From assembly GCF_006094435.1 (NCBI RefSeq), contig NZ_CP034782.1:248001-312000 (forward strand): 64,000 nt of DNA, read 5' to 3'. The DNA comes from Pseudomonas sp. MPC6. Lineage in GTDB: Bacteria > Pseudomonadota > Gammaproteobacteria > Pseudomonadales > Pseudomonadaceae. The position numbers and the translations under genes are program-made. A model generated the notes under the pieces. The model did no database searches. It was not told the origin of the DNA and saw only the letters and a list, made by a program, of their open reading frames with translations. Position 1 is the stretch's first letter. Each line of letters opens with the position of its first letter. Shown one piece after another: positions 1-64,000 of this stretch.

Positions 1-2004
1 CATCGACTCTGTTGCCAGCGCACCAAATGGCTTGAGATCGAACTCGACGCCTGCGTCTTTAATAAGCGAGTGTGCAAGGTAGAGCTGTTCATTGGGCACA
101 TGAAGCTCCCAGCCCAACTCACCGTTGAAGCTAACACGCATGGCAAGTGCTTCAGCATGTCCAATGTATACAGACTTGGCGGTGAGCCAGGGGAAGTTCT
201 GGTTCGACCAATCAGTTCGGGGGGACAGTTTTGCCAGCAGCTCTCTGGACTTGGGTCCCGAAACAACCAAAATCGTATGTGAGTTGGTCATCGGAATGAT
301 CTCAACTCCCTCACTCGGAAGACGAGTTCGCAGCCAGTCCAAATCATGAACCTCAGAGGCTGCCGCTGATCCATACCAGAAACGCTCTTCTGATAATTTC
401 GCCAGAGTGGCTTCACCCGCAACATTACCTTTATCGGTAAGGAAGTAGCACAGACCAATACGACCCACTTTTTTGGGTACATTCCCGCACATCAGGCTAT
501 CCAGCCACTCCGCCGCGCGAGGACCTTTTATTTCATATCTGTTGAAGCCACTTACTTCCATAAGCCCGACGTGTTCATGTACTGCCTTGATTTCGTCGGC
601 GACAACCTGTTCTACATCAGTGAAACGAAAACTGTGCTTGAACTTGAAGTCCGCAGTTGGCTTATAAAACAGTGCCCGCTCCCAACCACTTACCACGCCG
701 AACTCTGCCCCCATCGCTTTTAGCACTGGATACAGTGGGGTTGTTTTCGCCAGCCTACCCGCAGGGCGATGCTCGTGAGGCATGTGAAAACGGAACTCGT
801 TTTGATAATCCTCTACGGCCTTACGGGCCGTAAACTCTGTGTTGGCATGACGGCTGAACCGGGCCGGATCAAGGCACCAGGTATCCCACTCAGACTCACC
901 GTGAACGATAAGTTCCGCCAGGATTTTACCGTGACCTCCGCCTTCGCCCAATCCGGCTCGCAGACCAATAATTGAATAAGCATTTTTCAGACCCGGGGTC
1001 TTGCCCACGAGCGGGTTGCCATCTGCGGAATAGGTGATAGGGCCATTGATAATGCTGTGAATGCCAGTGCGCTCAAGGCAAGGCATGCGCTTGAAGACCC
1101 GCTCCATGTTGTCCAAGCAGCGATCCAAATCATCTGGGCAAAGTGCGTTAACAAAGTTAGGGTCGATTCCATCCATACCCCAGGTTTTACAACGCTGCTC
1201 GTAGATCCCTACCAATAGGCCCTTCTTCTCCTGACGGCTATAAAAATCATCTCTTGGATCTCTCAGCAGAGGGACACGCCAGTCAATAGCTTCCAGCTCA
1301 GGCAATGGCTCCGTCAGGAAATACATATGCTCCATGGATATAACCGGATACTGGACACCCAACATGGCACCGAGTTCGTTGACTCGATAGCCACAAGCAT
1401 TCACGATAATTTCACATGTGATATCGCCATTTTGAGTTTGTACTACCCACTCACTATTGGCTTTTTGGTATACCGCTTCAACCGGATTATGGCGGTATAT
1501 TTCCGCGCCAGCTTTACGCGCTGCACGCGCCAAAGCTTGAGTGAGTTGAGCAGGGTCAATATCACCGTCTAGAGGGTCCCAGAGTCCGCCAAGCAAATCA
1601 TGAGTCTCAATCAACGGATGCCGCCTCGCGCACTCCGCAGCATCTATCAACTCAAAGTCGACTCCCATTCCCTTGGCCAAAGAAATGAAATGCTTATAAC
1701 CATCAATATGATCTTGAGTAGAGGCGAGACGAATACCACCTGTAGCATGGTGATAATTGATTGGGTGCTCAGGGTCCTCCGCCAATTCTTTGTACAGTTT
1801 AATGCTATGGCTTTTCAAGCCAACCATCGTCTGCACTGCACCAAAATTAGTGACCTGGGCGGCAGAGTGCCAAGTCGTGCCTGATGTTAGTTCGTTTCGC
1901 TCGACCAACACTACATCTGTCCAGCCCTCACGAGTTAGGTGATAGAGGGTGCTGCAACCAGCAATTCCACCACCAATAATCACTACCTTACAATGCTTCT
2001 TCAT
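1..2004 (-). CDS. FAD-dependent dimethylglycine/sarcosine dehydrogenase-like protein, 3' end outside window
   Basis: The reading frame is open from an ATG at 2004 to the window edge, giving 668 visible codons with no stop. The N-terminus has a dinucleotide-binding GGGIAG motif at about residues 11-16, and a GTTWHSAAQ segment follows in which the His matches the covalent-flavin His of dimethylglycine dehydrogenases. This is the DAO fold (about 1-370). A middle FAO_M-like part and a GcvT-type folate-binding domain (from about 430) follow; the C-terminal end is missing. Known relatives oxidatively demethylate secondary or tertiary amines such as dimethylglycine and pass the one-carbon unit to tetrahydrofolate. 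The substrate here is unknown. It lies downstream of the sulfonate operon but is separated from it by 487 bases, so it may have its own promoter. Confidence 0.85.
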   Translation of the reverse strand, partial: MKKHCKVVIIGGGIAGCSTLYHLTREGWTDVVLVERNELTSGTTWHSAAQVTNFGAVQTMVGLKSHSIKLYKELAEDPEHPINYHHATGGIRLASTQDHIDGYKHFISLAKGMGVDFELIDAAECARRHPLIETHDLLGGLWDPLDGDIDPAQLTQALARAARKAGAEIYRHNPVEAVYQKANSEWVVQTQNGDITCEIIVNACGYRVNELGAMLGVQYPVISMEHMYFLTEPLPELEAIDWRVPLLRDPRDDFYSRQEKKGLLVGIYEQRCKTWGMDGIDPNFVNALCPDDLDRCLDNMERVFKRMPCLERTGIHSIINGPITYSADGNPLVGKTPGLKNAYSIIGLRAGLGEGGGHGKILAELIVHGESEWDTWCLDPARFSRHANTEFTARKAVEDYQNEFRFHMPHEHRPAGRLAKTTPLYPVLKAMGAEFGVVSGWERALFYKPTADFKFKHSFRFTDVEQVVADEIKAVHEHVGLMEVSGFNRYEIKGPRAAEWLDSLMCGNVPKKVGRIGLCYFLTDKGNVAGEATLAKLSEERFWYGSAAASEVHDLDWLRTRLPSEGVEIIPMTNSHTILVVSGPKSRELLAKLSPRTDWSNQNFPWLTAKSVYIGHAEALAMRVSFNGELGWELHVPNEQLYLAHSLIKDAGVEFDLKPFGALATESM

Positions 2005-2491
2005 GAATTTTCCTTAGTGCGTGTTTATGCGACAACCGCACAACTGACTAGTTAGACACACCGGACCGGTATCCGCGCTAATTGGATGCGTTAACCAAGG
2101 CCACTCAAAATGTAAGCGCTTTCATTTTTAGCACCATTCGACCCATCATGCAATGGGAAACTTAATTTTTTTGGAATATTGAAGATTACTTTTAGAGCAT
2201 GCTGAGATGTAGATTTTCCACTCACCACGATGAAACAACGACTACCGGTATTACCTCTGCCAGATATTAAATGCATGACGTGCTACCAAAGGTGACATCT
2301 CACGTTACTCAGAACTGAGTAGACCGCCCCCCTTAAAATCGGCACTCGTAAAATGTAGTATTTTTTCTTATCCGAACATACAGCCGGAGGGATATGTGTA
2401 CGTCATAAACATCGTGAAGCCACCTTTGTCCCTAAACACCCTACATAACTGATAGAGTGGCCACTCTACTGATAAGGCCTATTGCATTGCC
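2005..2491. other. intergenic region before the DMGDH-like gene
   Basis: This 487-base stretch holds no convincing gene. It is AT-richer than its neighbours and probably contains the promoter of the minus-strand flavoprotein gene. A perfect 16-bp palindrome lies at 2453-2468. I saw no T-tract terminator after the racemase gene. Confidence 0.5.
2453..2468. promoter_or_regulatory. perfect 16-bp palindrome, possible operator
   Basis: TAGAGTGGCCACTCTA is exactly self-complementary. It sits 24 bases past the racemase stop codon and about 450 bases before the next minus-strand gene. It has no loop or T-run, so it looks more like a dimeric regulator site than a terminator. The function is not known. 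Confidence 0.35.
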
Positions 2492-3190
2492 TCAAAGCTC
2501 CGCCAACCTAACAATCTCTGCGGCCAAAATATCAGCTGCATCATATATAGATAATGTAGATATAAGTTGATTGTTAATAACTGAAAGTTCTGTGCATGCA
2601 ACCACAAGGCATTCAGCACCCTGTGCTTCAAGGTTTTTTGCAGCCGCATTGTATGCGTCGATCTGCAGACTAGTACAACGGCGTGCCTTGACGTCACGAA
2701 TCAACTGCATAACTGCTGCCTGACTATCTGCGTCCGGGTAGAGGACCTCAATATTCAGCGAACTGAACCAGGGTTCATAAAGTTCGATTTTCTGTAATGC
2801 ACTTGAGGCCAGCAGTCCAATCTTACGTATTCCCGGCTTCCTTATTTGGACAGTCTTAGCAGTCAGTTCAATAAGGTTAATGACCGGTATTGAGACTGAC
2901 GCAGCCACCTCCCCATAATAGTGGTGTGCGGTATTACAGGGTATTACCAGAAAATCGGCCCCTTGCCGCTGCAGCTCCTTAGCCATTTGCGACATGCACG
3001 GTGCCGGACTTTCCCCCGTACCCTCGATCAGTGCCTTAATCCTCGACGGAATTTTAGGATTGTTATCAATTAGCATGCGAATATGGTCTGCATCATCTTC
3101 GGCAGGCGTAGCCTCAATGACTCGCCGCATCAAATCTACCGTGGCCTCCGGCCCCATCCCGCCAATTATACCGACTATTTTTTCGCGCAT
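2492..3190 (-). CDS. aspartate/glutamate racemase family protein
   Basis: The 232-residue protein matches PLP-independent amino-acid racemases in length and motifs. It has an N-terminal GIIGGMGPEAT motif, and the two catalytic cysteines lie in PCNTAHH (C85) and VACTELS (C199). A conserved NPKIPSR segment (R50) corresponds to the arginine that in aspartate racemases holds the side-chain carboxylate. The ATG at 3190 follows a GAGG ribosome site. It is the last gene of the run that begins with the cysteate sulfo-lyase. Cysteate is a sulfonate analogue of aspartate, so interconversion of D- and L-cysteate is a reasonable inference. Plain aspartate or glutamate racemisation is the conservative alternative. 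Confidence 0.85.
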   Translation of the reverse strand: MREKIVGIIGGMGPEATVDLMRRVIEATPAEDDADHIRMLIDNNPKIPSRIKALIEGTGESPAPCMSQMAKELQRQGADFLVIPCNTAHHYYGEVAASVSIPVINLIELTAKTVQIRKPGIRKIGLLASSALQKIELYEPWFSSLNIEVLYPDADSQAAVMQLIRDVKARRCTSLQIDAYNAAAKNLEAQGAECLVVACTELSVINNQLISTLSIYDAADILAAEIVRLAEL

Positions 3191-3394
3191 TTTTTCCTCT
3201 CAAATTTTCACAAAAGCAACCAGCCCCCCCTTCCTTGAAAGCGACGACATCCAGTCGTCATGTAAACTGAAACAGGAGTGCTTGGCGCAACGAGCGGTGA
3301 CGCTCAATAAATACAACTAGATGGTGCCTGGCAAAACAATCAGCGCACAATCTAATTACCCGGCTATGTGAGGCCCGCTAAGTCGCGAAGGCAG

Positions 3395-4675
3395 TCAGTA
3401 CCCAAATAACTCGGGGATCCAGAGCGAGATCCCGGGAACAAATGCGATCAACATCACCACGAACAATTGAATAACTACGAAAGGTAGCGCCTTTACAGTT
3501 ATTTCCTCGATCGAGACCTTGGCAATACTCGAGCTTATAAACATGTTCTCGCCAAGCGGCGGTGTCGAGAAGCCAATTTCACAACAACATACCAGCACGA
3601 TACCGAAATGAATGGGGTCCACACCGAGGCTGACCATCACGGGCAACAATACAGGCGTCACGATCATGATCGTTGCCAGCGTTTCCATGAACATACCAAC
3701 GAATATCAGAAAGGCGATGACGATTATCCAAATCAGCGTCAAGCTACCTGTCACTTCGAGTAGCGACTGCGCGATCATTGACGGAATGTCATTTTCAACG
3801 AGAATCCGCCCGAACGCCGTGGCGGCAAACATGATGATCAGCACGCGACCAGTCAGCCAGGTCGTGGAGTTAAGCGACTCCTTGAGTCCCTTCCAACTCA
3901 ATTCCTTATGGATGAAGATACCGACAAAAAGGGTATAGAACACGGATACCACCGCAGCTTCGGTCGGCGTAAACAGCCCTGAGTAGATACCGCCCAAAAT
4001 CACCACCGGCGCCATGATCGCCCAAATGCCATCCTTGCAAGCCTTACCCAGAGTACCGGGGGCGTGCGTTTCGCCTGATGCATAGCCCTTTTTCTTGCTG
4101 ATCAGGTAATTACCGATCATCAGGCCCATAGCGAGTAGAACACCCGGCAAGATCCCGGCCAAGAACAGTTTAGTAATGGACTCACTGGCGGTAACGCCAT
4201 AAATGACCATTGGAATGCTAGGCGGAATCACCACCCCCAAGCCACCAGACGACGCAGTCAATGCGGCGGAATAACTCTTACTGTAGCCCCGGTCTACCAT
4301 CGCGGGGATCATCAGCATTCCCACTGCCGCCGTGGTTGCCGGGCCGGAGCCTGAAATGGCACCAAAGAACATGCTGGCCAGGATCGCAGAGAAACCGAGT
4401 CCCCCCGCCATTGGCCCGGCCAGCACTTCCGCGATATGAACCAATCGCTTTGAGATCCCGGCGCACTGCATCAGTGCCCCCGACAGAATGAAGGCCGGCA
4501 AGGCCATGATCGGAAATGAATCGACCGCGTTCCAGGCTATTTGCACCAGGGATACAAAGTCATCACCCGCGGCCAGGTACACGGTGAGCGCCGAGGCTCC
4601 CAGCGCAACCACAATGGGTGCACCAATTAACAGAAAAAATCCAAACATACCAAACAGTATAAAGGGCGCCGTCAT
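3395..4675 (-). CDS. dctM: TRAP transporter large permease DctM subunit
   Basis: At 426 residues this is a normal-length DctM protein, with about a dozen hydrophobic segments and the typical motifs GAISGSGPATTAAVG and PPSIPMVIYG. It forms the sodium-driven translocation channel of a tripartite TRAP importer in the inner membrane. The ATG at 4675 follows a GGAG site. It lies 39 bases behind the DctQ gene, which precedes it in transcription. In known dihydroxypropanesulfonate degraders a TRAP system (hpsKLM) imports the sulfonate. The presence of a cysteate lyase and an HpsN-type enzyme in the same run suggests this one imports a C3 sulfonate. Confidence 0.93.
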   Translation of the reverse strand: MTAPFILFGMFGFFLLIGAPIVVALGASALTVYLAAGDDFVSLVQIAWNAVDSFPIMALPAFILSGALMQCAGISKRLVHIAEVLAGPMAGGLGFSAILASMFFGAISGSGPATTAAVGMLMIPAMVDRGYSKSYSAALTASSGGLGVVIPPSIPMVIYGVTASESITKLFLAGILPGVLLAMGLMIGNYLISKKKGYASGETHAPGTLGKACKDGIWAIMAPVVILGGIYSGLFTPTEAAVVSVFYTLFVGIFIHKELSWKGLKESLNSTTWLTGRVLIIMFAATAFGRILVENDIPSMIAQSLLEVTGSLTLIWIIVIAFLIFVGMFMETLATIMIVTPVLLPVMVSLGVDPIHFGIVLVCCCEIGFSTPPLGENMFISSSIAKVSIEEITVKALPFVVIQLFVVMLIAFVPGISLWIPELFGY

Positions 4676-4714
4676 ATTTTTATTCTCCTATTTGCCCCGC
4701 GAAACAATCAACAC

Positions 4715-5296
4715 TCAGAGTGTTTGAAAAGTCTTATTCTTTTCACGCGACTTCAACGCTTTATCTTCAAGAAGCTCGGCTTCCAGCGCCTCTAAGTCCG
4801 GTTCGTCAACATCATGAAATTTAACGCCCATCACCAGCTTCATGTAGTTCACCTGAACGATACGGATTGATGTCAGCGTAAAAGAGATCGGAAATATAAA
4901 ATAGAGGTAGGCCATCGACCAGTCCAGGGCCGGCGAATGATAGGTAAACTCCATCATTGACTCAATTACCTCGATGCTCTTTACGGTCATCAGCGTATTG
5001 AATGTAACCCAGAACAAATCCGCGAACAACTCAACGCCATTACGCACTTTTTCGGGCATCATCCTGAGATGAAAGGTGACCCGGTTATGTGCCGCCATCC
5101 TGGCGGCATACGAGGCCCCCAAGAAAACAAACCAGACGAAGGCAAAGCGCGACAGCTCTTCACTCCAGTGGATGCCATAGTTAAAACCAACCCGCATCAC
5201 CACCTGAGCAAACAACAGGATAATAAAGCCGCACAGCAGTAACTGGCAGATATAGTTTTCGGCATGATCCAGCAAGTTAATTAATTTCTTAAACAT
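4715..5296 (-). CDS. dctQ: TRAP transporter small permease DctQ subunit
   Basis: The 193-residue protein has four hydrophobic segments and the conserved DctQ pattern (GIHWSEELSRFAFVWFVFLGA, read in part). It is the small membrane partner of DctM. The C-terminus carries an acidic and then lysine-rich tail longer than in many DctQ proteins. It starts at ATG 5296, 101 bases after the DctP stop codon, and belongs to the same transcription unit. Confidence 0.92.
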   Translation of the reverse strand: MFKKLINLLDHAENYICQLLLCGFIILLFAQVVMRVGFNYGIHWSEELSRFAFVWFVFLGASYAARMAAHNRVTFHLRMMPEKVRNGVELFADLFWVTFNTLMTVKSIEVIESMMEFTYHSPALDWSMAYLYFIFPISFTLTSIRIVQVNYMKLVMGVKFHDVDEPDLEALEAELLEDKALKSREKNKTFQTL

Positions 5297-5397
5297 TTGA
5301 TCACTCCCTTAACTGGCTGCCGGACCGAGGCATCACGACCTGCAGTATTATTCTGACCATCGCCACCTGCCAAAGCGCGGCAGGTGAAAATATCGGC

Positions 5398-6396
5398 TTA
5401 CTTCAATTGCTCCAGCACACGGTCAAAGTTCTCCTTGCCACCGATGGTGTCGTAAAACTTTGGCCAGACCTCCTGCTTGGCAATTTCGATCCACTTGTCT
5501 TCATCCTCCAGCTCAAACACCTCGACGCCATTGCGAATCATGTTTTCCTTGGCTTTACCGGCTTCGGCAATTTGGAACATCAACGCATACTGCTGAGCTT
5601 CCAGGCCAGCGCGTGTCACAATCTTGCGCTCATCTTCGCTCATCTTTTTGAAGGTGTTATTGCCGATCAGCAATGGCTGCAGCGAGTACATGTAATGCAC
5701 TTCGGTAAGATAATCCTGTATCTCATAAAACTTCATCGTATTGTTGACGATGTAGGGATTGTCTTGGCCGTCTACCACCTTTTGCTGCAGGGCGGTAAAT
5801 GTTTCATTCCACGACATGGCAATCGGATTGGCACCCCATGCCTCCCAAGAATCAAGCATAATTGGGTTCTGCGGAACGCGAACTTTTAGGCCTTTAGCGT
5901 CTGCCAGATTCTTTACCGGGCGCTTCGAGTTGGTCAGGTAACGGAAGTTCGAATAGGTCCAACCCAGGATGTTAACGCCTACCTGTTTCTGGGCCAGAGT
6001 GTTCCAACGATCCCCCAACTCACCGGTGGTCATGGCGACCGCATCCGAGTGGCTTTTCATGACATAGGGCATGGTCAGTATGCCGAGCTCTTTGGAGAAC
6101 GGCGTGACGTTGCCAATACCCACTACGGCCATGTCCAATGACCCGAGGCGGGCGTTCTGGACCATTTCGGTTTCCGACCCCAGGGAGCCGTTCGGATACA
6201 GGGTGACCTTGAGCTCGCCTTTGGAATAGTACTCAACCAGATCCTTGAAGCGGCTGGCCAGCGCTCCTTGGTCGGAATTCAGAGGATCACCCATCCCCAA
6301 CTTGAAGGTCTTGGCTTGTACCAGGGCTGGCACCGCCGCGGCGATAAACGCTGCAGATATAGCAAACGCGTGAGTCAGTTTAAGTAGACCGTTCAT
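5398..6396 (-). CDS. dctP: TRAP transporter solute-binding DctP subunit
   Basis: This periplasmic binding protein of about 332 residues begins with a clear Sec signal peptide (MNGLLKLTHAFAISAA to about residue 28, ending ALVQA). I choose the ATG at 6396 rather than the longer frame from 6423 because a GAGAG site stands just before it and the signal peptide starts there. The mature part shows the DctP fold motifs (LKVRVPQNP, and WNETFTALQQKVVDGQDNP with the substrate-anion arginine region before it). It would deliver an acidic solute to DctQM; context points to a C3 organosulfonate. Confidence 0.92.
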   Translation of the reverse strand: MNGLLKLTHAFAISAAFIAAAVPALVQAKTFKLGMGDPLNSDQGALASRFKDLVEYYSKGELKVTLYPNGSLGSETEMVQNARLGSLDMAVVGIGNVTPFSKELGILTMPYVMKSHSDAVAMTTGELGDRWNTLAQKQVGVNILGWTYSNFRYLTNSKRPVKNLADAKGLKVRVPQNPIMLDSWEAWGANPIAMSWNETFTALQQKVVDGQDNPYIVNNTMKFYEIQDYLTEVHYMYSLQPLLIGNNTFKKMSEDERKIVTRAGLEAQQYALMFQIAEAGKAKENMIRNGVEVFELEDEDKWIEIAKQEVWPKFYDTIGGKENFDRVLEQLK

Positions 6397-6488
6397 TGTT
6401 ATTCTCTCACTGTTAGCTTTCATCTTATTGGGTCACAAGTTAAGGCTTGCGGCCCACGCTCGTACCTACTGCTGCTACTTGCCCTTGC

Positions 6489-7682
6489 CTAGCTTTGTGT
6501 TGCATCCAGCGCCTCGGCAATGACGGCCACTATCGTCTTGCAATCCTCAACGTCGAATGTCAGCGGCAAGCGCATATCGCACATGGTCTCAAGGACCTTC
6601 ACAGTCTTGGGCAATGAGGGCGTGGAATCGAGGTACTGCCAGCTATCAAAACGGCTGGTATAACCTTTGGGATCGGCATCACCGAACCACTTGATGGTGA
6701 CGCCGTGTTCTTCGCAGCGTTGGATAAAGTCCCACACCGTTCCGGCGCTGAGCTGCGGCAAGGAGAACTGGATCGAACTGCCGACGAAGAACTCAGGCTC
6801 CTTTCGCTGCGGGACGCGGATGCCTGAAATCCCGCGCAGGCCCTGTTCCATCTCCCGATACAGCGCGTTCCAGCGCTCGCACTGGCGATCGAGATTACGC
6901 AGCTGAGGTCGCAGAATCGCCGCCCTCAGGTTGTCCATGCGCCCGCTGTAGTTGGGTGTTTCGAAGCGAATCCGCTCAAAGGCCTCAGGGCCCGGGGCCG
7001 CCGGGTGTCGGTCGTACAGCATATAAGAGCCAGAGTGCATGATCGCCTTGGCCATCAGCTCCTCGTCGTCGGTGATCAGCAGACCGCCCTCGCCGGAGTT
7101 GATGTGCTTGTAGGTCTGGGTGCTGAAGCAACCGACCCTGCCGAACGTGCCACTCTTACGGCCATTCCAAGTTGCGCCCATGGTATGGGCGCAGTCCTCG
7201 ATCACGCAGATGCCATGACGCTCACAAATATCCATCAGCCGATCCATATCCACCAGATGGCCGCGCATGTGCGAGAGCATCAGATAGTGCACATCGTCCG
7301 CCGCTGCCTTCGCCTCAAGGTCGACCAGGTCAATGGTGTAGTCTTCGGTGGTTTCGACCAGCACTGATACGGCGCCGGCATTGTGGATGGCACCGGGAAC
7401 CGGGGCCAGAGTGAAAGCGTTGCACAGGACTTTATCGCCAGCCTTGACTCCGACCGCGCGCATCGCGATATGCAGCGCATAGCCGCCGGAGGCGCAGGCG
7501 AGAGAGAATTTACTTCCACTGTAGGCTGCAAATTCCTGCTCGAGTAGCGCTGTTTCAGTGAGCTCATCGCCTACGGAGTTGTAGCGATGCAGGCGGCCGC
7601 TGCGCATCACTTCCAGTGCGTGCTCGATTCCTTCTTCGGGAATCGGCTCCTGCTGGGTGAACGATTTGGTGAATCTAGTCAT
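6489..7682 (-). CDS. DegT/DnrJ/EryC1/StrS family PLP aminotransferase
   Basis: The 397-residue protein is a class V-like aminotransferase of the DegT family, normally seen in sugar, cyclitol or amino-sugar pathways. The PLP lysine is in FSTQTYKHINSGEGG, and the cofactor-binding aspartate is in IEDCAHTMGA. The start at ATG 7682 is supported by GGAG seven bases upstream. It lies between the dctP gene and the HpsN-type dehydrogenase. Such enzymes transfer amino groups to ketones, so in this operon it could form or remove the amino group of cysteinolate, or convert sulfopyruvate to cysteate. These roles are inferred; a DegT enzyme is unexpected in sulfonate catabolism. Confidence 0.88.
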   Translation of the reverse strand: MTRFTKSFTQQEPIPEEGIEHALEVMRSGRLHRYNSVGDELTETALLEQEFAAYSGSKFSLACASGGYALHIAMRAVGVKAGDKVLCNAFTLAPVPGAIHNAGAVSVLVETTEDYTIDLVDLEAKAAADDVHYLMLSHMRGHLVDMDRLMDICERHGICVIEDCAHTMGATWNGRKSGTFGRVGCFSTQTYKHINSGEGGLLITDDEELMAKAIMHSGSYMLYDRHPAAPGPEAFERIRFETPNYSGRMDNLRAAILRPQLRNLDRQCERWNALYREMEQGLRGISGIRVPQRKEPEFFVGSSIQFSLPQLSAGTVWDFIQRCEEHGVTIKWFGDADPKGYTSRFDSWQYLDSTPSLPKTVKVLETMCDMRLPLTFDVEDCKTIVAVIAEALDATQS

Positions 7683-7727
7683 TACACTTCTCCATAGCGG
7701 GCGCAATGTAACTGGCAGCGGAATTGG

Positions 7728-9041
7728 TTAGTTGTAACGCTGCTGGTCGAACACCTCAAAATCCCATTGGGCATTCGGATAGAACTTACGTAAACGCCAG
7801 TCGCACGCGCGGGCGTGACCTTCCATGCCTTCGACGCGGGAGATCCGCGAACCTGCAGCGCTGAACACCAGATTGGCTTCTTCGCTGAGCTCTTGGTAAG
7901 TGAGCACTTTCATGAACTTCTGCACATTCAGACCGCCGCTGTAACGTGCAGCTTTCTTGGTCGGCAAGATATGATTGGTGCCGGAGCATTTATCTCCGTG
8001 GGTGACGGTGCTGCCTTCACCCAGGAACAACGATCCGTAGTTTTTCAGGTGGGCTTTCCACCACTCCAGATCCTCGGTCATTACTTGCAAATGCTCACAG
8101 GCATATTCATCACTGATCTGCACCACCTCTTCACGATTTTCGCAAAGAATTACGACACCATGATCGCGCCATGCGGCTTCACACACGTCGGCATTGGGCA
8201 TGTCGGCGATGACCTTTGGCATAATTTCGAGCACTTTCTCACCCAGCTCGCGGCTGTCGGTGAACAGCCAGACAGGCGAGTTAGTGCCGTGCTCGGCCTG
8301 TGACACCAGATCGACAGCAATGGTCATTGGATCGGCAGTTTTGTCAGCAATGATCGCCGACTCGGTGGGGCCGGCAAACACATCGATCCCAACCTCACCG
8401 AAGAGCATACGCTTCGCCTCCGCGACGTAGGCGTTACCGGGGCCAACGAGAATATCCGCGGGCCGACCGGTAAACAGGCCGAATGCCATCGACGCGACGG
8501 CGTGAACGCCGCCCATCTCCAGGATCACGTCGGCGCCGGCGACATGCATGGCGTAGGCAACCGCTGGGTTGATGCTGTCACCACGCGGTGGTGAACAGGC
8601 AACGATAAAGGGCACGCCCGCGACCTTGGCCGTGGCGACACTCATCAGTGCAGAAGCGGCATGGGCGTAGCGACCGCCGGGCACATAGCAGCCGGCAGAT
8701 TGAACCGGGAGCACTTGCTGGCCAAGGCGCACGCCTTCTTCAGTTTCAATTTCGAAGGATTTCAGGCTATCGCGCTGCGCCTCGGCGAAACGCTTGACCT
8801 GACGATGGGCAAAGTCGATATCGTCTTTAACTTGTTGGGGCACCTGGGCAATCAATGCCTGCTTTTTCTCTTCGGTGAGAACAAACTCGCCCTGCCAGCT
8901 ATCGAATTGTTTGGCGTACTCCCGGACTGCCGACTCGCCATGACGCTTGATCTTCGCCAGCATTTCTTTGACAGTCGCCTGGATACGCTCATCTTCTAGG
9001 GCTACTTCAGCTTCCGCGGCCGCGCGCTTGAGATATTCCAT
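7728..9041 (-). CDS. hpsN: HpsN-like histidinol dehydrogenase homologue (sulfopropanediol 3-dehydrogenase family)
   Basis: The protein of about 437 residues aligns along its length with histidinol dehydrogenase: SQAEHGTNSP and GDKCSGTNH hold zinc ligands (Gln, His, Asp), YACEHLQV carries the catalytic Glu-His, and EGMEGHARA carries the last zinc His. HisD enzymes perform two successive NAD-linked oxidations of a primary alcohol to an acid. HpsN does this on 2,3-dihydroxypropanesulfonate to give sulfolactate. The ATG at 9041 is preferred over a GTG nine bases earlier because GAGG lies at a proper distance. It is next to an exporter and a cysteate lyase, and no sulfolactate dehydrogenase is present. 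An amino-alcohol sulfonate as substrate is therefore a real alternative. Confidence 0.85.
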   Translation of the reverse strand: MEYLKRAAAEAEVALEDERIQATVKEMLAKIKRHGESAVREYAKQFDSWQGEFVLTEEKKQALIAQVPQQVKDDIDFAHRQVKRFAEAQRDSLKSFEIETEEGVRLGQQVLPVQSAGCYVPGGRYAHAASALMSVATAKVAGVPFIVACSPPRGDSINPAVAYAMHVAGADVILEMGGVHAVASMAFGLFTGRPADILVGPGNAYVAEAKRMLFGEVGIDVFAGPTESAIIADKTADPMTIAVDLVSQAEHGTNSPVWLFTDSRELGEKVLEIMPKVIADMPNADVCEAAWRDHGVVILCENREEVVQISDEYACEHLQVMTEDLEWWKAHLKNYGSLFLGEGSTVTHGDKCSGTNHILPTKKAARYSGGLNVQKFMKVLTYQELSEEANLVFSAAGSRISRVEGMEGHARACDWRLRKFYPNAQWDFEVFDQQRYN

Positions 9042-9079
9042 CTGATCCACCTCAATTCAATATTGGTTAATTGTTCTAC

Positions 9080-10102
9080 TCAACTTATCGCGATAAAGCT
9101 CAATATCAGTACGACGATAAAAATGGTTTCGCTGACCACCAGGAGTACGGGTTTCAGGCCCACGGTCATAATTTCTTTCAGCGACGTCCGCACACCGAGC
9201 GCGGCGATGGCGGTTAACAGCAACCAAGTGGCACTGTCGGCCATTGGCTGCACGATCATTTTAGGAATCCAGCCGAGACTATTCAGAATGAATAGCGCGA
9301 CAAACCCGATTAGGAAACCCGGAACGGATACCCCGCCGCCGCCGACTTCGCCACGGCTGGCCATCGAGCGGCGAATGAACACCCCAATCACAAGCACGAT
9401 CGGCACCAACATGGCAACACGCAACAACTTGACGAAGGTGCTTAGGTCGCCGACTTCGCTCGATACGCTGTAACCGGCACCGACTACCTGCGCGACATCA
9501 TGAATGGTGCCGCCGAGGAACAGCCCGGTTTCAGCTGGCGTCAACCCCAACTGATGGCTGATCATGGGGTACATAACCATTGCAAGCGTACTGAGGGTGG
9601 TGACGCTGATGACAGTGAACAACGTGTCCTTCTTCGTTTGCTCGGTTTGCGGCATTACGCTGCTGATCGCCATAGCCGCGGAGGCACCGCAGATGGCCAC
9701 CGCACCACCGGTAAGCGTGCCAAAACTGCTGCTAAACCCCAGCATTCGTGCCATGAAGATGCCGAAGCCGATGGTTAGCAGTACAGCCGAACACACCATC
9801 AGCAGAGGTGGCCATCCCAGGGTCAGAACATCGGAGAAGGTGATGCGCAACCCGAGCATGGCAACACCCAAGCGCAGCAGCTGCTTGGCCGCCAACTCGA
9901 TGCCCGGTATGACCCTGGGCACTTCGCTGAGAAAGTTGAAGGCCAGCCCCAGCAGCAGCCCCATCAGCATCGCCGGGGCGCCGTAACGCTGCGAAATAAA
10001 AGTCGCCGCAATGCCGATCGTCACGGCGACGCAGAGTCCCGGAAAGAAACGCTGCTTAAATTCTCCTATCCTTTCGATGGGATTCACGGCCAGCCCTTTC
10101 AT
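9080..10102 (-). CDS. YeiH/UPF0324 family putative sulfite/sulfate exporter
   Basis: The 340-residue protein has about ten membrane segments and the family's hallmark stretches (GGTIHDVAQVVGAGY and GAVAICGASAAMAISSV). This family is annotated as putative sulfate exporters, and members lie beside desulfonating enzymes. The ATG at 10102 follows an AGGAG site. It is 23 bases behind the cysteate sulfo-lyase gene, so co-transcription is almost certain. The likely role is removal of toxic sulfite released by that lyase (the cuyZ role in known clusters). Naming it cuyZ would go beyond what I can see. Confidence 0.85.
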   Translation of the reverse strand: MKGLAVNPIERIGEFKQRFFPGLCVAVTIGIAATFISQRYGAPAMLMGLLLGLAFNFLSEVPRVIPGIELAAKQLLRLGVAMLGLRITFSDVLTLGWPPLLMVCSAVLLTIGFGIFMARMLGFSSSFGTLTGGAVAICGASAAMAISSVMPQTEQTKKDTLFTVISVTTLSTLAMVMYPMISHQLGLTPAETGLFLGGTIHDVAQVVGAGYSVSSEVGDLSTFVKLLRVAMLVPIVLVIGVFIRRSMASRGEVGGGGVSVPGFLIGFVALFILNSLGWIPKMIVQPMADSATWLLLTAIAALGVRTSLKEIMTVGLKPVLLVVSETIFIVVLILSFIAIS

Positions 10103-10125
10103 GGTGTTGACTCCTGGCTCTGGGT

Positions 10126-11136
10126 TCAGTCGTACTGCGGCAGGTCGAATACTTCACGGTAGCCAAATAGCGCCTGGCTGCCGCCGGTATGCAGGAACAC
10201 CACGTTTTCGCCCTGCTTAAAGTGCCCCTTGCGAATCAGGTCGATGAGGCCAGCAGCGCCTTTGCCGGAATAGACCGGATCCAGGAGGATGCCTTCATGG
10301 CGGGCGAACAACTCGATGGCCTCAATCGTGCTCGCCGCCGGGATGCCGTAGCCTTCGCCGACGTAATCACAGTTGGCAACCACATCCTCACGCTTGACGG
10401 CGCCTGGAATGCCCAACTTCTCGGCAGTCCGCTCAGCCAGGCGGAACACGCTGGCCTCCTGTTGCTCGCGAGGAGCGCGGACGCCGATGCCCAGCACGGG
10501 AATCAGGCTGTTGCTGCCACTGAAACCGGTGACCAGTCCGGCCTGGGTGCCAGCAGAGCCAGTACCGTGCACAACGCTGTCGATACGCAGGCCAGCGTTA
10601 TTGGCCTGGTTGAGCATCTCCAGCGCACAGTTGACGTAACCCAGCGCACCGATCTCGTTGGATCCACCGCCGGGAACGATATAGGGCTTTTTACCATCGG
10701 CGCGCAGTGCTGCCGCGAGCTCTTCCATAGCGGCATTCATGTCGGTGCCGGCCGGGAACTTGCGCAGCGGCGCATCGAACAGCTGATCCAGGAGCACGTT
10801 GCCGTTGTAGTTGTAATCCACAGCCTTGGAACCGGTGCGGTCCTCCAGCAGGATGTGGCATGCCATACCTAGCTTGGTTGCAATTGCCGCAGTCTGGCGG
10901 GCATGGTTGGACTGGGTAGCGCCTTGGGTGATGATGGTATCGGCACCTTGCTCGACGGCATCCGCCATCAGGAACTCCAGCTTGCGTGTCTTGTTACCGC
11001 CGCCCGCCAGACCGGTGCAGTCATCACGCTTGATCCACAGGGTGGGGCCGCCGAGGATCTTGCTTAGGTTGGCCAAAGGTTCGAGGGGAGTAGGCAAGTG
11101 GGCAAAATGCAGGCGAGGAAAACGGGCTAAATGCAT
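10126..11136 (-). CDS. cuyA: L-cysteate sulfo-lyase / D-cysteine desulfhydrase family protein (CuyA-like)
   Basis: The 336-residue PLP enzyme has the lysine in [11 protein letters not shown] (K49), the asparagine motif [15 protein letters not shown] and a C-terminal [11 protein letters not shown], all typical of the ACC deaminase/D-cysteine desulfhydrase group. CuyA of this group splits L-cysteate to pyruvate, ammonium and sulfite. I favour CuyA over D-cysteine desulfhydrase because the next genes are a sulfite exporter and an HpsN-type dehydrogenase, and a sulfite dehydrogenase lies 6 kb away. It is the first gene of the operon. The ATG at 11136 follows AAAGGAG, and the gene diverges from a LysR regulator. 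Confidence 0.82.
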
Positions 11137-11277
11137 GGTGTCGCTCCTTTACAGGGGATCTGTCGTTGTCGTCCTCTGACAATAAGAAGATCACCCCGGC
11201 ACCTACCAATGCTATATCCTCATGAACCGGTTACTTTTCGGCATACGCCACGGCTAATAGGCTTTCCAAGGTATTTT
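11137..11277. promoter_or_regulatory. divergent promoter region between cuyA and lysR
   Basis: This 141-base gap separates two divergently transcribed genes, the usual place for a LysR-type regulator to act. It contains AT-rich stretches but I could not single out a convincing T-N11-A box. Confidence 0.5.
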
Positions 11278-12189
11278 ATGGAACTGAAGTGGCTTGATGA
11301 TTTTGTTGCTCTGGCCGAAAACGGAAGCTTTTCCAAAGCAGCTGAAGCGCGTTATGTAACGCAGCCAGCGTTTAGCCGGCGCATTCGTTCACTGGAGAAT
11401 TGGTTAGGCGTGAGCTTGGTCGACCGCAGCCAACACCCCATGGCCTTGACTCAACTCGGCGTAGAGTTTGTCGATGAAGCCAAACACCTGATCAGCAAAA
11501 TCTACGGTAATCGCAACCAGTTACGTCTTCATAGCAAACAGCGTGAAAGCCTGCAGTTTTTCGCTCAGCACACCCTGGCCGCATCGTTTTTTCCGACATG
11601 GATTCAGAACGTAGGTGCACTGGTAGGCGACAATTTGGTTCGCGTACAAGCTGATAATCTGCACGATGCCGTGGAAGGTTTCCTTTCCGGAAGGGGGGAC
11701 TTTCTCTTGTGCTTTGCCTCCCCCGTCACCTTCGCCAAACTTGAACGGGACGATATCGATTGCATTCAAATCGGCACCGACAGACTGGTTCTGGTCTCTG
11801 CCTTAGATGAATTAAGGCATCCCGTGCATACATTACAGTGCGACCGTCCGCTAAAACTCCTGACCTATCCAGATGACTCTTTTCTTGGCCAGCTGATAAA
11901 CCGTGAATGCCTACCCCGGATTCCGACAGGCTTGAGTTTTCACCCGGTATTTGAAAGCGCGCTGGCCGAAGGACTTAAAGCGCTGGCCATGAAGGGGCTT
12001 GGTGTGGCCTGGCTACCAGCCAGCTTGGTTCAGCACGAGCTTGAGAATGGACAGTTGGTCGTGCTTCCTGCCCCAGTGGCAACGGTAGATCTGAAGATAC
12101 TGCTATACCGGTTACATCCCCCCCGAACACCAGAGGCAGACAGCTTCTGGAAATATGTCCTCGAACTATACAACCCAGGCTATTCATAA
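11278..12189 (+). CDS. LysR family transcriptional regulator
   Basis: The 303-residue protein begins MELKWLDDFVALAENGSFSK, a classic LysR winged helix-turn-helix (residues 1-60), followed by a periplasmic-binding-protein-like effector domain. The frame is open further upstream (to 11131), but the ATG at 11278 matches the family's start exactly. It is divergent from the cuyA operon and is the obvious candidate to control it, with a pathway sulfonate as inducer. Confidence 0.92.
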   Translation: MELKWLDDFVALAENGSFSKAAEARYVTQPAFSRRIRSLENWLGVSLVDRSQHPMALTQLGVEFVDEAKHLISKIYGNRNQLRLHSKQRESLQFFAQHTLAASFFPTWIQNVGALVGDNLVRVQADNLHDAVEGFLSGRGDFLLCFASPVTFAKLERDDIDCIQIGTDRLVLVSALDELRHPVHTLQCDRPLKLLTYPDDSFLGQLINRECLPRIPTGLSFHPVFESALAEGLKALAMKGLGVAWLPASLVQHELENGQLVVLPAPVATVDLKILLYRLHPPRTPEADSFWKYVLELYNPGYS

Positions 12190-12313
12190 AGATGGTTACC
12201 GAGATGCACGCTCTTTTCTCTTCCATCCGCTGCGCTCCCCTCAGCTAAACTTGGGCGCGAGCGAAGTCTGATCCCCAGGAAAATTCGGTGCTAGAGTCGT
12301 CGCCCATAAAAAA

Positions 12314-12640
12314 ATGACCCGTACTGACCGCTCACTGATTGGATGGATACTGTACGCCAGCGTACTGTTCTGTTGGCAGCAGCGACAAAGGTCCCGGTGT
12401 TGATGTCGGCGGGGCGGATAAGCAGGCGCCGCAACTGGCATCAGAACTTACCTGCCCTATGTGCTCCTCTTAATGCTGTGGCCGTGACCATCACTACCGC
12501 AGCATGGGCGCTGGACCATGTGCCTGGCACCACGCTAACCACCGTCGTCTTACCGTGTAGTGCAACCGCCACCGCGCTATGTGTGGCCTGCTTTAAACCC
12601 CCGCGCATCTCCTCGCACTTCCACTGCTGTGAATCTTTCG
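12314..12640 (+). pseudogene. decayed DUF2946-family gene
   Basis: An ATG at 12314 opens MTRTDRSLIGWILYASVLF, a recognisable DUF2946 start. The frame then shifts, and later pieces in other frames read CPMCSS and RYVWPALNPRASP, which match the middle and end of this small family. At least two frameshifts separate them, so it is broken. The flanking stretch up to 13014 has no further gene. DUF2946 proteins often lie beside copper-related TonB receptors, and none is visible here. Confidence 0.6.
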
Positions 12641-13014
12641 GCCTGATTTTGCTTGCCTGCGCATCTGCGCAGGAGTATCGCCTGACTGCGCATACGCAAC
12701 CTGACCGAGAAGATATCAACGACAAGCAGGCGTACGGCTCGATGTATTACCAAGGTACGTCCTGAACGTTTGAAGTCGCATCAAACCATTGCAGAGACAG
12801 CGCGGTTGGGCCGCGCACGGGGCTGATTCGCAGCCTGAACAGCCGAGTTGATCGCTGTTATCAGTGTGCTTGGGGGATTAAAGATCCGCCGCCTCCGTAG
12901 TGAACGAGCCCGCTAAGACGCCGCAAACACAACCTCCATTTACTCACCGGGCCGGCCAAGGTTCAACAGCATCACCCCGGCATTGCCGCACTGGATCACT
13001 AACGCGGTCGGCCT

Positions 13015-13788
13015 TCAAGTCGAGGTTGTTGCCAAAAGCCCCGGCAATGAATCCCAGATCAAGCTGACGCCCGCTAGCGCCATCAGCACGAAGACCAGCC
13101 AACGCACCGTACGTGGCGACAACTTCGGCGGATAACGACGGACCAGCCAACTGACCAGCAACACCAATGGCAATGCTTCGGCACTCAACAACAACGTGGA
13201 CTGTTGCATCTGCCCTTGCGCTACAACCATGCCAAGGCGTGCCGCTGCGTTGGCAGAAAATACCGTGATCAGGGTATTGCGGATGATTTCGTAGCCCAGT
13301 GGCTGGCGATACAGGTGATAAACAATCGGTGGCCCGCCGCTGGAAAACAAGCCATTGAGCAGGCCGCACAGGCCACCGGCCAGCCAGAACGAAGGCTGCC
13401 GGGACAGTTGCGCTTTGGGCTTGTTTTGAACCACCAGCATGAGGCTGGCCGCGACGATCAGTACGCCGAGCAGAAGGCGCAGCCAGGTTAGCTGACTACT
13501 ATTCAACGCACCGAGCCCCCACACCCCTAGGCTGACGCCAAGCAGACTGCTGATCAACACGGGCATCAGCACCGCGCGGTCCAACTGCGGTTTCGGCCCA
13601 CCCAGCGTACCCGTGGCGTTACCCAGAGTGAGGATACTGATCACCACCGCTACCTCCGTTAGCGGCACCATTTGCAGGAACGCGACCAATCCCAACAGGA
13701 TCAAGCCGAAGGCAAAGCCGGTAAGGCTCTGGGCTACGGTCGCCAGGGCCACACAACACAGAAAGATCAGATGAACTTGCAGACTCAT
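13015..13788 (-). CDS. TauE/SafE family sulfite exporter-like permease
   Basis: The 257-residue protein has about eight membrane segments with the family's paired repeats: GFAFGLILLGLVAF in the first half and GLCGLLNGLFSSGGPP in the second. TauE/SafE proteins move organosulfur acids or sulfite out of the cell. The ATG at 13788 is chosen because GGAGG stands five bases before it; the longer frame adds a non-homologous tail. It stands alone between the cuy operon and the sulfite dehydrogenase, which suggests a role in sulfite handling. Confidence 0.85.
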   Translation of the reverse strand: MSLQVHLIFLCCVALATVAQSLTGFAFGLILLGLVAFLQMVPLTEVAVVISILTLGNATGTLGGPKPQLDRAVLMPVLISSLLGVSLGVWGLGALNSSQLTWLRLLLGVLIVAASLMLVVQNKPKAQLSRQPSFWLAGGLCGLLNGLFSSGGPPIVYHLYRQPLGYEIIRNTLITVFSANAAARLGMVVAQGQMQQSTLLLSAEALPLVLLVSWLVRRYPPKLSPRTVRWLVFVLMALAGVSLIWDSLPGLLATTST

Positions 13789-13890
13789 ACCGCCTCCATT
13801 GCTGGTTAAACCAGCCTGCCGGCACACAGTCACCGTGTCGGCGGCAACTTGGTGATCAGGCGGGGGCGATTAGTCACCCATGACGCTGGC

Positions 13891-14010
13891 TCATCCCAGC
13901 CATTTAACCGCAATCAGGATCAAAGTCGCGAGAAACACTGTTTCACTGACTAACAGGGTCGCCAGACGCCAGCCGACTTCCAACAACGCCTTCAGTGAAG
14001 TTTTCAGGTT
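13891..14010 (-). pseudogene. C-terminal relic of a YeiH-family exporter
   Basis: The final 39 codons read LKTSLKALLEVGWRLATLL and continue to a stop. They align with the last segment of the two intact YeiH proteins in this window (TSLKEIMTVG; SFKELAEMGWRP). The rest of the gene is missing: the frame enters an IS1380-type end at about 14020. This is the stump of a third YeiH gene removed by an insertion or deletion. Confidence 0.7.
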
Positions 14011-14019
14011 CTGTCCCAC

Positions 14020-14600
14020 TAACCCGGATGTTTCATAAAAACGGCCGTTTGCTCGAACCTTGAGCCTGCGGCCGTTTTTGCTCGCGCGCTTGGAGGCCAG
14101 AACGGGGGTGGCCAGGCTGGCGTTGATGCTCTGCACATAAAAACAAGACCGCGGCTCGCATTAGTGGAGCGGCGCGCCGTGAATCGCTGAGGCCAGGTGT
14201 ATCGGTGCCTCCAGCCGTGGCCAGATCAAATCATTTCGGTTGGTGAAACGGCGTTTCGCGTCAGCTGCGCAGCGGTGGCGGATGAACGAGGTAGAGCAGT
14301 TCGCTGACGCGGTGCAGCAAACCTTTGACCGGGCAGGCGCTCGGCAGGTGCAACTTGATCCGGTCCTTGTATTGCACGACCCGCACGGCCAGTTTGAACA
14401 GCTTCAGGATGATCGACATCGGCTGCGTCCGGGCCAGTTCGGTATGGTACAGCGTGTTCTCGCGCAGGCTGTGGATCAGGCTGTAGGCGGCGCAGGCATA
14501 GAACAGGCGCAGGTGGTTGGCCAGGAAAGTGTGATCGGAGGTGCGGTCACTGGCCAGGTCATTCTTCACCGCCTTGACCTGAACCCAAAGCCACATGCCG
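14020..14600 (-). mobile_element. IS1380-family element remnant
   Basis: On the minus strand the frame ending at 14261 contains KNDLASDRTSDHTFLANHLR and HSLRENTLYHTELAR, characteristic of the C-terminal third of IS1380 transposases. The N-terminal two thirds are gone. The terminal repeat ACCCGGATGTTTCATAA lies at about 14022, followed by a terminator-like hairpin with AAAACGGCCG arms. The element abuts the truncated exporter gene. Confidence 0.7.
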
Positions 14601-14816
14601 AAGCCCAGTACAACTTGGAGCTCTGCTACGCCACCAGCAGAGGGTGTTTCGAAGTCACTCGAGGTGGCGGCAGAGCAGGGGCATACTGTCGCAAAACTCC
14701 AATCTGCGCGAAAGACGAAGGTGGGGTACACGCTGCCCCCCCCGCGAGCCTGTGTCAGTAGCGGACGCGTATTGCCGGCTTAACGCCCGATTGAGGCCTC
14801 AACCGGGCAAATGCAC

Positions 14817-15218
14817 CTATGTCGTCCTGACTTCGTTTAACAGCTCCGGGTGGCGATCAAGCACCTTGAGCAGCTTCACCAGCGCCAATGGCGGCTTGGT
14901 CTTGCCATTTTCGTAGCGCGAGAACGCGTTGACGCCACCGCCGAAAATTTCCGCCGCTTCACGCTGATCGAGCGCAAGCTTCTTGCGCACGGTGGTTATA
15001 AACCCCGGATCGACAATGGCCGCGTTGACCTGCTTCGAGAAAGCACGCATTTCGCGCATGACGCGGTCCGACTCCACTGGGCCCAAGACAGACTCGGCAC
15101 AGGCGGGACAAAAGTCCCCCGTCACCGCAGCAATGACGGTGGTTTCGCCCTTGTAGGTGTAGGGCAGGTCGCGGGTGTCATGAATCAGTTCAGCCGCGCC
15201 GCAAACAGGACATTTCAT
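14817..15218 (-). CDS. mqsA: MqsA-like antitoxin
   Basis: The 133-residue protein has an N-terminal zinc-binding part (MKCPVCGAAELIHDT, then GDFCPACAE, four cysteines). Its C-terminal helix-turn-helix reads QREAAEIFGGGVNAFSRYEN. This is the two-domain architecture of MqsA. It neutralises MqsR and represses the operon. It follows mqsR by one base, the toxin-first order typical of this system. Confidence 0.92.
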   Translation of the reverse strand: MKCPVCGAAELIHDTRDLPYTYKGETTVIAAVTGDFCPACAESVLGPVESDRVMREMRAFSKQVNAAIVDPGFITTVRKKLALDQREAAEIFGGGVNAFSRYENGKTKPPLALVKLLKVLDRHPELLNEVRTT

Positions 15219-15219
15219 A

Positions 15220-15516
15220 TTATAGCTCCTTAAAAGACACGATCAGCACGTCATCAATGACCGTCAGCTTCAGATACACGTCACCCGCCTGCGTGTTTGG
15301 ACGGTAAACGTCTTGCCACACCGTGTGATCGGCGTGAGTGGGCATGCTCTTGTAGAAATCCGCCGGCGTAAGCGCCGTCACCACGGCCAGCATCTGGGAA
15401 AACTCAAGCACCAACTCATTCGCGCCAACTCGCGCAGCTTGTGTGGTGCGTACCTTTCCCACTTCGATCAAGGCTTTGACGGCGGATAGCTTGCAGTGGG
15501 GTGTTCTTTTTTCCAT
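15220..15516 (-). CDS. mqsR: MqsR-like mRNA interferase toxin
   Basis: The 98-residue protein begins MEKRTPHCKLSAVKALI and ends with VYLKLTVIDDVLIVSFKEL, matching MqsR in length and pattern. MqsR cleaves mRNA at GCU-type sites and belongs to the RelE fold. The frame is intact, so the toxin may be functional. An MqsA-type operator lies 11 bases before its start codon. Confidence 0.92.
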   Translation of the reverse strand: MEKRTPHCKLSAVKALIEVGKVRTTQAARVGANELVLEFSQMLAVVTALTPADFYKSMPTHADHTVWQDVYRPNTQAGDVYLKLTVIDDVLIVSFKEL

Positions 15517-15526
15517 GAATGGAAAT

Positions 15527-15541
15527 TAACCTAATAGGTTA
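15527..15541. promoter_or_regulatory. MqsA-type operator palindrome
   Basis: The palindrome TAACCTAATAGGTTA has the AACCT-N3-AGGTT form that MqsA is known to bind. It lies directly upstream of mqsR. Confidence 0.75.
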
Positions 15542-15584
15542 TATATGGCAAGTTGGTTAATTATCTCAGCGTACGATTTTATTC

Positions 15585-15815
15585 GAACTCTGCGGGTTTA
15601 CCATAAGGAAGGCTCTCCAGGCCATTCAGTGCGAACCGACGCTTTATTTGATACACCGTAGAGCTACTGGCCGAGAGCGTGCGGTAATCTCTTCATCACT
15701 GATCCCGGCATCGGCGGCCACAAGATCTGCGCGCGGCATGCTTGCCGCCGCTCAGCATTTTCGCCAGTGGCGCACGTTTAGCTTCATCACGGTCTATCCG
15801 GTAGCGTATGTTCAT
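15585..15815 (-). pseudogene. IS630-family transposase N-terminal relic
   Basis: From an ATG at 15815 the minus strand reads MNIRYRIDRDEAKRAPL and MLSGGKHAARR, an IS630 transposase start. It stops early; fragments such as DAGISDEEIT and STVYQIKRRFALNGLES follow in shifted frames. Only the DNA-binding part is left. Confidence 0.6.
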
Positions 15816-15843
15816 TGTCGAGCCCTCATCCTAGAGCGCAACA

Positions 15844-16143
15844 ATGGATCGCACCATTCAATCGGCACAAACATTCACCCACAAGCAGGGGCAGTATCTG
15901 TCGTTCATTCACGCCTATAACCTGGTCAACGGTTACGCACCAGCTCAGGCCGATATGCAACGCTTTTTCAAAGTCACCCCACCGTCGGTTCACCAGATGC
16001 TTCTGACCCTCGAAAAGGCTGGGCTGATTTCACGCCAGCCTGGGTGCGCCCGCAGCGTATCGGTTCTGGTCGAGTACGACGTGCTGCCCCGGCTTGAGTC
16101 AGTTGAAGATCAAACAGTCAAATCCTCTGTGATGAGGTACTAG
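15844..16143 (+). CDS. LexA-type winged-helix DNA-binding protein
   Basis: The 99-residue protein has a LexA-like winged helix-turn-helix: QGQYLSFIHAYNLVNGYAP, then PPSVHQMLLTLEKAGLI and RQPGCARSVSV. It lacks the LexA protease domain. Small proteins of this kind often accompany IS630 elements, which fits the relic just upstream. Its C-terminus runs into a palindromic IS-end element, so the last residues may not be original. Confidence 0.6.
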   Translation: MDRTIQSAQTFTHKQGQYLSFIHAYNLVNGYAPAQADMQRFFKVTPPSVHQMLLTLEKAGLISRQPGCARSVSVLVEYDVLPRLESVEDQTVKSSVMRY

Positions 16144-16217
16144 CCCGGATGTTTCATAAACACGGCCATTTGCTCGAACCTTGAGCAAGCGGCCGTGCTT
16201 ATGAAACATCCGGGCTA
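16141..16217. repeat. palindromic IS1380-end element (solo inverted termini)
   Basis: The 77 bases start TAGCCCGGATGTTTCATAA and end with the reverse complement. Between the ends is an inner hairpin (CACGGCC ... GGCCGTG) similar to the terminator inside the IS1380 remnant at 14022. The whole unit is a cruciform-capable palindrome containing only IS ends. Confidence 0.75.
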
Positions 16218-16367
16218 GACTTCTCTGACTGCCCAGACAACGAGAGGCTGACCCACTGGTTTGCGCTGAAGCCTGGACAGTTGACTGCCCCATCGATACG
16301 GATCCTGCCTATGCTCCAATCAGGATCCCATCCCGTACCGGGCGACTCGCCTATTAGGGAGAAAAAC

Positions 16368-17555
16368 GTGAACGACAACTTTGACCCGCAACGCCGCCAG
16401 GTGCTGCTAGGCAGCGCTGTCGCGCTCGCCTCGGCCAGCCTGCTCAGCCTTAGCCCGGTTAGTCTTGCAGCCGAGATGCCGCTGCCAGACTACGTCAATT
16501 GGAAAAGCCCCGAGGCGCTGATCGTGCACAGCGCCAACACCGTGGAAACCCGGCGTGACGCCGTCGGCACCAGCATAGTAACGTCCAACGAACAGCTGTT
16601 TATCCGCAACAACCTGCCGCCACCCTCGGCGTCCATTGTCGCCGATCGCGATGCCTGGACGGTCGCCGTCCAGGGCGTGAAGAAGCCGCGCAGCATAACC
16701 CTCGGCGAACTCAAAACCCTGGGTGTCACCACCGTCGCCAGCGTGCTGCAGTGCTCGGGTAACGGTCGGGCATTCTTCGACCACGAAGCCAGTGGCACCC
16801 AGTGGGAAACCGGTGCCGCCGGCTGTGTTTTCTGGAGCGGCGTGCCGCTGAAAACCGTGGTTGAGGCCATGGGCGGAAGCCTTGACGGCCTGTCCTATAT
16901 CACCAGCACCGGCGGCGAAGAACTACCGGCCGGCCTCGATCCGAAGAGCCTGATGGTCGAGCGTTCGGTGCCCCTGCGTGCCCTGGATCAGGCCGTCCTC
17001 GCCTGGGAGCTGAACGGCGAGCCCCTGCCCTTGGCCCATGGTGGTCCGTTGCGCCTGGTAATACCGGGTTACTACGGGGTGAACAACGTAAAATACATCA
17101 AACAGGTGGCCTTCACCGCGGAACAGACCAACGCCACTATCCAGGCCTCGGGCTACCGCATCCGTCCGGTTGGTCAGTCAGGCGCACCGGATCAACCGTC
17201 AATGTGGGAGATGAACGTCAAGTCCTGGATCACCCAGCCGCTCAAGCAGGCCAAGGCCGGGCGGGTGCGCATTCAGGGCGTGGCTTTCGGCGGTGCCCAG
17301 GAAGTGAAGGACGTCGAGGTATCCCTCGATGACGGCAAGAACTGGCAGGCCGCCGCCTTCGTCGGCCCGAGCCTGGGTCCATACGCTTGGCGTCCCTTTG
17401 TTCTATTCGCCGAGCTCAAGCCCGGTAACTACAGCCTGATGAGTCGAGCAACCGACGTCGAGGGCAACGCCCAACCCCAGGAGGGGCTGGCAAATGAACG
17501 TGGCTACGGCCACAACGGCTGGAGGGATCATGGTGTCAGCATTGCAATTGTCTAA
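16368..17555 (+). CDS. sorA: SorA-like molybdopterin sulfite dehydrogenase catalytic subunit
   Basis: The 395-residue protein has a Tat signal peptide (DPQRRQVLLGSAVALASAS), a sulfite-oxidase molybdopterin domain whose Mo-ligand cysteine is in SVLQCSGNGRAFF, and a C-terminal dimerisation domain. The start is a GTG at 16368 with AGGGAG six bases upstream. It oxidises sulfite to sulfate in the periplasm and passes electrons to the overlapping cytochrome c gene. It probably detoxifies sulfite released by the sulfonate pathways encoded on both sides. Confidence 0.93.
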   Translation: MNDNFDPQRRQVLLGSAVALASASLLSLSPVSLAAEMPLPDYVNWKSPEALIVHSANTVETRRDAVGTSIVTSNEQLFIRNNLPPPSASIVADRDAWTVAVQGVKKPRSITLGELKTLGVTTVASVLQCSGNGRAFFDHEASGTQWETGAAGCVFWSGVPLKTVVEAMGGSLDGLSYITSTGGEELPAGLDPKSLMVERSVPLRALDQAVLAWELNGEPLPLAHGGPLRLVIPGYYGVNNVKYIKQVAFTAEQTNATIQASGYRIRPVGQSGAPDQPSMWEMNVKSWITQPLKQAKAGRVRIQGVAFGGAQEVKDVEVSLDDGKNWQAAAFVGPSLGPYAWRPFVLFAELKPGNYSLMSRATDVEGNAQPQEGLANERGYGHNGWRDHGVSIAIV

Positions 17556-17886
17556 GGCCTCGGCACTGGCGCTGAGCCTCGCCCTGAGCGGCCTGCTGGG
17601 CACGGCTCAAGCCAGTGTAGCGGCTACCGATGACGCCCAATATCAGTTGGGCCGCAAGGTGTTCGCCGAGCAGGCGCAACCCTCCTGCACGATCTGTCAC
17701 ACCCTGCAGGACGCCGGCTCCAGTGGCGCCATTGGCCCCAACCTCGATGAACTCAAGCCGACCCCGGAACGGGTCATGGCCGCAGTACGCGGTGGCGTCG
17801 GGGTGATGCCGGCCTTTGCTGAATTGCTCAGCGTCGAGCAAATAGAGGCCGTAGCCCACTACGTGTCCCAGGTGACCAAGCAATAA
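17530..17886 (+). CDS. sorB: SorB-like c-type cytochrome subunit of sulfite dehydrogenase
   Basis: The 118-residue protein has a signal peptide and one haem site, SCTICHTLQDAG, with the distal Met in GVGVMPAFAELL. The ATG at 17530 has GGAGG directly upstream and overlaps the sorA end by 26 bases. It accepts electrons from SorA. A perfect terminator hairpin follows. Confidence 0.93.
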   Translation: MVSALQLSKASALALSLALSGLLGTAQASVAATDDAQYQLGRKVFAEQAQPSCTICHTLQDAGSSGAIGPNLDELKPTPERVMAAVRGGVGVMPAFAELLSVEQIEAVAHYVSQVTKQ

Positions 17887-17914
17887 CGCCACAGCCCGGA
17901 ACGAAGTAGCAACC

Positions 17915-17952
17915 AAGGTCATCGAGACGGCCCCGTCTCGATGACCTTTTAA
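17915..17952 (+). terminator. Rho-independent terminator of sorAB
   Basis: A 16-bp perfect stem (AAGGTCATCGAGACGG and its complement) with a 2-base loop is followed by TTTT, 28 bases after the sorB stop codon. Confidence 0.85.
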
Positions 17953-18008
17953 CACGGACTGGCGGAATGAAGCCTGCGGCTGATCTGAGTAAAGTGGAAT
18001 GAATCTAC

Positions 18009-18063
18009 CTGTTGGCGCTGATGCGGCTTTGACCCAGGTTCAAAATCGCATCAACGCCAACAG
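18009..18063. repeat. 55-bp palindrome made of IS21-like ends
   Basis: CTGTTGGCGCTGATGCG at one end is matched by its reverse complement with one mismatch at the other. The core contains TTGACCCAGG, as in IS21-family ends. Nothing lies between the two ends except 20 bases. Confidence 0.7.
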
Positions 18064-18419
18064 CTAGCTAAGGTCAATCGAATTTCGTTGATGTTTAATG
18101 ACTGCGAGCGTATCCAACATTTGTAACTTACGACACAGGAGAATCGCTATCGGCCCGGGCCAGCCCGGGCGATGCAACAGCCGCGATCAGGATCTGTGCC
18201 CGGCTCAGGGAATCACCTTGCAGTTGCCCACCGCCCGGGCAAAAAAAAGCCGCCCGTCCCGTGGACAACTGCACCGCTCGCTCTGGCCTTTGTTGGGCCT
18301 CGCTCGCTGGGCGATTTTGCGTGCGCTGGCTGTTGCATCGGAATGCCTTCGGCGACCGAGTAGGTGCCCCCCTTGGATCCGCAGGCTGAAAGGGTGCGGG
18401 CTTCGCCCATCGGCGTGGA
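18064..18419. other. no gene recognised
   Basis: GC-rich sequence with several overlapping open frames but no family match and no ribosome site. It lies between an IS-end palindrome and the SprT-like relic and is probably decayed mobile-element DNA. Confidence 0.4.
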
Positions 18420-19012
18420 CTATTCGCCGGTTTCGGCCACCGCTTCGGACGGGACCTCGACCAGCTCTTTCGAGTCAACGAACTGGACTTTGCATTCGAC
18501 ACATTCAATGCGGCCACTCAGACCAGGCTTGCCCCACAAATTGAGGTGACAGCTCGGGCAGGTGTACTTGCGTTTGTTCTTCGGATCTTCTTTGCCAGGA
18601 TCTGGCTGCAGCAATCCCGCTGAGGTCAGCGCGGGAATATCAATCGTCGGATCCTCCGGCATGCCTGGCACCGGCTCGCCACCTGGCCCATAGAGCAATA
18701 CCGCTGACATAGGCACGCGCTTAGTTACCACGTCGATCCAGGACAGCATGCGGCCCTGCTCGATCAGTTCATTGCAGGCCACATCAAACGGCCCGCCCTC
18801 GATGATGTAATGCGTCATCTGCTGGCCGTGGCGCTTACCACCCGGTTCGCCGGTATTGGACGGCATCAAGCCGACCGCCTCCATTTTGTGAGCCCATTCG
18901 GCATTGTGATAACCGGCCCGCGAACGCTTGCCGTAGTGGGCCTGCCATTGGTGGACTTGCTCATGTACCGCAGTAACCAGATAATCTCGTTTGAGTTGAC
19001 CGGGGGGTATTT
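18420..19012 (-). pseudogene. 5'-truncated SprT-like zinc metalloprotease gene of an integrative element
   Basis: The minus-strand frame contains VHEQVHQWQ, an HExxH zinc-protease motif, followed by GYHNAEWAHKMEAVGLMP. It ends with a zinc-ribbon (YTCPSCHLNLW and IECVECKVQF). These match SprT-like proteins of Pseudomonas integrative elements. The frame is closed by TGA just upstream of the metal-binding motif near 19013, so the usual N-terminal half is missing. Confidence 0.65.
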
Positions 19013-19120
19013 CTCAAGGCAAAGAAATACTGTGGTTTAGACAGCTATCTCAGCGAAGCAGCAATACAGCTATCGTGGATGTTCGAAGCGTCGGGTAGTC
19101 GCGTAAACCCTCCAGTGGGA

Positions 19121-19176
19121 AACACCCGGGCAAGGTGTGGGGGCCTTGAACATAGCCCGCGTTATTCGTAGCGCGC
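19121..19176. repeat. repeated intergenic element, copy 1
   Basis: The core CCGGGCAAGGTGTGGGG followed by AACATAGCCCGCGTTAT recurs at 55188-55235 and 63435-63485. It always lies beside integrative-element-type genes on the minus strand. The short arms ACACC/GGTGT can pair. Function unknown. The rest of 19013-19338 has no clear gene. Confidence 0.6.
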
Positions 19177-19338
19177 CGCTTAGCCTTTTTCATCATTCGT
19201 TTCCATTCGCAGCACTTACCATAAATCTGAGTCGTAACAATCCGTGAAGCCTTTTGCGAAGCTTCTTGCTGTGCGGCCGTCTCGACCCAGTCATCACACA
19301 TGATGACGGTTGGGTATTGGTGAGCAGCGCGTGGCCAT

Positions 19339-19862
19339 TCAATGCCCCGCGAGCCCCTGTAACACCCCATCAGGGTCACAGACGCGCAGTTGCGACGCAG
19401 GCTTGGCAGAGCTGCGGTAGATCACCAGATTGGTCCCAACCGGACGCGCCTGCGAGGGGAACAGAATGCCGTCCAGCCCAGCAGCCACCACATCATCGGC
19501 CATGTACAAGGTCGGCGGCTCCGAGGCCTTGTCGAACCATTCCGCACGCCAGTCCACGGTAAAATCAGCCCACAACGACGGCCAGCGCTCGCAGTCGAAA
19601 CCCGCGCTCAAATCGGCCACCTGCAGGCCGTTGACAAAGAACGTGCAGATCGTGCCTGGCCGCAGCCAGGGGTTGTCCTGTTTGTACTCTGCCAGCGCCG
19701 TCGCATCATCCAACGACAGGTACAACGCCTCCTGATCAGGGCGGTTGAAGCGACCACCCTGGCGCGCCGCCCCCATGCCGGATAACGGCATGCTGGCGTA
19801 GGCAGGGGAAATGACCCGGTAACAGGCTCATCCCCTCCCTTACCGAAGATGGTTGAAATCAT
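19339..19862 (-). pseudogene. RES-domain toxin, frameshifted
   Basis: The natural start is the ATG at 19862, which overlaps the antitoxin stop as ATGA and opens MISTIFGKGGDEPV. The RES domain itself (YRVISPAYASMPL, GGRFNRPDQEALYLSL, DGILFPSQARPVGTNLVIY) lies in the next frame. The two frames meet near 19814-19822 and would join with one added base. RES toxins degrade NAD+. The C-terminal tail after CDPDGVL also looks unlike the family. As it stands the toxin cannot be made full length from this start. Confidence 0.7.
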
Positions 19863-20230
19863 CCCGCGGCACCGCCCACGAGAGACTCCAGATAGGCGAT
19901 AAGCGCATCGGCACGCCCTTCCTGGATCAGGGCATCGGCAGTCTTGTAACTGAAGGCCCGCAACGGCTCATTGCGCAGCAGAAAGACAGCCCGCTCGGAG
20001 TCGCCTGTCATCTCGGTGGCCACGGCCAGCACTCTTAACATGTCCTGCAGGTACTTTTGCAACTGAGGTGCCTGAGGCCGCGCGGTAGGGGTATTGCGAT
20101 GCACATGCGCGCGCTCGGCCAACTCCTGTACCCGAAAGCCGAAGAAATCACTGACCTTGGACGGGGATAGATACGGGGTGTTGGGCTCGCGGAACCGCTC
20201 AACGATGGGTTCTTGCAGCACGGTATTCAT
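19859..20230 (-). CDS. Xre/MbcA/ParS-type antitoxin of a RES toxin pair
   Basis: The 123-residue protein starts at ATG 20230 behind a TAGGAGAC site. It has a helical N-terminal part (LSPSKVSDFFGFRVQELAERA) and a C-terminal MbcA/ParS toxin-binding part (VFLLRNEPLRAFSYKTADAL). It neutralises RES toxins and represses its operon. The frame is intact although its partner toxin is broken. Confidence 0.85.
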   Translation of the reverse strand: MNTVLQEPIVERFREPNTPYLSPSKVSDFFGFRVQELAERAHVHRNTPTARPQAPQLQKYLQDMLRVLAVATEMTGDSERAVFLLRNEPLRAFSYKTADALIQEGRADALIAYLESLVGGAAG

Positions 20231-21109
20231 GAGTTGTCTCCTAACGCAGGGGTTACGCACTAATTATGCACTGAAAGTGCTTTCTTTCGTAATTGAGCCA
20301 CCGTACAAAGAAGGCGCCGCCCAGCCGGGTTAGCGTTTCCCATAGGCGTCTACGGGCTTTGGGCCCTTACCGGTTTGTACCTGTGCCCATGCAGGTTGCA
20401 GCGAATCTGGCATCGCAACCTTGTAAGCAATTGCGTACAACAGCTTAGGCAATTGCCTACTCCCTAAGTGCTGGATGGCCAGTTAATATCGCTGACGTGT
20501 TATGGATCGATACGGGCTGACAAGGTTGTAAGCTAGGAAAATCGCAGTAGAGCGATACATCATGACGATGACCCAATGAACCGGAATCAGTAAAAACGGC
20601 GGTTTCCATCCCGCCGTTTTTTTTGTCTGAATTACTCTGGCATTGTCCAGGACCGCAGCTTGTAGCCTTCTGGGCACAATTCAGCGCGCATCTCCACCAA
20701 TAGGCTTTTTCAACTGCCCGGGTCGGAATACGCACTTCTTGGAATCTGTTTTCGGCCAATACGGAGCGTTGCTACAGTCCATGACAGTCAAACTCAGTTC
20801 GCCATTACTGTCTTGAGGAGCCCAGCTAACGCATTGAAAAGGTTTAAATGCGCGGCCGACAATCAAAGTGCTTCATTGATGCGCAGCGGGTTGCTCATGG
20901 GTTGTTGACGCCGATGCCGAATTGACCTGCCAACGCAAGACTGACCCACGGCCCCATCGGCAACAAATCTGGGGAGCAAAATGGCACTGCTAAGTGAAAT
21001 CTAAGTCCCAATGCCTCTGCGACCCTTTCCGGACGTCAGACACCGAGCGACTTATTATGCTCGCCGGGATCAGTCGCGCGTCTGCTGATCGATAAGCTAA
21101 CCGCACCTG
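20231..21109. other. no intact gene; one terminator
   Basis: This stretch has only short overlapping frames. Minus-strand fragments near 20640-20760 (RAELCPEGYKLRSWTMPE in part) may be the end of a lost small gene, but there is no complete frame. A terminator-like hairpin lies at 20592-20624. Confidence 0.4.
20592..20624 (+). terminator. Rho-independent terminator-like hairpin
   Basis: AAAACGGCGG and CCGCCGTTTT arms enclose a short loop and run into a T8 tract. No gene directly upstream on the plus strand explains it, so it may belong to a lost gene. Confidence 0.7.
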
Positions 21110-22150
21110 TCAACGCGCCAGGAACAACCATACGCCCACCAGCACTGCCAGAAATACCGTATTGGCAATCATCAGTACCATCGGGCGCCACCCCATTTCC
21201 GCCAGTTCCTTGAATGAAGCTTTCATACCCAGCCCCACCATGGCAACTACCAGACACCAGCGCGAGAGTTCGATCATGGCATTGCTGATCGATGACGGCA
21301 GGTATCCGCTGCTATTAAGCAGTACAACAATGACGAAGGCGACCAGAAAGCCGGGCAAGGGAAAACCGGACTTGCCGCCCTTGCTACCGGCGTCCGAATT
21401 CCGACGTGCAACGATGACTGAGATCATCACCACTACCGGAACCAGCATTGCCACCCGCAGCAGCTTCGTAAAGGTAGCAACGTCCCCTACGTTGTCTGAG
21501 ACCATGTAGCCTGCACCGACAACCTGCGCGACGTCATGAATAGTCGCACCCAGAAAAATACCAATTTCCGTATCACTGAAACCAAAATAGCTGACGATCA
21601 GGGGATAAAGAATCATCGCCGTGGTGCTCAGAGCCGTTACCGAGATCACCGTGAAAATGAGGTTTTTTTCCGCGTCTTTGCTCTGGGGCAACACTGAGGC
21701 CACAGCCAAGGCTGCGGACGCACCGCAAATGCCAACAGAGGCGCCCGCCAGCACGCTCTGTGAACGGCCAAGCTTCAACCACTTACCGCACAGGATACCG
21801 AAACCAATGGTCGCTGGTACGGCCACCAGCACAATGGCTATGGGCGTAATACCAAGCCCCAGTAACTGCTCAATGGTAATTCGGGCGCCAAGCAACCCTA
21901 TACCAAAGCGCAGTACCGCCTTGGCCGAAAAGACAATGCCCGCGACACAACGGCCTTCCAACGAAAGGTAGTTCAATGCCATGCCCATCAACACGGCATA
22001 AAGGATGGTTGGACCACCGTAGTGCTCCGATACGAACGTTGCAGCCATACCGACGACAAGGCACAACACAAAACCCGGCAGCAGCTCCGCCACACGCGTA
22101 CGCAACCCGGCGAACCGACAGGAAAAAAAGGACTGATCGACTGAGTTCAT
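21110..22150 (-). CDS. second YeiH/UPF0324 family putative sulfite exporter
   Basis: The 346-residue protein (start ATG 22150, MNSVDQSFFS) has the family motifs ATIHDVAQVVGAGYMV and GASVGICGASAALAVASV and about ten membrane segments. It differs clearly from the copy at 9080-10102, so it is not a recent duplicate. It is the last gene of the run that begins with the succinate-dehydrogenase-like iron-sulfur subunit, 114 bases after the NIPSNAP gene. Its place at the end of that operon suggests the pathway releases sulfite. Confidence 0.85.
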   Translation of the reverse strand: MNSVDQSFFSCRFAGLRTRVAELLPGFVLCLVVGMAATFVSEHYGGPTILYAVLMGMALNYLSLEGRCVAGIVFSAKAVLRFGIGLLGARITIEQLLGLGITPIAIVLVAVPATIGFGILCGKWLKLGRSQSVLAGASVGICGASAALAVASVLPQSKDAEKNLIFTVISVTALSTTAMILYPLIVSYFGFSDTEIGIFLGATIHDVAQVVGAGYMVSDNVGDVATFTKLLRVAMLVPVVVMISVIVARRNSDAGSKGGKSGFPLPGFLVAFVIVVLLNSSGYLPSSISNAMIELSRWCLVVAMVGLGMKASFKELAEMGWRPMVLMIANTVFLAVLVGVWLFLAR

Positions 22151-22264
22151 TCTACTGTCCAGTAGTCTGTGAGAAAGGAACGCCAAGGATAAAGACGCGT
22201 TATTCTTAGAATAAAGAAGACAGCAGGCTCAAAATCGAACCTGCTTTAAAAGGAGTAGAGCTGT

Positions 22265-22591
22265 TTACTTATCGGTGCCGCCGATCGGGCTCCAAGACTC
22301 AGGAATGAGAATCTTGTTTTCAATATTTTGCACTAGCGGGCGCATTTTAAGAGCGTATTCAAGCCACTCCTCACTGGCCTGCAGTTCCTGCCGGCGTCTC
22401 CATCGGTCATCCATCGACTCGTAGCCCCACATATGTACCACTTGATTCAGCGGCCCAATATCGGTATGGAAATAGCCAATCATATTACCCAGAATACGAA
22501 CTTGAACATCCTTGCCCAAGGCCTCATACAACTTAAGAAATTCGCCGAGCTTGCCGTTATGAAGAGTATAAATTCGCTCATCAACAAACAT
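22265..22591 (-). CDS. NIPSNAP family protein
   Basis: The 108-residue protein begins MFVDERIYTLHNGKLGEFL and contains GYFHTDIGPLNQVVHMWGYE, the pattern of NIPSNAP ferredoxin-like proteins. These small dimeric proteins often accompany catabolic genes, but their chemistry is mostly unknown. The ATG at 22591 follows GGAG. It follows the semialdehyde dehydrogenase gene by 235 bases and probably belongs to the same operon. Confidence 0.88.
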   Translation of the reverse strand: MFVDERIYTLHNGKLGEFLKLYEALGKDVQVRILGNMIGYFHTDIGPLNQVVHMWGYESMDDRWRRRQELQASEEWLEYALKMRPLVQNIENKILIPESWSPIGGTDK

Positions 22592-22826
22592 TTTTCATCT
22601 CCAGAAAAAGGCGGGCTCCATTACTAGTCACATGACAAAACACGCACTGCCATGACTCAACAAAACCCCGCTAAAGAAACACCAGAATGAATGATCCTGT
22701 GTTGCAGACCCACGACCTGAAACCTATGACTAACTAATCGAGAGTAAGTTACCGTAAATAAATCATGCAGAAGCGTTCTTACATCATCGATTAACCCAGC
22801 GCATTAATAGCTCGATGAGTACTTCA

Positions 22827-24317
22827 TTACTTCATGGTTGGCATGGAAAACTGCGACTGGCTGCTACTGGCCTGCCAGCGGGAAGTAATCGTCTTCAGCT
22901 TGGTAAAGAAACGTATCCCTTCCATGCCGTGCATATGGTGATCACCGAACAGTGAACCCTTCCAGCCACCGAAACTATGGAATGCCATCGGTACAGGGAT
23001 TGGGACATTGATACCCACCATGCCCGCCTGAACCCTAGCGGCAAATTCGCGAGCAGCATGGCCTTCCTGAGTAAATATGGCGGTGCCATTGCCGTACTCG
23101 TGGCTGTTGATCAATTCCAGCGCCTGCTCAAAGTCATCAACACGGACAACAGCCAGTACAGGACCGAATATTTCCTGCTGATAAATGCGCATGTCAGGCG
23201 TTACGTTGTCGAATAGACAGCCGCCCATAAAGTAGCCTTCGCCATGCTCGGGGTTCTGTAACTGACGCCCGTCCACAACCAGGTCTGCGCCTTCCTTAAT
23301 GCCGCTGTCGACAAAGCTCAACACAGTGTCCAGGTGCTCGCGCGTCACCAGCGGGCCCATCTCGGCGTCCGGGTGAGTACCGGGCAGCACTCTCAGGTCT
23401 TTGAGTCGGTCTTTCAGTGCAGCCACCAGCGGATCAGCAATATCGCCTACGGCAACCGCGACTGAGATGGCCATGCAACGCTCACCTGCAGAGCCATAGG
23501 CAGCCCCCATAAGCGCATTCACGGTGCTGTCCAGGTCGGCATCCGGCATGATAATGGCATGGTTTTTGGCACCGCCCAGGGCCTGTACTCGCTTGCCATG
23601 CTCGATACCGACTTTCTGTACATAGCGTGCAATCGGTGTGGAGCCGACAAAGCTGACAGCGCTGATACCCGGGTGTTGCAGCAGGGTGTCCACCGCCTCC
23701 TTGTCGCCATTGACCACATTGAACACACCCGCCGGCAAGCCCGCCTCTGAGAAGAGTTCCGCAAGGCGCAGCGTGCTGCTCGGGTCTTTCTCCGAGGGCT
23801 TCATAATAAAGGTGTTACCACAGGCGATCGCAATTGGGAACATCCACAGCGGTACCATCACTGGGAAGTTGAATGGCGAAATACCAGCACACACACCCAC
23901 GGGCTGACGCACAGACCAGCTATCGACGCGGGTACCTACGTTTTCGTTAAACTCACCCTTGAGCAGATGCGGAATTCCACAGGCGAACTCAACCACTTCA
24001 ATACCACGGGTGACTTCACCTTTGGCGTCATCCAGCACTTTGCCGTGTTCCTGAGAGATCAGCAGCGCCAGCTCATCGATGTTCTCGTTCAGCAGCTGCA
24101 GAAACTTCATCATTACCCGGGCCCGGCGTACCGGCGGCGTGGCCGCCCAAGCCGGTAACGCATCGGTCGCAGCCTGAACTGCCTCTTCTACTTCCTTTAC
24201 GGTCGCCAGGTTCAGCTGCGCACTCTGGAACCCCGTCGCCGGATTAAATACTGCACGATTGCGCTCACCGCGACCAGTTACTACTTTGCCATTAACATAG
24301 TGCCCTAACTGATTCAT
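22827..24317 (-). CDS. mmsA: (methyl)malonate-semialdehyde dehydrogenase, CoA-acylating
   Basis: The 496-residue protein has the MmsA/IolA signature: [20 protein letters not shown] for cofactor binding and GSAGERCMA with the catalytic cysteine. A C-terminal [12 protein letters not shown] segment is also present. These enzymes turn malonate semialdehyde or methylmalonate semialdehyde with CoA and NAD+ into acetyl-CoA or propionyl-CoA plus CO2. The start codon overlaps the upstream stop by one base (TAATG), so translation is coupled to the hydratase beta subunit. This places semialdehyde formation directly after the hydratase step and is the key to the proposed pathway. Confidence 0.92.
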
Positions 24318-25048
24318 TAGTTATTATCCTTTTGAGTTGGCATCACATTTACGAATTTTATGGGTTGAGTGTCTGGCTCACCGATAACTTCATCGCCACG
24401 ATTAGTAGTTTCACCGTAACGCTTGAGAGCAGGAGGCTTAAGGCCTTCATAGAGCTTTTCGAGCCTGACATTAACCGCACGTTCGTGCTTTACAAAAAGG
24501 CTGTTGCCTTCACGGTCGTTATCCACGATAAAGGGACCGATTTCATCAACTTCAAAAATCCACATCGCCTGTGCAATACCATTTTCTTCCAGCCAGTGCA
24601 CATCTTTAACACGGGTAATACCACGACCGAGCAATGCGCCAGCGCCATAGCCCACGGTTGAGAGATAGCGTGCACCGTTGGGCATAAAGACGTCTCGGTA
24701 AGCCTCTTCCGGCATTCCGCCCTTGCCGATAATGATTTTTGCACCCGAGGTTTCGAACCAGCTTTTCATCCATTTTCCGAAGCGAAAACTGGCAGTCGCT
24801 GTTACAGCCCCCACATCGTAACCACCTTCTTTATTCAGGCTTGCTGCCGGAGAACAATGGAAGTTGACATTGGAAATTGATCGGATATCAACGGGCAGTT
24901 CTTCTCCGCTTTCCAGGACTTTTTTGTAAACGCCTTCCCGGGCGGTATAGATTGTGCCTGTCAGATAGACAATATCGCCCTGCTCCAGGTTATCGACATC
25001 TTCTTGGGATACGGGCACCTGCAATTTTACAACTCTCATATTGCTCAT
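24317..25048 (-). CDS. class I fumarase/tartrate dehydratase-like beta subunit
   Basis: The 243-residue protein matches the C-terminal (beta) domain of class I fumarate hydratases. Landmarks are [16 protein letters not shown], the substrate-side [15 protein letters not shown], and [12 protein letters not shown]. It needs the alpha subunit that precedes it. The ATG at 25048 overlaps the alpha stop codon (TGATG) and follows GGAGG. It carries an extra tail of about 40 residues after the usual end ([18 protein letters not shown] in part). Confidence 0.9.
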
Positions 25049-25986
25049 CAGATACCCTCCCGCCGATAGAAGTCGGTGAACCATTGCGGGTCATCCCTGA
25101 ATTCAACCCGGCCATCGCTATAGATACGCGCAGCGGCGCGGCGGGACGAATGACAGAACGAATGAATGCTCATGGGCATGCCGCCGGTATGGGTGTATGC
25201 CACTTCAACATGGCAGTCGATGACCAGCGTCTTGCCTTCAAACCCCATGGGGCCCATGCCGATGCTGTTGCCGAGGTCCTTGAGCTCTTGCTCCAGCTTG
25301 GCGACATCCGGATCCGGGTTAACATCGCCGACAACGCGCAGGCAGGCGGCCTCCTTGCCGATTCGCATACAGGTGTCTTTGTTGCCACCCAGACCCACGC
25401 CGATGATGGCCGGTTGACAGGCCAGGCCACGGCGGCCAAAAGAGGCCATGGTGTCGAGGAAGAAACGCTTGATGCCGTCAATGCCATCACCCGGGAACAG
25501 CATGCGGTAGTCGGTACCGAACAGGCCGCCCTTGTGTACCGTGATGATATCGATCCAGTCACCGCCGGGCTCAAACGTATACTCGACCTCAGGGGCATGA
25601 ATACCCAAGTTGTTGTTGTTGTCCTTGCGCGTTAATGGATGCACACGGTTCGGACGCAGCGGAATTTCCTGAGTACCGATGACAACCGACTGACGCAAGG
25701 CATTTTCCAGCGCCACAAAGCCGCCCTGCACCATGGCCTCATTCCCTGCCTTGACATAAAACCGCGGCAGGCCAGTATCTGCACACATCGGACGCCGGTC
25801 CTTTTCGGCAACGTCGTAGTTGTCCAGCATGGTCTTGATAACAAAGCAGGAGAGGTTTTCGGTCTCCCTGCTCGCGGCCTGCTGCAGGGCACGCTTGTAG
25901 TCAGGCGGAATATCAATGGCCGCCCGGGACATCAGCTCCGTTGCCGTTTCCAGCACCAGTTGCTGCGGTATGGGATTAAAACTCAT
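25048..25986 (-). CDS. class I fumarase/tartrate dehydratase-like alpha subunit
   Basis: The 312-residue protein carries three cysteines placed as in iron-sulfur hydro-lyases: C68 in MCADTGLP, C206 in GGNKDTCMRIG, and C278 in HSFCHSSRRAAARI. They would hold the 4Fe-4S cluster that activates water. The known reactions are hydration of fumarate or dehydration of tartrate. Here it follows a succinate-dehydrogenase-like flavoprotein with an ATGA overlap and precedes its beta subunit. It therefore probably hydrates the double bond made by that enzyme. The substrate cannot be read from sequence. Confidence 0.9.
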   Translation of the reverse strand: MSFNPIPQQLVLETATELMSRAAIDIPPDYKRALQQAASRETENLSCFVIKTMLDNYDVAEKDRRPMCADTGLPRFYVKAGNEAMVQGGFVALENALRQSVVIGTQEIPLRPNRVHPLTRKDNNNNLGIHAPEVEYTFEPGGDWIDIITVHKGGLFGTDYRMLFPGDGIDGIKRFFLDTMASFGRRGLACQPAIIGVGLGGNKDTCMRIGKEAACLRVVGDVNPDPDVAKLEQELKDLGNSIGMGPMGFEGKTLVIDCHVEVAYTHTGGMPMSIHSFCHSSRRAAARIYSDGRVEFRDDPQWFTDFYRREGI

Positions 25987-27731
25987 GATGCGACTCCAAT
26001 TTTATTGTCGTTTTCTTCTGGTATCAGCGTCTGGCCAGGTTTAACGCGGGTGAATTCAACCGGTATTTCCGTCACGGTAATAGCGTCACCGTCCTGCCGA
26101 ACCCGCACATAGGTTGATGTGTCCAGGTCACCCTTTTCGGGGAAATCATCACGAAAGTGAGCGCCCCTTGAGTTCTTGCGCAGCTGAGCCGACTTGATAA
26201 TCGAGAGGCTGACGCTGATCTGTGAATGCAGGTTCAGCCAGTCATGCCAGGTCTGGTTATAGGCCTTGCCATGATCGGGAATACCCAGACCCATGAGTTC
26301 TTCGCGGATGGCTAATACATCGTCATAGGCCCGCACCAGCCCTACTTCGTTGCGAATAATGCCGGCGTCATCCCACATTTTGTCTAACAGGCGATAACGC
26401 AGATCGGTCAGATCACCCTGGCTCTGGCGAAACGGCGTATCAATGAATTCCAGCGTTTGCGCGATTCGATTTTGGTCAGGTTCAGCGAACTGTCCCTCCC
26501 GTAAGACCCAGTCGGCCATGACATCGCCGGCAATGCCGCCATAGACCGTCGAGTTGGCCACACCGTTACCGCCCAGGCGATTGGCGCCGTGTACACCGCC
26601 GGCATCCTCCCCTGCACAGTAGAGCCCGAGCATCGCGGTTTCGCAGTCTACGTTCACCTCAACGCCGCCCATCATGTAGTGTGCCGTTGGCACCACCTCT
26701 ACCAGGCCGCCTGCGAGATCCGCCCCTACATCCTTGCAACGGCTGACCATGCCCTTGAATTTCTTGCGCACATTGTCGACCCCCAGGTGCGCCATGCTGA
26801 TATGTACGCCACCACTTTTGGTTGTATTGCCCTTGCGCATTTCGCGATAGATCGAACGGGATACCACATCACGGGTGGCGCGCTCGCCACGCTCATCATA
26901 GGAGTGCATGAAGCGCTCTCCCTTGCCGTTGAGCAGGTGGCCGCCCGCGCCGCGCAGGCCCTCCTCCAGCACCGTACCGGTCAAACGCGTGCCTTCGCCG
27001 GCCAGCAATCCGGTGGGGTGGAACTGCACCATTTCCATATCGCGCAGATTGAGACCCGCCCGTAGCGCCATGGCCAGACCATCGCAGGATTTTTCGCCGG
27101 ACGGCGTGTGGTAACGGTACATCGTAGGGCCGCCGCCAGTGCCCAGCATCACGGCCTTGGCCTGAACAAACAGAGGCTTACCGGTGCGGATATTAAGCAT
27201 CAGAATGCCCGATATCCGGCTGCCATCTTCGGACTGGATAATCTCGATGGCCCGGTGATCCTCAAGCCTGTCGATAGGCCGAGACCACACCTGCTCGGCC
27301 AAGCGGTTGATGATTTCGATACCCGTCAGGTCGCCTTTATGAATGGTGCGATCGAACGTCTGGCCCGCAAATGCCTTGCCATGCAAGGAGCCGTCGTCAA
27401 CACGGTCAAAGAAGCATCCAATCTCGTTTTCCAGCTCAAGCACTCGCTTGGGCGCGGTTTCTACCAGTTTCCAGGCCAGTTCCTGATTGGGAATCCAGTA
27501 GCCGCCATGGATGGTATCCATAAAGTGACGTTCGACAGAGTCACCATCATTCAAGGCAACGTTGTATCCCCCCTGCACCATTCGGGTACAGCCACACTTT
27601 CCCAGCAACCCTTTAACGGCCACGGTAATCTTGAGGTCCGGATTGCTTTTATGGGCATGAAGCGCTGCGAATAAACCGGCGCCACCAGAGCCGAGAATCA
27701 GAATATCGGTTTGTTTAGTTTCAATAGTCAT
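25983..27731 (-). CDS. succinate dehydrogenase/fumarate reductase-like flavoprotein subunit
   Basis: The 582-residue protein has the FAD site GSGGAGLFAAL and the substrate-site residues of the family: His in VQFHPTG, Arg in TRDVVSRS, His in PTAHYMMGG, and Arg in HGANRLGGNG. Two positions differ from true succinate dehydrogenase. The His that binds FAD covalently is replaced by Cys (GKCGCTRMVQGGY, C48). The Thr-Glu pair of the carboxylate pocket reads Glu-Glu (TVLEEGLRG), with a short insertion before it. The ATG at 27731 follows GGGAG. It is coupled to the hydratase gene. A modified dicarboxylate-like substrate is likely. Confidence 0.9.
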   Translation of the reverse strand: MTIETKQTDILILGSGGAGLFAALHAHKSNPDLKITVAVKGLLGKCGCTRMVQGGYNVALNDGDSVERHFMDTIHGGYWIPNQELAWKLVETAPKRVLELENEIGCFFDRVDDGSLHGKAFAGQTFDRTIHKGDLTGIEIINRLAEQVWSRPIDRLEDHRAIEIIQSEDGSRISGILMLNIRTGKPLFVQAKAVMLGTGGGPTMYRYHTPSGEKSCDGLAMALRAGLNLRDMEMVQFHPTGLLAGEGTRLTGTVLEEGLRGAGGHLLNGKGERFMHSYDERGERATRDVVSRSIYREMRKGNTTKSGGVHISMAHLGVDNVRKKFKGMVSRCKDVGADLAGGLVEVVPTAHYMMGGVEVNVDCETAMLGLYCAGEDAGGVHGANRLGGNGVANSTVYGGIAGDVMADWVLREGQFAEPDQNRIAQTLEFIDTPFRQSQGDLTDLRYRLLDKMWDDAGIIRNEVGLVRAYDDVLAIREELMGLGIPDHGKAYNQTWHDWLNLHSQISVSLSIIKSAQLRKNSRGAHFRDDFPEKGDLDTSTYVRVRQDGDAITVTEIPVEFTRVKPGQTLIPEENDNKIGVAS

Positions 27732-27770
27732 ACCGTCTCCCATGCATCCTCAAAGGACACAATAAGCTGT

Positions 27771-28109
27771 TTAAAATGCCCTAAGAAGAAACAAGCAACC
27801 GGTCGCCGCAGCGCCGGTCGCGGCGACGGAAATCAAATACCCCTGCCACTCTTTCCAGGCAAAAAACTCGATAACTAGCAGGCGCACACCGCCTAAAAGG
27901 TGAACCGCGAGCAAACCCACTAAACCGGCTTCGGCAAACTTGATCAGCGGGGCATCAGCCCAATAGAGGAAACCGTCCAGCACATGGCTTCCCTGGAGAA
28001 CTAGACTTAACACCAGAAAGTGAAACGGTAGGAAAAGCGCAAGGGCAACGCCCGACCAACGCTGGACAAACGAGGCCCAGTATTCTTTTTTATCGCGGTT
28101 GGTTTTCAC
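27771..28109 (-). CDS. succinate dehydrogenase-like membrane anchor, SdhD type
   Basis: The 112-residue protein has three hydrophobic segments and WASFVQRWSGVALALFLPFHF, the start of an anchor subunit with a possible haem or quinone-site His. The start is a GTG at 28109 overlapping the SdhC-like stop codon, with GGAGGG upstream. With the other anchor it would pass electrons from the flavoprotein to quinone. Confidence 0.85.
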   Translation of the reverse strand: MKTNRDKKEYWASFVQRWSGVALALFLPFHFLVLSLVLQGSHVLDGFLYWADAPLIKFAEAGLVGLLAVHLLGGVRLLVIEFFAWKEWQGYLISVAATGAAATGCLFLLRAF

Positions 28110-28444
28110 AACACCAGCCCTCCTATTGCAGAGATACCTGTCACGCAGAGCATCAGGAAGAACACAGTCAGAACGCGGTTTACAATCGCTCCTCTCCACC
28201 CCAATACTTCAAATGCGACAGTACGCAGTCCAATGGAAGAGTGAACAGCAGCTGCAATCGTGAATACCGAGTAGAAAACTCCCATGACATAATTTTCGCT
28301 GGTGCGCTGCAAAATTTCAGCCGAAGACAACCCACCCTGAATCGCGATAATCATCCCAACGATATGTATCACCACAAACAATCCCAGTAACATGGCGCTA
28401 ACACGATGCAAGAGCCACAACTTGAACTCGATTCGAGTGCTCAT
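28106..28444 (-). CDS. succinate dehydrogenase-like membrane anchor, SdhC type
   Basis: The 112-residue protein has three membrane segments with LWLLHRVSAMLLGLFVVIHI at its start, a common pattern in two-anchor quinone-reducing complexes. The start overlaps the iron-sulfur subunit stop as ATGA. A full set of anchors means the oxidation is linked to the respiratory chain. Confidence 0.88.
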   Translation of the reverse strand: MSTRIEFKLWLLHRVSAMLLGLFVVIHIVGMIIAIQGGLSSAEILQRTSENYVMGVFYSVFTIAAAVHSSIGLRTVAFEVLGWRGAIVNRVLTVFFLMLCVTGISAIGGLVL

Positions 28445-29166
28445 ATGTCCCCCTTCAGCGTTGCAAAGGCTACCGCCCTTTTAAGGCCGGCAATGGAACG
28501 TGTAGGATTCAGTTCCAATGGGCAGCGGGCCATACACTGGGAGTTGGTATGGCAGTTCTGACAGCCGCCATCACCGCTCACTGCTTTCAGGCGCTCTGGG
28601 TTCGCGAAGTCTTTGGCATCATTGATCAGTGACCAGGCACGTTGGAGTGCCGCAGGGCCCAGGTAGGCGGGGTTAGACGCCACCACATCACAGGCGGCGT
28701 AGCAGATGCCACAATTAATACATTCGATGGCCTCGTCGACTTTCGCGCGCTGCTTGTCTTGCGGCTTGATTGGCGCGAACTCCTGCACCGCCGATTCTGC
28801 CGGCTCAAATCGGCCTTTGGCTTGCTGCCACTTGTCAAAGAATGGTTCCATATCAACCACCAAATCTTTGACAACCGGCAAGTTAGCCAGCGGCTCAAGC
28901 CTCAATGCATCATTCTCTACGACGTTGCGTACCAAGGTGCGGCAGGTCCAGCGAGGCTTGCCGTTAACCTGCATTGCACAGGAACCACACATACCGACCC
29001 TGCAGGCAAATCGATACGACAGGGAACTATCAACCGATCGCTGAATATGGGTCAAAAGATCAAGAATTGTTTGCTCCTCAACAAAAGGAACCTGGAACTC
29101 TTCAAAACCACCTTCCTCTTTTCCTCGCCAGACTGATACGGTTATTTTTTTGTGATTATGTTCCAT
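28441..29166 (-). CDS. succinate dehydrogenase/fumarate reductase-like iron-sulfur subunit
   Basis: The 241-residue protein has the 2Fe-2S motif CRVGMCGSCAMQVNGKPRWTC and, further on, CINCGICYAAC and CQNCHTNSQCMARCP for the other two clusters. It carries electrons from the flavoprotein to the anchors. It is the first gene of the operon; the ATG at 29166 follows GAGG. The order B-C-D-A and coupling to a fumarase-like pair differ from the housekeeping sdhCDAB operon of pseudomonads. This is therefore a second, specialised complex. Confidence 0.92.
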   Translation of the reverse strand: MEHNHKKITVSVWRGKEEGGFEEFQVPFVEEQTILDLLTHIQRSVDSSLSYRFACRVGMCGSCAMQVNGKPRWTCRTLVRNVVENDALRLEPLANLPVVKDLVVDMEPFFDKWQQAKGRFEPAESAVQEFAPIKPQDKQRAKVDEAIECINCGICYAACDVVASNPAYLGPAALQRAWSLINDAKDFANPERLKAVSGDGGCQNCHTNSQCMARCPLELNPTRSIAGLKRAVAFATLKGDI

Positions 29167-29296
29167 ATTTTTTGCGCCTCACCGGAAGTACATGACTGCA
29201 GAATTACTGGCTACCGTTTCATACAGTCGATCTTATAACCGCAGATCTACTTATGCCATCCATATAAATTTAATAACAGCTTAAGGATTTATTAAT

Positions 29297-29930
29297 ATGA
29301 TGGTCGAGCAACGCCGTCCCTTTCCTGCTGAACTCATTTGCGAGGCTGCCGATCGCGTGCTCAAGCAATACAGTTACATAGAAGCCAGCCGTTCACTCGG
29401 CATTGGCAAGTCGGCACTCCGCCGCTGGGCCAGCCAGGCTCAGCAGGAGCGCGAAGGTCTCACTCCGCAGAGCAAAGCACTGACACCGGAACAGCAAAAA
29501 TCCAGGAGCTGGAAGCCCGGATCATCAGCCTCGGACGGGAGAGATCGATACTAAAAGGCTACCGCGCTCTGATGTCGGAAGATCACGAAAATACGTGCTG
29601 ATCATTCAGCTTAGCGTCCATGATCCGGTTGATTGACAGTGCAATGTGATTGAAATCAACCGCTCAAGCTACTACGCCCACCGCCTCAGGTGCCGGACTC
29701 CTGATGTCGAACGGCTTCAGTTGTGCAGCCGGGTGAGTGAGCTGTTCTCGCAAAGCGCAGTGCTGCAGGTAGCCGCACATCCTGTTGATGATGGGTAAAG
29801 ACGGTAAATGAGCAACTGGGTCGGTTCAAGGTGCGCAGCTTGATGCGTGCGCTTGAACTCATAAACAAGCAGCCGGGGTCGCTTGCCTACAAACAAGCGT
29901 AAGCGATCCATGAACACCGTCTTCCAATAA
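29297..29930 (+). mobile_element. IS3-family element remnant (orfA and orfB pieces)
   Basis: An orfA-like frame starts at 29297 (MMVEQRRPFPAELICEAADR, then SRSLGIGKSALRRWASQ) and shifts frame near 29500 into IQELEARIISLGRERSILK. Pieces of orfB follow (INRSSYYAHRLR, TPDVERLQLCSRVSELF) with stops and large gaps. The element is dead. It separates the catabolic operon from the porin. Confidence 0.75.
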
Positions 29931-29944
29931 ATGGGGTTGATGCT

Positions 29945-30210
29945 TACTGTGGCGTCGCTGGTGTGCAGTTCCACAGCAGCAGCGCTTCGTAGCCCTCGAC
30001 GCTGTTGACCTGAGGCAGGCACTCGAGGATGTGGTGCACGTAGGCGTAGGTCTCTTGGCCGTTGGCCTTGGCGGTTTCCACCAAGCTGTAGAGTTGGGCA
30101 CTGGCGGTCGCGTCTTTGGGCGTGTCGCTGACTCGACTCACAGGATCGGAACGCGTCGCCGCCATCCAGAACCTGCTGGCCATCGCCAAACTGAACGGAT
30201 ATTGAGCCAT
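29945..30210 (-). mobile_element. IS66-family transposase C-terminal fragment
   Basis: The minus strand reads ASAQLYSLVETAKANGQE and LECLPQVNSVEGYEALLL, the C-terminal end of IS66 transposases. The rest is absent. Confidence 0.65.
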
Positions 30211-30369
30211 CCGCCTGGCTCAAGGACACGTTGGAAAAGCTTCCCGCCTGGCCAACAACGAATCGATGAGCTATTGCCCCTCAGCGCCGAAACCTGAGTA
30301 AAGGTGCCGGCCGGACGTACGATCAACTGCGCGGCTGCGCTCGGGCTCCACAGGGCGGAACCATAAAAG

Positions 30370-30400
30370 CACCCTGCGAAAGGCTAGCCTTCGCAGGGTG
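30370..30400 (-). terminator. terminator downstream of the OprD porin gene
   Basis: CACCCTGCGAA and TTCGCAGGGTG arms form an 11-bp stem. On the minus strand it is followed by CTTTTAT. It lies about 110 bases past the porin stop codon. Confidence 0.7.
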
Positions 30401-30511
30401 TGGGAATGACGATCTCATCAGGCAAGCCCGTAGCGCGACCCAGGCTTGCCTGAGCTACTCCGCCAAACAGGATGCAACTACCTGACAGCCCCGTCAGCAA
30501 CGAGGCAACTG

Positions 30512-31765
30512 TCAGAGCAGCGGCAGGGTGTAGCTGGCGATCAGACGGTTTTCGTCGATATCGTTGGTGAAGTTCGAACGCACCATGGCATTGCGCCAGC
30601 GCACGCTGAAGTTCTTCAGGGTGCCTTCCTGGAACACGTACATCAACTCGGTGTCGCGCTCCCACTCCTTGCCGTCGCCGGCAGCGTCCAGATCGACGTT
30701 ATCACCGCTCAGGTAGCGGGTCATGAAGGTCAGCCCAGGGATACCGATGCCAGCGAAGTTGTAGTCGTAACGCACCTGCCAGGACGTCTCGTCCTTGTTG
30801 GCGAAATCGCTGATCTGCACATAGTTGACGAGGAACGGGTCGGTGCCGTTGAGATAGGCGAAGCCGGTGTCGCCGCTCATATTCTGGTAGCCGATGCCGA
30901 ATTTGTGCACGCCCAGGCCATAGGTGAGCATCGCGCCCAGCGCCTTGTTGTCGACGTTGCTGTGGCCGTCCCCGGTGGAATGCGCATAGCGCAAATCAGT
31001 CTTCAGGCTCTGCCCTTCGCCCAGCGGCAGCACATGCACCAGGTTGAAGGAGTTCTGCGTATACAGATCCTCCAGGTTGGAGTGGTAGTAGGCCGTGCTC
31101 AGCTCCTTGTTGAGCTGGTAGGTGCCGCCGAGGAACCGGAAGGAATCGGTCAGGATACCATCGGTGAAGGTGAAGTCGCGCCGGCTACCGGCGGTCATAG
31201 ACAGGTCTTCGAAATCGCCAGAATTGCGGTTGTTGACCTCGCGCACATAGCCGCCATCGAGGGTCAGGCCGTCGATTTCCTGGGAAAGCAGTTGGCCGCC
31301 CTTGAATACCTGCGGTGTCAGGCGGCTGTCGCTGGAGGAAATGGCCATGTTCTTGAACTGCATGCTGCCGACGCGTAGGGTGGTCTTGGACAGCTTGGCC
31401 TTGGCGGCCACCGCCAGGTCGGAGGAGTAATCCTGGGAGCCGCCCGAGCGGTCGGGCACCAGCAGACCACTGCCGGCGGTGCCCCCTCCTGAGTCCAGCT
31501 TGAAGCCGAGCATGCCGATGGCATCGATGCCGAAGCCCGCCGTACCCTCGGTATAGCCGGAGTTCATGCGCAGAATGAAACCTTGCGCCCATTCTTCCTG
31601 TTTGGCCTGGCTGGCGGCGGCCTGACGGAAATCACGATTGAAATAGAAGTTGCGCGCTTCGATGCTGGCCTTGCTGTCCTTGATGAATTCGGCGTTGGCG
31701 ACTTGGCTCAGGGACATGCCCAGAGTGACGGCGACTACGGCCAGCGCCAGGGAGGTCTTTCTCAT
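30512..31765 (-). CDS. OprD-family outer-membrane porin
   Basis: The 417-residue protein has a signal peptide (MRKTSLALAVVAVTLGMSLS to about residue 24) and the OprD start EFIKDSKASIEARNFYFNRDF. Repeated beta-strand pairs follow, ending in a typical terminal strand (RLIASYTLPLL). OprD porins admit small carboxylates and amino acids. The ATG at 31765 follows GGAG. It lies downstream of the Tct importer and TauE genes on the same strand, so it likely admits the same substrate across the outer membrane. Confidence 0.93.
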   Translation of the reverse strand: MRKTSLALAVVAVTLGMSLSQVANAEFIKDSKASIEARNFYFNRDFRQAAASQAKQEEWAQGFILRMNSGYTEGTAGFGIDAIGMLGFKLDSGGGTAGSGLLVPDRSGGSQDYSSDLAVAAKAKLSKTTLRVGSMQFKNMAISSSDSRLTPQVFKGGQLLSQEIDGLTLDGGYVREVNNRNSGDFEDLSMTAGSRRDFTFTDGILTDSFRFLGGTYQLNKELSTAYYHSNLEDLYTQNSFNLVHVLPLGEGQSLKTDLRYAHSTGDGHSNVDNKALGAMLTYGLGVHKFGIGYQNMSGDTGFAYLNGTDPFLVNYVQISDFANKDETSWQVRYDYNFAGIGIPGLTFMTRYLSGDNVDLDAAGDGKEWERDTELMYVFQEGTLKNFSVRWRNAMVRSNFTNDIDENRLIASYTLPLL

Positions 31766-32136
31766 TATGATTTTCTCCAGTATTTTTATGGGTGGCTCAT
31801 CGACACGGGCGCACACTTAGACCACGAAGAGGCAGGCACGCGCCGAATTCGTGGGCTCACTCTTGCCCGGTTCGGCGTCCGGATAGGCCGGCGGCATGCG
31901 AGGTGAACCGAAAATCTGGGGTACATGGCAACTTGATCGAAGCACCGGGACACCCTGGCGAACAGCAGGAAGATAGTCTTGCTCAGCACAATTTCCGCAT
32001 CTTCGAACCAGTACTCATCGCTGAGCAGTAATCGGGGTATCGCAAGCTCGGATCGGTATCGGGGCGGAGATTCAACGGCTTACTTTTATAAAAAATCACT
32101 TCGCGCGAAACGGGAGAAGTTCCAAAAGCCATTTCA
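31766..32136. other. intergenic region before the porin gene
   Basis: This 371-base stretch has no gene I can support. It probably holds a separate porin promoter on the minus strand. Confidence 0.45.
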
Positions 32137-32904
32137 CTAAAATAGCAAAGGGCGAGCAGCCAAAAAGACTCCAAACAGCAACAGGAAGATCCAAATGATC
32201 TTTTGAAACATATCGGCATCAAGCCGATGGGTCAGCAGATGACCAAGTATCGTAGATAGAAATGCCAACGGCAAGAAAAGTAAATAGAGGCCAATCAAAC
32301 GAGGTGTAATCAAGCCAGAAGACAAATAACTTATAGGAATTACAACGCCACTTAGAATATAGAACCCGCTAATGGTACCTTTGAACTGATCCTGACTCCA
32401 ACCTCTGAGTCCACCATAAATACTGAAAACGACACCACGGAGGGCGTAAGCAGACCCAAGCATGCCTGCAAGACCTCCGAACAGATAACTCCAGCCATCT
32501 GACTTTAACTGTAATTGCGATTTAGGCCCTAAACGCCACAAAGCCATGGCAACGAGCAAAACGCCAAGTAAGCTCTTGACCACAACTTCATTGCCTAAAC
32601 TCAACAGCATGACACCAAGAGGGATACCAACTAAGGCTGCGACGGATGTACGTTTTAGCGAACTAAGCTGCAGTGATCGCCGCCCCTGCCAAAGCGCATT
32701 AACCGAAATAGTTGTGGAGAGACAAATAATCAAAGGCACAGCTTCACGTATATCAATGAACATTGCCAGCAGAGGAACCGCCAGCAAACCATCACCAAAG
32801 CCGATCGCCGCGCGCAGCAATAATGAAAAAAAAAGTATCAAACCGATGCAACTTAGGTTATCCGACGCCATTGCCAGGCTAAGTGATGACGAGATGTATT
32901 CCAT
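32137..32904 (-). CDS. second TauE/SafE family exporter
   Basis: The 255-residue protein has about eight membrane segments with the repeated family motif (RAAIGFGDGLLAVPLLAMF and later FGGLAGMLGSAYALRG). TauE/SafE proteins export sulfite or sulfonates. It follows the TctA gene by 100 bases on the same strand, so it appears to be part of the import operon. A sulfite exporter in the same unit as a tricarboxylate-type importer suggests that the imported compound carries a sulfonate group. Confidence 0.85.
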   Translation of the reverse strand: MEYISSSLSLAMASDNLSCIGLILFFSLLLRAAIGFGDGLLAVPLLAMFIDIREAVPLIICLSTTISVNALWQGRRSLQLSSLKRTSVAALVGIPLGVMLLSLGNEVVVKSLLGVLLVAMALWRLGPKSQLQLKSDGWSYLFGGLAGMLGSAYALRGVVFSIYGGLRGWSQDQFKGTISGFYILSGVVIPISYLSSGLITPRLIGLYLLFLPLAFLSTILGHLLTHRLDADMFQKIIWIFLLLFGVFLAARPLLF

Positions 32905-33004
32905 TTATTTAGCCTATTAATAGCAAACTAAAGCGTACGCCATAATCCTGAAAATGGGACACTCCTAGATCAGTGCCCCATTCCCAAGACTCCCTAGCCT
33001 TATT

Positions 33005-34522
33005 TCACTGTTTCACTGTTTCACTGTTGGCATTAATGGCCGTGGGCTTGGCAGCAAGGCTATTCTTGATCAGGAAGAACAGCGTAAGCGCGGTGAGCGT
33101 CCAGAACACCCAAGTAATCACACTACGAAACAGTATTGAAAAATCGCCATTGGACATCAACATCGACTGCCGAAAGTTGTCCTCAAGCAAAGGGCCCAAT
33201 ATAAAAGCGATCAGAAAAGGAGCAGCAGGCACGTCCAGCCGCATCATGAGGTAGCCGAGCAAGCCTAAGACAAACATGACCAAAATATCAAACATTGAAT
33301 TGTTAACAGCATATGTCCCAAAAACGCAAAGCACCAATACCGCTGGCATGAGTATCGATTTAGGAATATCTGCAACAAATCCAAAGATACGTATGGAGAA
33401 GCCGCCAATAAAGAACAGGAAAAAAGAGCTCAAAATCAAGCCCATAAACAACGCATAAACGAGAGTGCCATTGGTCTCAAAAAGCATGGGCCCGGGTTGA
33501 ATTCCGTGAATCATGAAAGCACCGATAATGATGGCGGTGATCACATCCCCAGGAATACCCAATGCTAGCAATGGAATCAGGGTAGAGCCACAAACCCCAT
33601 TGTTACCTGATTCAGCTGCGGCAACGCCCTCAAGCTCGCCTTTACCAAAATTATCTTTATTGGGGGATTTCCGTTTCGCCTCACTGTACGAAAGAAATGC
33701 AGCAGGTGCGGCACCTATGCCCGGAATGGCTCCGAGTATGGCACCGATGATGCCGCCCCGAAAAATCGTTCGAAAGCAACGTTTATACTCTTGAAGAGTA
33801 ATGCTATTACAACCCAGCTCCCGAACCTTTCCATGGGCGTCGGATGGGTTCATGGCAAAGGCGATAATTTCCGGCAGCGCGAACAATCCGATCAGGACAG
33901 CGATGAAATTGAACCCGCCCATCAGGTTTACATTGCCCATGATAAATCGATCTGTGCCGTAAACCAGATCCAAACCGACAGTAGCAAGCAGTAACCCCAA
34001 GGCAGCAGAGACCATACCTTTCATCAACCGGTCACCGGATATTCCAGCGATAATCATCAGCGAGAACACCATCAGTGTGAAAAACTCCGGTGGCCCGAAG
34101 CTCATTGCAAAGGAAGCTAGCCAACCAGCAAATAGAATCAGCGCTAGGTTCGATATTATATCCGCCGTACAGGATGCATATAACGCCATGCTCAAAGCTT
34201 TACCCGCCTGCCCCTTTTCAGCCAGAGGATATCCATCCAGCACGGTCGCACTGGAAGCCGGCGTACCGGGAGTCTTGATCAGAATCGCCGGTATGGAACC
34301 ACCAAAAACACCGCCCTTATATACCCCCAGAAGCAACAGAATACCCACTACAGGTTCCAGCGCGAAGGTAAAAGGTAGGGTGAGCGCCACCGCCATAGTG
34401 GCAGACATACCTGGAATAGCCCCGCAAATCACACCAATAGCAACGCCAATCGCAAGTGCAAGGATACTGTCAAACTGAGCAACCAGCGAAAAAGCCCCCA
34501 TCAACGTATCAAGAAAACTCAT
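33005..34522 (-). CDS. tctA: tripartite tricarboxylate transporter large permease, TctA
   Basis: The 505-residue protein shows the TctA motifs GAIPGMSATMAVALTLPFTF and AIPGIGAAPAAFLSYSEAKR with about eleven membrane segments. It starts with an ATGA overlap on tctB. It forms the channel of a TTT importer for di- or tricarboxylate-like anions. Confidence 0.93.
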   Translation of the reverse strand: MSFLDTLMGAFSLVAQFDSILALAIGVAIGVICGAIPGMSATMAVALTLPFTFALEPVVGILLLLGVYKGGVFGGSIPAILIKTPGTPASSATVLDGYPLAEKGQAGKALSMALYASCTADIISNLALILFAGWLASFAMSFGPPEFFTLMVFSLMIIAGISGDRLMKGMVSAALGLLLATVGLDLVYGTDRFIMGNVNLMGGFNFIAVLIGLFALPEIIAFAMNPSDAHGKVRELGCNSITLQEYKRCFRTIFRGGIIGAILGAIPGIGAAPAAFLSYSEAKRKSPNKDNFGKGELEGVAAAESGNNGVCGSTLIPLLALGIPGDVITAIIIGAFMIHGIQPGPMLFETNGTLVYALFMGLILSSFFLFFIGGFSIRIFGFVADIPKSILMPAVLVLCVFGTYAVNNSMFDILVMFVLGLLGYLMMRLDVPAAPFLIAFILGPLLEDNFRQSMLMSNGDFSILFRSVITWVFWTLTALTLFFLIKNSLAAKPTAINANSETVKQ

Positions 34523-35013
34523 GGCAACCTCGCAAATTCACTTTGGGGAATGTCGATGCCCGCAACATGATAGAAAAAGGCATATAGTGCTGCGGGCAAA
34601 AGAATTCCAACAGCTACTGCCGTAAAGCGATATCCAGTCTTGCAGAATGCTATTGATAGTATTATGTATGCAATGCTGGAACCCCAAACCATTCCAAGAT
34701 AAGGTAGCAGCAAATAGTAACCAGATAGAAACACAACAAAAACGGACATTCGAAAAGCGGTTTCACATGAAGTCGTTTCGAAAGAGTTAGCGTGAGGCTC
34801 AGACCTCCTGTTAAGCATTATATTTAACATCATGCATATACCAAGAATCAGCAATACCCATGACACAACCTTAGGCCAGAACGCCGGGTCAAGAACCGCA
34901 ATAGCTATAGATTGGGGCGAAACAACTGCGACAGGTATCAGAAAGAGTATAAACAGAAGGCCAGAGGCAAACACGCCTCCACCGACCACTAGCTCCTTTT
35001 TATTGATGAGCAT
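34519..35013 (-). CDS. tctB: tripartite tricarboxylate transporter small permease, TctB
   Basis: The 164-residue protein has four membrane segments typical of TctB. The frame extends further upstream, but the ATG at 35013 (MLINKKELVVGG) fits the family and has GAGG before it. It pairs with TctA and the binding protein TctC. Confidence 0.88.
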   Translation of the reverse strand: MLINKKELVVGGGVFASGLLFILFLIPVAVVSPQSIAIAVLDPAFWPKVVSWVLLILGICMMLNIMLNRRSEPHANSFETTSCETAFRMSVFVVFLSGYYLLLPYLGMVWGSSIAYIILSIAFCKTGYRFTAVAVGILLPAALYAFFYHVAGIDIPQSEFARLP

Positions 35014-35079
35014 ATCGGCAACCTCATTAATGTATAAAAATATGTACTCTATACTTGGCACACATAATATAACCAACCA

Positions 35080-36090
35080 TTAACTAGCTTCCATACCCAA
35101 CTTATCTACCAAGCTCTTGAAGATAATGTACTGTTTGTTAATGAACTCTTCCGACTCTTTTGCCCCCATATTGACGATAACGGAGCCAAGTTTTTCCATG
35201 CTACCTACGAACTCGGGGTCACGGGTCGCCGCAGCTAGCCATTTTTCCCAGGATTTGACAGCCTCCATATCCATATCTTTGGGTCCAGCGATTCCTGTCC
35301 AACCCAGTAGCGTCTCGAGCTCTGGATGATTCAGCTCAGACGCCGTGGGAGCATCGATTCCGTTGATTCGCTCCTTGGTCGTTACAATAAGCGGGGTCAT
35401 CAGGCCATTATTGATGAAGCCTGCCAGGGTCGATGAATTATCACAGATAAAGGTCGCTGTACCGTTAAGTACCGCCGTGACCGCTTCGCCGCCGCCACGC
35501 ATTGGCAGGTGAATGGCCATTTCCAGCGGTTTTTTTACACCGAAGGCATCCAATATCATGACCGCAGACAACTGAAGAAAAGAGCCGACCCCGGAGGAGC
35601 TATAACTTACTGTTCCTGGGTTGGATTGCACCTTGCTTACCAGCTGTTCCATAGAATCGATCCCACTGTCGCTGTTCGTTGCGCAGACAATTGGGTTTAT
35701 TTCGTACACCCCAACAAATTTGAAGTCTGATAACGCATAGGGAAGGTTACTCTTCATGGCGGGATTTACGGTATGGGAGCCAACACGTGCGGCAAGCACT
35801 GTATAGCCGTCACCCTTCGCGTGAGCAACGCTGGCCGAACCTGTCACTCCGCCTGCACCGGTGCGGTTTACGATCACCAGAGGCTTGGAGACTTCGCCAG
35901 AAAGGGAACGTGCCAAGGCGCGTGCCGAAATATCGGTAGCACCACCTGGTCCATAGGGAATCACTAACGATATTGGGCGCTTTGGATACTCAGCCATAGC
36001 CGGAGCTGAAAGCATGAGCCCTATGCTTAGGCACAGGCCCGCCTTGACTACCTTGTGAATATCCTTAAATGATTTGGTTTTTTTTGTCAT
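35080..36090 (-). CDS. tctC: tripartite tricarboxylate transporter solute-binding protein, TctC (Bug family)
   Basis: The 336-residue protein has a signal peptide ending near APAMA and the Bug-family start YPKRPISLVIPYGPGGATD with the substrate-binding loops. It captures the acid in the periplasm. It is the first gene of the operon, divergent from a LysR regulator, the usual layout for inducible Tct systems. Confidence 0.92.
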   Translation of the reverse strand: MTKKTKSFKDIHKVVKAGLCLSIGLMLSAPAMAEYPKRPISLVIPYGPGGATDISARALARSLSGEVSKPLVIVNRTGAGGVTGSASVAHAKGDGYTVLAARVGSHTVNPAMKSNLPYALSDFKFVGVYEINPIVCATNSDSGIDSMEQLVSKVQSNPGTVSYSSSGVGSFLQLSAVMILDAFGVKKPLEMAIHLPMRGGGEAVTAVLNGTATFICDNSSTLAGFINNGLMTPLIVTTKERINGIDAPTASELNHPELETLLGWTGIAGPKDMDMEAVKSWEKWLAAATRDPEFVGSMEKLGSVIVNMGAKESEEFINKQYIIFKSLVDKLGMEAS

Positions 36091-36453
36091 TATTATTGTT
36101 CTCTGAATAGTAAATACAAACTCGCCCTCTGTTACAGAGGTGAGGTTTTATCAAAAGCCAAATTAGCGCTGATCACCTTTCACCATCCCTATCGAGCAGC
36201 AATGGCAATTACCTTGGCTCAATACAAAAAACACACTAACATCAAGGGGGATAATTACAATCTACATTTTATTAACCAAGTCTTAATATCTTTTAAAGTT
36301 GGCGACGGCGTTTTGCTCCTTGCCCAGCCGCTACTCATTCTTAATTTTTAGTAATTTTACCGATTAATATGTAGATATTTTTCAATTTTTTCTTATACTG
36401 TACCGGTGCCTGACCCAACACCATGACCCTCAGGGCTAGCCAGGAATCAGTCA
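36091..36453. promoter_or_regulatory. divergent promoter region between tctC and lysR
   Basis: This 363-base AT-rich gap lies between two divergent genes and must hold both promoters. No gene is visible. Motifs such as TTAACCAAGTCTTAATA are present, but I could not define a LysR box with confidence. Confidence 0.55.
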
Positions 36454-37341
36454 ATGTCAATTCGCCATCTCAAAACGCTCCTTGCCATCGCAGACAAGGG
36501 CTCCTTTGTGGAAGCAGCAGAAGCTGAGTTTCTTACACAGGCTGCAGTCAGCTTGCAAATGAAGGCGCTTGAGGATGAGCTCAACATGCCACTGTTCGAC
36601 CGGACACGCCGCCCGCTAACCCTGAACGAAGCCGGCATAACGATCGTCCCTAAGGCCAGGGAAATCGTCCGGAACTATGAACAACTGATGGAAACTTCGG
36701 CCATCTTTGACAAGCTGTCGGGGCAGCTTGCCCTTGGTTCGGTACCTACCATGTTAACCGGGGTGTTACCAACGGCGCTGGCAAGCCTGCGTCACTCCCT
36801 TCCACAGCTTCATATAACGGTATCCAGCGGGCTGTCCAACTCATTGATCGCACAGGTGGAAAGAGGCGCCATCGATGCCGCCATTATCAGCGAGCCTCCC
36901 ACCGAACGCCCAGGACTTAGCTGGACACCCTTTGGCATAGAACCACTGATCGTTATTGCACCCATTGATTCGCCCAATGTCCCTCCGGAAGTATTGCTGA
37001 AGACTCACCCTTTTATCCGCTTCAACAAGAATGCATGGTGTGGCCAATTAATCGACGAGCATTTGAAAAACCTGGGTATCGTCGTAAACGACGCCATGGA
37101 ACTGAATACGCTGGAAGCTATTTCCACGATGGTATATCACGGTCTTGGCGTCTCAGTTATTCCAGAACGCAATATACAGTACCCAGGCTCGCTGCCTCTA
37201 AAACGCCTCGATTTTACCCGAAAAGCGCCCCACCGGATCCTGGGCCTTATCGAGAAAGAGAACAGCAACAAGTCACATCTGACAAACGAACTAATCACTG
37301 AACTGGCTGAGACAATGCGAAAAAAGAAATGGTTAAAATAA
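36454..37341 (+). CDS. LysR family transcriptional regulator
   Basis: The 295-residue protein starts MSIRHLKTLLAIADKGSFVE with a full LysR helix-turn-helix (EAEFLTQAAVSLQMKALE) and an effector domain. The ATG follows AGGAA. It is divergent from the tctCBA-tauE-oprD operon, so it probably senses the imported acid. No other regulator lies close to the sdh-like operon, so it may control both. Confidence 0.92.
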   Translation: MSIRHLKTLLAIADKGSFVEAAEAEFLTQAAVSLQMKALEDELNMPLFDRTRRPLTLNEAGITIVPKAREIVRNYEQLMETSAIFDKLSGQLALGSVPTMLTGVLPTALASLRHSLPQLHITVSSGLSNSLIAQVERGAIDAAIISEPPTERPGLSWTPFGIEPLIVIAPIDSPNVPPEVLLKTHPFIRFNKNAWCGQLIDEHLKNLGIVVNDAMELNTLEAISTMVYHGLGVSVIPERNIQYPGSLPLKRLDFTRKAPHRILGLIEKENSNKSHLTNELITELAETMRKKKWLK

Positions 37342-37417
37342 CGCCAAATTTTAACAATATCAGGGCGGCGGCAAAAACTGAGTGCAACAACTGACCTTTC
37401 CAGTACGGTGCTGCCCC

Positions 37418-37480
37418 ATGTCCTATCACGAACTCAGCGTCGAAGAACGCGCCGCCATTCAAATCGGTCATGTCCAGGGC
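37418..37480 (+). pseudogene. IS30-family transposase start fragment
   Basis: MSYHELSVEERAAIQIGHVQG is the start of IS30 transposases. It is cut after 21 codons by a palindromic element at 37481. Confidence 0.65.
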
Positions 37481-37534
37481 TGTTGACGCTTACACCGGAT
37501 TGACCCATGGGTCAATTCGGTGTAAGCGTCAACA
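37481..37534. repeat. 54-bp palindrome made of IS-like ends
   Basis: TGTTGACGCTTACACCGGAT at the left is matched by its complement at the right with one mismatch. The centre reads TTGACCCATGGGTCAA, as expected for two IS21-like ends joined tail to tail. It interrupts the IS30 fragment. Confidence 0.7.
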
Positions 37535-37591
37535 ATTGGATCGCACCCATCCAATGTTGCCCCTACGAAGGCAACTTTTCGTAAGTCAATT

Positions 37592-38992
37592 TCATGCCTT
37601 CACCCGTTCCGGGTTGCGCACCCCGCTAGCGACTACTTTAGGGCGAGCCGTACCCAACATTGTTAGCTTCCCCCAGATCAATCCCATAATTGCAGCGCCG
37701 GTCGAGGCCGCGAGGACACTCAATTTCGCCGCAGATAGTAGCGCCGGATCAGGAAACGCCAACGACGCAATGAAAATGGACATGGTGAATCCAATTCCCG
37801 CTAGCAGCCCCACCAGCCAGACACCACTCCATGTCACACCTACTGGCAGCTTGCAGATATTGAGTTTGGTGAGTACGAAGCTCGCCAGCACAATTCCGAA
37901 AGGCTTGCCGAGTACCAACGCCAGCAGCACCCCCACAAAAACACTTTGGGAAGCAGCATCGTCCAGATTGAAACCTCCCAGACTCACTCCCGCGTTAGCC
38001 AGTGCGAAGAGCGGCATGACACCAAACGCCACCCACGGATGCAGGCCGCACTGTACTCGCTGTACCGGAGGCAATATCTCCCTCTGGGCTTGCTGGAGTT
38101 GCTTCAGCGGCTTAGCGACTTCCTGCGGACTGTTGGAGGATTGAGAGAGTCGATCCATCAGCTCATGAAACGCATGGCCGATTGTGTCGAGTGGACGTTC
38201 CGTTGCAGGCTTGGAGTTGACTGGCGTCATCAGGCCAAGAATGACGCCGGCAAGGGTGGGGTGAACACCGGTTTTCAGGAGTCCAAACCATACAATGGCG
38301 CCAGGCAGTATGTACGCATAGGCCTTGCTTATACCCATGCGCTGAAAAATCAACACCAGTACCAGACCACTCACCGCAACCACTAACCCTAGATAATCCA
38401 GTGTTGCGGTATAGAACACGGCGATGATCAGGATTGCGACAATGTCATCGATGATTGCCAGCGCCAGCAAAAGGACGCGTACCCCACCTGGAATCGACTT
38501 TCCTAACAGGGCGAGGACACCTACTGCAAACGCAATGTCGGTAGCAGTTGGTACAGCCCACCCTGTACTGGCTTCGGTACCTTGATTGAACGCCAAGTAG
38601 ATGATCGCCGGCACCACGACACCGCCCAGCGCAGCGCCCAGTGGCAGTGCTGCCAACTTGAGACTGGACAGCGCTCCGTCATTGATTTCCTGACGTATCT
38701 CGGCGCCGACTACGAGAAAGAAAACCGCCATCAGCCCATCATTAACCAAAAAACGCAATGAACCAGAGACGGTAAAGTCGCCTAAACCCAGGGTGATTTG
38801 GGTATTCCAGAAATGTTCGTAGGAGTCGGCGATTGGACTATTGGCCCAGATGAGTGCAGCCATCGCCGCGAGTAGCAATACGATGCCGCTAACCGCTTCT
38901 ATATGCGAAAAGCGCTCTATTGCGGACAGAGCACGAGCGGTCAAAACCTGAGGACGCGGAATTGAGGGGGACGCCGAGTATTTATCAGCCAT
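37592..38992 (-). CDS. nhaA: Na+/H+ antiporter NhaA
   Basis: The 466-residue protein has the NhaA hallmarks: NDGLMAVFFLVVGAEI, AVPTATDIAFAVGVLALLG and LALAIIDDIVAILIIAVFY with the paired ion-binding aspartates. It exchanges sodium for protons in the inner membrane. The frame is open to 39286, but the ATG at 38992 with GGAG upstream fits family length. The C-terminus after ASLAF is somewhat longer than in E. coli NhaA. Confidence 0.93.
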   Translation of the reverse strand: MADKYSASPSIPRPQVLTARALSAIERFSHIEAVSGIVLLLAAMAALIWANSPIADSYEHFWNTQITLGLGDFTVSGSLRFLVNDGLMAVFFLVVGAEIRQEINDGALSSLKLAALPLGAALGGVVVPAIIYLAFNQGTEASTGWAVPTATDIAFAVGVLALLGKSIPGGVRVLLLALAIIDDIVAILIIAVFYTATLDYLGLVVAVSGLVLVLIFQRMGISKAYAYILPGAIVWFGLLKTGVHPTLAGVILGLMTPVNSKPATERPLDTIGHAFHELMDRLSQSSNSPQEVAKPLKQLQQAQREILPPVQRVQCGLHPWVAFGVMPLFALANAGVSLGGFNLDDAASQSVFVGVLLALVLGKPFGIVLASFVLTKLNICKLPVGVTWSGVWLVGLLAGIGFTMSIFIASLAFPDPALLSAAKLSVLAASTGAAIMGLIWGKLTMLGTARPKVVASGVRNPERVKA

Positions 38993-39154
38993 ATGTACTC
39001 TCCGCTGGCGGCCCGACCAACGTTTGAGCTTTAACCTGCGTTTTGCCGTATGCAACAACGCACCCAGCCGGATAATAAGTAGCTTGGTAGAGATATGCAA
39101 ATGATCATGCCACATTGTTAAACCTTCATGGGTAATCAGGAAAGGTTTTGATCC

Positions 39155-39405
39155 ATGTCGAGCGCTCGGGACGACAGCCCTATTAAATTTGCTCGCTCGT
39201 ATGACGCCATGTTGGGGCTGAGCCGCGGGCAGACGGAACGGAGGGAGAGCCTGCTGCTCAAGATCCTCGAAGGCACCCTTATGCACTTGGTGATGGAAGC
39301 CGCCGGGCGTGCCTAAGGCTATGCCTTGGGCTTACGCGATGCGGGAGGCATCACGGGCATTCAGAGCAATCGAATGACCTGTGTGGCCATGGCCGTGACC
39401 ACCCG
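39155..39405 (+). pseudogene. fragment homologous to the integrative-element gene at the right end of the window
   Basis: The frame from 39155 reads LLLKILEGTLMHLVMEAAGR, a stop, and GYALGLRDAGGITGIQSNR. It matches the minus-strand protein at 63754-64000 (VMEAAGRAEGYALGLRDAGV). An in-frame TAA and a truncated end show that it is dead. Confidence 0.65.
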
Positions 39406-39760
39406 CCTCAAAGCAGCGCGACTGCGCCACTACGCCTGCCTGGAAGACATCGATTACCGCAGCCCACGCGGTCTGGACAAATACCTGATCCTGCACTGGG
39501 CAGCGGCCAATGGCTGCGCGACGGTCTGAACCTGATCATCGGCGGCCCCACGGCGTGGGCAAAACCTGGCTCGCCTGCGCGCTGGCCCACAAGGCCTGCC
39601 GGGACGGCTACAGCGTGCGCTACCTGCGTTTGCCGCGTCTGCTGGAAGAACTGGGGCGATGCGATCCTCGACCGTCTGGTGCACAACGCTTATCGCATCG
39701 AACTGAAGGGCGAATCGATGCGCAGGCGGGCAACGAAATTGACTACGGCAGGAGCTTCAG
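39406..39760 (+). mobile_element. IS21-family istB remnant with internal deletion
   Basis: Pieces read ARLRHYACLEDIDYRSPRG, then [19 protein letters not shown] (Walker A of IstB), then LPRLLEELG. They jump directly to [19 protein letters not shown] near the IstB C-terminus. Frameshifts and a deletion of the middle make it non-functional. Confidence 0.75.
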
Positions 39761-39894
39761 ACTAACAATGCAAACCTGCGTCGCTGCGCTCCGACTGCCT
39801 GGCCGGATGAGCGTGGAACAGGTGGCCGGATGTTGGTGGGCTGGGTGGCCGGATGGCGTGGAATGCGCAGGCAACCGAGCGTTGCGCATAATGC

Positions 39895-40204
39895 ACTATC
39901 TCCTTGCTCGTGAACGCGCGTACACGGCGTAGTTGCAGGTACTGCGATGCCCTTGCGCACTGGTCTGCACCGCCGCGATAAAGGGCACTTTATGTTCCGC
40001 ACCTCGCCCGCGTTTTCTAGGTCGTTCACCGCCCAGATAGGCGTCAGCCATTTCAATTCGGCCGCTGAGTACCCGGCTTTGTGCGCGCTCGAACATAACC
40101 TGCATGATTTTATGCTTGAGCTTCCAGGCCGTGTTGTAGCTGACTCCCAGTTCGCGCGCGAGCTGTAAGACCTTGGTCGGCACAACCCTCGGCGGACGAG
40201 GCAC
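39895..40204 (-). mobile_element. IS1595-family transposase fragment
   Basis: The minus strand reads ELGVSYNTAWKLKHKIMQVM and MADAYLGGERPRKRGRGAEH, the central region of IS1595 transposases. Both ends are missing. Confidence 0.65.
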
Positions 40205-40433
40205 TTAGAGTGCGTGTAAGCGATTGAGGCTCTGACCAGCAGAACCCATCAGGGACAGCGAGCACGTCTCGCAGTGAAAGTCCGGATGAACTTTACCTTC
40301 AAACCATTTCTAAATGAAAGCTTGGCAAATAGGGGACGTCCATGTACGTCCGCCGAAGTCACCTTGCATGACTCAGGCAGATACGGTTCTGTGAGCAGCC
40401 GAGGGGTGAAATTCCCTTCGGCTGACTCGACTT
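40205..40433 (+). mobile_element. possible 3' end of a group II intron
   Basis: The stretch TACGGTTCTGTGAGCAGCCG followed by a hairpin and CTGACTCGAC resembles domains V-VI of Pseudomonas group II introns. No reverse transcriptase frame is present. This is a pattern match only. Confidence 0.35.
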
Positions 40434-40439
40434 GCCGGA

Positions 40440-40545
40440 TCGCTACGCAGCGGAAAACGTGCGGCGGCGATCATGAGCTTGATCCAGTCGGCGCGCATGA
40501 ACGGGCATGATCCGTATGCTTACTTGGTGCTGGAAATCGTCTAGA
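40440..40545 (+). mobile_element. IS66-family transposase C-terminal fragment
   Basis: One frame reads SGKRAAAIMSLIQSARMNGH and DPYAYLVLEIV, the IS66 transposase end. The element is not otherwise present. Confidence 0.6.
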
Positions 40546-40663
40546 ACCTTAGGGGCTGGCAGGCTGGTGGCTCCCCCAGAATTCGGCGATGAAATCGGCG
40601 AATTCATCGAGTTTTGGTAGGGAACTCTTGGAACGTGGATACATGCGGCCACTGCGAAGGCCC

Positions 40664-41602
40664 TCAGATAAAACCGGCCGTGAACCGCCCTCGCATGTAG
40701 TCGACAAAGACGGTAACGGCTCTGGGCACATGGGCGGAATAAGGACGCACCAGATAAATATCCTCTGGGAAGGCTCCTACTAATCTCCACGTTGGCAACA
40801 CCTGCACCAATCCTCCACTCTTGAGCCCGGCTTGAGCGCTGAAGTCGGGCAAAAGTGCTATGCCCAAATCAGTCAAGGCCGCATCACGCAACGCTTCACT
40901 ATTGTTGGTTGCAAAGGTGCCTTGGATAGGAACAGTCAGCCGCTTCTCCTCCCCTTGTGAGGGGGCGAGGCCTTCAAAAGCCCAGGCAGGTGTATCGTTG
41001 CCTCGCGGGTAGTACAGGCAGTTGTGTTCGACAAGATCCTCTGGACGTTGAGGTTCGCCGAATCTCTCCAGATAACTGCGGGTCGCAACCAGCACCGAGC
41101 GCGTCGCGCACAACCTCCAGGCGACATGGGTATCCGGGATCTGATTGCTGTGCCGAACCGCCAGATCAAACCCCTCCGAAGCGATGGAGGAAATATGATC
41201 GGAAACGTCGAGCTGCACTTTGACTTCGGGAAATTGCTTGAAGAAACCGGCCAGTTCCGGGATCAATTGCTGGCGGGCAAACGCGACCGGAGCCGTCAGG
41301 CGTATAAGTCCCCGTGCCACGCCGGCAGAGTCTCGAACATCGGAAAAACTGCAGGCAATTTGCTCATACGCACTGCGCACGTTACGTACCAGGGCGTTTC
41401 CCGCATCGGTCAATCGCACACTGCGAGTCGTGCGTAACACCAGACTCAGGCCCGTGGCTTTTTCCAGTTCAGCAATTCGCTGGCTGACCGCTGACTTGCT
41501 CACCCCTAACCTGATCGCCGCCGCGGTATACGTACCCTGCTCTTCAAGGATCGTCAACCAGTGCAGATGGGTCCAGAGCTTTTCGACTTCCACTTTCAGC
41601 AT
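40664..41602 (-). CDS. LysR family transcriptional regulator
   Basis: The protein of about 312 residues (start ATG 41602) has a LysR helix-turn-helix (GTYTAAAIRLGVSKSAVSQR) and an effector domain. It is divergent from the tautomerase gene at 41730 and likely controls it, as in many tautomerase loci. Confidence 0.9.
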   Translation of the reverse strand: MLKVEVEKLWTHLHWLTILEEQGTYTAAAIRLGVSKSAVSQRIAELEKATGLSLVLRTTRSVRLTDAGNALVRNVRSAYEQIACSFSDVRDSAGVARGLIRLTAPVAFARQQLIPELAGFFKQFPEVKVQLDVSDHISSIASEGFDLAVRHSNQIPDTHVAWRLCATRSVLVATRSYLERFGEPQRPEDLVEHNCLYYPRGNDTPAWAFEGLAPSQGEEKRLTVPIQGTFATNNSEALRDAALTDLGIALLPDFSAQAGLKSGGLVQVLPTWRLVGAFPEDIYLVRPYSAHVPRAVTVFVDYMRGRFTAGFI

Positions 41603-41729
41603 GATTTGATTGTTCTCCCACGCAAACAATTAATTCGATTTTTGCGTCTCGCCATGAACAAAGCAACAGCTTAATGTGGACATCAAGCCCTGCGATGCAG
41701 ACATTCCCTCCAGACTCGAGATTACTCAC

Positions 41730-42119
41730 ATGCCTCTGATGAAATTTGATGTTGTAGAAGGTCGTGATGACGCGCAGCTCAAAGCATTACTGGATGCTGC
41801 GCATCGTGCGATGGTCGCGGCTTTTGAAGTGCCCGAACGTGATCGTTATCAGATCGTCAACGAACACCGGCCCAGCCGCATGATCGTCGAAGATACCGGT
41901 TTAGATATCCCAAGAACGAAAGACGTGATCATTATCAGCGTCACCAGCAGACCGCGTAGTGAATCATCGAAGATCAAATTCTACGAGCTACTCACGCACG
42001 AGCTACAGACCCATTGCAATATTCAACCAAACGACGTGATGGTTTCCATTGTGATCAACGACGATGCCGACTGGAGCTTTGGCAATGGACGGGCACAGTT
42101 TTTGACAGGCGAACTCTAA
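41730..42119 (+). CDS. tautomerase family protein, malonate-semialdehyde-decarboxylase-like
   Basis: The 129-residue protein becomes active with Pro at position 1 after Met removal (MPLMKFDVVEGRDD). Counting from that Pro, Asp is at 37 and Arg at 73 and 75, the positions important in Pseudomonas malonate semialdehyde decarboxylase, and the length fits. That enzyme gives acetaldehyde and CO2. Many close relatives are uncharacterised tautomerases, so the activity is not certain. The frame extends upstream, but the Pro-1 requirement fixes the start. Confidence 0.82.
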   Translation: MPLMKFDVVEGRDDAQLKALLDAAHRAMVAAFEVPERDRYQIVNEHRPSRMIVEDTGLDIPRTKDVIIISVTSRPRSESSKIKFYELLTHELQTHCNIQPNDVMVSIVINDDADWSFGNGRAQFLTGEL

Positions 42120-42202
42120 CATTCACCCTCTCCCTGGATTGGGCTTGGCACCGACTAATTTTCTGATTTGGTCAGAGAAATAGAGGATTGCTAAGCCCGG
42201 TC

Positions 42203-42327
42203 TGTTGGCGCTGATGCGGAGTTGACCCTGCTGCCGGCGTAACGCTGACCCAGCAGCAATCCGCTCATAGTCGGCACCGATGATGCTTTACGAAGCAGAA
42301 GCTTGGGTCAGTGAAATTTCGGTAGTA
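42203..42327. repeat. IS21-end-like miniature element, copy 1 (right part interrupted)
   Basis: TGTTGGCGCTGATGCGGAGT opens an element that shares ATGCTTTACGAAGCA and GCTTGGGTCAGTGAAATTTC with copies at 54562, 55931 and 62853. It is cut at 42328 by a Tn3-type miniature element. Its right end is not found beyond that insertion. Confidence 0.75.
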
Positions 42328-42615
42328 GGGGTCGCCTCAGAATTCGGAATTTAAAACACGTTAGACCGTTGCCTATGAACGCTCCCTCACAAACGATCAT
42401 TTCCGAGAAGCCTCTGTGAGAAAAATTGCCGAGTCAGTACTGGTCTTGCCTTTCCCATCCTCGAAAACAGCTCCCATATTGAGCCGCCGAGACCGTCGAG
42501 TTTCGAGAACGACCATAACGCCACTTCCAATGACAAGCATAAAGCGCAAAGCCCCGCTGCAGCAGGGTCGAGTCCTTCTTACCGTGCTTTAAATTCCGAA
42601 TTCTGAATCGACTCC
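42328..42615. mobile_element. Tn3-family-derived miniature inverted-repeat element (TIME-like)
   Basis: The left end GGGGTCGCCTCAGAATTCGG and a right end complementary to GGAGTCGATTCAGAATTCGG are Tn3-type terminal repeats. They enclose 288 bases with no gene. It sits inside the IS21-like miniature element. Confidence 0.7.
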
Positions 42616-42632
42616 TAAATGGAGAAAAACCT

Positions 42633-43437
42633 GGGTTCTGTCGCATTAACAACGATAGGCAGCCAAAAATCGGCAGTCTGTTGTTTAGGCGGCCAGAAGA
42701 TAAAACTGTTCGGCAGGTGACAGCCCTTCACCTTGCGGATGTTGAAGCTGCCCTTTGCGGATCATCTGTATCAATTCAATGCCTGCCAGTAACGTTTGTG
42801 CTCGACGAAATGACTTGAATCCCAACATCGGTCGTATTCGTCTTTTGATGTTGCGGTGATCCTGCTCAACTAAGTTGTTCAGGTATTTGTTTTGCCGAAC
42901 GGTGATCCCTTCAGCTTGGTCGGCATTGAGCACCGCCAGGGCAGCGGTATTGGCACCACTTTTGTCGATGGTCACGACCTCAGGCTTGCCACACTGGCGG
43001 ATGGCTTTGCGGAAAAAACGCAATGCTGCGTTGGCATCCCGGTTAGCGGTCAACAGAAAATCGATGGTCTGGCCATCAGTGTCCACGGCGCGGTACAGGT
43101 ACTTCCAGTGGCCGCGGATTTTGATGTAGGTCTCATCCATTCGCCAGCGGCGTCCCACGGGACGCTGGTATCGACGCAAGACCGTATTCAGCACGGGAGC
43201 CAGCCTAATAACCCAGCGATGCAGCGTGGAATGATCAACGACAATGCCGCGCTCCGCCATCATCTCTTCAATGTTACGCAGGCTCAGGGCGTAAGCCAGA
43301 TACCAGCGAACACACTGGGCGATAACAGCAACGGGATAATGGAGGCGTTTGAAGGTTTTTCGGATCAGCGACATCTGAGGCAGTGGCTTCATGGAAAACA
43401 ACAGGTTACCTCACACGGGCTTAGTGCGACAGAACCC
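42633..43437 (-). mobile_element. IS6-family insertion sequence
   Basis: Terminal repeats GGGTTCTGTCGCA and TGCGACAGAACCC bound 805 bases carrying one full transposase gene. No 8-bp target duplication is visible at the flanks, which suggests a rearrangement after insertion. Confidence 0.85.
42685..43392 (-). CDS. IS6-family DDE transposase
   Basis: The protein of about 235 residues has the helix-turn-helix and the DDE triad of IS6 elements: RWRMDETYIKIRG, VVTIDKSGANTAAL and NLVEQDHRNIKRR. The frame is intact, so the element may be mobile. Confidence 0.9.
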   Translation of the reverse strand: MKPLPQMSLIRKTFKRLHYPVAVIAQCVRWYLAYALSLRNIEEMMAERGIVVDHSTLHRWVIRLAPVLNTVLRRYQRPVGRRWRMDETYIKIRGHWKYLYRAVDTDGQTIDFLLTANRDANAALRFFRKAIRQCGKPEVVTIDKSGANTAALAVLNADQAEGITVRQNKYLNNLVEQDHRNIKRRIRPMLGFKSFRRAQTLLAGIELIQMIRKGQLQHPQGEGLSPAEQFYLLAA

Positions 43438-43669
43438 TCAAATTTGAGCTTCTGAGTGTTCGCAGTATTCGTATTTGGATTAAGAGGCTATTAACCCCCC
43501 ATTGCACTGTCCGCAACCGTTGGCGAAGTGATTTTCTGTTTGAGTGGCGCTAAACAGGTGTTCGGCCTTCGGAGCTTCGTCCGCTTCTCTCACGCCCACC
43601 TTTTTTATTCTCGAAGCTCACGATCATCAAAAATGATTTGCAAGATTTCATTGGCAGGAGTAAAAATTT

Positions 43670-43681
43670 GGTCGTACGACC
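43670..43681. promoter_or_regulatory. GGTCG-TA-CGACC palindrome before hyuA
   Basis: A perfect 12-bp palindrome lies 31 bases before the hyuA start codon. A near-identical palindrome lies before the permease gene (47503-47514). It may be an operator for the TetR-type regulator at 49090. Confidence 0.55.
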
Positions 43682-43712
43682 GAATAAATATTAAAATACT
43701 GCGGAGAAAGAG

Positions 43713-45749
43713 ATGCGAAGAATCGGAGTAGACACCGGTGGCACCTTCACGGACTGCCTGTTGATCGATGACACCAGCGGGATAGTTATGGTTGAGAAGG
43801 TGCCTTCCAGACCCGACTCTCCGGATCAAGCCATCGTACAAGGCGTGTTGAGCCTTATGGCCAAAGCCGGCCTTTCACCCAATCAACTGGATGCCATCGT
43901 GCATGGCACAACCGTAGCCACCAACGTAGTAATCGAAGGCAATTACGCCCCTACTGGTCTGATCGCTACTCGCGGCTGCCGAGACATCGTCGAGATCGGC
44001 ACTCAGCAGCGCGAACAGCTTTACAACCTATTGCACCCTACCAGGACGGCCTTGATAACCCGTGACCTGCGCATTGAGGTCGAAGGACGCCTCGCCGCCG
44101 ATGGCAGCGAAATCGAACCGCTAGACCTTGAGCAGGTGGAACAGGCTGTTCGTAGCTTGCTGGAAAAAGGGGTCGAATCCATCGCGGTCACCGGACTCTT
44201 CTCCTTCGAGAACCCCGCGCACGAGGAAGCCATTGCTGAGGTGATTGCTCGCCTGGCCCCGCACATTTACGTGGCCTGCTCCGCCCGGATTTCCAGAGAA
44301 GTGCGCGAATACCCACGGTTCGCGACCACCGCGGTCAATGCTGCATTGGCTCCTACCCTTGATCCGTATATTCGGCGCCTGGAAGCGGCCCTGAAGAAAA
44401 ATGGATTCGAGTGTCCGCTCTACATCATGCAAAGCAATGGCGGGGTCGCGACGGCGGCTCGCTCGGTCGGTGAAAAAGCCCATCACCTTGTACTCTCAGG
44501 CCCGGCCGGTGGGGTAATCGGTGGCGAAAAACTCTGCTCGGCTGAGCGAATCGCTTCTTTGGTGACCTTGGATGTGGGCGGCACGAGCGCTGATATCGGC
44601 ATCGTGGTTGAAGGCAAGCCGCGAATTCACCAGACCATGCGACTGCCCAATGGCATTCCGATCACCGTGCCCAATCTTGAAATCGAAACCATCGGCGCCG
44701 GTGGCGGCAGCATTGCCTGGATCGATCAAGGTGGCGCCTTACAGGTCGGGCCAAAAAGCGCCGGTGCGGTGCCAGGGCCTGCATGCTTTCGTAAGGGTGG
44801 AACAGAACCAACGGTTACCGACGCCCAGGCCCTGCTGGGGCGCTTGAACCCGGCGGGTCTATTGGGTGGGACGATGGCGCTGGATATCGACGCCGCTCGC
44901 ACTGCAATTGCAGGCCTGGCCGAGCAGCTTGGGCTGGGCGTCGAGGAAACTGCCCTGGGAATCATTTCGCTGATGGAAGCCAATATGGCCAGCGCGATTC
45001 AGCGCTCGGCTGCGCGTAACGGAGATGATTTGCGCGAGTTTGCACTCGTGGCCGCCGGTGGTGCAGGAGGCTTCAGCGTTGTAGGCCTCGCTGGTGCATT
45101 GAACATTCCGACCGTGGTAATCCCGCAGTTCCCAGGACTGCTCAGCGCCGGAGGATTGCTAGCAGCAAACCTTCGTCACGATATCACCCTACCCTTGCTG
45201 CGCGAAGCCGGTGAACTGGACGCAGAGGCGCTGACAAGTGTTCAGCAGTCGCTGCAGATGGACATGCTCAAGCGCCTGCTGGAAGACGGCATGCCCGCCG
45301 AACAATGCACCTTCGAACATGCTCTGGATATCCGTTACGCGGGCCAGGAATACGCGGTCACAGTACCCGTCGATTCAGGTCATGCGACCTCATCCGCGAT
45401 TGAGATTTTCCACTCGCTGCATGAACGCACCTACGGCCACAGCGCACCGGGCACCGAGGTCGAAATTGTTGCGGCGCGGCTGACAGGTTGGGGGAGATTC
45501 TTGCGTGTCGAGGATGCTCTTCGCACCCTGCAGGTATCCAAGCCGCTCTCTACGCGCCCGGTCTGGTTCGCCGAGACCGCAGGGTATATCGATACTCCGG
45601 TGCATTGGCGCTCAGACCTCAAGCAGGGTGACCAACTGCATGGTCCTGCGATCGTCGAACAGTTCGATACCACCACCGTGATCAATCCGGGCCACAGCGC
45701 TCACGTCGCCACCAGCGGCTGCCTCATCATTTCGGAGACTGAACAATGA
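43713..45749 (+). CDS. hyuA: hydantoinase/oxoprolinase subunit A (HyuA family)
   Basis: The 678-residue protein has the ATPase-like start GVDTGGTFTDCLLIDDTSG and a second nucleotide motif VTLDVGGTSADIGIVVEGK. These enzymes open hydantoin or 5-oxoproline rings using ATP, with the B subunit. The ATG at 43713 follows GGAGAAAG. HyuB starts with an ATGA overlap. The substrate is unknown. Confidence 0.92.
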   Translation: MRRIGVDTGGTFTDCLLIDDTSGIVMVEKVPSRPDSPDQAIVQGVLSLMAKAGLSPNQLDAIVHGTTVATNVVIEGNYAPTGLIATRGCRDIVEIGTQQREQLYNLLHPTRTALITRDLRIEVEGRLAADGSEIEPLDLEQVEQAVRSLLEKGVESIAVTGLFSFENPAHEEAIAEVIARLAPHIYVACSARISREVREYPRFATTAVNAALAPTLDPYIRRLEAALKKNGFECPLYIMQSNGGVATAARSVGEKAHHLVLSGPAGGVIGGEKLCSAERIASLVTLDVGGTSADIGIVVEGKPRIHQTMRLPNGIPITVPNLEIETIGAGGGSIAWIDQGGALQVGPKSAGAVPGPACFRKGGTEPTVTDAQALLGRLNPAGLLGGTMALDIDAARTAIAGLAEQLGLGVEETALGIISLMEANMASAIQRSAARNGDDLREFALVAAGGAGGFSVVGLAGALNIPTVVIPQFPGLLSAGGLLAANLRHDITLPLLREAGELDAEALTSVQQSLQMDMLKRLLEDGMPAEQCTFEHALDIRYAGQEYAVTVPVDSGHATSSAIEIFHSLHERTYGHSAPGTEVEIVAARLTGWGRFLRVEDALRTLQVSKPLSTRPVWFAETAGYIDTPVHWRSDLKQGDQLHGPAIVEQFDTTTVINPGHSAHVATSGCLIISETEQ

Positions 45750-47383
45750 CCGATGCCATTACCGTAGCCGTCGTTGGCAGTGCCTTGAAGGCCGTGGCCG
45801 GCGAAATGGGTGACTCACTGCGCCGCAGCGCGCACTCGCCAATCATTCGTGAAATGCTCGATTACGCTTGCGCGCTGTTCACCACCAGCGGGGAGTCGGT
45901 GGCGGAAGACGCACAGATCCCGGCCCTGCTGGGATCGATGAGTGTTGCGCTGCCGTTCCTGCTACAGGAAAACCCCATCGACAGTATCAAGCCAGGCGAC
46001 ATTTTTATCGGCAATGATCCATATCGAGGCTGTACCCACACTCCTGATATTCATCTGTTCGCTCCCGTGTTCGCCGAAGGTCGTATCGTTGCCTGGGTCG
46101 GCAACCTGGCCCACCACACCGACATTGGCGGCACCAATCCCGGAACCGAGGGCTTCGCCAACCGCTCGGTGTTTGAAGAAGGGCTGCGCTTTCCATGGGT
46201 GAGACTGGCGGTTGAGAGCAGCGAGAATCAGGCCTTGTTCAGTTACTTCGCCAACAATACCCGAGACCCCGACTCCAGCCTGGGTGATCTGCGCGCGCAG
46301 ATGGCCGCGATCAAGCTGGGCATTCGACGCATGCAGGACCTGTTGAGCAAATACTCCGCCGATCTACTCGAAGCAGTCATGGTCGAACGCCTCGACCAAA
46401 GCGAGCGTCGGATGCGTTCACTGCTGCGCGCTACACCAGAGGGCTGCAGCTACGCCGTGGGTTACCTCGACAACGACGGCATCAACGAGGAGCCGGTTCG
46501 AATTGAAGTCAGCCTGCAGTTGCAGGGCGACAACATCACCATTGACTTCACTGGCACCTCCGCCCAGATGGCCGGCGGCATGAATTGCTCACGCACGGCG
46601 ACCATCGCAGCGGTGATCTACGCAGTGAAATCGGCGTTCGACCCTGAAGGCGACCAGAACGGCGGATGCCTGCGGCCACTGAACATCATCCTGCCGCCCG
46701 GCTCTGCCGTGAACCCCGCCTTCCCCGCGGCTGTCAGCCTGCGTCACCTGGCGGCTCAACGCATTACCGATACGCTGGTGCGCGCGCTGAGCGGCATCGT
46801 CCGGGACCTGCAAGTGGGTGGTTCGTTCGTTGGTTTTTCAAGCCTGGCAGCAGGGTGCCGCCACCCACGCAACGGCAAAATGGTGGTGATGGCCGACGAC
46901 CTCGGCGGTGGTATGGGGGGTAACGCCCGAGGTGATGGACTGAGCGCCGTTGACCCCTACCTTGGAAACGTCGCCATGCTGCCGATGGAGATTTGCGAGC
47001 GCCAATATCCGATCAGAATCCTGCGCACCGAGCTTGCACCCGACTCGGCCGGCAATGGCCAATTCCGCGGCGGGTTGGGGATATGTCGCGAGTACGAGTT
47101 TCTAGATACCTGTGATGTGGTGTTCTACAGCGAACAGACTCGCGCCGAGTTTGCGCCGTGGGGCGCCGAAGGAGGTGAGGCAGGACGCCCGGCGTCGCTG
47201 ACGCTAATTCGTGCAGACGGTGAACACATTTGCATTACCAAGCAGCGAATGCTGGTGCACGCCGGTGACCGGCTTATCACGGTAACAGCCGGCGGTGGCG
47301 GCTGGGGCGCGCCATTTGCTCGCAATCCGAAGGCCATTGAGCGCGACATTGCCGAAGGAAAAACCAGCCGCAAGCAGGCGTAA
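45746..47383 (+). CDS. hyuB: hydantoinase B/oxoprolinase family subunit (HyuB)
   Basis: The 545-residue protein has the family motifs GDIFIGNDPYRGCTHTPDIH and HHTDIGGTNPG and the C-terminal GGGGWGAPF. It forms the catalytic complex with HyuA. The coupling to hyuA by a 4-base overlap supports a 1:1 complex. A permease gene follows after 231 bases. Confidence 0.92.
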   Translation: MTDAITVAVVGSALKAVAGEMGDSLRRSAHSPIIREMLDYACALFTTSGESVAEDAQIPALLGSMSVALPFLLQENPIDSIKPGDIFIGNDPYRGCTHTPDIHLFAPVFAEGRIVAWVGNLAHHTDIGGTNPGTEGFANRSVFEEGLRFPWVRLAVESSENQALFSYFANNTRDPDSSLGDLRAQMAAIKLGIRRMQDLLSKYSADLLEAVMVERLDQSERRMRSLLRATPEGCSYAVGYLDNDGINEEPVRIEVSLQLQGDNITIDFTGTSAQMAGGMNCSRTATIAAVIYAVKSAFDPEGDQNGGCLRPLNIILPPGSAVNPAFPAAVSLRHLAAQRITDTLVRALSGIVRDLQVGGSFVGFSSLAAGCRHPRNGKMVVMADDLGGGMGGNARGDGLSAVDPYLGNVAMLPMEICERQYPIRILRTELAPDSAGNGQFRGGLGICREYEFLDTCDVVFYSEQTRAEFAPWGAEGGEAGRPASLTLIRADGEHICITKQRMLVHAGDRLITVTAGGGGWGAPFARNPKAIERDIAEGKTSRKQA

Positions 47384-47502
47384 CCGTCACCCGATTTAAA
47401 GACGAATCGCGGCAGACGGCCAAGCCTCTCTTACGTCTGTCGCTTCGCATACCTGATGCACACGATTATGGATTGACGATTTCTATTTTCGAGAATAATT
47501 TA

Positions 47503-47514
47503 GGTCGATCGACC
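47503..47514. promoter_or_regulatory. GGTCG-AT-CGACC palindrome before the permease gene
   Basis: A perfect palindrome, GGTCGATCGACC, shares its outer ten bases with the one before hyuA. Both are followed by A/T-rich tails (AATAAATA and CAAATAA). It lies 100 bases before the permease start codon. Confidence 0.55.
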
Positions 47515-47614
47515 GACAAATAACAACAAAAGAAAGGCCACTTCAAATGGCGAGCAGTTTTTGATGCCAAACCACTTTTTGTCCTAAGAAAAAAAATTAT
47601 CGGGAGCGAAAAAG

Positions 47615-49057
47615 ATGTCCGGTACACACCAAACAGGTTTACGTAAAAACGCCATCGGCGTAGCAGGCATAGTGTTCTTTGTGGTCGCAGCGGCCGCACC
47701 GTTGACGGTCGTTGTCGGCAGTGTCCCCTTGGCGATTTCCATGGGTGGAGGGGTCGGTATTCCCAGCCTCTTTCTCATCGCTGGGCTGATCTACCTGCTG
47801 TTTGCGGTCGGCTATTGCGCGATGAATCGACACATCGGTAATGCCGGCGCCTTCTATACGTTCGTGACCCGAGGGCTCAACCCGCAACTGGGGGCGGGAT
47901 GCGCGTTCATGGCGCTGCTGGCCTACAACGCGGTGCAATTTGCCCTCTACGGCGGCTTCGGCTACTTCCTCAGCGAAGCACTGAAAAGCCATTGGGGCCT
48001 CGATGTGCCGTGGATCGCGCTGGTGCTGGCGACCATCTGGCTGGTGCACTTCTGCGGATCGCGCGATATCGACTTCAGCGGCAAGCTGCTGGCCGTGCTG
48101 ATGATCACCGAAACGGCCATCGTCATCGCTATCGATGTCGCCATTGTCCTCTCCAACGGAAATGGCAACGGCTTCACCGCTGCGCCATTTACCCCATCGC
48201 AGATTCTGGCGCCGGGCCTGGGAATCGGAATGATCTTCGCGATCTGCGCGTTCTTGGGCTTTGAAGCCACTGCGATCTTCTCCGAGGAAGCGCGCGACCC
48301 AGTGCGCACCATCCCCCGCGCCACTTATCTGGCGGTCCTCAGCATCATGCTGTTCTACGGTTTCTCGGCCTGGGCGATCATTCAGGCCTATGGCGCCGAC
48401 GGCGCGATGGAAATGGCAACCAAGGACCCAGGCAACCTCTGGCTGAAAATCTGTGGGGAGCTGCTGGGGCATGGTGCAGCCAGCCTGATGAACGTCCTGG
48501 TGCTGACCAGCATGTTCGCCGCCATTCTGGCTTTCCATAACTCCATCACCCGCTATCTGTTCGCCATGGGCCGCGAGCAGTTGCTGTGGAAGGGCCTGGC
48601 GCGCACCCATGGCGTTCATCAATCCCCACACATCGCCGGGCGCGTACAGACGCTGACGGCATTGCTGGCAATGGGAGCTTTCGCTGTCTTCGACCAGGAC
48701 CCGTACCTGGTGATCTACTCGTGGATGGCCGCGCTTTCCACCATCGGAATGATTGCGGTGCAGGTGTTTGCCAGTCTCGCGGTTATCGGCTTTTTCTGGA
48801 AGGACGCTCGCGGCACAACACTCTGGCAACGTTTGTTAGCACCCGCTGTCAGTGCGGTGCTGCTGGCGGTGTCACTGATACTGGTCATCAATAACCTTTC
48901 GTTGATGAGCGGTTCGGACTCCTGGGTTGTGCGCTCGTTCCCCTACCTTGTCCTGCTGACTTGCGTGGCGGGCATGGCCTGCGCCATGCGGCTCAAATCG
49001 ACCCATCCCGAGCAGTACCGAGTCATGGGCCAAGGCTTGGCTAATACCACACGCTGA
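47615..49057 (+). CDS. APC-family amino-acid/polyamine permease
   Basis: The 480-residue protein has about twelve membrane segments with the APC start RKNAIGVAGIVFFVVAAAAP and a central FLGFEATAIFSEEARDPVRT. The ATG follows GGGAG. It probably imports the compound handled by HyuAB, since it is on the same strand and shares a palindrome with hyuA. Confidence 0.92.
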   Translation: MSGTHQTGLRKNAIGVAGIVFFVVAAAAPLTVVVGSVPLAISMGGGVGIPSLFLIAGLIYLLFAVGYCAMNRHIGNAGAFYTFVTRGLNPQLGAGCAFMALLAYNAVQFALYGGFGYFLSEALKSHWGLDVPWIALVLATIWLVHFCGSRDIDFSGKLLAVLMITETAIVIAIDVAIVLSNGNGNGFTAAPFTPSQILAPGLGIGMIFAICAFLGFEATAIFSEEARDPVRTIPRATYLAVLSIMLFYGFSAWAIIQAYGADGAMEMATKDPGNLWLKICGELLGHGAASLMNVLVLTSMFAAILAFHNSITRYLFAMGREQLLWKGLARTHGVHQSPHIAGRVQTLTALLAMGAFAVFDQDPYLVIYSWMAALSTIGMIAVQVFASLAVIGFFWKDARGTTLWQRLLAPAVSAVLLAVSLILVINNLSLMSGSDSWVVRSFPYLVLLTCVAGMACAMRLKSTHPEQYRVMGQGLANTTR

Positions 49058-49089
49058 CCTCTGCCGGCAGGGCGTCACGCCCTGCCGGA

Positions 49090-49755
49090 TCAGCCGTAGG
49101 TTTTCTGAAGGGAACTGATCAGATTGCGCACCGCCGACTGCGAGCGCTTGACGTCGGGCGCCGCCAGCTCAAGCAAAATGATCCCGTCGATACCGGTCAA
49201 CGCCAGTTGCGACAGCTCGCGGATACGCTCGACCGCGGCAGCATCAGTCGTGTCAATGTACTGGCTGAATACCTGTTCATGGGCATTGAGGTAATCTTCG
49301 TATTGTCCTTTGGCGAGCCAGTCCGCCTCTTTGGTCCGCAGGGCGAACAGCGTCAACTCGTATTGCACCGTCTGGATTTCACGATTTTTCTCGGCAATGC
49401 TCCAGTCCGCCAGCAAGACCCGTTCGATGCACTGGGCCAGGCTCTTGGACGGCGCAGCTTCAGCGATGATTGCGTCCTTGAGCTTTATGGCCAGGCCTTC
49501 GAGTACGGCGAACAGCAGGCTTTCCTTGCTCGAAAAATGATAATGCAGCGCCGCCAGAGGCACCCCGGCCTGAGCAGCAATCTTGCGCGTGGTCGCGCCT
49601 GCCACGCCATCAGCGATCAGGCAGGCCAGGGCACCTTCAATTATTTGCTCTTTGGTTTTGACCGTCTTCTGGGTCATCTTGCGGGCTTTGGGCTTGAGGC
49701 TTTGCGTTTCACTTTGCGCAAGTGGAGCAACGTCTGGAGTAGCCACAGACTTCAT
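49090..49755 (-). CDS. TetR family transcriptional regulator
   Basis: The protein of about 221 residues (start ATG 49755) has a TetR helix-turn-helix (AGATTRKIAAQAGVPLAALH, YHFSSKESLLFAVL) after an N-terminal basic stretch, then a ligand-binding domain. It is a likely repressor of the hyu-permease genes and perhaps of the aldehyde dehydrogenase gene upstream on its strand. Confidence 0.9.
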   Translation of the reverse strand: MKSVATPDVAPLAQSETQSLKPKARKMTQKTVKTKEQIIEGALACLIADGVAGATTRKIAAQAGVPLAALHYHFSSKESLLFAVLEGLAIKLKDAIIAEAAPSKSLAQCIERVLLADWSIAEKNREIQTVQYELTLFALRTKEADWLAKGQYEDYLNAHEQVFSQYIDTTDAAAVERIRELSQLALTGIDGIILLELAAPDVKRSQSAVRNLISSLQKTYG

Positions 49756-49895
49756 GATCCTGATTCCATCTGTTTCGATTAATTGAGCCGCAAGCTTACC
49801 GTCAGTGGGGGTGCAATGCTTGTAAATATGGGGGAAATGCCAATGCAAGCGCGCTGACAAACCTCACAGGATTGCCAGCACGCGTTGGGCTTAGG

Positions 49896-51371
49896 TCAGG
49901 GTTTCAAGTACCAGCCCCAAGGCTGATCACTGCAGTATTCGGTGATCTGTTTGGTTTCTTGATAATTACTCAGACCCCACACACCCAGCTCTCGCCCGAT
50001 TCCGCTTTGCTTGTAACCGCCCCAGGGCGCCTGGACGAAGGTGGGTTGTGAACAGTTGACCCAAACAATCCCGGCACGCAATGCCCGGCTGACACGGTCA
50101 CAGCGCTGACGGTCGACAGACATCACCGCCGCCGCCAAACCAAAATTGCTGGCATTTGCAAGGCGAACGGCCTCTGTTTCGTCGCTGAAACGGCGCACCG
50201 CCAAAACCGGACCGAATATCTCTTCGCACCACAATGCGCTGTCCAGCGGCGTGTCAATAAACACGGTGGGTTCCACAAACCAGCCATGCTGTAGATGCGC
50301 CGGACGGCGACCACCGCTGACCAATCGCGCGCCTTCGCTGCGGCCACGTTCGATCGCCTGTAGCACTTTTTCGTACTGCTCCTGGCTGACCAAAGGACCC
50401 AGCAATGTGCCGGATTCCAGACCATTGCCGATACGGATTTTGCGAGTCTCTTCGACCAGTCGCTCCACCAGCCGGTCATGCAGCCGGTCTTGCACCAGCA
50501 AGCGGGATGTGGCGGAGCACACTTGCCCCTGATTCCAGAAGATACCAAACAGAATCCACTCGACAGCAGCCTCGACGTCACTGTCGTCGAACACGATAAA
50601 CGCCGATTTACCACCCAGTTCCAGGCTGACATTTTTGATGTCCTGGGCAGCCGCCTGCATGATCGCTCTACCGGTTGGCACGCTGCCGGTAAATGCCAGT
50701 TTGTCGACGCCGGGGTGGGTCGAAAGCGATGCGCCAGCGTCTCGGCCATGCCCCGTTACGACATTCAAAACGCCAGGTGGCAACTCGACATCATCGGCAA
50801 TAGCGGCCAACTCCAGTGCAGTCAGCGGCGTCAGTTCCGAGGGCTTGAGCACCATGGTGCAACCCGCAGCAAGGGCCGGCGCGATTTTCCACGCTGCCAT
50901 CAGCAAAGGGTAGTTCCAGGGAATGATTTGCCCCGCCACGCCGACGGGCTCGCGCAACACACGGCATCTGAAGCGCTCATCGGGCAGCGCCACCACCTCC
51001 CCTGCGTCATTGATCTGTTCCGCGAGCTCTGCGTAATACTCAAAGCAGCCAATCGCATCGTCGATGTCCCATTGGGCTTCGGGCAATGGTTTACCGTTGT
51101 CTCGAACCTCAAGGTGCGCCAGATCTTCGCGTCGTTCACGGATGCCCTCGGCAATCGCCCGCAGATATCCTGCTCGCGCTTCTCCGTTCAAGGTTGGCCA
51201 GACACCTTCATCGAAAGCTTCGCGGGCGGCTTGCACCGCCTTGTCGATATCTTCCGGACTCGCTGCCGCCACCTGTTGGATCACCAATTCGTTGCTGGGG
51301 TCATACACGTCGAAGGTGCGGCTATTGCCGGCGGGCTGCCACGAGCCATTGATATAAAGTTGATCACGCAT
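49896..51371 (-). CDS. NAD(P)-dependent aldehyde dehydrogenase, betaine-aldehyde type
   Basis: The 491-residue protein has the ALDH motifs IIPWNYPLLMAAWKIAPALA, VSLELGGKSAFIVF (catalytic Glu) and NQGQVCSATSRL (catalytic Cys). The ATG at 51371 follows AGGAG. It oxidises an aldehyde, possibly from the amine oxidase at 52446, but the exact substrate is not determined. Confidence 0.92.
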   Translation of the reverse strand: MRDQLYINGSWQPAGNSRTFDVYDPSNELVIQQVAAASPEDIDKAVQAAREAFDEGVWPTLNGEARAGYLRAIAEGIRERREDLAHLEVRDNGKPLPEAQWDIDDAIGCFEYYAELAEQINDAGEVVALPDERFRCRVLREPVGVAGQIIPWNYPLLMAAWKIAPALAAGCTMVLKPSELTPLTALELAAIADDVELPPGVLNVVTGHGRDAGASLSTHPGVDKLAFTGSVPTGRAIMQAAAQDIKNVSLELGGKSAFIVFDDSDVEAAVEWILFGIFWNQGQVCSATSRLLVQDRLHDRLVERLVEETRKIRIGNGLESGTLLGPLVSQEQYEKVLQAIERGRSEGARLVSGGRRPAHLQHGWFVEPTVFIDTPLDSALWCEEIFGPVLAVRRFSDETEAVRLANASNFGLAAAVMSVDRQRCDRVSRALRAGIVWVNCSQPTFVQAPWGGYKQSGIGRELGVWGLSNYQETKQITEYCSDQPWGWYLKP

Positions 51372-51486
51372 GCTGCTCTCCTGATGAGCTCTCCACGATC
51401 GGCGAGCGGAATTGCCAGTGAGCAAAGCATAAAGTCAGAGTGGGAGCGGCGAGCCTGCCTTGTCCTGCACGCGGGCCCGCACGCAT

Positions 51487-52326
51487 TTAAATAGCATGGG
51501 CCGAACGCTCCAGATAGGCCTTCGGAGAGAGCCCCGTTTCTTCACGGAAACAACGATAGAACGTCGACAGGGAGCGAAACCCTGCCGCACGCGCCAGCTC
51601 GTCTATGCGTGTCGTACTAATGACGCTCTCCAGCTGCCCCAGCAAGTGGCGCAAGCGCAGCTGATTGATGTGTTGGTAGAAGCTGCAACCCAATACCTGA
51701 TTGAGGAAGAAAGAGATCTGATTGCGCGTATAACCAGTGGCCGCTGCCACTTGCGCCATGTCCAGTTCCGGGTTCAGGTACGGCTTGTGATCCTTAAAAT
51801 ACTGCAGCAGATCGCTGGCCAGCAAACTCAGCTGACGCGCTGACAAACCAAGGCGACTAGAGGCGACTCGCGTGGCTGACTTCGAAGTTGTAGTGCCCTT
51901 CTGTCCCACTAACATTGAGTGTTCATTGACCCGCACTATCCGCCCTGCATGAACCGTCAAGGCTTCGCACGCTTGGAACGAGACCAGCCCCTGGGTTCCG
52001 CGCAAGGTCACCTGGTACTGCAAGAAGGCGGTGTCACCGTCCACGCGCAAACGGTCGATGTAATGCTGCGTTTCATCCCCCGCCGCCGGCATGCTGGACA
52101 ACAGATAGTCGCGCAGCTCGTGCTGGGCAATGCGTCGGCCCTGGAAAAAATCGTTGTACTCAACCTGCGGATCAAGAAGCGTCAACAGCGTATCGATGTC
52201 GCGACGGCGCCAGGCCTGGTGGTAACGCATGATCAGTGCATGGGTTTGCGCACTGGCAGGGTCTACCTGGAACGTCTCATTGCCCAGAGAAACACGTGTT
52301 GCCTGAGATTCTTCACTCTTGTTCAT
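51487..52326 (-). CDS. AraC-family regulator with SnoaL-like N-terminal domain
   Basis: The 279-residue protein has an N-terminal NTF2/SnoaL-like part (IMRYHQAWRRRDIDTLLTLL, DPQVEYNDFFQGR) and a C-terminal AraC pair of helix-turn-helices (RTRIDELARAAGFRSLSTFY region, GLSPKAYLERS). The fusion suggests binding of a small ligand. It is divergent from the FAD oxidoreductase gene. Confidence 0.88.
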   Translation of the reverse strand: MNKSEESQATRVSLGNETFQVDPASAQTHALIMRYHQAWRRRDIDTLLTLLDPQVEYNDFFQGRRIAQHELRDYLLSSMPAAGDETQHYIDRLRVDGDTAFLQYQVTLRGTQGLVSFQACEALTVHAGRIVRVNEHSMLVGQKGTTTSKSATRVASSRLGLSARQLSLLASDLLQYFKDHKPYLNPELDMAQVAAATGYTRNQISFFLNQVLGCSFYQHINQLRLRHLLGQLESVISTTRIDELARAAGFRSLSTFYRCFREETGLSPKAYLERSAHAI

Positions 52327-52445
52327 TGTCTCGCCATCACTTTGATTTTTCCGCGCGTGCCCGCAAGCAACCGTCGGGCATTTTCCGGCTGACTGCAGGG
52401 GGTAACCTGCAGCCATCATCGTCCGACGCATCGCCGGAGCTTCTT

Positions 52446-53843
52446 ATGAACGTCCCTCAGCTACACGCTTCGCTGGCTAACGTCCAGCCAAAACCTTACT
52501 GGATTGACAGCATTTCACAACCCCCGCCCTGCCCGTCCGTGGCCGGTAATCTGCACTGCGACCTGGCCGTGGTCGGCGGCGGTTTCACCGGTCTCTGGAC
52601 AGCCCTGCTGGCTCGCCAACGCTGGCCGTCCCGCAGCATCGCAGTCATCGAAGCCGGACGCTGCGGCGGCGAAGCCAGCGGGCGCAATGGCGGGTTCTGC
52701 GCGCCCAGCATATCCCATGGCGTCTCCAACGCTTTGAAGCGATGGCCAATGGAGGCCGAACGTCTGATCCGGCTGGGCCGGCAAAACCTCGACGAATTGG
52801 CCAACGATCTTCAGCGTTTCGGCATGCACGTTGAGTTTGAACGCGAAGGCAAACTGAACCTGGCCAGCCATCCGTGGCAGATCGACGGGTTGCGCTCGAT
52901 GCAGCGCAACTACGCCCGCTTCGGTATCGAATGCGAATGGCTTGAGGGTGACGCGCTGACCCAGCGTCTCAATTCTCCCGTCTATCATGCGGGCCTGTTC
53001 GAACCGAACTACGCCCTGCTTAACCCCGCCAAAATGGCGGCAGAACTTCGCCGCGTTTGCCTTGAGCAAGGGGTTCAAGTATTCGAGCAAAGCCCTGTGC
53101 GAGAATTACGCCCTGAACGAGACGGCCTACTGTTACGCACAGCAGACGGGGACGTGCGCGCTGGTAAGATTGCCCTGGCCACCAATATCGCACCCCCTCT
53201 GCTGGGGCACCTGGCCTCCAGCGTGATCCCGGTCTACGACTACACACTGGTCAGTGAGCCGTTGAGCGAAGCGCAACTGCAAGCGATCGGCTGGAACGGT
53301 CGTTATGGCATTGCCGACGCTGGGAACCAATTTCACTACCTGCGCAAGACGGCCGACAACCGGATTCTCTGGGGCGGCTACGATGCCATTTATTACTTTG
53401 GTGGCCGCCGCGATGAAGCGCTGACACAGCGGCCTGAGAGCTTCAATCGACTGGCAAAGCAGTTCCGCGAAACCTTCCCGGCACTGCGCAGCGTTTCCTT
53501 CAACCATGCCTGGGGCGGGATCATTGACACCTCGGCACGCACAACGATGTTCACCGGCTGCGAACATGATGGCCGCGTTGCCTATGCCATGGGTTTCACG
53601 GGCCAAGGCGTCTCGGCGAGCCGCTTCGCAGCGCAGAATATGCTGGATTTACTGGCCGGAGAGTCGACCGCACGGACGGAACTCATGATGACCTCCAAAG
53701 CGCCGTTTCGTTTTCCGCCCGAACCTTTGCGCTACGTTGGCGTAAAGATGGCACAGCGTTCATTGGCGCGCGAAGACCGCGACGGCCATCGCGACCTGCT
53801 GCTCAAAACCTTCGATGCCCTGGGCATCGGTTTCGACTCTTGA
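52446..53843 (+). CDS. FAD-dependent amine oxidoreductase (DAO/PuuB-like)
   Basis: The 465-residue protein has the FAD site LAVVGGGFTGLWTALLARQR, SGRNGGFCAPS, and a C-terminal AYAMGFTGQGVSASRFAAQN. It matches gamma-glutamylputrescine oxidase-type enzymes, which oxidise amines to aldehydes. The ATG follows GGAG. With the aldehyde dehydrogenase it could form an amine-to-acid pair. A cupin gene follows 13 bases on. Confidence 0.9.
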   Translation: MNVPQLHASLANVQPKPYWIDSISQPPPCPSVAGNLHCDLAVVGGGFTGLWTALLARQRWPSRSIAVIEAGRCGGEASGRNGGFCAPSISHGVSNALKRWPMEAERLIRLGRQNLDELANDLQRFGMHVEFEREGKLNLASHPWQIDGLRSMQRNYARFGIECEWLEGDALTQRLNSPVYHAGLFEPNYALLNPAKMAAELRRVCLEQGVQVFEQSPVRELRPERDGLLLRTADGDVRAGKIALATNIAPPLLGHLASSVIPVYDYTLVSEPLSEAQLQAIGWNGRYGIADAGNQFHYLRKTADNRILWGGYDAIYYFGGRRDEALTQRPESFNRLAKQFRETFPALRSVSFNHAWGGIIDTSARTTMFTGCEHDGRVAYAMGFTGQGVSASRFAAQNMLDLLAGESTARTELMMTSKAPFRFPPEPLRYVGVKMAQRSLAREDRDGHRDLLLKTFDALGIGFDS

Positions 53844-53856
53844 ACTGGAGGACACT

Positions 53857-54219
53857 ATGACAACGGTACTGCCCAAACACGTAATCGACTTCAAGGATCA
53901 TGGACGCGCTCCACTGGAGCGCGAGATCAATGATCCAGTGTTGGTCGATGCGCCTTACCGTAGCGTTACCTGGAGGCATTTCAACGAACCTGGAAAAAAG
54001 GCTATCGCTGGTATCTGGCAGGCAGGCCCTCACCTGGAACGCTGTGAATGCGACTTCGATGAGCTCTGCCATATTCTGGAAGGCACAGTGCGCCTGACCG
54101 ATAATGATCGAACGTCTCGTACGTTTGGCCCTGGTGATTCCTTCGTCATCGCTGCGGGATTTCAAGGCACCTGGGAGAATCTTACGCAGGTACGAAAAGT
54201 ATTTTTCATCTTGGGCTGA
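53857..54219 (+). CDS. cupin domain protein
   Basis: The 120-residue protein has a single cupin barrel (FDELCHILEGTVRLTDND, FGPGDSFVIAAGFQGTWE). The ATG follows GGAGG and lies in the FAD oxidoreductase transcription unit. Small cupins of this type accompany amine-oxidation genes, but their reaction is unknown. Confidence 0.9.
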   Translation: MTTVLPKHVIDFKDHGRAPLEREINDPVLVDAPYRSVTWRHFNEPGKKAIAGIWQAGPHLERCECDFDELCHILEGTVRLTDNDRTSRTFGPGDSFVIAAGFQGTWENLTQVRKVFFILG

Positions 54220-54561
54220 GTCCCTTGACCCCGCGCGATACATAGTAAAATTTTGCGGGTCATTGCCGTAGAGTCAAGTTGTCATTCAATCATGATCGAC
54301 AGCCCGGAGCGTGTTGCAGAAATCCTCATCGAAACCACACAGCCTTGAGCAGCTTAGAAGCGAAGGGCAAGATAACCATATTTCCACAAGGACGAGATTC
54401 TGCCTGTTGTGGCGTCGTCGGCGCGGCTCGTGTTCATGGGCGTCGGGGCCTGCTGATACTCGTATCAGGAGGCCACGGCCTGACTCTCAGACGATTCCCG
54501 TCAATCTTGACAGAGAGCCCGAATGACCATCCGCCGCGCTGCTTCGCTTCGCCCTGGACGG
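54220..54561. other. no gene recognised
   Basis: Only short overlapping frames with no match. This is the boundary between the catabolic cluster and the integrative-element-like segment. Confidence 0.4.
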
Positions 54562-54703
54562 TTGTTGCTGGTTCGGAATTGACCCTGATTCCGGCGTAAC
54601 GCTGACCCAGCAGCCAGCTCAAAGTCAGCACTGATAATGCTTTACGAAGTAGATGCTTGGATCAGTGAAGTTTCGGTAGGGTCAATCAGCATCAGCGGCA
54701 ACA
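54562..54703. repeat. IS21-end-like miniature element, copy 2
   Basis: The element ends in GCATCAGCGGCAACA and shares its core with the copies at 42203, 55931 and 62853. Its left end is degenerate (TGTTGCTGGTTCGG). Confidence 0.75.
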
Positions 54704-54753
54704 CGTATGCACCTCCTTCGGCAGAACCAGTGCGGCCAATGCATCGTCCATGC

Positions 54754-55080
54754 TCACGCCCACTTCCAGCCGTTGGGGTTCGCCGGCGGTTCGAGCGCTG
54801 ATTCGTGCGGCTCCCCATCGATCAGCAACCAACCACCGGCCGGTTCGTTGCGGCCGTCGACTATCGTGCCTTGCAGCAACAGTCCGCCTGGCAGAACCAC
54901 GCGCAGCGCGTTGGCTTCCTGGGGGCCTTGCAGGTAGCGGTCGAATTCAAGGCGAAAGCGCCGCGGGCCAGCATCAAGCACCCGCACCTTCAGTTCCAGC
55001 GTGGTCAGTTCGTTGGGGGACTGGCCCAGGTACAGGGCCAACACGCCGACCCGGGCCAACCCTTCATAGGCGTATGACAT
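54754..55080 (-). CDS. hypothetical protein of an integrative element
   Basis: The 108-residue protein begins MSYAYEGLARVGVLALYLGQ and contains GGLLLQGTIVDGRNEPAGGW. I do not recognise a named domain. A broken second copy lies at 63050-63375, also beside a miniature element. It is probably a cargo gene of a Pseudomonas integrative element. Confidence 0.7.
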   Translation of the reverse strand: MSYAYEGLARVGVLALYLGQSPNELTTLELKVRVLDAGPRRFRLEFDRYLQGPQEANALRVVLPGGLLLQGTIVDGRNEPAGGWLLIDGEPHESALEPPANPNGWKWA

Positions 55081-55170
55081 GAGGCGCGTTCCATTCGAGT
55101 CAGTGGCGGGCGGTACGTCAACCAGACTCCCAAACTGGTAAACCTTCCCAAGGGGAGAGGTTTCCAGCCC

Positions 55171-55235
55171 CCCGAAAAAAACCTACACCCGGGCAAGGTG
55201 TGGGGCTAATTAACATAGCCCGCGTTATGCGTAAC
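55171..55235. repeat. repeated intergenic element, copy 2
   Basis: CCGGGCAAGGTGTGGGG followed by AACATAGCCCGCGTTATGCG matches the copies near 19121 and 63437. It lies between two minus-strand hypothetical genes. Confidence 0.65.
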
Positions 55236-55238
55236 GCG

Positions 55239-55490
55239 TCACCTTGACTGGTTCTCTTGGGGCATCAGGGTAAAACGGGTTTCCGGTTGCGGATCGGTCC
55301 GCACTAGCGTCAAGCCTTCAATGTGACCTTTACCGCCATGCGGCTGCATGTCATAGGTGAAGATTCCACCTTCCATGCGCCCTATCTCATTTTCGCCCTC
55401 GAAGTAGACGCCGGCCCGAAGCTCCCCAGTCCTGTTGCCTTCTGGCTCAATCACGTAGTACCAGCCTTCTGGATTGTATTGCTGACTCAT
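55239..55490 (-). CDS. hypothetical protein
   Basis: The 83-residue protein begins MSQQYNPEGWYYVIEPEG and contains EGENEIGRMEGGIFTYD. A good AAGGAG site precedes the ATG at 55490. No known domain is recognised. Confidence 0.65.
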   Translation of the reverse strand: MSQQYNPEGWYYVIEPEGNRTGELRAGVYFEGENEIGRMEGGIFTYDMQPHGGKGHIEGLTLVRTDPQPETRFTLMPQENQSR

Positions 55491-55556
55491 GTCCCTTGCT
55501 CCTTGTGATGGGGGTCCAGTGTAGGCAGGGGCGGCACTGAATGGGGGGATTCTCTA

Positions 55557-55784
55557 TTAGGTCGCGTCGCGCATCAGCGCTTCCACCGCTTCGGCCATGC
55601 CTTCGCAGGCCAGACGGTAGCCATCCTCGGCGCCTTGCAGGCGATGGCCGTGTTCCACGGTGCGCGCCTCATACTCGGCCTCGCATAGCGCCTGCCACTC
55701 GGCGTGGATCGCCCGCCATACCGCTCGCGCCGCGTGCATGCGAGCCAGCTCCGGTAACAGGGGGTCAGTGTCGATCAGCGGCAT
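55557..55784 (-). CDS. hypothetical protein
   Basis: A start at ATG 55784 with AGGAG upstream gives 75 residues (MPLIDTDPLLPELARMHAAR), mostly helical and with many charged residues. No function can be given. The frame is open further upstream, but the start is better supported here. Confidence 0.6.
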   Translation of the reverse strand: MPLIDTDPLLPELARMHAARAVWRAIHAEWQALCEAEYEARTVEHGHRLQGAEDGYRLACEGMAEAVEALMRDAT

Positions 55785-55930
55785 GGCGGGCGCTCCTGGG
55801 CGGTCGTGGGTCGATACAGAACTGAGGGGATTCCTTATGGCGAATATTCGTCGTCCAGTACCACACCCAGCGCGGTCAACCGCACCCGGCGCCACTGGTA
55901 CGCGTCGTCACGATACAGCTGAGCACCGTC

Positions 55931-56076
55931 TGTTGTCGCTGATGCGGTATTGACCCTGCGTCGGCGTAACGCTGACCCAGCAGCAATCAGCTCATGGTCA
56001 GCACCAATAATGCTTTACGAAGCAAAAGCTTGGGTCAGTGAAATTTCGGTCGGTCAATTCAGCATCAGCGGCAACA
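55931..56076. repeat. IS21-end-like miniature element, copy 3 (complete)
   Basis: Starts TGTTGTCGCTGATGCGG and ends GCATCAGCGGCAACA, imperfect inverted repeats of about 15 bases. It is 146 bp long and carries no gene. Confidence 0.8.
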
Positions 56077-56164
56077 CCCTAAGGGCTCTGGGTGGCTGGA
56101 TGTGGAGCCAGTTCCAGCAATGGTGGGATGAATGGTGACTAACCGTCAGTCCATTGCACGGGAC

Positions 56165-56189
56165 AAATATACCACTAGGTGATATATTT
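56165..56189. promoter_or_regulatory. imperfect palindrome before the toxin gene
   Basis: AAATATACCACTAGGTGATA and the following bases ATTT form an AT-rich imperfect palindrome centred on CTAG, 19 bases before the toxin ATG. It is a likely operator for the antitoxin. Confidence 0.5.
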
Positions 56190-56207
56190 TTACCAGAGGA
56201 AGGGACT

Positions 56208-56576
56208 ATGCATAGGGTTTTCAAAACGAAGGGCTTCGCCACAGGTGCGAAGAAGGCACGAATCACTGATGCCGAGTTGTGCAAGGCGCTGCAGGAGGTG
56301 AAAAAAGGGCAAGCAGACGATCTGGGTGGCGGGGTCTGGAAAAAACGCCTCAACGAGAATCGGCATCGCTCCATCATTCTGGCCAAAGGGCGTCGCTACT
56401 GGGTGTATCAGTTCCTGTTTGCTAAGCAAGACCAGGCCAACATCACCCCAAAGGAGCTGGATGCGTTTAAAGAACTGGCTAAGGCCTATGAGGGCTTGAG
56501 CCAGGAGCACGTTCAGTTACTGCTGGATGGAAAAGAATTTGTGGAGATCTGTCATGAGCAAAAAATTCAAAAGTGA
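56208..56576 (+). CDS. RelE/HigB-type toxin of a type II toxin-antitoxin pair
   Basis: The 122-residue protein has the RelE/HigB-like pattern FKTKGFATGAKKARITDAEL and GVWKKRLNENRHRSIILAKG, with a basic core. The ATG at 56208 follows AGAGGAAGGG. It overlaps the antitoxin gene. Such toxins cut mRNA on ribosomes. Confidence 0.85.
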   Translation: MHRVFKTKGFATGAKKARITDAELCKALQEVKKGQADDLGGGVWKKRLNENRHRSIILAKGRRYWVYQFLFAKQDQANITPKELDAFKELAKAYEGLSQEHVQLLLDGKEFVEICHEQKIQK

Positions 56577-56874
56577 GGCCTTCGAGTCGATCCACAATTC
56601 AGCAGCGGCACTGCTGAACATCGGCGCAATCAACAAAGCCACCATGCGCGGATTCGATGAATCCTGCATTGCCGAGGTGCCGGTTGAGATTTTGCCTGCT
56701 CAGATTCGGGAGATTCGTCAGCGTAGCCATGTCAGTCAACCGGTTTTTGCCAGGTATCTGAACACGAGTGCTTCGACCGTGAAACAGTGGGAAATTGGCG
56801 AAAAACGTCCTAGTGGTATGGCTCTCAAGCTGCTTTCTATCGTAGAAAAGCACGGTATTGAAATCTTGGCCTGA
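56554..56874 (+). CDS. HigA/NadS-type antitoxin with helix-turn-helix
   Basis: The 106-residue protein has a C-terminal Xre helix-turn-helix (IRQRSHVSQPVFARYLNTSA, STVKQWEIGEKRPSGMALKL). The gene overlaps the toxin gene by 23 bases, in the toxin-first order of HigBA-like systems. Confidence 0.85.
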   Translation: MSKKFKSEAFESIHNSAAALLNIGAINKATMRGFDESCIAEVPVEILPAQIREIRQRSHVSQPVFARYLNTSASTVKQWEIGEKRPSGMALKLLSIVEKHGIEILA

Positions 56875-57255
56875 CTCCTGTTGCCTATCACGTCGCGACT
56901 AAAACATCAGATGCGACAAAGATATGCGACACCCAAGACACTGATCCATCGAGTGGCGGCGACTTGTCGCATAAATCATAAAGACCTGTAGTGCGAGCCG
57001 AGGCCTGGAACGGGCATGGACGGCTGCCGATATCGAGCCACCGCCACCCAGCGCGCAACATTTGATGGCGCGTCGCATAAGCCTGCAGCGCGCGCCGAAG
57101 GCTTTGACTGGGGGTGGAAACACTGCTTGCGCTGAACCCACGCGATAGCGAAGGACTACTTGGCGTTTGCCTGGCCACCACCGGTACGCCAAGCGGTGCT
57201 GGATAGCGCTCGGCGGCGGCCCTCATTCCGCGCGTTTTTAGAAGATCACAACGCT
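56875..57255. other. no gene; cluster of TGTCGCAT-type motifs
   Basis: No convincing gene. ATGCGACA or its complement occurs at about 56910, 56924, 56964 and near 57072, in both orientations. Such repeats are seen at the ends of Tn7/Tn552-type transposons, but no transposase gene is near. Confidence 0.4.
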
Positions 57256-58533
57256 TTAGCGGCAGTGCACCGTCCAAAGCTGGTCGAGCCTGGTCGTGAA
57301 ACTCTGACTCATCAGCTCTCGGCGCATCCCCCACGCCGGGTTGGTCGGTACACTGGCCGCTCGTAGCGTCCCCCTGCCCCACCGACGATTGATCTGGTCC
57401 AGCACCGCCATGACCTGGGTCGCCTCGCTGGGCTGAGCCACCGCGAACAGATCATCGGTGTATTCACCCCGCTGGCAAAGATTCAGCAGCAGCACCTCGG
57501 CCTTGCTGTAGTTAAATCCTGGCCGATACACACGCTCCAGCGCCTGCACCGCAGCCTTGGTCAGCAGCCTCACATCATCAGTGGGATACCGCAGGTCCAC
57601 CACGACGCCATTGGCAAACTTGGCCTCTTCCGGGTTGAACATGCCCGTACGGATACTCACCCGAAGCTTCTTGCACACCGAACCCTGGGCTCGAAGTTTC
57701 TCCGAGGCGCGCATCATGTAAGTGGCCACAGCCTCCTTGATCGGCGCTAATTCCGTGAGGCGCTTGCCAAACATTCGGCTGCAGCAGATTTCCTGCTTCG
57801 GTGGATCGGGCTCATCCAGCTCCAGACAGGCTGTCCCAGCCAACTCCCGGGCGGTCTTCTCGATCACCACACTGAATTTCCGGCGCAGCATCCCCGGGTC
57901 AGCCTGGGCCAACGCCATCGCCGTTTTAATGCCCAGAGCGTTCAGTTGCAGGGTCATGCGCCGACCCACCCCCCACACCTCAGATACCTCGGTGTTGCGC
58001 AGCACCCAGTCACGCTGGAACGGCTCACAGATGTCGACCACCCCGCCGGTTTCCACCTGCAGGCGCTTGGCGGTGTGATTGGCCAACTTGGCCAGGGTCT
58101 TTGTCCGGGCGATGCCCACACCCACCGGAATCCCCGTACAGCGCAGGATCCGACTGCGAATCCGCCGTCCGACCCCCTCCCTATCCGCGATGCCGGTGAG
58201 GTCGGCAAACGCTTCGTCGGCGTAGACCTCGACTGCAGGCACCATCGCTTCGATCAGCGTCATCACCCGCTCGCTCATGTCACCATACAGTGCGTAATTG
58301 GAGGAAAACGCCACGATGCCGTGTTGCTTGAGCGTGTGTTTGATCTGGAAATACGGCGCGCCCATTTTTACGAAGGGCTTGGCGTCATAGCTGCGGGCAA
58401 TCACACAGCCATCGTTGTTACTCAACACAACGATCGGCACCCGCGCCAAATCGGGCCGAAACACCCGTTCGCAGCTGGCGTAGAAGCTGTTGCAATCGAT
58501 CAACGCAAACACCGGCTCGGACCGTTTAGACAT
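57256..58533 (-). CDS. umuC: translesion DNA polymerase V subunit UmuC
   Basis: The 425-residue Y-family polymerase has FALIDCNSFYASCERVFRPD, VYADEAFADLTG and the UmuC C-terminal domain. The frame is intact. It starts eight bases inside the umuD end. Mobile elements in Pseudomonas often carry umuDC as cargo. Confidence 0.93.
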   Translation of the reverse strand: MSKRSEPVFALIDCNSFYASCERVFRPDLARVPIVVLSNNDGCVIARSYDAKPFVKMGAPYFQIKHTLKQHGIVAFSSNYALYGDMSERVMTLIEAMVPAVEVYADEAFADLTGIADREGVGRRIRSRILRCTGIPVGVGIARTKTLAKLANHTAKRLQVETGGVVDICEPFQRDWVLRNTEVSEVWGVGRRMTLQLNALGIKTAMALAQADPGMLRRKFSVVIEKTARELAGTACLELDEPDPPKQEICCSRMFGKRLTELAPIKEAVATYMMRASEKLRAQGSVCKKLRVSIRTGMFNPEEAKFANGVVVDLRYPTDDVRLLTKAAVQALERVYRPGFNYSKAEVLLLNLCQRGEYTDDLFAVAQPSEATQVMAVLDQINRRWGRGTLRAASVPTNPAWGMRRELMSQSFTTRLDQLWTVHCR

Positions 58534-58951
58534 GGCTGCGCACGCTGTGGGTAATCACCCCCCAGATCGCCAGCTCATCACCCTCCAGCACGTAACGCGG
58601 AGGGTATTTTGGATTCTCCGAGAGCAGGATCATCTGACTCCCGCGCTTGCATAATCGTTTGCACACCGGGTCATTGTTCAACAGTGCCACCACGATAGCG
58701 TTATGCCCCGCCTCCAAGGCCCGATCGACGATCGCCAGATCACCGTCGAAGATACCGGCCCCCTGCATGCTGTCGCCGGAGATGGAGATGAGATACACAT
58801 GCGGGGCGCGGATGTTGAGGATCTCGTCCAAGGAGATGTGCTGTTCAATATGGTCAGCCGCCGGCGAAGGAAAGCCTGCCGGAACGCGAAAGGAGCAGCG
58901 TGGAAGCTTAATGCCTCCTTCGCTGAGGGGGCCCAGGACGGTAAAGCTCAT
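58526..58951 (-). CDS. umuD: UmuD-like SOS mutagenesis protein
   Basis: The 141-residue protein has the cleavage region VPAGFPSPAADHIEQ, with Ala-Gly as in LexA rather than the Cys-Gly of E. coli UmuD. The serine in SGDSMQG and a lysine in VCKRLCK follow. RecA-driven self-cleavage activates polymerase V. A LexA box lies upstream. Confidence 0.93.
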   Translation of the reverse strand: MSFTVLGPLSEGGIKLPRCSFRVPAGFPSPAADHIEQHISLDEILNIRAPHVYLISISGDSMQGAGIFDGDLAIVDRALEAGHNAIVVALLNNDPVCKRLCKRGSQMILLSENPKYPPRYVLEGDELAIWGVITHSVRSHV

Positions 58952-58971
58952 GACAACGCCTTCTATGAGTA

Positions 58972-58987
58972 CTGTATTTATGTACAG
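58972..58987. promoter_or_regulatory. LexA (SOS) box before umuDC
   Basis: CTGTATTTATGTACAG fits the CTG-N10-CAG SOS consensus and lies 21 bases upstream of the umuD start codon. Confidence 0.85.
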
Positions 58988-59882
58988 TTAACGTGGAAGA
59001 GGCGTTTGGGTCAAATTTTCAGGGCGCGATGGCCGACAGCGGCTGCCCGCATGAGACTTAGGAGGTGAAACTCGGCAGCGCGTAGCTGTTGGGCTTTTGC
59101 GAAGCTGCCGATGCGATGCCTGCTACCTGCTTCCCAACAGAGGTGTTGCACCCCTGTCACGACGCTGTCACACCTTCTTCGGTAGCCTGCAATCAGCCAA
59201 AGGGAATTTGGCCACGTGTTTGCGCTCGGCACCTTTGGCCGAGCGCGTCGAGTCAGGCATTCACGTTTTTTTCACATTCCGCCGCGTAGCGTCGGCGTGT
59301 TCGTTTCATGGACCCCATTTGAAGCCCGCCCCTAAGCGGGTTTTTTTTCGTCCGTGACCCGGTGGCGCCGGCTCGGCCTGCTTCGCTCGACGGCCGTGCC
59401 ACCCCGACAGGCTGCGGTGCGGGCAAACGTGGTCCCGGCCTGCTGAACCCGCTTGCGCCACTCGTCATTATTGATCTGTCCGCTGCGCCCCACGTGGTCC
59501 GCGGCCCTCAGCATCTGGTCGTAACGACACTCAGCTGATGAGTTTTGCGGGCAACGAATACAGAGTCGCCAGTTGGCCAACGCTTGTTGCCTTAAGCCAT
59601 CTTGCATACGGTTTTTGTATTAGGTGCCTGGTGGTGATGCAGGCAAGGCTTTGTCTTTGCCGCTTTCCGGGCGTCCAAAGGCGTTGTCGCCTGGGCTTTC
59701 GCAGCAGGGTACACGTTGCAGTCCTCCAGCCAAACTCATGACCGGACATGCCGAAGGCTGAGCGCGGCATCCACGGCGCCGCCCTCTCATGACTGGGGTA
59801 ACGAAGTGGCAATCATCACCCAGAGACTCTACAGTGATGTCTTGTCATGGAGCAGCGATCATGCTGCCAAGGATAAACCCAG
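58988..59882. other. no protein gene recognised; two hairpins
   Basis: No clear gene. A GCGCTCGGC/GCCGAGCGC hairpin lies near 59224-59248, and a terminator lies at 59322-59349. A short minus-strand frame from 59309 (MKRTRRRYAAECEKNVNA) could be a leader peptide, but this is unsupported. Confidence 0.4.
59322..59349 (+). terminator. Rho-independent terminator-like hairpin
   Basis: CCCGC and GCGGG arms around CCCTAA are followed by T8 on the plus strand. No plus-strand gene lies directly upstream. Confidence 0.65.
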
Positions 59883-60101
59883 ATGAACGAAGCTCAGCAC
59901 CGACGGCGCCTGACGTTATGGCTCGGCTCTTTCCCGGTAATGGCGGCCTTTGTCCTTTTGGTCCTGGTGATGCTGCTAAGTGATCCCCGGGCCTCGGAAA
60001 TGACGCCCACCCCGGTAGGCTTAGGCCCGACCCATCCGGCGGATCACGCGTCCAACGTGATAAACCCGCCCAGCGAGCCGCGGCCGGCGGTGACTTCATA
60101 G
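59883..60101 (+). CDS. small membrane protein, hypothetical
   Basis: The 72-residue protein has a basic start (MNEAQHRRRLTLWLG) and one hydrophobic segment (PVMAAFVLLVLVMLL). A proline-rich periplasmic tail follows. It resembles small conjugative-element proteins in layout only. Confidence 0.5.
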   Translation: MNEAQHRRRLTLWLGSFPVMAAFVLLVLVMLLSDPRASEMTPTPVGLGPTHPADHASNVINPPSEPRPAVTS

Positions 60102-60769
60102 CGCCTCGGCGCATTCATCCAATGCTCAATAGTGGATTGCAAGGCTTCGTCTTCGCCATTCGCAGCTAGTTGGCGGTTGTTAAGGAACGGACGAGGGGTT
60201 AGCAGCAGGCTCAGCCGGTGGACTAAAATTTAAGGGTTCGCCTCGCCAGTTGTGTTGCACAAAGCTCTCCTTCTGACGTGGCTGGTGGGGTGAACTGTCA
60301 CCCCCGCAATCCGGTGTAGATGCCCAGGCCCCTGCAGGCGAGTTCGACGCCTGATGTCGTACCAGGCCCGAAGTAAGCGTCTTTAATGACGCACCGTAAC
60401 GACCCCAGGAGAGTGACCCCGGCGACGCCCGTTCTGGCACTCGGTCGGGCGCAGCAGACTAGAACAGCGCAAGGTCCTGCGCGCCTGCTGCTCAAGTTCC
60501 TTTTTCAGCGTCCGGTACGGGCCTCATGTTCATCGCGCACCCGCGCGGTCTCCAGCATCAGAAAATCCTGGGTCTTGACCAGCTCGCCTGGTGACTTTCG
60601 CCCAGGGCCAGCAGGTCACGTTGCGCGCCGTCGCGCAAGGCGCCGAGTTGCTGCCGCAGGTGATCAACCAGGGCTGCAGGCGCCGCACCTCGTGCGCGGT
60701 CTGGACGCGCTGGGCCTCGTTTTTCTCCGCCTGCACTTGGCGTCCCACCTTCGTAGGAGGAAGTAGAAG

Positions 60770-60800
60770 CCCCGAAGCCGCCAATCTTTCGGGGTTTCGC
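60770..60800 (+). terminator. terminator-like hairpin 1 of 3
   Basis: CCCCGAA and TTCGGGG arms are followed by TTTCG. It is the first of three hairpins at intervals of about 90-96 bases. Confidence 0.55.
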
Positions 60801-60865
60801 TTGTTGAATGTTCGCGGTAGCATCCGCGCCAAGCTCTTCTTGCGAAAGGGGTCAGAAGAGAACAG

Positions 60866-60905
60866 AAACCCCGACGATTCGAACCGCCGGGGTTTTGCTT
60901 TTTGG
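60866..60905 (+). terminator. terminator-like hairpin 2 of 3
   Basis: AACCCCG and CGGGGTT arms are followed by TTGCTTTTTGG. Confidence 0.65.
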
Positions 60906-60956
60906 CTTCTCGCTGCTACGCAATTTCCAAGCGCTGAACCCCATCTCAGTAGCTAC

Positions 60957-60997
60957 AAGCCCCTGCACTGTTCAGCGTTCAGGGGCTTTGTCTTTTT
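60957..60997 (+). terminator. terminator-like hairpin 3 of 3
   Basis: AAGCCCCTG and CAGGGGCTT arms are followed by TGTCTTTTT. Confidence 0.7.
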
Positions 60998-61191
60998 AGC
61001 AACCCTGTCCATCCGCGCTGTGCGTTAAAGCGGCGGAAAGTTGAGCCATAGAAGACGTAAACGAAAGCCGAAAACACAGGGGTAGTGGTGGCCCCTGTCG
61101 CTTCAGATTGACCCAGCGACTCTTTACTCCAGAGTCCGACCATGCTGATAGAATCGCTGAGGTTATACATTACGCCCTGCTGAGAAATGGT

Positions 61192-61524
61192 ATGAATACA
61201 GAATTGACGGAAGAAGAGATGCGCCGGGCGCTGTTCGGTGGTGCTGATGTCCCCGCGCCGGCAATTAACGCACACGTGCAAGACACCGTTCCGGAGGTCG
61301 TTATTGTGCAACCGGTAAAGGCCGCGAAGAAAAATAAAGTCTCAAAAGGCTTCACACCCAGGCTGAGAGTCACGCTGCGGGTGGGCAATGAATTTGAAGG
61401 AAAGATGCACGAGATGATTCATGAGGCCGATACGCTGAGCTCCTTAGTTGCGGAGCAAGAAGCGACTAAGATCGCCAGAAAAAAATTCAGGTTTGTGGAA
61501 GTGGTGTCGGTCAAGTCGATATAA
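61192..61524 (+). CDS. hypothetical protein
   Basis: The 110-residue protein (start ATG 61192, MNTELTEEEMRRALFGGAD) has a lysine-rich middle (KAAKKNKVSKGF) and a helical end. A TTG-started longer frame (61108) is less likely. No known domain is recognised. Confidence 0.6.
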   Translation: MNTELTEEEMRRALFGGADVPAPAINAHVQDTVPEVVIVQPVKAAKKNKVSKGFTPRLRVTLRVGNEFEGKMHEMIHEADTLSSLVAEQEATKIARKKFRFVEVVSVKSI

Positions 61525-61832
61525 GTGGGGAGGCCGCAGAATTCGAAAAAAATCGTACTACAAGGGCTTCCCCATTGAGCGCAAACGCAATAGCGATTGT
61601 GTTGCTTACTGCTGCGCGTGCCGGATCGACGTAAGAAGGTGAAGGACTGCGGTACTACAAACGTATGCGTTCGGGCATCACGATCAATCCTGTCGAGCTT
61701 CGCCATTGCCACCGGTAACCCGTGAGCAAGGAAATCGGAAGCTAAGTAGGAACGGTGATGCTCAACCGGATTGCAGCAGCGGGACGAGAAAAACCTCGCA
61801 GGAGATTCGCGGGATTAACGGTTTTCTTAAAT
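61525..61832. other. no gene recognised
   Basis: Only short frames. It lies between two hypothetical genes pointing toward each other. Confidence 0.4.
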
Positions 61833-62063
61833 TCAGTAACGCTTGAAGCTCGCCTTTTTCCTGAGCTTCGCCGCAGTTTCATTGCGAAGGGCCCTGGATT
61901 CACGATGCAAACGAGACCAGTCGTCCTCGCTGATGTGCTCAAAATCAAAAAGAGCGTCGATGTAAGCATCAACATCTGCCCAAGACTCCCCAAGGTCATC
62001 TAAATGGAGCGTATTGCTGATCCGCCGCATCCGGCTTGTGACGGCGTCGGTAGCTGTGGTCAT
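61833..62063 (-). CDS. hypothetical protein
   Basis: The 76-residue protein (MTTATDAVTSRMRRISNTLH) has an acidic middle (DDLGESWADVDAYIDALFDF) and a basic end. A good AAGGCAAGGG site precedes the ATG. Function unknown. Confidence 0.6.
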   Translation of the reverse strand: MTTATDAVTSRMRRISNTLHLDDLGESWADVDAYIDALFDFEHISEDDWSRLHRESRALRNETAAKLRKKASFKRY

Positions 62064-62119
62064 TCCCTTGCCTTCTTTTATTCATGACATTCAAACGTAC
62101 AAGAGGGTCGTCGATATCA

Positions 62120-62300
62120 CTATGCCAGTGCAAGGTCAAAAGCACGCCAGACTGCCTGCATACCCACAGTGAGGTAAGGCTTGCGGTGATTCAAGCAGGC
62201 GTGCCCAAGAATGGTCTGCACCATCTCGACATCGCCGGTGGTGGCCATGATTTTGAACAGCAATCGTGCTGACGCTTGACTCCCTCTGCGACCAGGCAAA
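62120..62300 (-). pseudogene. possible tyrosine-recombinase C-terminal relic
   Basis: The minus-strand frame reads LLFKIMATTGDVEMVQTILG, then HACLNHRKPYLTVGM, like the C-terminal box of phage-type integrases, but the catalytic Arg and most of the protein are absent. The rest of the region to 62852 has no gene. Confidence 0.35.
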
Positions 62301-62852
62301 AAACAGCCGATTCTGTTGACAACAGTCGGCCATGGTTTCCGCAGCAGAAAAGAAAGCGTCTGAGATTGAAGTCTTTTCTTTCGGCAGAGGTTACATGGGT
62401 GGGAAATCAAGGACCATGATATGGCCGCAGACTCTCAACAAGGTATGTGAAACCTGGCAGAGCAAGGACGTGGGATTTGGCAATTCGCGGCGAGGAGCAG
62501 CATTTTTTGTACTCGCGACCTTGTATCGGGCGCTATAAATGCCTGGACCAAGAATGTTCGAGCTTTCCTACGGGTGGCACAATTAACGACGAAGCCGGAT
62601 CTTTTGCCAACTGCGGTCAACAAAAAACGACCCCGTATCGCCCCTAAGGGAATAAAGCGTCGCTCTGTAGAAGGCTGTTCGGCGAGAGCAGTGCAGCCCA
62701 CGCAATTTTTGGTAAGCCCATTTCCAACCGTGATTAGGTGCGCTACTCATATTTTCCCTATATCGATGTCATCCGTTCCTCGATCGTAGCTGGTAGCTAA
62801 ATAGTGGCCAACAGTTGGTTTTTGGCGTCAAAAAATTAAAGCTTTCCCGATC

Positions 62853-62998
62853 TGTTGTCGCTGATGGGCGAATTGACCCTAATGCCGCATTGACCCAGCA
62901 GCACTCAGCTCAAAGTCAGCACTGATAATGCTTTCCAAAGCAGATGCTTGGGTCAGTGAAATTTCGGTTATTGGGACAATTCAGCATCAGCGACAACA
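62853..62998. repeat. IS21-end-like miniature element, copy 4 (complete)
   Basis: Starts TGTTGTCGCTGATGGGCG and ends GCATCAGCGACAACA. It is 146 bp and nearly matches the copy at 55931-56076. Confidence 0.8.
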
Positions 62999-63049
62999 CG
63001 TAAAACACCACCTTCGGCAGAACCAGTGCGGCCAATGCATCGTCCATGC

Positions 63050-63375
63050 TCACGTCCACTTCCAGCCATTGAGGTTCGGCGGCGGTTCGAGCGCTAATTC
63101 GTGCGGCTCGACATCGATCAGCAACCCACCACCGGCCGGCTCGTTGCAGCCGTCGACTATCGTGCCTTACAGCAACAGCCCGCCTGGCAGAACCACGCGC
63201 AGCGAGTTGGCTTCCTTGGGGCCTTGCAGATAGCGGTCGAATTCAAGGCGAAAGCGCCGCTGGCCAGCATCAAGCACCGCACTTTCAGCTCTAGCGTGGT
63301 CAGTTCGTTGGGCGACTGGCCCAGGTACAGGGCCAACACGCTGACCCGGGCCAACCCTTCTTAGGCGTATGACAT
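63050..63375 (-). pseudogene. degenerate second copy of the hypothetical gene at 54754-55080
   Basis: From a start at 63375 the first codons match MSYA, then a stop replaces Tyr; EGLARVSVLALYLGQSPNEL follows. A later frameshift near 63270 puts the remainder out of frame. The flanking sequence, including the miniature element, is also duplicated. Confidence 0.7.
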
Positions 63376-63434
63376 GAGGCGCGTACCTTTCGAGGCAGTG
63401 GCGGGCGGTACGTCAACCAGACGCCCCCCCCACC

Positions 63435-63485
63435 CCCGGGCAAGGTGTGGGGGCCTTTTGAACATAGCCCGCGTTATGCGCAGCG
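63435..63485. repeat. repeated intergenic element, copy 3
   Basis: CCGGGCAAGGTGTGGGG, then AACATAGCCCGCGTTATGCG as in the copies at 19121 and 55171, again beside a minus-strand hypothetical gene. Confidence 0.65.
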
Positions 63486-63487
63486 GC

Positions 63488-63676
63488 TCAGGGACGCTTG
63501 TTGGCCTGGATTCCAAGCCCTGACAGCAGTTCGAATAGCGCCTCAGCCCCTTTGGAAATACTGTTGGTGTCGTCGTTTATATGCGTCAAGATCACATAGC
63601 CGTCAGCTTCATGCAGAGTGACGGCGTCCACCTCAGCATAAAACTTGTCGTTATGTCTGAACGATACCGAATTCAT
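63488..63676 (-). CDS. hypothetical protein
   Basis: From ATG 63676 (CAGGAAC site upstream) 62 residues, MNSVSFRHNDKFYAEVDAVT, no known domain. A GTG at 63757 that overlaps the upstream stop is an alternative start giving 89 residues. Confidence 0.55.
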   Translation of the reverse strand: MNSVSFRHNDKFYAEVDAVTLHEADGYVILTHINDDTNSISKGAEALFELLSGLGIQANKRP

Positions 63677-63753
63677 GTTAGTTCCTGTGTACACGTCCGC
63701 AAAAGATGAGTGCCGGTCAATGATTTCGGAGAACACAGGCTTGCTGAGGAGGA

Positions 63754-64000
63754 TCACGACGCGACCGGATCGGGTGTCAGGTCATGGAGGCCCTCACGCA
63801 TCGGCGGCAAGCTGTGGATTTTGTCAGCGGTCACGGCCAAGGCCACACACGCCATCCGATCGCGCTGAGTTTCAGTGATGACCCCTGCATCGCGTAAGCC
63901 CAAGGCATAGCCCTCGGCACGACCGGCGGCTTCCATCACTAAGGGCAGGAGGCGGCCTTCGATGATCTTGAACAGCAGGTTCCCCCACCGTACCGTCTGC
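63754..64000 (-). CDS. hypothetical protein of an integrative element, 5' end outside window
   Basis: The frame is open from the right window edge to a stop at 63754. It reads VMEAAGRAEGYALGLRDAGV and ALAVTADKIHSLPPM near its end. A dead paralogous fragment lies at 39155-39405. The start is beyond the window, so its full size is unknown. Confidence 0.6.
   Translation of the reverse strand, partial: QTVRWGNLLFKIIEGRLLPLVMEAAGRAEGYALGLRDAGVITETQRDRMACVALAVTADKIHSLPPMREGLHDLTPDPVAS

Follow-up and report, generated by a model that had tools for sequence, protein, structure and literature searches.

An operon of Pseudomonas sp. MPC6 that resembles two citric acid cycle steps rebuilt for a small sulfur-containing acid is predicted to serve the uptake and breakdown of 3-sulfopropanoate, with direct desulfonation in this organism. 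We assign this whole reading a probability of about 0.5. That the substrate is a sulfonate seems very probable; that it is 3-sulfopropanoate seems probable, as does direct desulfonation if that substrate is granted.

Bacterial sources of 3-sulfopropanoate are homotaurine and the dihydroxypropanesulfonate derived from sulfoquinovose. The available text of a 2024 paper describes bacterial degradation of 3-sulfopropanoate as unreported so far (PMC11489063), and a review from January 2026 considers the mechanism in Bilophila unclear (PMC12890257). A literature search that omits most subscription journals and preprints returned no paper on genes for this process in bacteria. If the reading is correct, the operon would be a gene marker for the 3-sulfopropanoate step of the sulfur cycle, and the question would become directly testable.

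Organization of the operon and its upstream block

The window, the 64,000-nucleotide stretch that was analyzed (contig NZ_CP034782.1, positions 248,001 to 312,000), carries nine genes at 21110-29166, all on the minus strand, and their place, strand and families agree with the original prediction. They encode an SdhB-like iron-sulfur subunit (28441..29166; TIGR00384 192.5 bits, cut-off 88; PF13085), two SdhC/D-like membrane subunits (28106..28444, PF01127 32 bits, cut-off 25.8, TIGR02968 29 bits, below 41.8; and 27771..28106, PF01127 39 bits, TIGR02970 45 bits, below 52.3), an SdhA-like flavoprotein that is the putative 3-sulfopropanoate dehydrogenase (25983..27743; PF00890, PF02910), class I fumarase alpha-like (25048..25986; TIGR00722 230 bits, cut-off 100.65; PF05681) and beta-like (24317..25048; PF05683 85 bits; TIGR00723 113 bits, below 145.15) subunits, a predicted CoA-acylating (methyl)malonate-semialdehyde dehydrogenase (MMSDH; 22827..24317; TIGR01722 695 bits, cut-off 448.5), a NIPSNAP-family protein (22265..22591; PF07978 99 bits) and a YeiH-family exporter, proposed for sulfite (21110..22186), which passes PF03601 (246 bits, cut-off 24.5) but misses TIGR00698 (165 bits, cut-off 232.6). 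The operon MMSDH is one of six proteins in the genome above the TIGR01722 cut-off.

Seven genes, sdhB through the MMSDH gene, are tightly coupled: sdhB/sdhC and sdhA/fumA overlap by 4 bp, sdhC/sdhD, fumA/fumB and fumB/MMSDH by 1 bp, and sdhD and sdhA are separated by 27 bp. The NIPSNAP gene (235 bp gap) and the YeiH gene (78 bp gap that holds a weak hairpin) are attached more loosely. Promoter-like sites (14 vs. 14.2) and terminator-like sites (21 vs. 18.8) occurred at the level of shuffled sequence.

Though the nine genes are real, the originally proposed span is too short, as it omits an upstream block at 30512-37341. On the minus strand this block encodes an OprD-family porin (30512..31816; PF03573 480 bits), a TauE/SafE-family exporter (32137..32904; PF01925 83 bits, cut-off 32.6) and the tripartite tricarboxylate transporter TctCBA, with TctA at 33005..34522 (PF01970 484 bits), TctB at 34519..35076 (PF07331 42 bits) and the TctC binding protein at 35080..36090 (PF03401 122 bits). 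A LysR-family regulator lies divergent from TctC on the plus strand (36454..37341; best LysR-type model 118.5 bits, none reaching its cut-off). A SorT/SorU sulfite dehydrogenase is encoded 3 kb past the operon end (16281..17886, plus strand; NF052247 666 bits, cut-off 570; NF052248 120 bits, cut-off 100) and is the likely sink for exported sulfite. CuyA, within the window, and a second YeiH are also encoded near the operon, and the genome contains Xsc as well as CuyA.

Remodeled pockets of the dehydrogenase and hydratase

Judged by their sequences, the operon enzymes are a distinct family with remodeled pockets. The dehydrogenase has the combination by which SDH/FRD is recognized, FAD_binding_2 and Succ_DH_flav_C domains together with SdhB and membrane subunits, and its flavoprotein scores below the curated SdhA/FrdA cut-offs (TIGR01812 421 vs. 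567.3; NF004900 502 vs. 718). FrdA served as reference for SdhA, the matches in the same genome (L008, L009) being poor references. The family is marked by R253 and E260, the latter found in 64/64 alignment rows and replaced by Thr in FrdA and 7d6v. The Thr of the TEG motif of SdhA/FrdA, which we take to lie at the substrate carboxylate, is absent here. An extra Glu near a sulfonate is odd, and E260 counts against the 3-sulfopropanoate reading.

The fumarase-like enzyme has the three cluster cysteines and the catalytic residues (C68, C190, C278, D70, R111, and in beta R37, T85, R89 and K109), matched by the class I fumarase numbering. Around these, the alpha subunit carries A69 instead of Gln and the beta subunit A86, E38 and Y41. 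Alpha position 69 is Ala or Gly in 88/88 family rows and Gln in 7xky, and beta A86 is found in 84/84 rows, with Thr in the controls. The changes are invariant in the family and occur in none of eight control fumarases, in which Gln follows the first cysteine in 7/8 (one His) and the second Thr of the TT..R motif is present in 7/7.

Conservation in relatives and the predicted fate of sulfite

Among the 65 relatives with enough flanking sequence, SdhB, SdhC, SdhD, SdhA and FumB all lie within 6 kb of FumA in 49 (tblastn) and one or more is missing there in 16; because 49 keep these genes so close, the grouping is not due to chance. The Amphritea loci L018 and L019 have the gene order of the window minus OprD, with NIPSNAP and YeiH in the same place, and the Oceanimonas locus L020 retains NIPSNAP and lacks both YeiH and OprD. 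NIPSNAP is 89-91% identical in L018-L020 and 69-72% in L012 and L013, LysR is 77-81% identical in L018-L020, and TctA is 69-86% identical in L014, L016, L018-L020, L084 and L095. Locus L084 unites SSADH, YeiH, SdhBCDA, FumAB, MMSDH, TctCBA and TauE. SSADH is present in few loci, among them L012 of NT-25, which has an extra sulfolactaldehyde-reductase-like gene, and in such loci it could be the source of 3-sulfopropanoate. An amidohydrolase and a TPP enzyme are also found in loci of relatives.

The expectation that the gene order recurs with sulfite exporters held in part. YeiH was found in 4/38 long loci (0.084 expected), TauE in 10 (1.35 expected) and MMSDH in 11 (0.249 expected), so that exporters and MMSDH exceed background beside the family, in three clades, and MMSDH was probably recruited at least twice. 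However, in 23 of 43 long loci there is no exporter and no MMSDH, which counts against 3-sulfopropanoate, and a tree-aware test cannot reach significance because it contains only four independent pairs. The Methylobacterium nodulans cluster includes SorA (680 bits, cut-off 600). Since related loci encode exporters and dehydrogenases for sulfite, the prediction of a sulfonated substrate is well supported. A non-sulfonated acid, such as 3-nitropropanoate or a branched dicarboxylate, would make the exporters coincidental; the loci lacking exporter and MMSDH agree with it, as does the promiscuity of class I fumarases given in the available text of PMC4682846, yet the excess of YeiH and TauE, the SorA gene and the SuyAB-like genes accompanying the same SdhA family make such a substrate improbable.

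The choice of 3-sulfopropanoate as best fit has gained from the SSADH genes and from Methylobacterium and haloarchaea (three and two records, respectively). There, members of the same SdhA family are accompanied by another hydratase and have TauE and split SuyA/SuyB-like genes as neighbors. These neighbors point to sulfoacrylate as the product and 3-sulfopropanoate as the substrate. SuyA and SuyB are named here from domains and size; no NCBIfam SuyB model matched the SuyB-like proteins.

Proposed route and comparison with known systems

In the proposed pathway, OprD and TctCBA would import 3-sulfopropanoate, which the membrane SdhBCDA-like complex would oxidize to 3-sulfoacrylate with transfer of electrons to quinone. 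The remodeled fumarase-like enzyme would hydrate sulfoacrylate, here most likely at the sulfur-bearing carbon, and the resulting geminal hydroxysulfonate would collapse to malonate semialdehyde and sulfite. MMSDH would convert malonate semialdehyde to acetyl-CoA and CO2, and sulfite would leave via YeiH and TauE, with SorT/SorU able to oxidize it. The claim that every gene then has a job was too strong, as NIPSNAP has none; this counts against the reading, and so do the amidohydrolase and TPP enzyme of the relatives, which have no job in the pathway either.

The hydration step is where the best-surviving alternative departs. With the same substrate and dehydrogenase, the fumarase-like enzyme could hydrate C2 to give 3-sulfolactate, followed by SuyAB cleavage or by conversion via sulfopyruvate and cysteate to CuyA, which is encoded in the window. 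As far as the text of PMC11489063 goes, a thesis cited there gives the route from 3-sulfopropanoate via sulfoacrylate to sulfolactate for Roseovarius nubinhibens. Sulfolactate is made possible by locus L081, in which SuyAB-like genes immediately precede sdhB and MMSDH has no match, and by a SuyB-like gene in 11/12 genomes of relatives (a PF04295 protein whose open frame spans 388-479 aa), as well as by the Methylobacterium and haloarchaeal neighborhoods. In contrast, the L018 genome has no PF04295 match, a split SuyB (PF04295, about 390 aa) was not found in the genome of the window, whose two PF04295 proteins (515 and 517 aa) are both fused, and SuyB-like genes accompany 1/87 window-type loci against 5/6 loci with another hydratase (few lineages). 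The sulfolactate route would also leave MMSDH without a role, and we consider it unlikely for this organism. Direct desulfonation to malonate semialdehyde appears to fit the window genome best, since this genome has a dedicated MMSDH and no split SuyB; this part of the original prediction stands for the window, whereas L081 and the SuyB-like genes of the relatives weaken it.

Another sulfur or sulfonated acid, or a substrate differing by family branch, would suit the varied transporters among the loci (TTT, TRAP, SsuA-like plus branched-chain-type ABC, DctA-type) and their differing extra enzymes, but the near-invariant pocket signature speaks for a single substrate or a single class of substrates, and we regard this as quite unlikely. 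Two such acids were considered and set aside: the available text of PMC6370202 and PMC8102459 names no SDH or fumarase genes for thiodipropionate, and these terms are absent from PMC5373536 on mercaptosuccinate in Advenella. Sulfosuccinate, oxidized to sulfofumarate and hydrated to collapse to oxaloacetate and sulfite, would suit TctCBA, the dicarboxylate symporter of M. nodulans and the small clusters L014, L016 and L095, which lack MMSDH, but is very improbable because of the context of MMSDH, SSADH and SuyAB-like genes, and conserved pocket residues are lost rather than merely added to.

The dehydrogenase shares with complex II the four-subunit layout, the FAD and iron-sulfur domains and the active-site His and Arg positions; it differs in E260, which replaces the Thr of FrdA and mycobacterial SdhA, in a preceding insert that carries R253, and in its SDH scores below cut-off. 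The hydratase resembles class I fumarase and tartrate dehydratase in being a heterodimer in which the three cluster cysteines are retained along with several residues of the active site, whereas A/G69, a Leu-Phe insert, A86, E38 and Y41 stand where the controls have Gln, no insert, Thr, Asp and mostly His. The SuyAB sulfolactate route is linked to the operon through the SdhA family that adjoins SuyAB-like genes in Methylobacterium and haloarchaea, but in the window genome the altered hydratase and MMSDH are in its place; the SuyAB-type loci thus offer a ready contrast, with the same dehydrogenase and a different hydratase. CuyA and Xsc systems likewise have YeiH and TauE as partners, although they use PLP or TPP chemistry and the route proposed here hydration. 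Tentatively, and with slightly less than even confidence, we suggest that bacteria and haloarchaea share a single family of dehydrogenases that produces sulfoacrylate and has hydratases of three kinds as partners, and that in the branch of the window an iron-sulfur hydratase splits the C-S bond by hydration, which would differ from the known routes through Xsc, SuyAB, CuyA, oxygenases and glycyl-radical enzymes. A hydratase could then join the enzymes that cleave C-S bonds. The methylthioacryloyl-CoA hydratase DmdD performs a step like the proposed one, in which a sulfur-bearing acrylate is hydrated and loses its sulfur group, but it belongs to the crotonase family, acts on a CoA ester and releases a thiol instead of sulfite.

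Operon layout, genomic setting and distribution

Gene calls and profile searches recovered all nine genes of the original prediction (SdhBCDA, fumarase alpha and beta (FumA, FumB), the semialdehyde dehydrogenase MMSDH, NIPSNAP and YeiH) where they had been placed. The predicted span of 21110-29166 on the reverse strand holds for these genes but not for the extent of the locus. Two additions are needed: a block at 30512-36090, upstream on the same strand, which encodes TctC, TctB, TctA, an exporter of the TauE family and an OprD porin, and the divergently oriented LysR gene at 36454-37341. An IS3-type orfA remnant and an IS66-like tail (29200-30400, identified by eye) separate sdhB from OprD, and a hairpin scan of the window placed a 13-pair hairpin 3' of OprD (30400-30370); given these intervening elements, the enzyme genes may be transcribed from a separate promoter. 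In the Amphritea locus L018 the order is LysR, TctCBA, TauE, SdhBCDA, FumAB, MMSDH, NIPSNAP, YeiH, as in the window, except that OprD is missing and one small gene is inserted between TauE and SdhB.

The contig measures 328 kb in a genome of 7.22 Mb. The window also encodes CuyA (562 bits, cut-off 450), a second YeiH, a HisD-like enzyme, a TRAP transporter and SorT/SorU. A cysteate-type block (2492-12189) combines a TRAP transporter, a DegT aminotransferase, a HisD-like gene, YeiH and the above-cut-off CuyA with an aspartate-racemase-like and a divergent LysR-like gene (both by eye), and a MqsRA-type toxin-antitoxin pair, named from its likeness to annotated plasmid genes, lies at 14817-15516. 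The genome holds six PF03601 genes, including the operon copy: one is near CuyA, one near Xsc and TauE, two near a TauD-like gene (by eye), and the sixth is at locus L119. Since copies adjoin such genes, YeiH is a fair sulfite marker in this genome. Two similar own-genome sets, named by eye (L117, 3297-8700; L118, 4403-8914), comprise a TauD-like dioxygenase, a 350 aa BKACE-like protein, an MFS permease and YeiH, and perhaps represent another sulfonate pathway.

The fumarase alpha family is rare in the genus (1 of 298 genomes, namely this one; E up to 1e-60) and in the class (7 of 370, this one counted; E up to 1e-90). Among plasmids 53 records matched, 11 with 64-69% identity, 29 at no more than 36.5% and the remaining 13 all below 60%. 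Among the best 80 of 530 confirmed matches in genome contigs, Amphritea and Oceanimonas reach 91-93% identity and the others 65-73%.

Sulfite exporters and MMSDH in related loci

The operon very likely serves sulfonate breakdown, as originally proposed, judging from an excess of exporters, SorA in one related locus, and SuyAB-like genes accompanying the same SdhA family. For the 38 loci longer than 20 kb among those best 80, whole-genome counts (21 YeiH, 304 TauE, 60 MMSDH) gave chance expectations of 0.084, 1.35 and 0.249 loci, against 4, 10 and 11 observed, respectively, related loci not being independent. Counted as three lineages only, YeiH reaches a Poisson P of 9e-5 and MMSDH one of 0.002. 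A set of 43 loci, each 19 kb or longer and with the window and plasmid loci counted, divides into 14 with exporter and MMSDH, 5 with an exporter alone, 1 with MMSDH alone and 23 with neither; a tree-aware test offers only four independent pairs, two to three agreeing and none opposing, a number with which significance is unattainable. The exporter excess and the Amphritea order speak for the proposed pathway, the 23 of 43 loci with neither exporter nor MMSDH against it.

A tree built from SdhA and FumA of 65 loci places the window with L018-L020 (Amphritea and Oceanimonas) and spreads the loci bearing exporter or MMSDH over three clades. In a quick MMSDH tree with long outgroup branches, the window clade joins Telmatospirillum and the Burkholderiales copies sit among own-genome paralogues; MMSDH was thus likely recruited at least twice.

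The Telmatospirillum locus L084 encodes consecutively SSADH, YeiH, SdhBCDA, FumAB, MMSDH, LysR, a TPP enzyme, TctCBA, TauE and an amidohydrolase. The M. nodulans locus L015 carries SorA (680 bits, over the cut-off of 600), YeiH, TauE and an MMSDH fragment. The NT-25 locus L012 contains YeiH, NIPSNAP, TauE, TRAP, an SSADH (691, above 646) and a sulfolactaldehyde-reductase-like gene (324 bits, below 348).

Other genes recur near these operons. A CuyA-like gene lies between SdhB and SdhC in L051 (6517-7515; 341 bits) and L052 (6532-7530; 352 bits), both below the cut-off of 450, with similar genes in L034 and L078. An amidohydrolase, often directly 3' of FumB, is found in L011, L015, L017, L065, L068, L074, L084, L088, L090 and L093, in many together with a TPP enzyme. 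An SsuA/NMT1-like binding protein occurs near L013, L021, L044, L054, L062 and L089; in NCBIfam scans of two of these proteins, TIGR01728 scored 100 and 73 bits, short of its cut-off of 163.5.

Active-site pockets and the substrate

In alignments the putative catalytic residues are retained across the family and a few other pocket positions are altered. SdhA E260 and R253 occur in 64 of 64 rows, fumarase alpha L155-F156 in 88 of 88, and fumarase beta A86, E38 and Y41 in 84 of 84. Fumarase alpha position 69 is Ala in 79 and Gly in 9 of 88 rows, in contrast to control alpha subunits (n = 8), with Gln in seven and His in one. All control beta subunits (n = 7) have Thr and Asp instead of A86 and E38, and at position 41 His (six) or Leu (one). 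The functions ascribed to these positions derive from known structures of fumarase and of fumarate reductase. Their alteration suggests substrates other than succinate and fumarate, and the smaller residues would fit a bulkier group, although this reading does not account for SdhA E260.

A likely substrate is 3-sulfopropanoate, to which loci with other hydratases also point. Among 17 plasmid records found with SdhA, three from Methylobacterium encode an SdhA 65% identical to that of the window beside a fumarase only 36% identical, which in the one checked (L156) has ordinary pocket residues. These records also carry TauE, a TPP enzyme and a pair of UxaA-family genes, whose L164 products of 105 and 426 aa contain SAF and GD_AH domains, the layout of SuyA and SuyB. 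Two haloarchaeal records place SdhA (46-47%) and SdhB near TauE, SuyA/SuyB-like genes and an argininosuccinate-lyase-like gene; one of them has a sulfolactate-dehydrogenase-like gene as well (340 bits, below 500). The argH-annotated genes (L171, 6371-7873; L172, 6215-7717) adjoin the SdhAB, SuyAB-like and TauE genes. A further match of the L171 gene, to XcbC from coenzyme M synthesis (257 bits, below 575), makes sulfoacrylate a possible substrate of its product. E260 is kept in all six such loci (three Methylobacterium, two haloarchaea, Rhodococcus RHA1) and R253 in four, the two haloarchaea having Lys. SuyAB cleaves 3-sulfolactate; the preceding step would therefore be sulfoacrylate hydration, and the dehydrogenase substrate would be 3-sulfopropanoate.

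Direct desulfonation or a route via sulfolactate

Direct hydrolytic desulfonation by the operon's own hydratase, as first proposed, is plausible. Malonate semialdehyde as the direct desulfonation product agrees better with the window genome than a sulfolactate route does, given the dedicated MMSDH and no split SuyB found in a PF04295 search, both PF04295 proteins (515 and 517 aa) being fused. The L018 genome gave no PF04295 match. Of the 12 genomes with exporter or MMSDH, each of the remaining 11 has a PF04295 match with an open frame of 388-479 aa; a check of five of these gave ORFs of 383-392 aa, to which an NCBIfam scan assigned no SuyB name.

A SuyB-like gene is present in 5 of 6 other-hydratase loci (RHA1 being without) versus 1 of 87 window-type loci, a comparison over few lineages with unequal flanks. 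In that single locus, L081, a HisD-like gene and an omega-aminotransferase (608 bits, cut-off 500) accompany SuyAB-like genes that lie immediately 5' of sdhB. This arrangement points either to a route via sulfolactate in L081 or to a pair of sulfonate modules sharing one operon. Sulfolactate could alternatively exit through sulfopyruvate and cysteate to CuyA.

Searching titles and the beginnings of abstracts, we found no paper that describes desulfonation involving an SDH- or fumarase-type enzyme. PMC11489063 describes HpfXYZ as producing 3-sulfopropanoate, states that degradation of this compound had not been reported earlier, and cites a thesis in which the route runs via sulfoacrylate and then sulfolactate.
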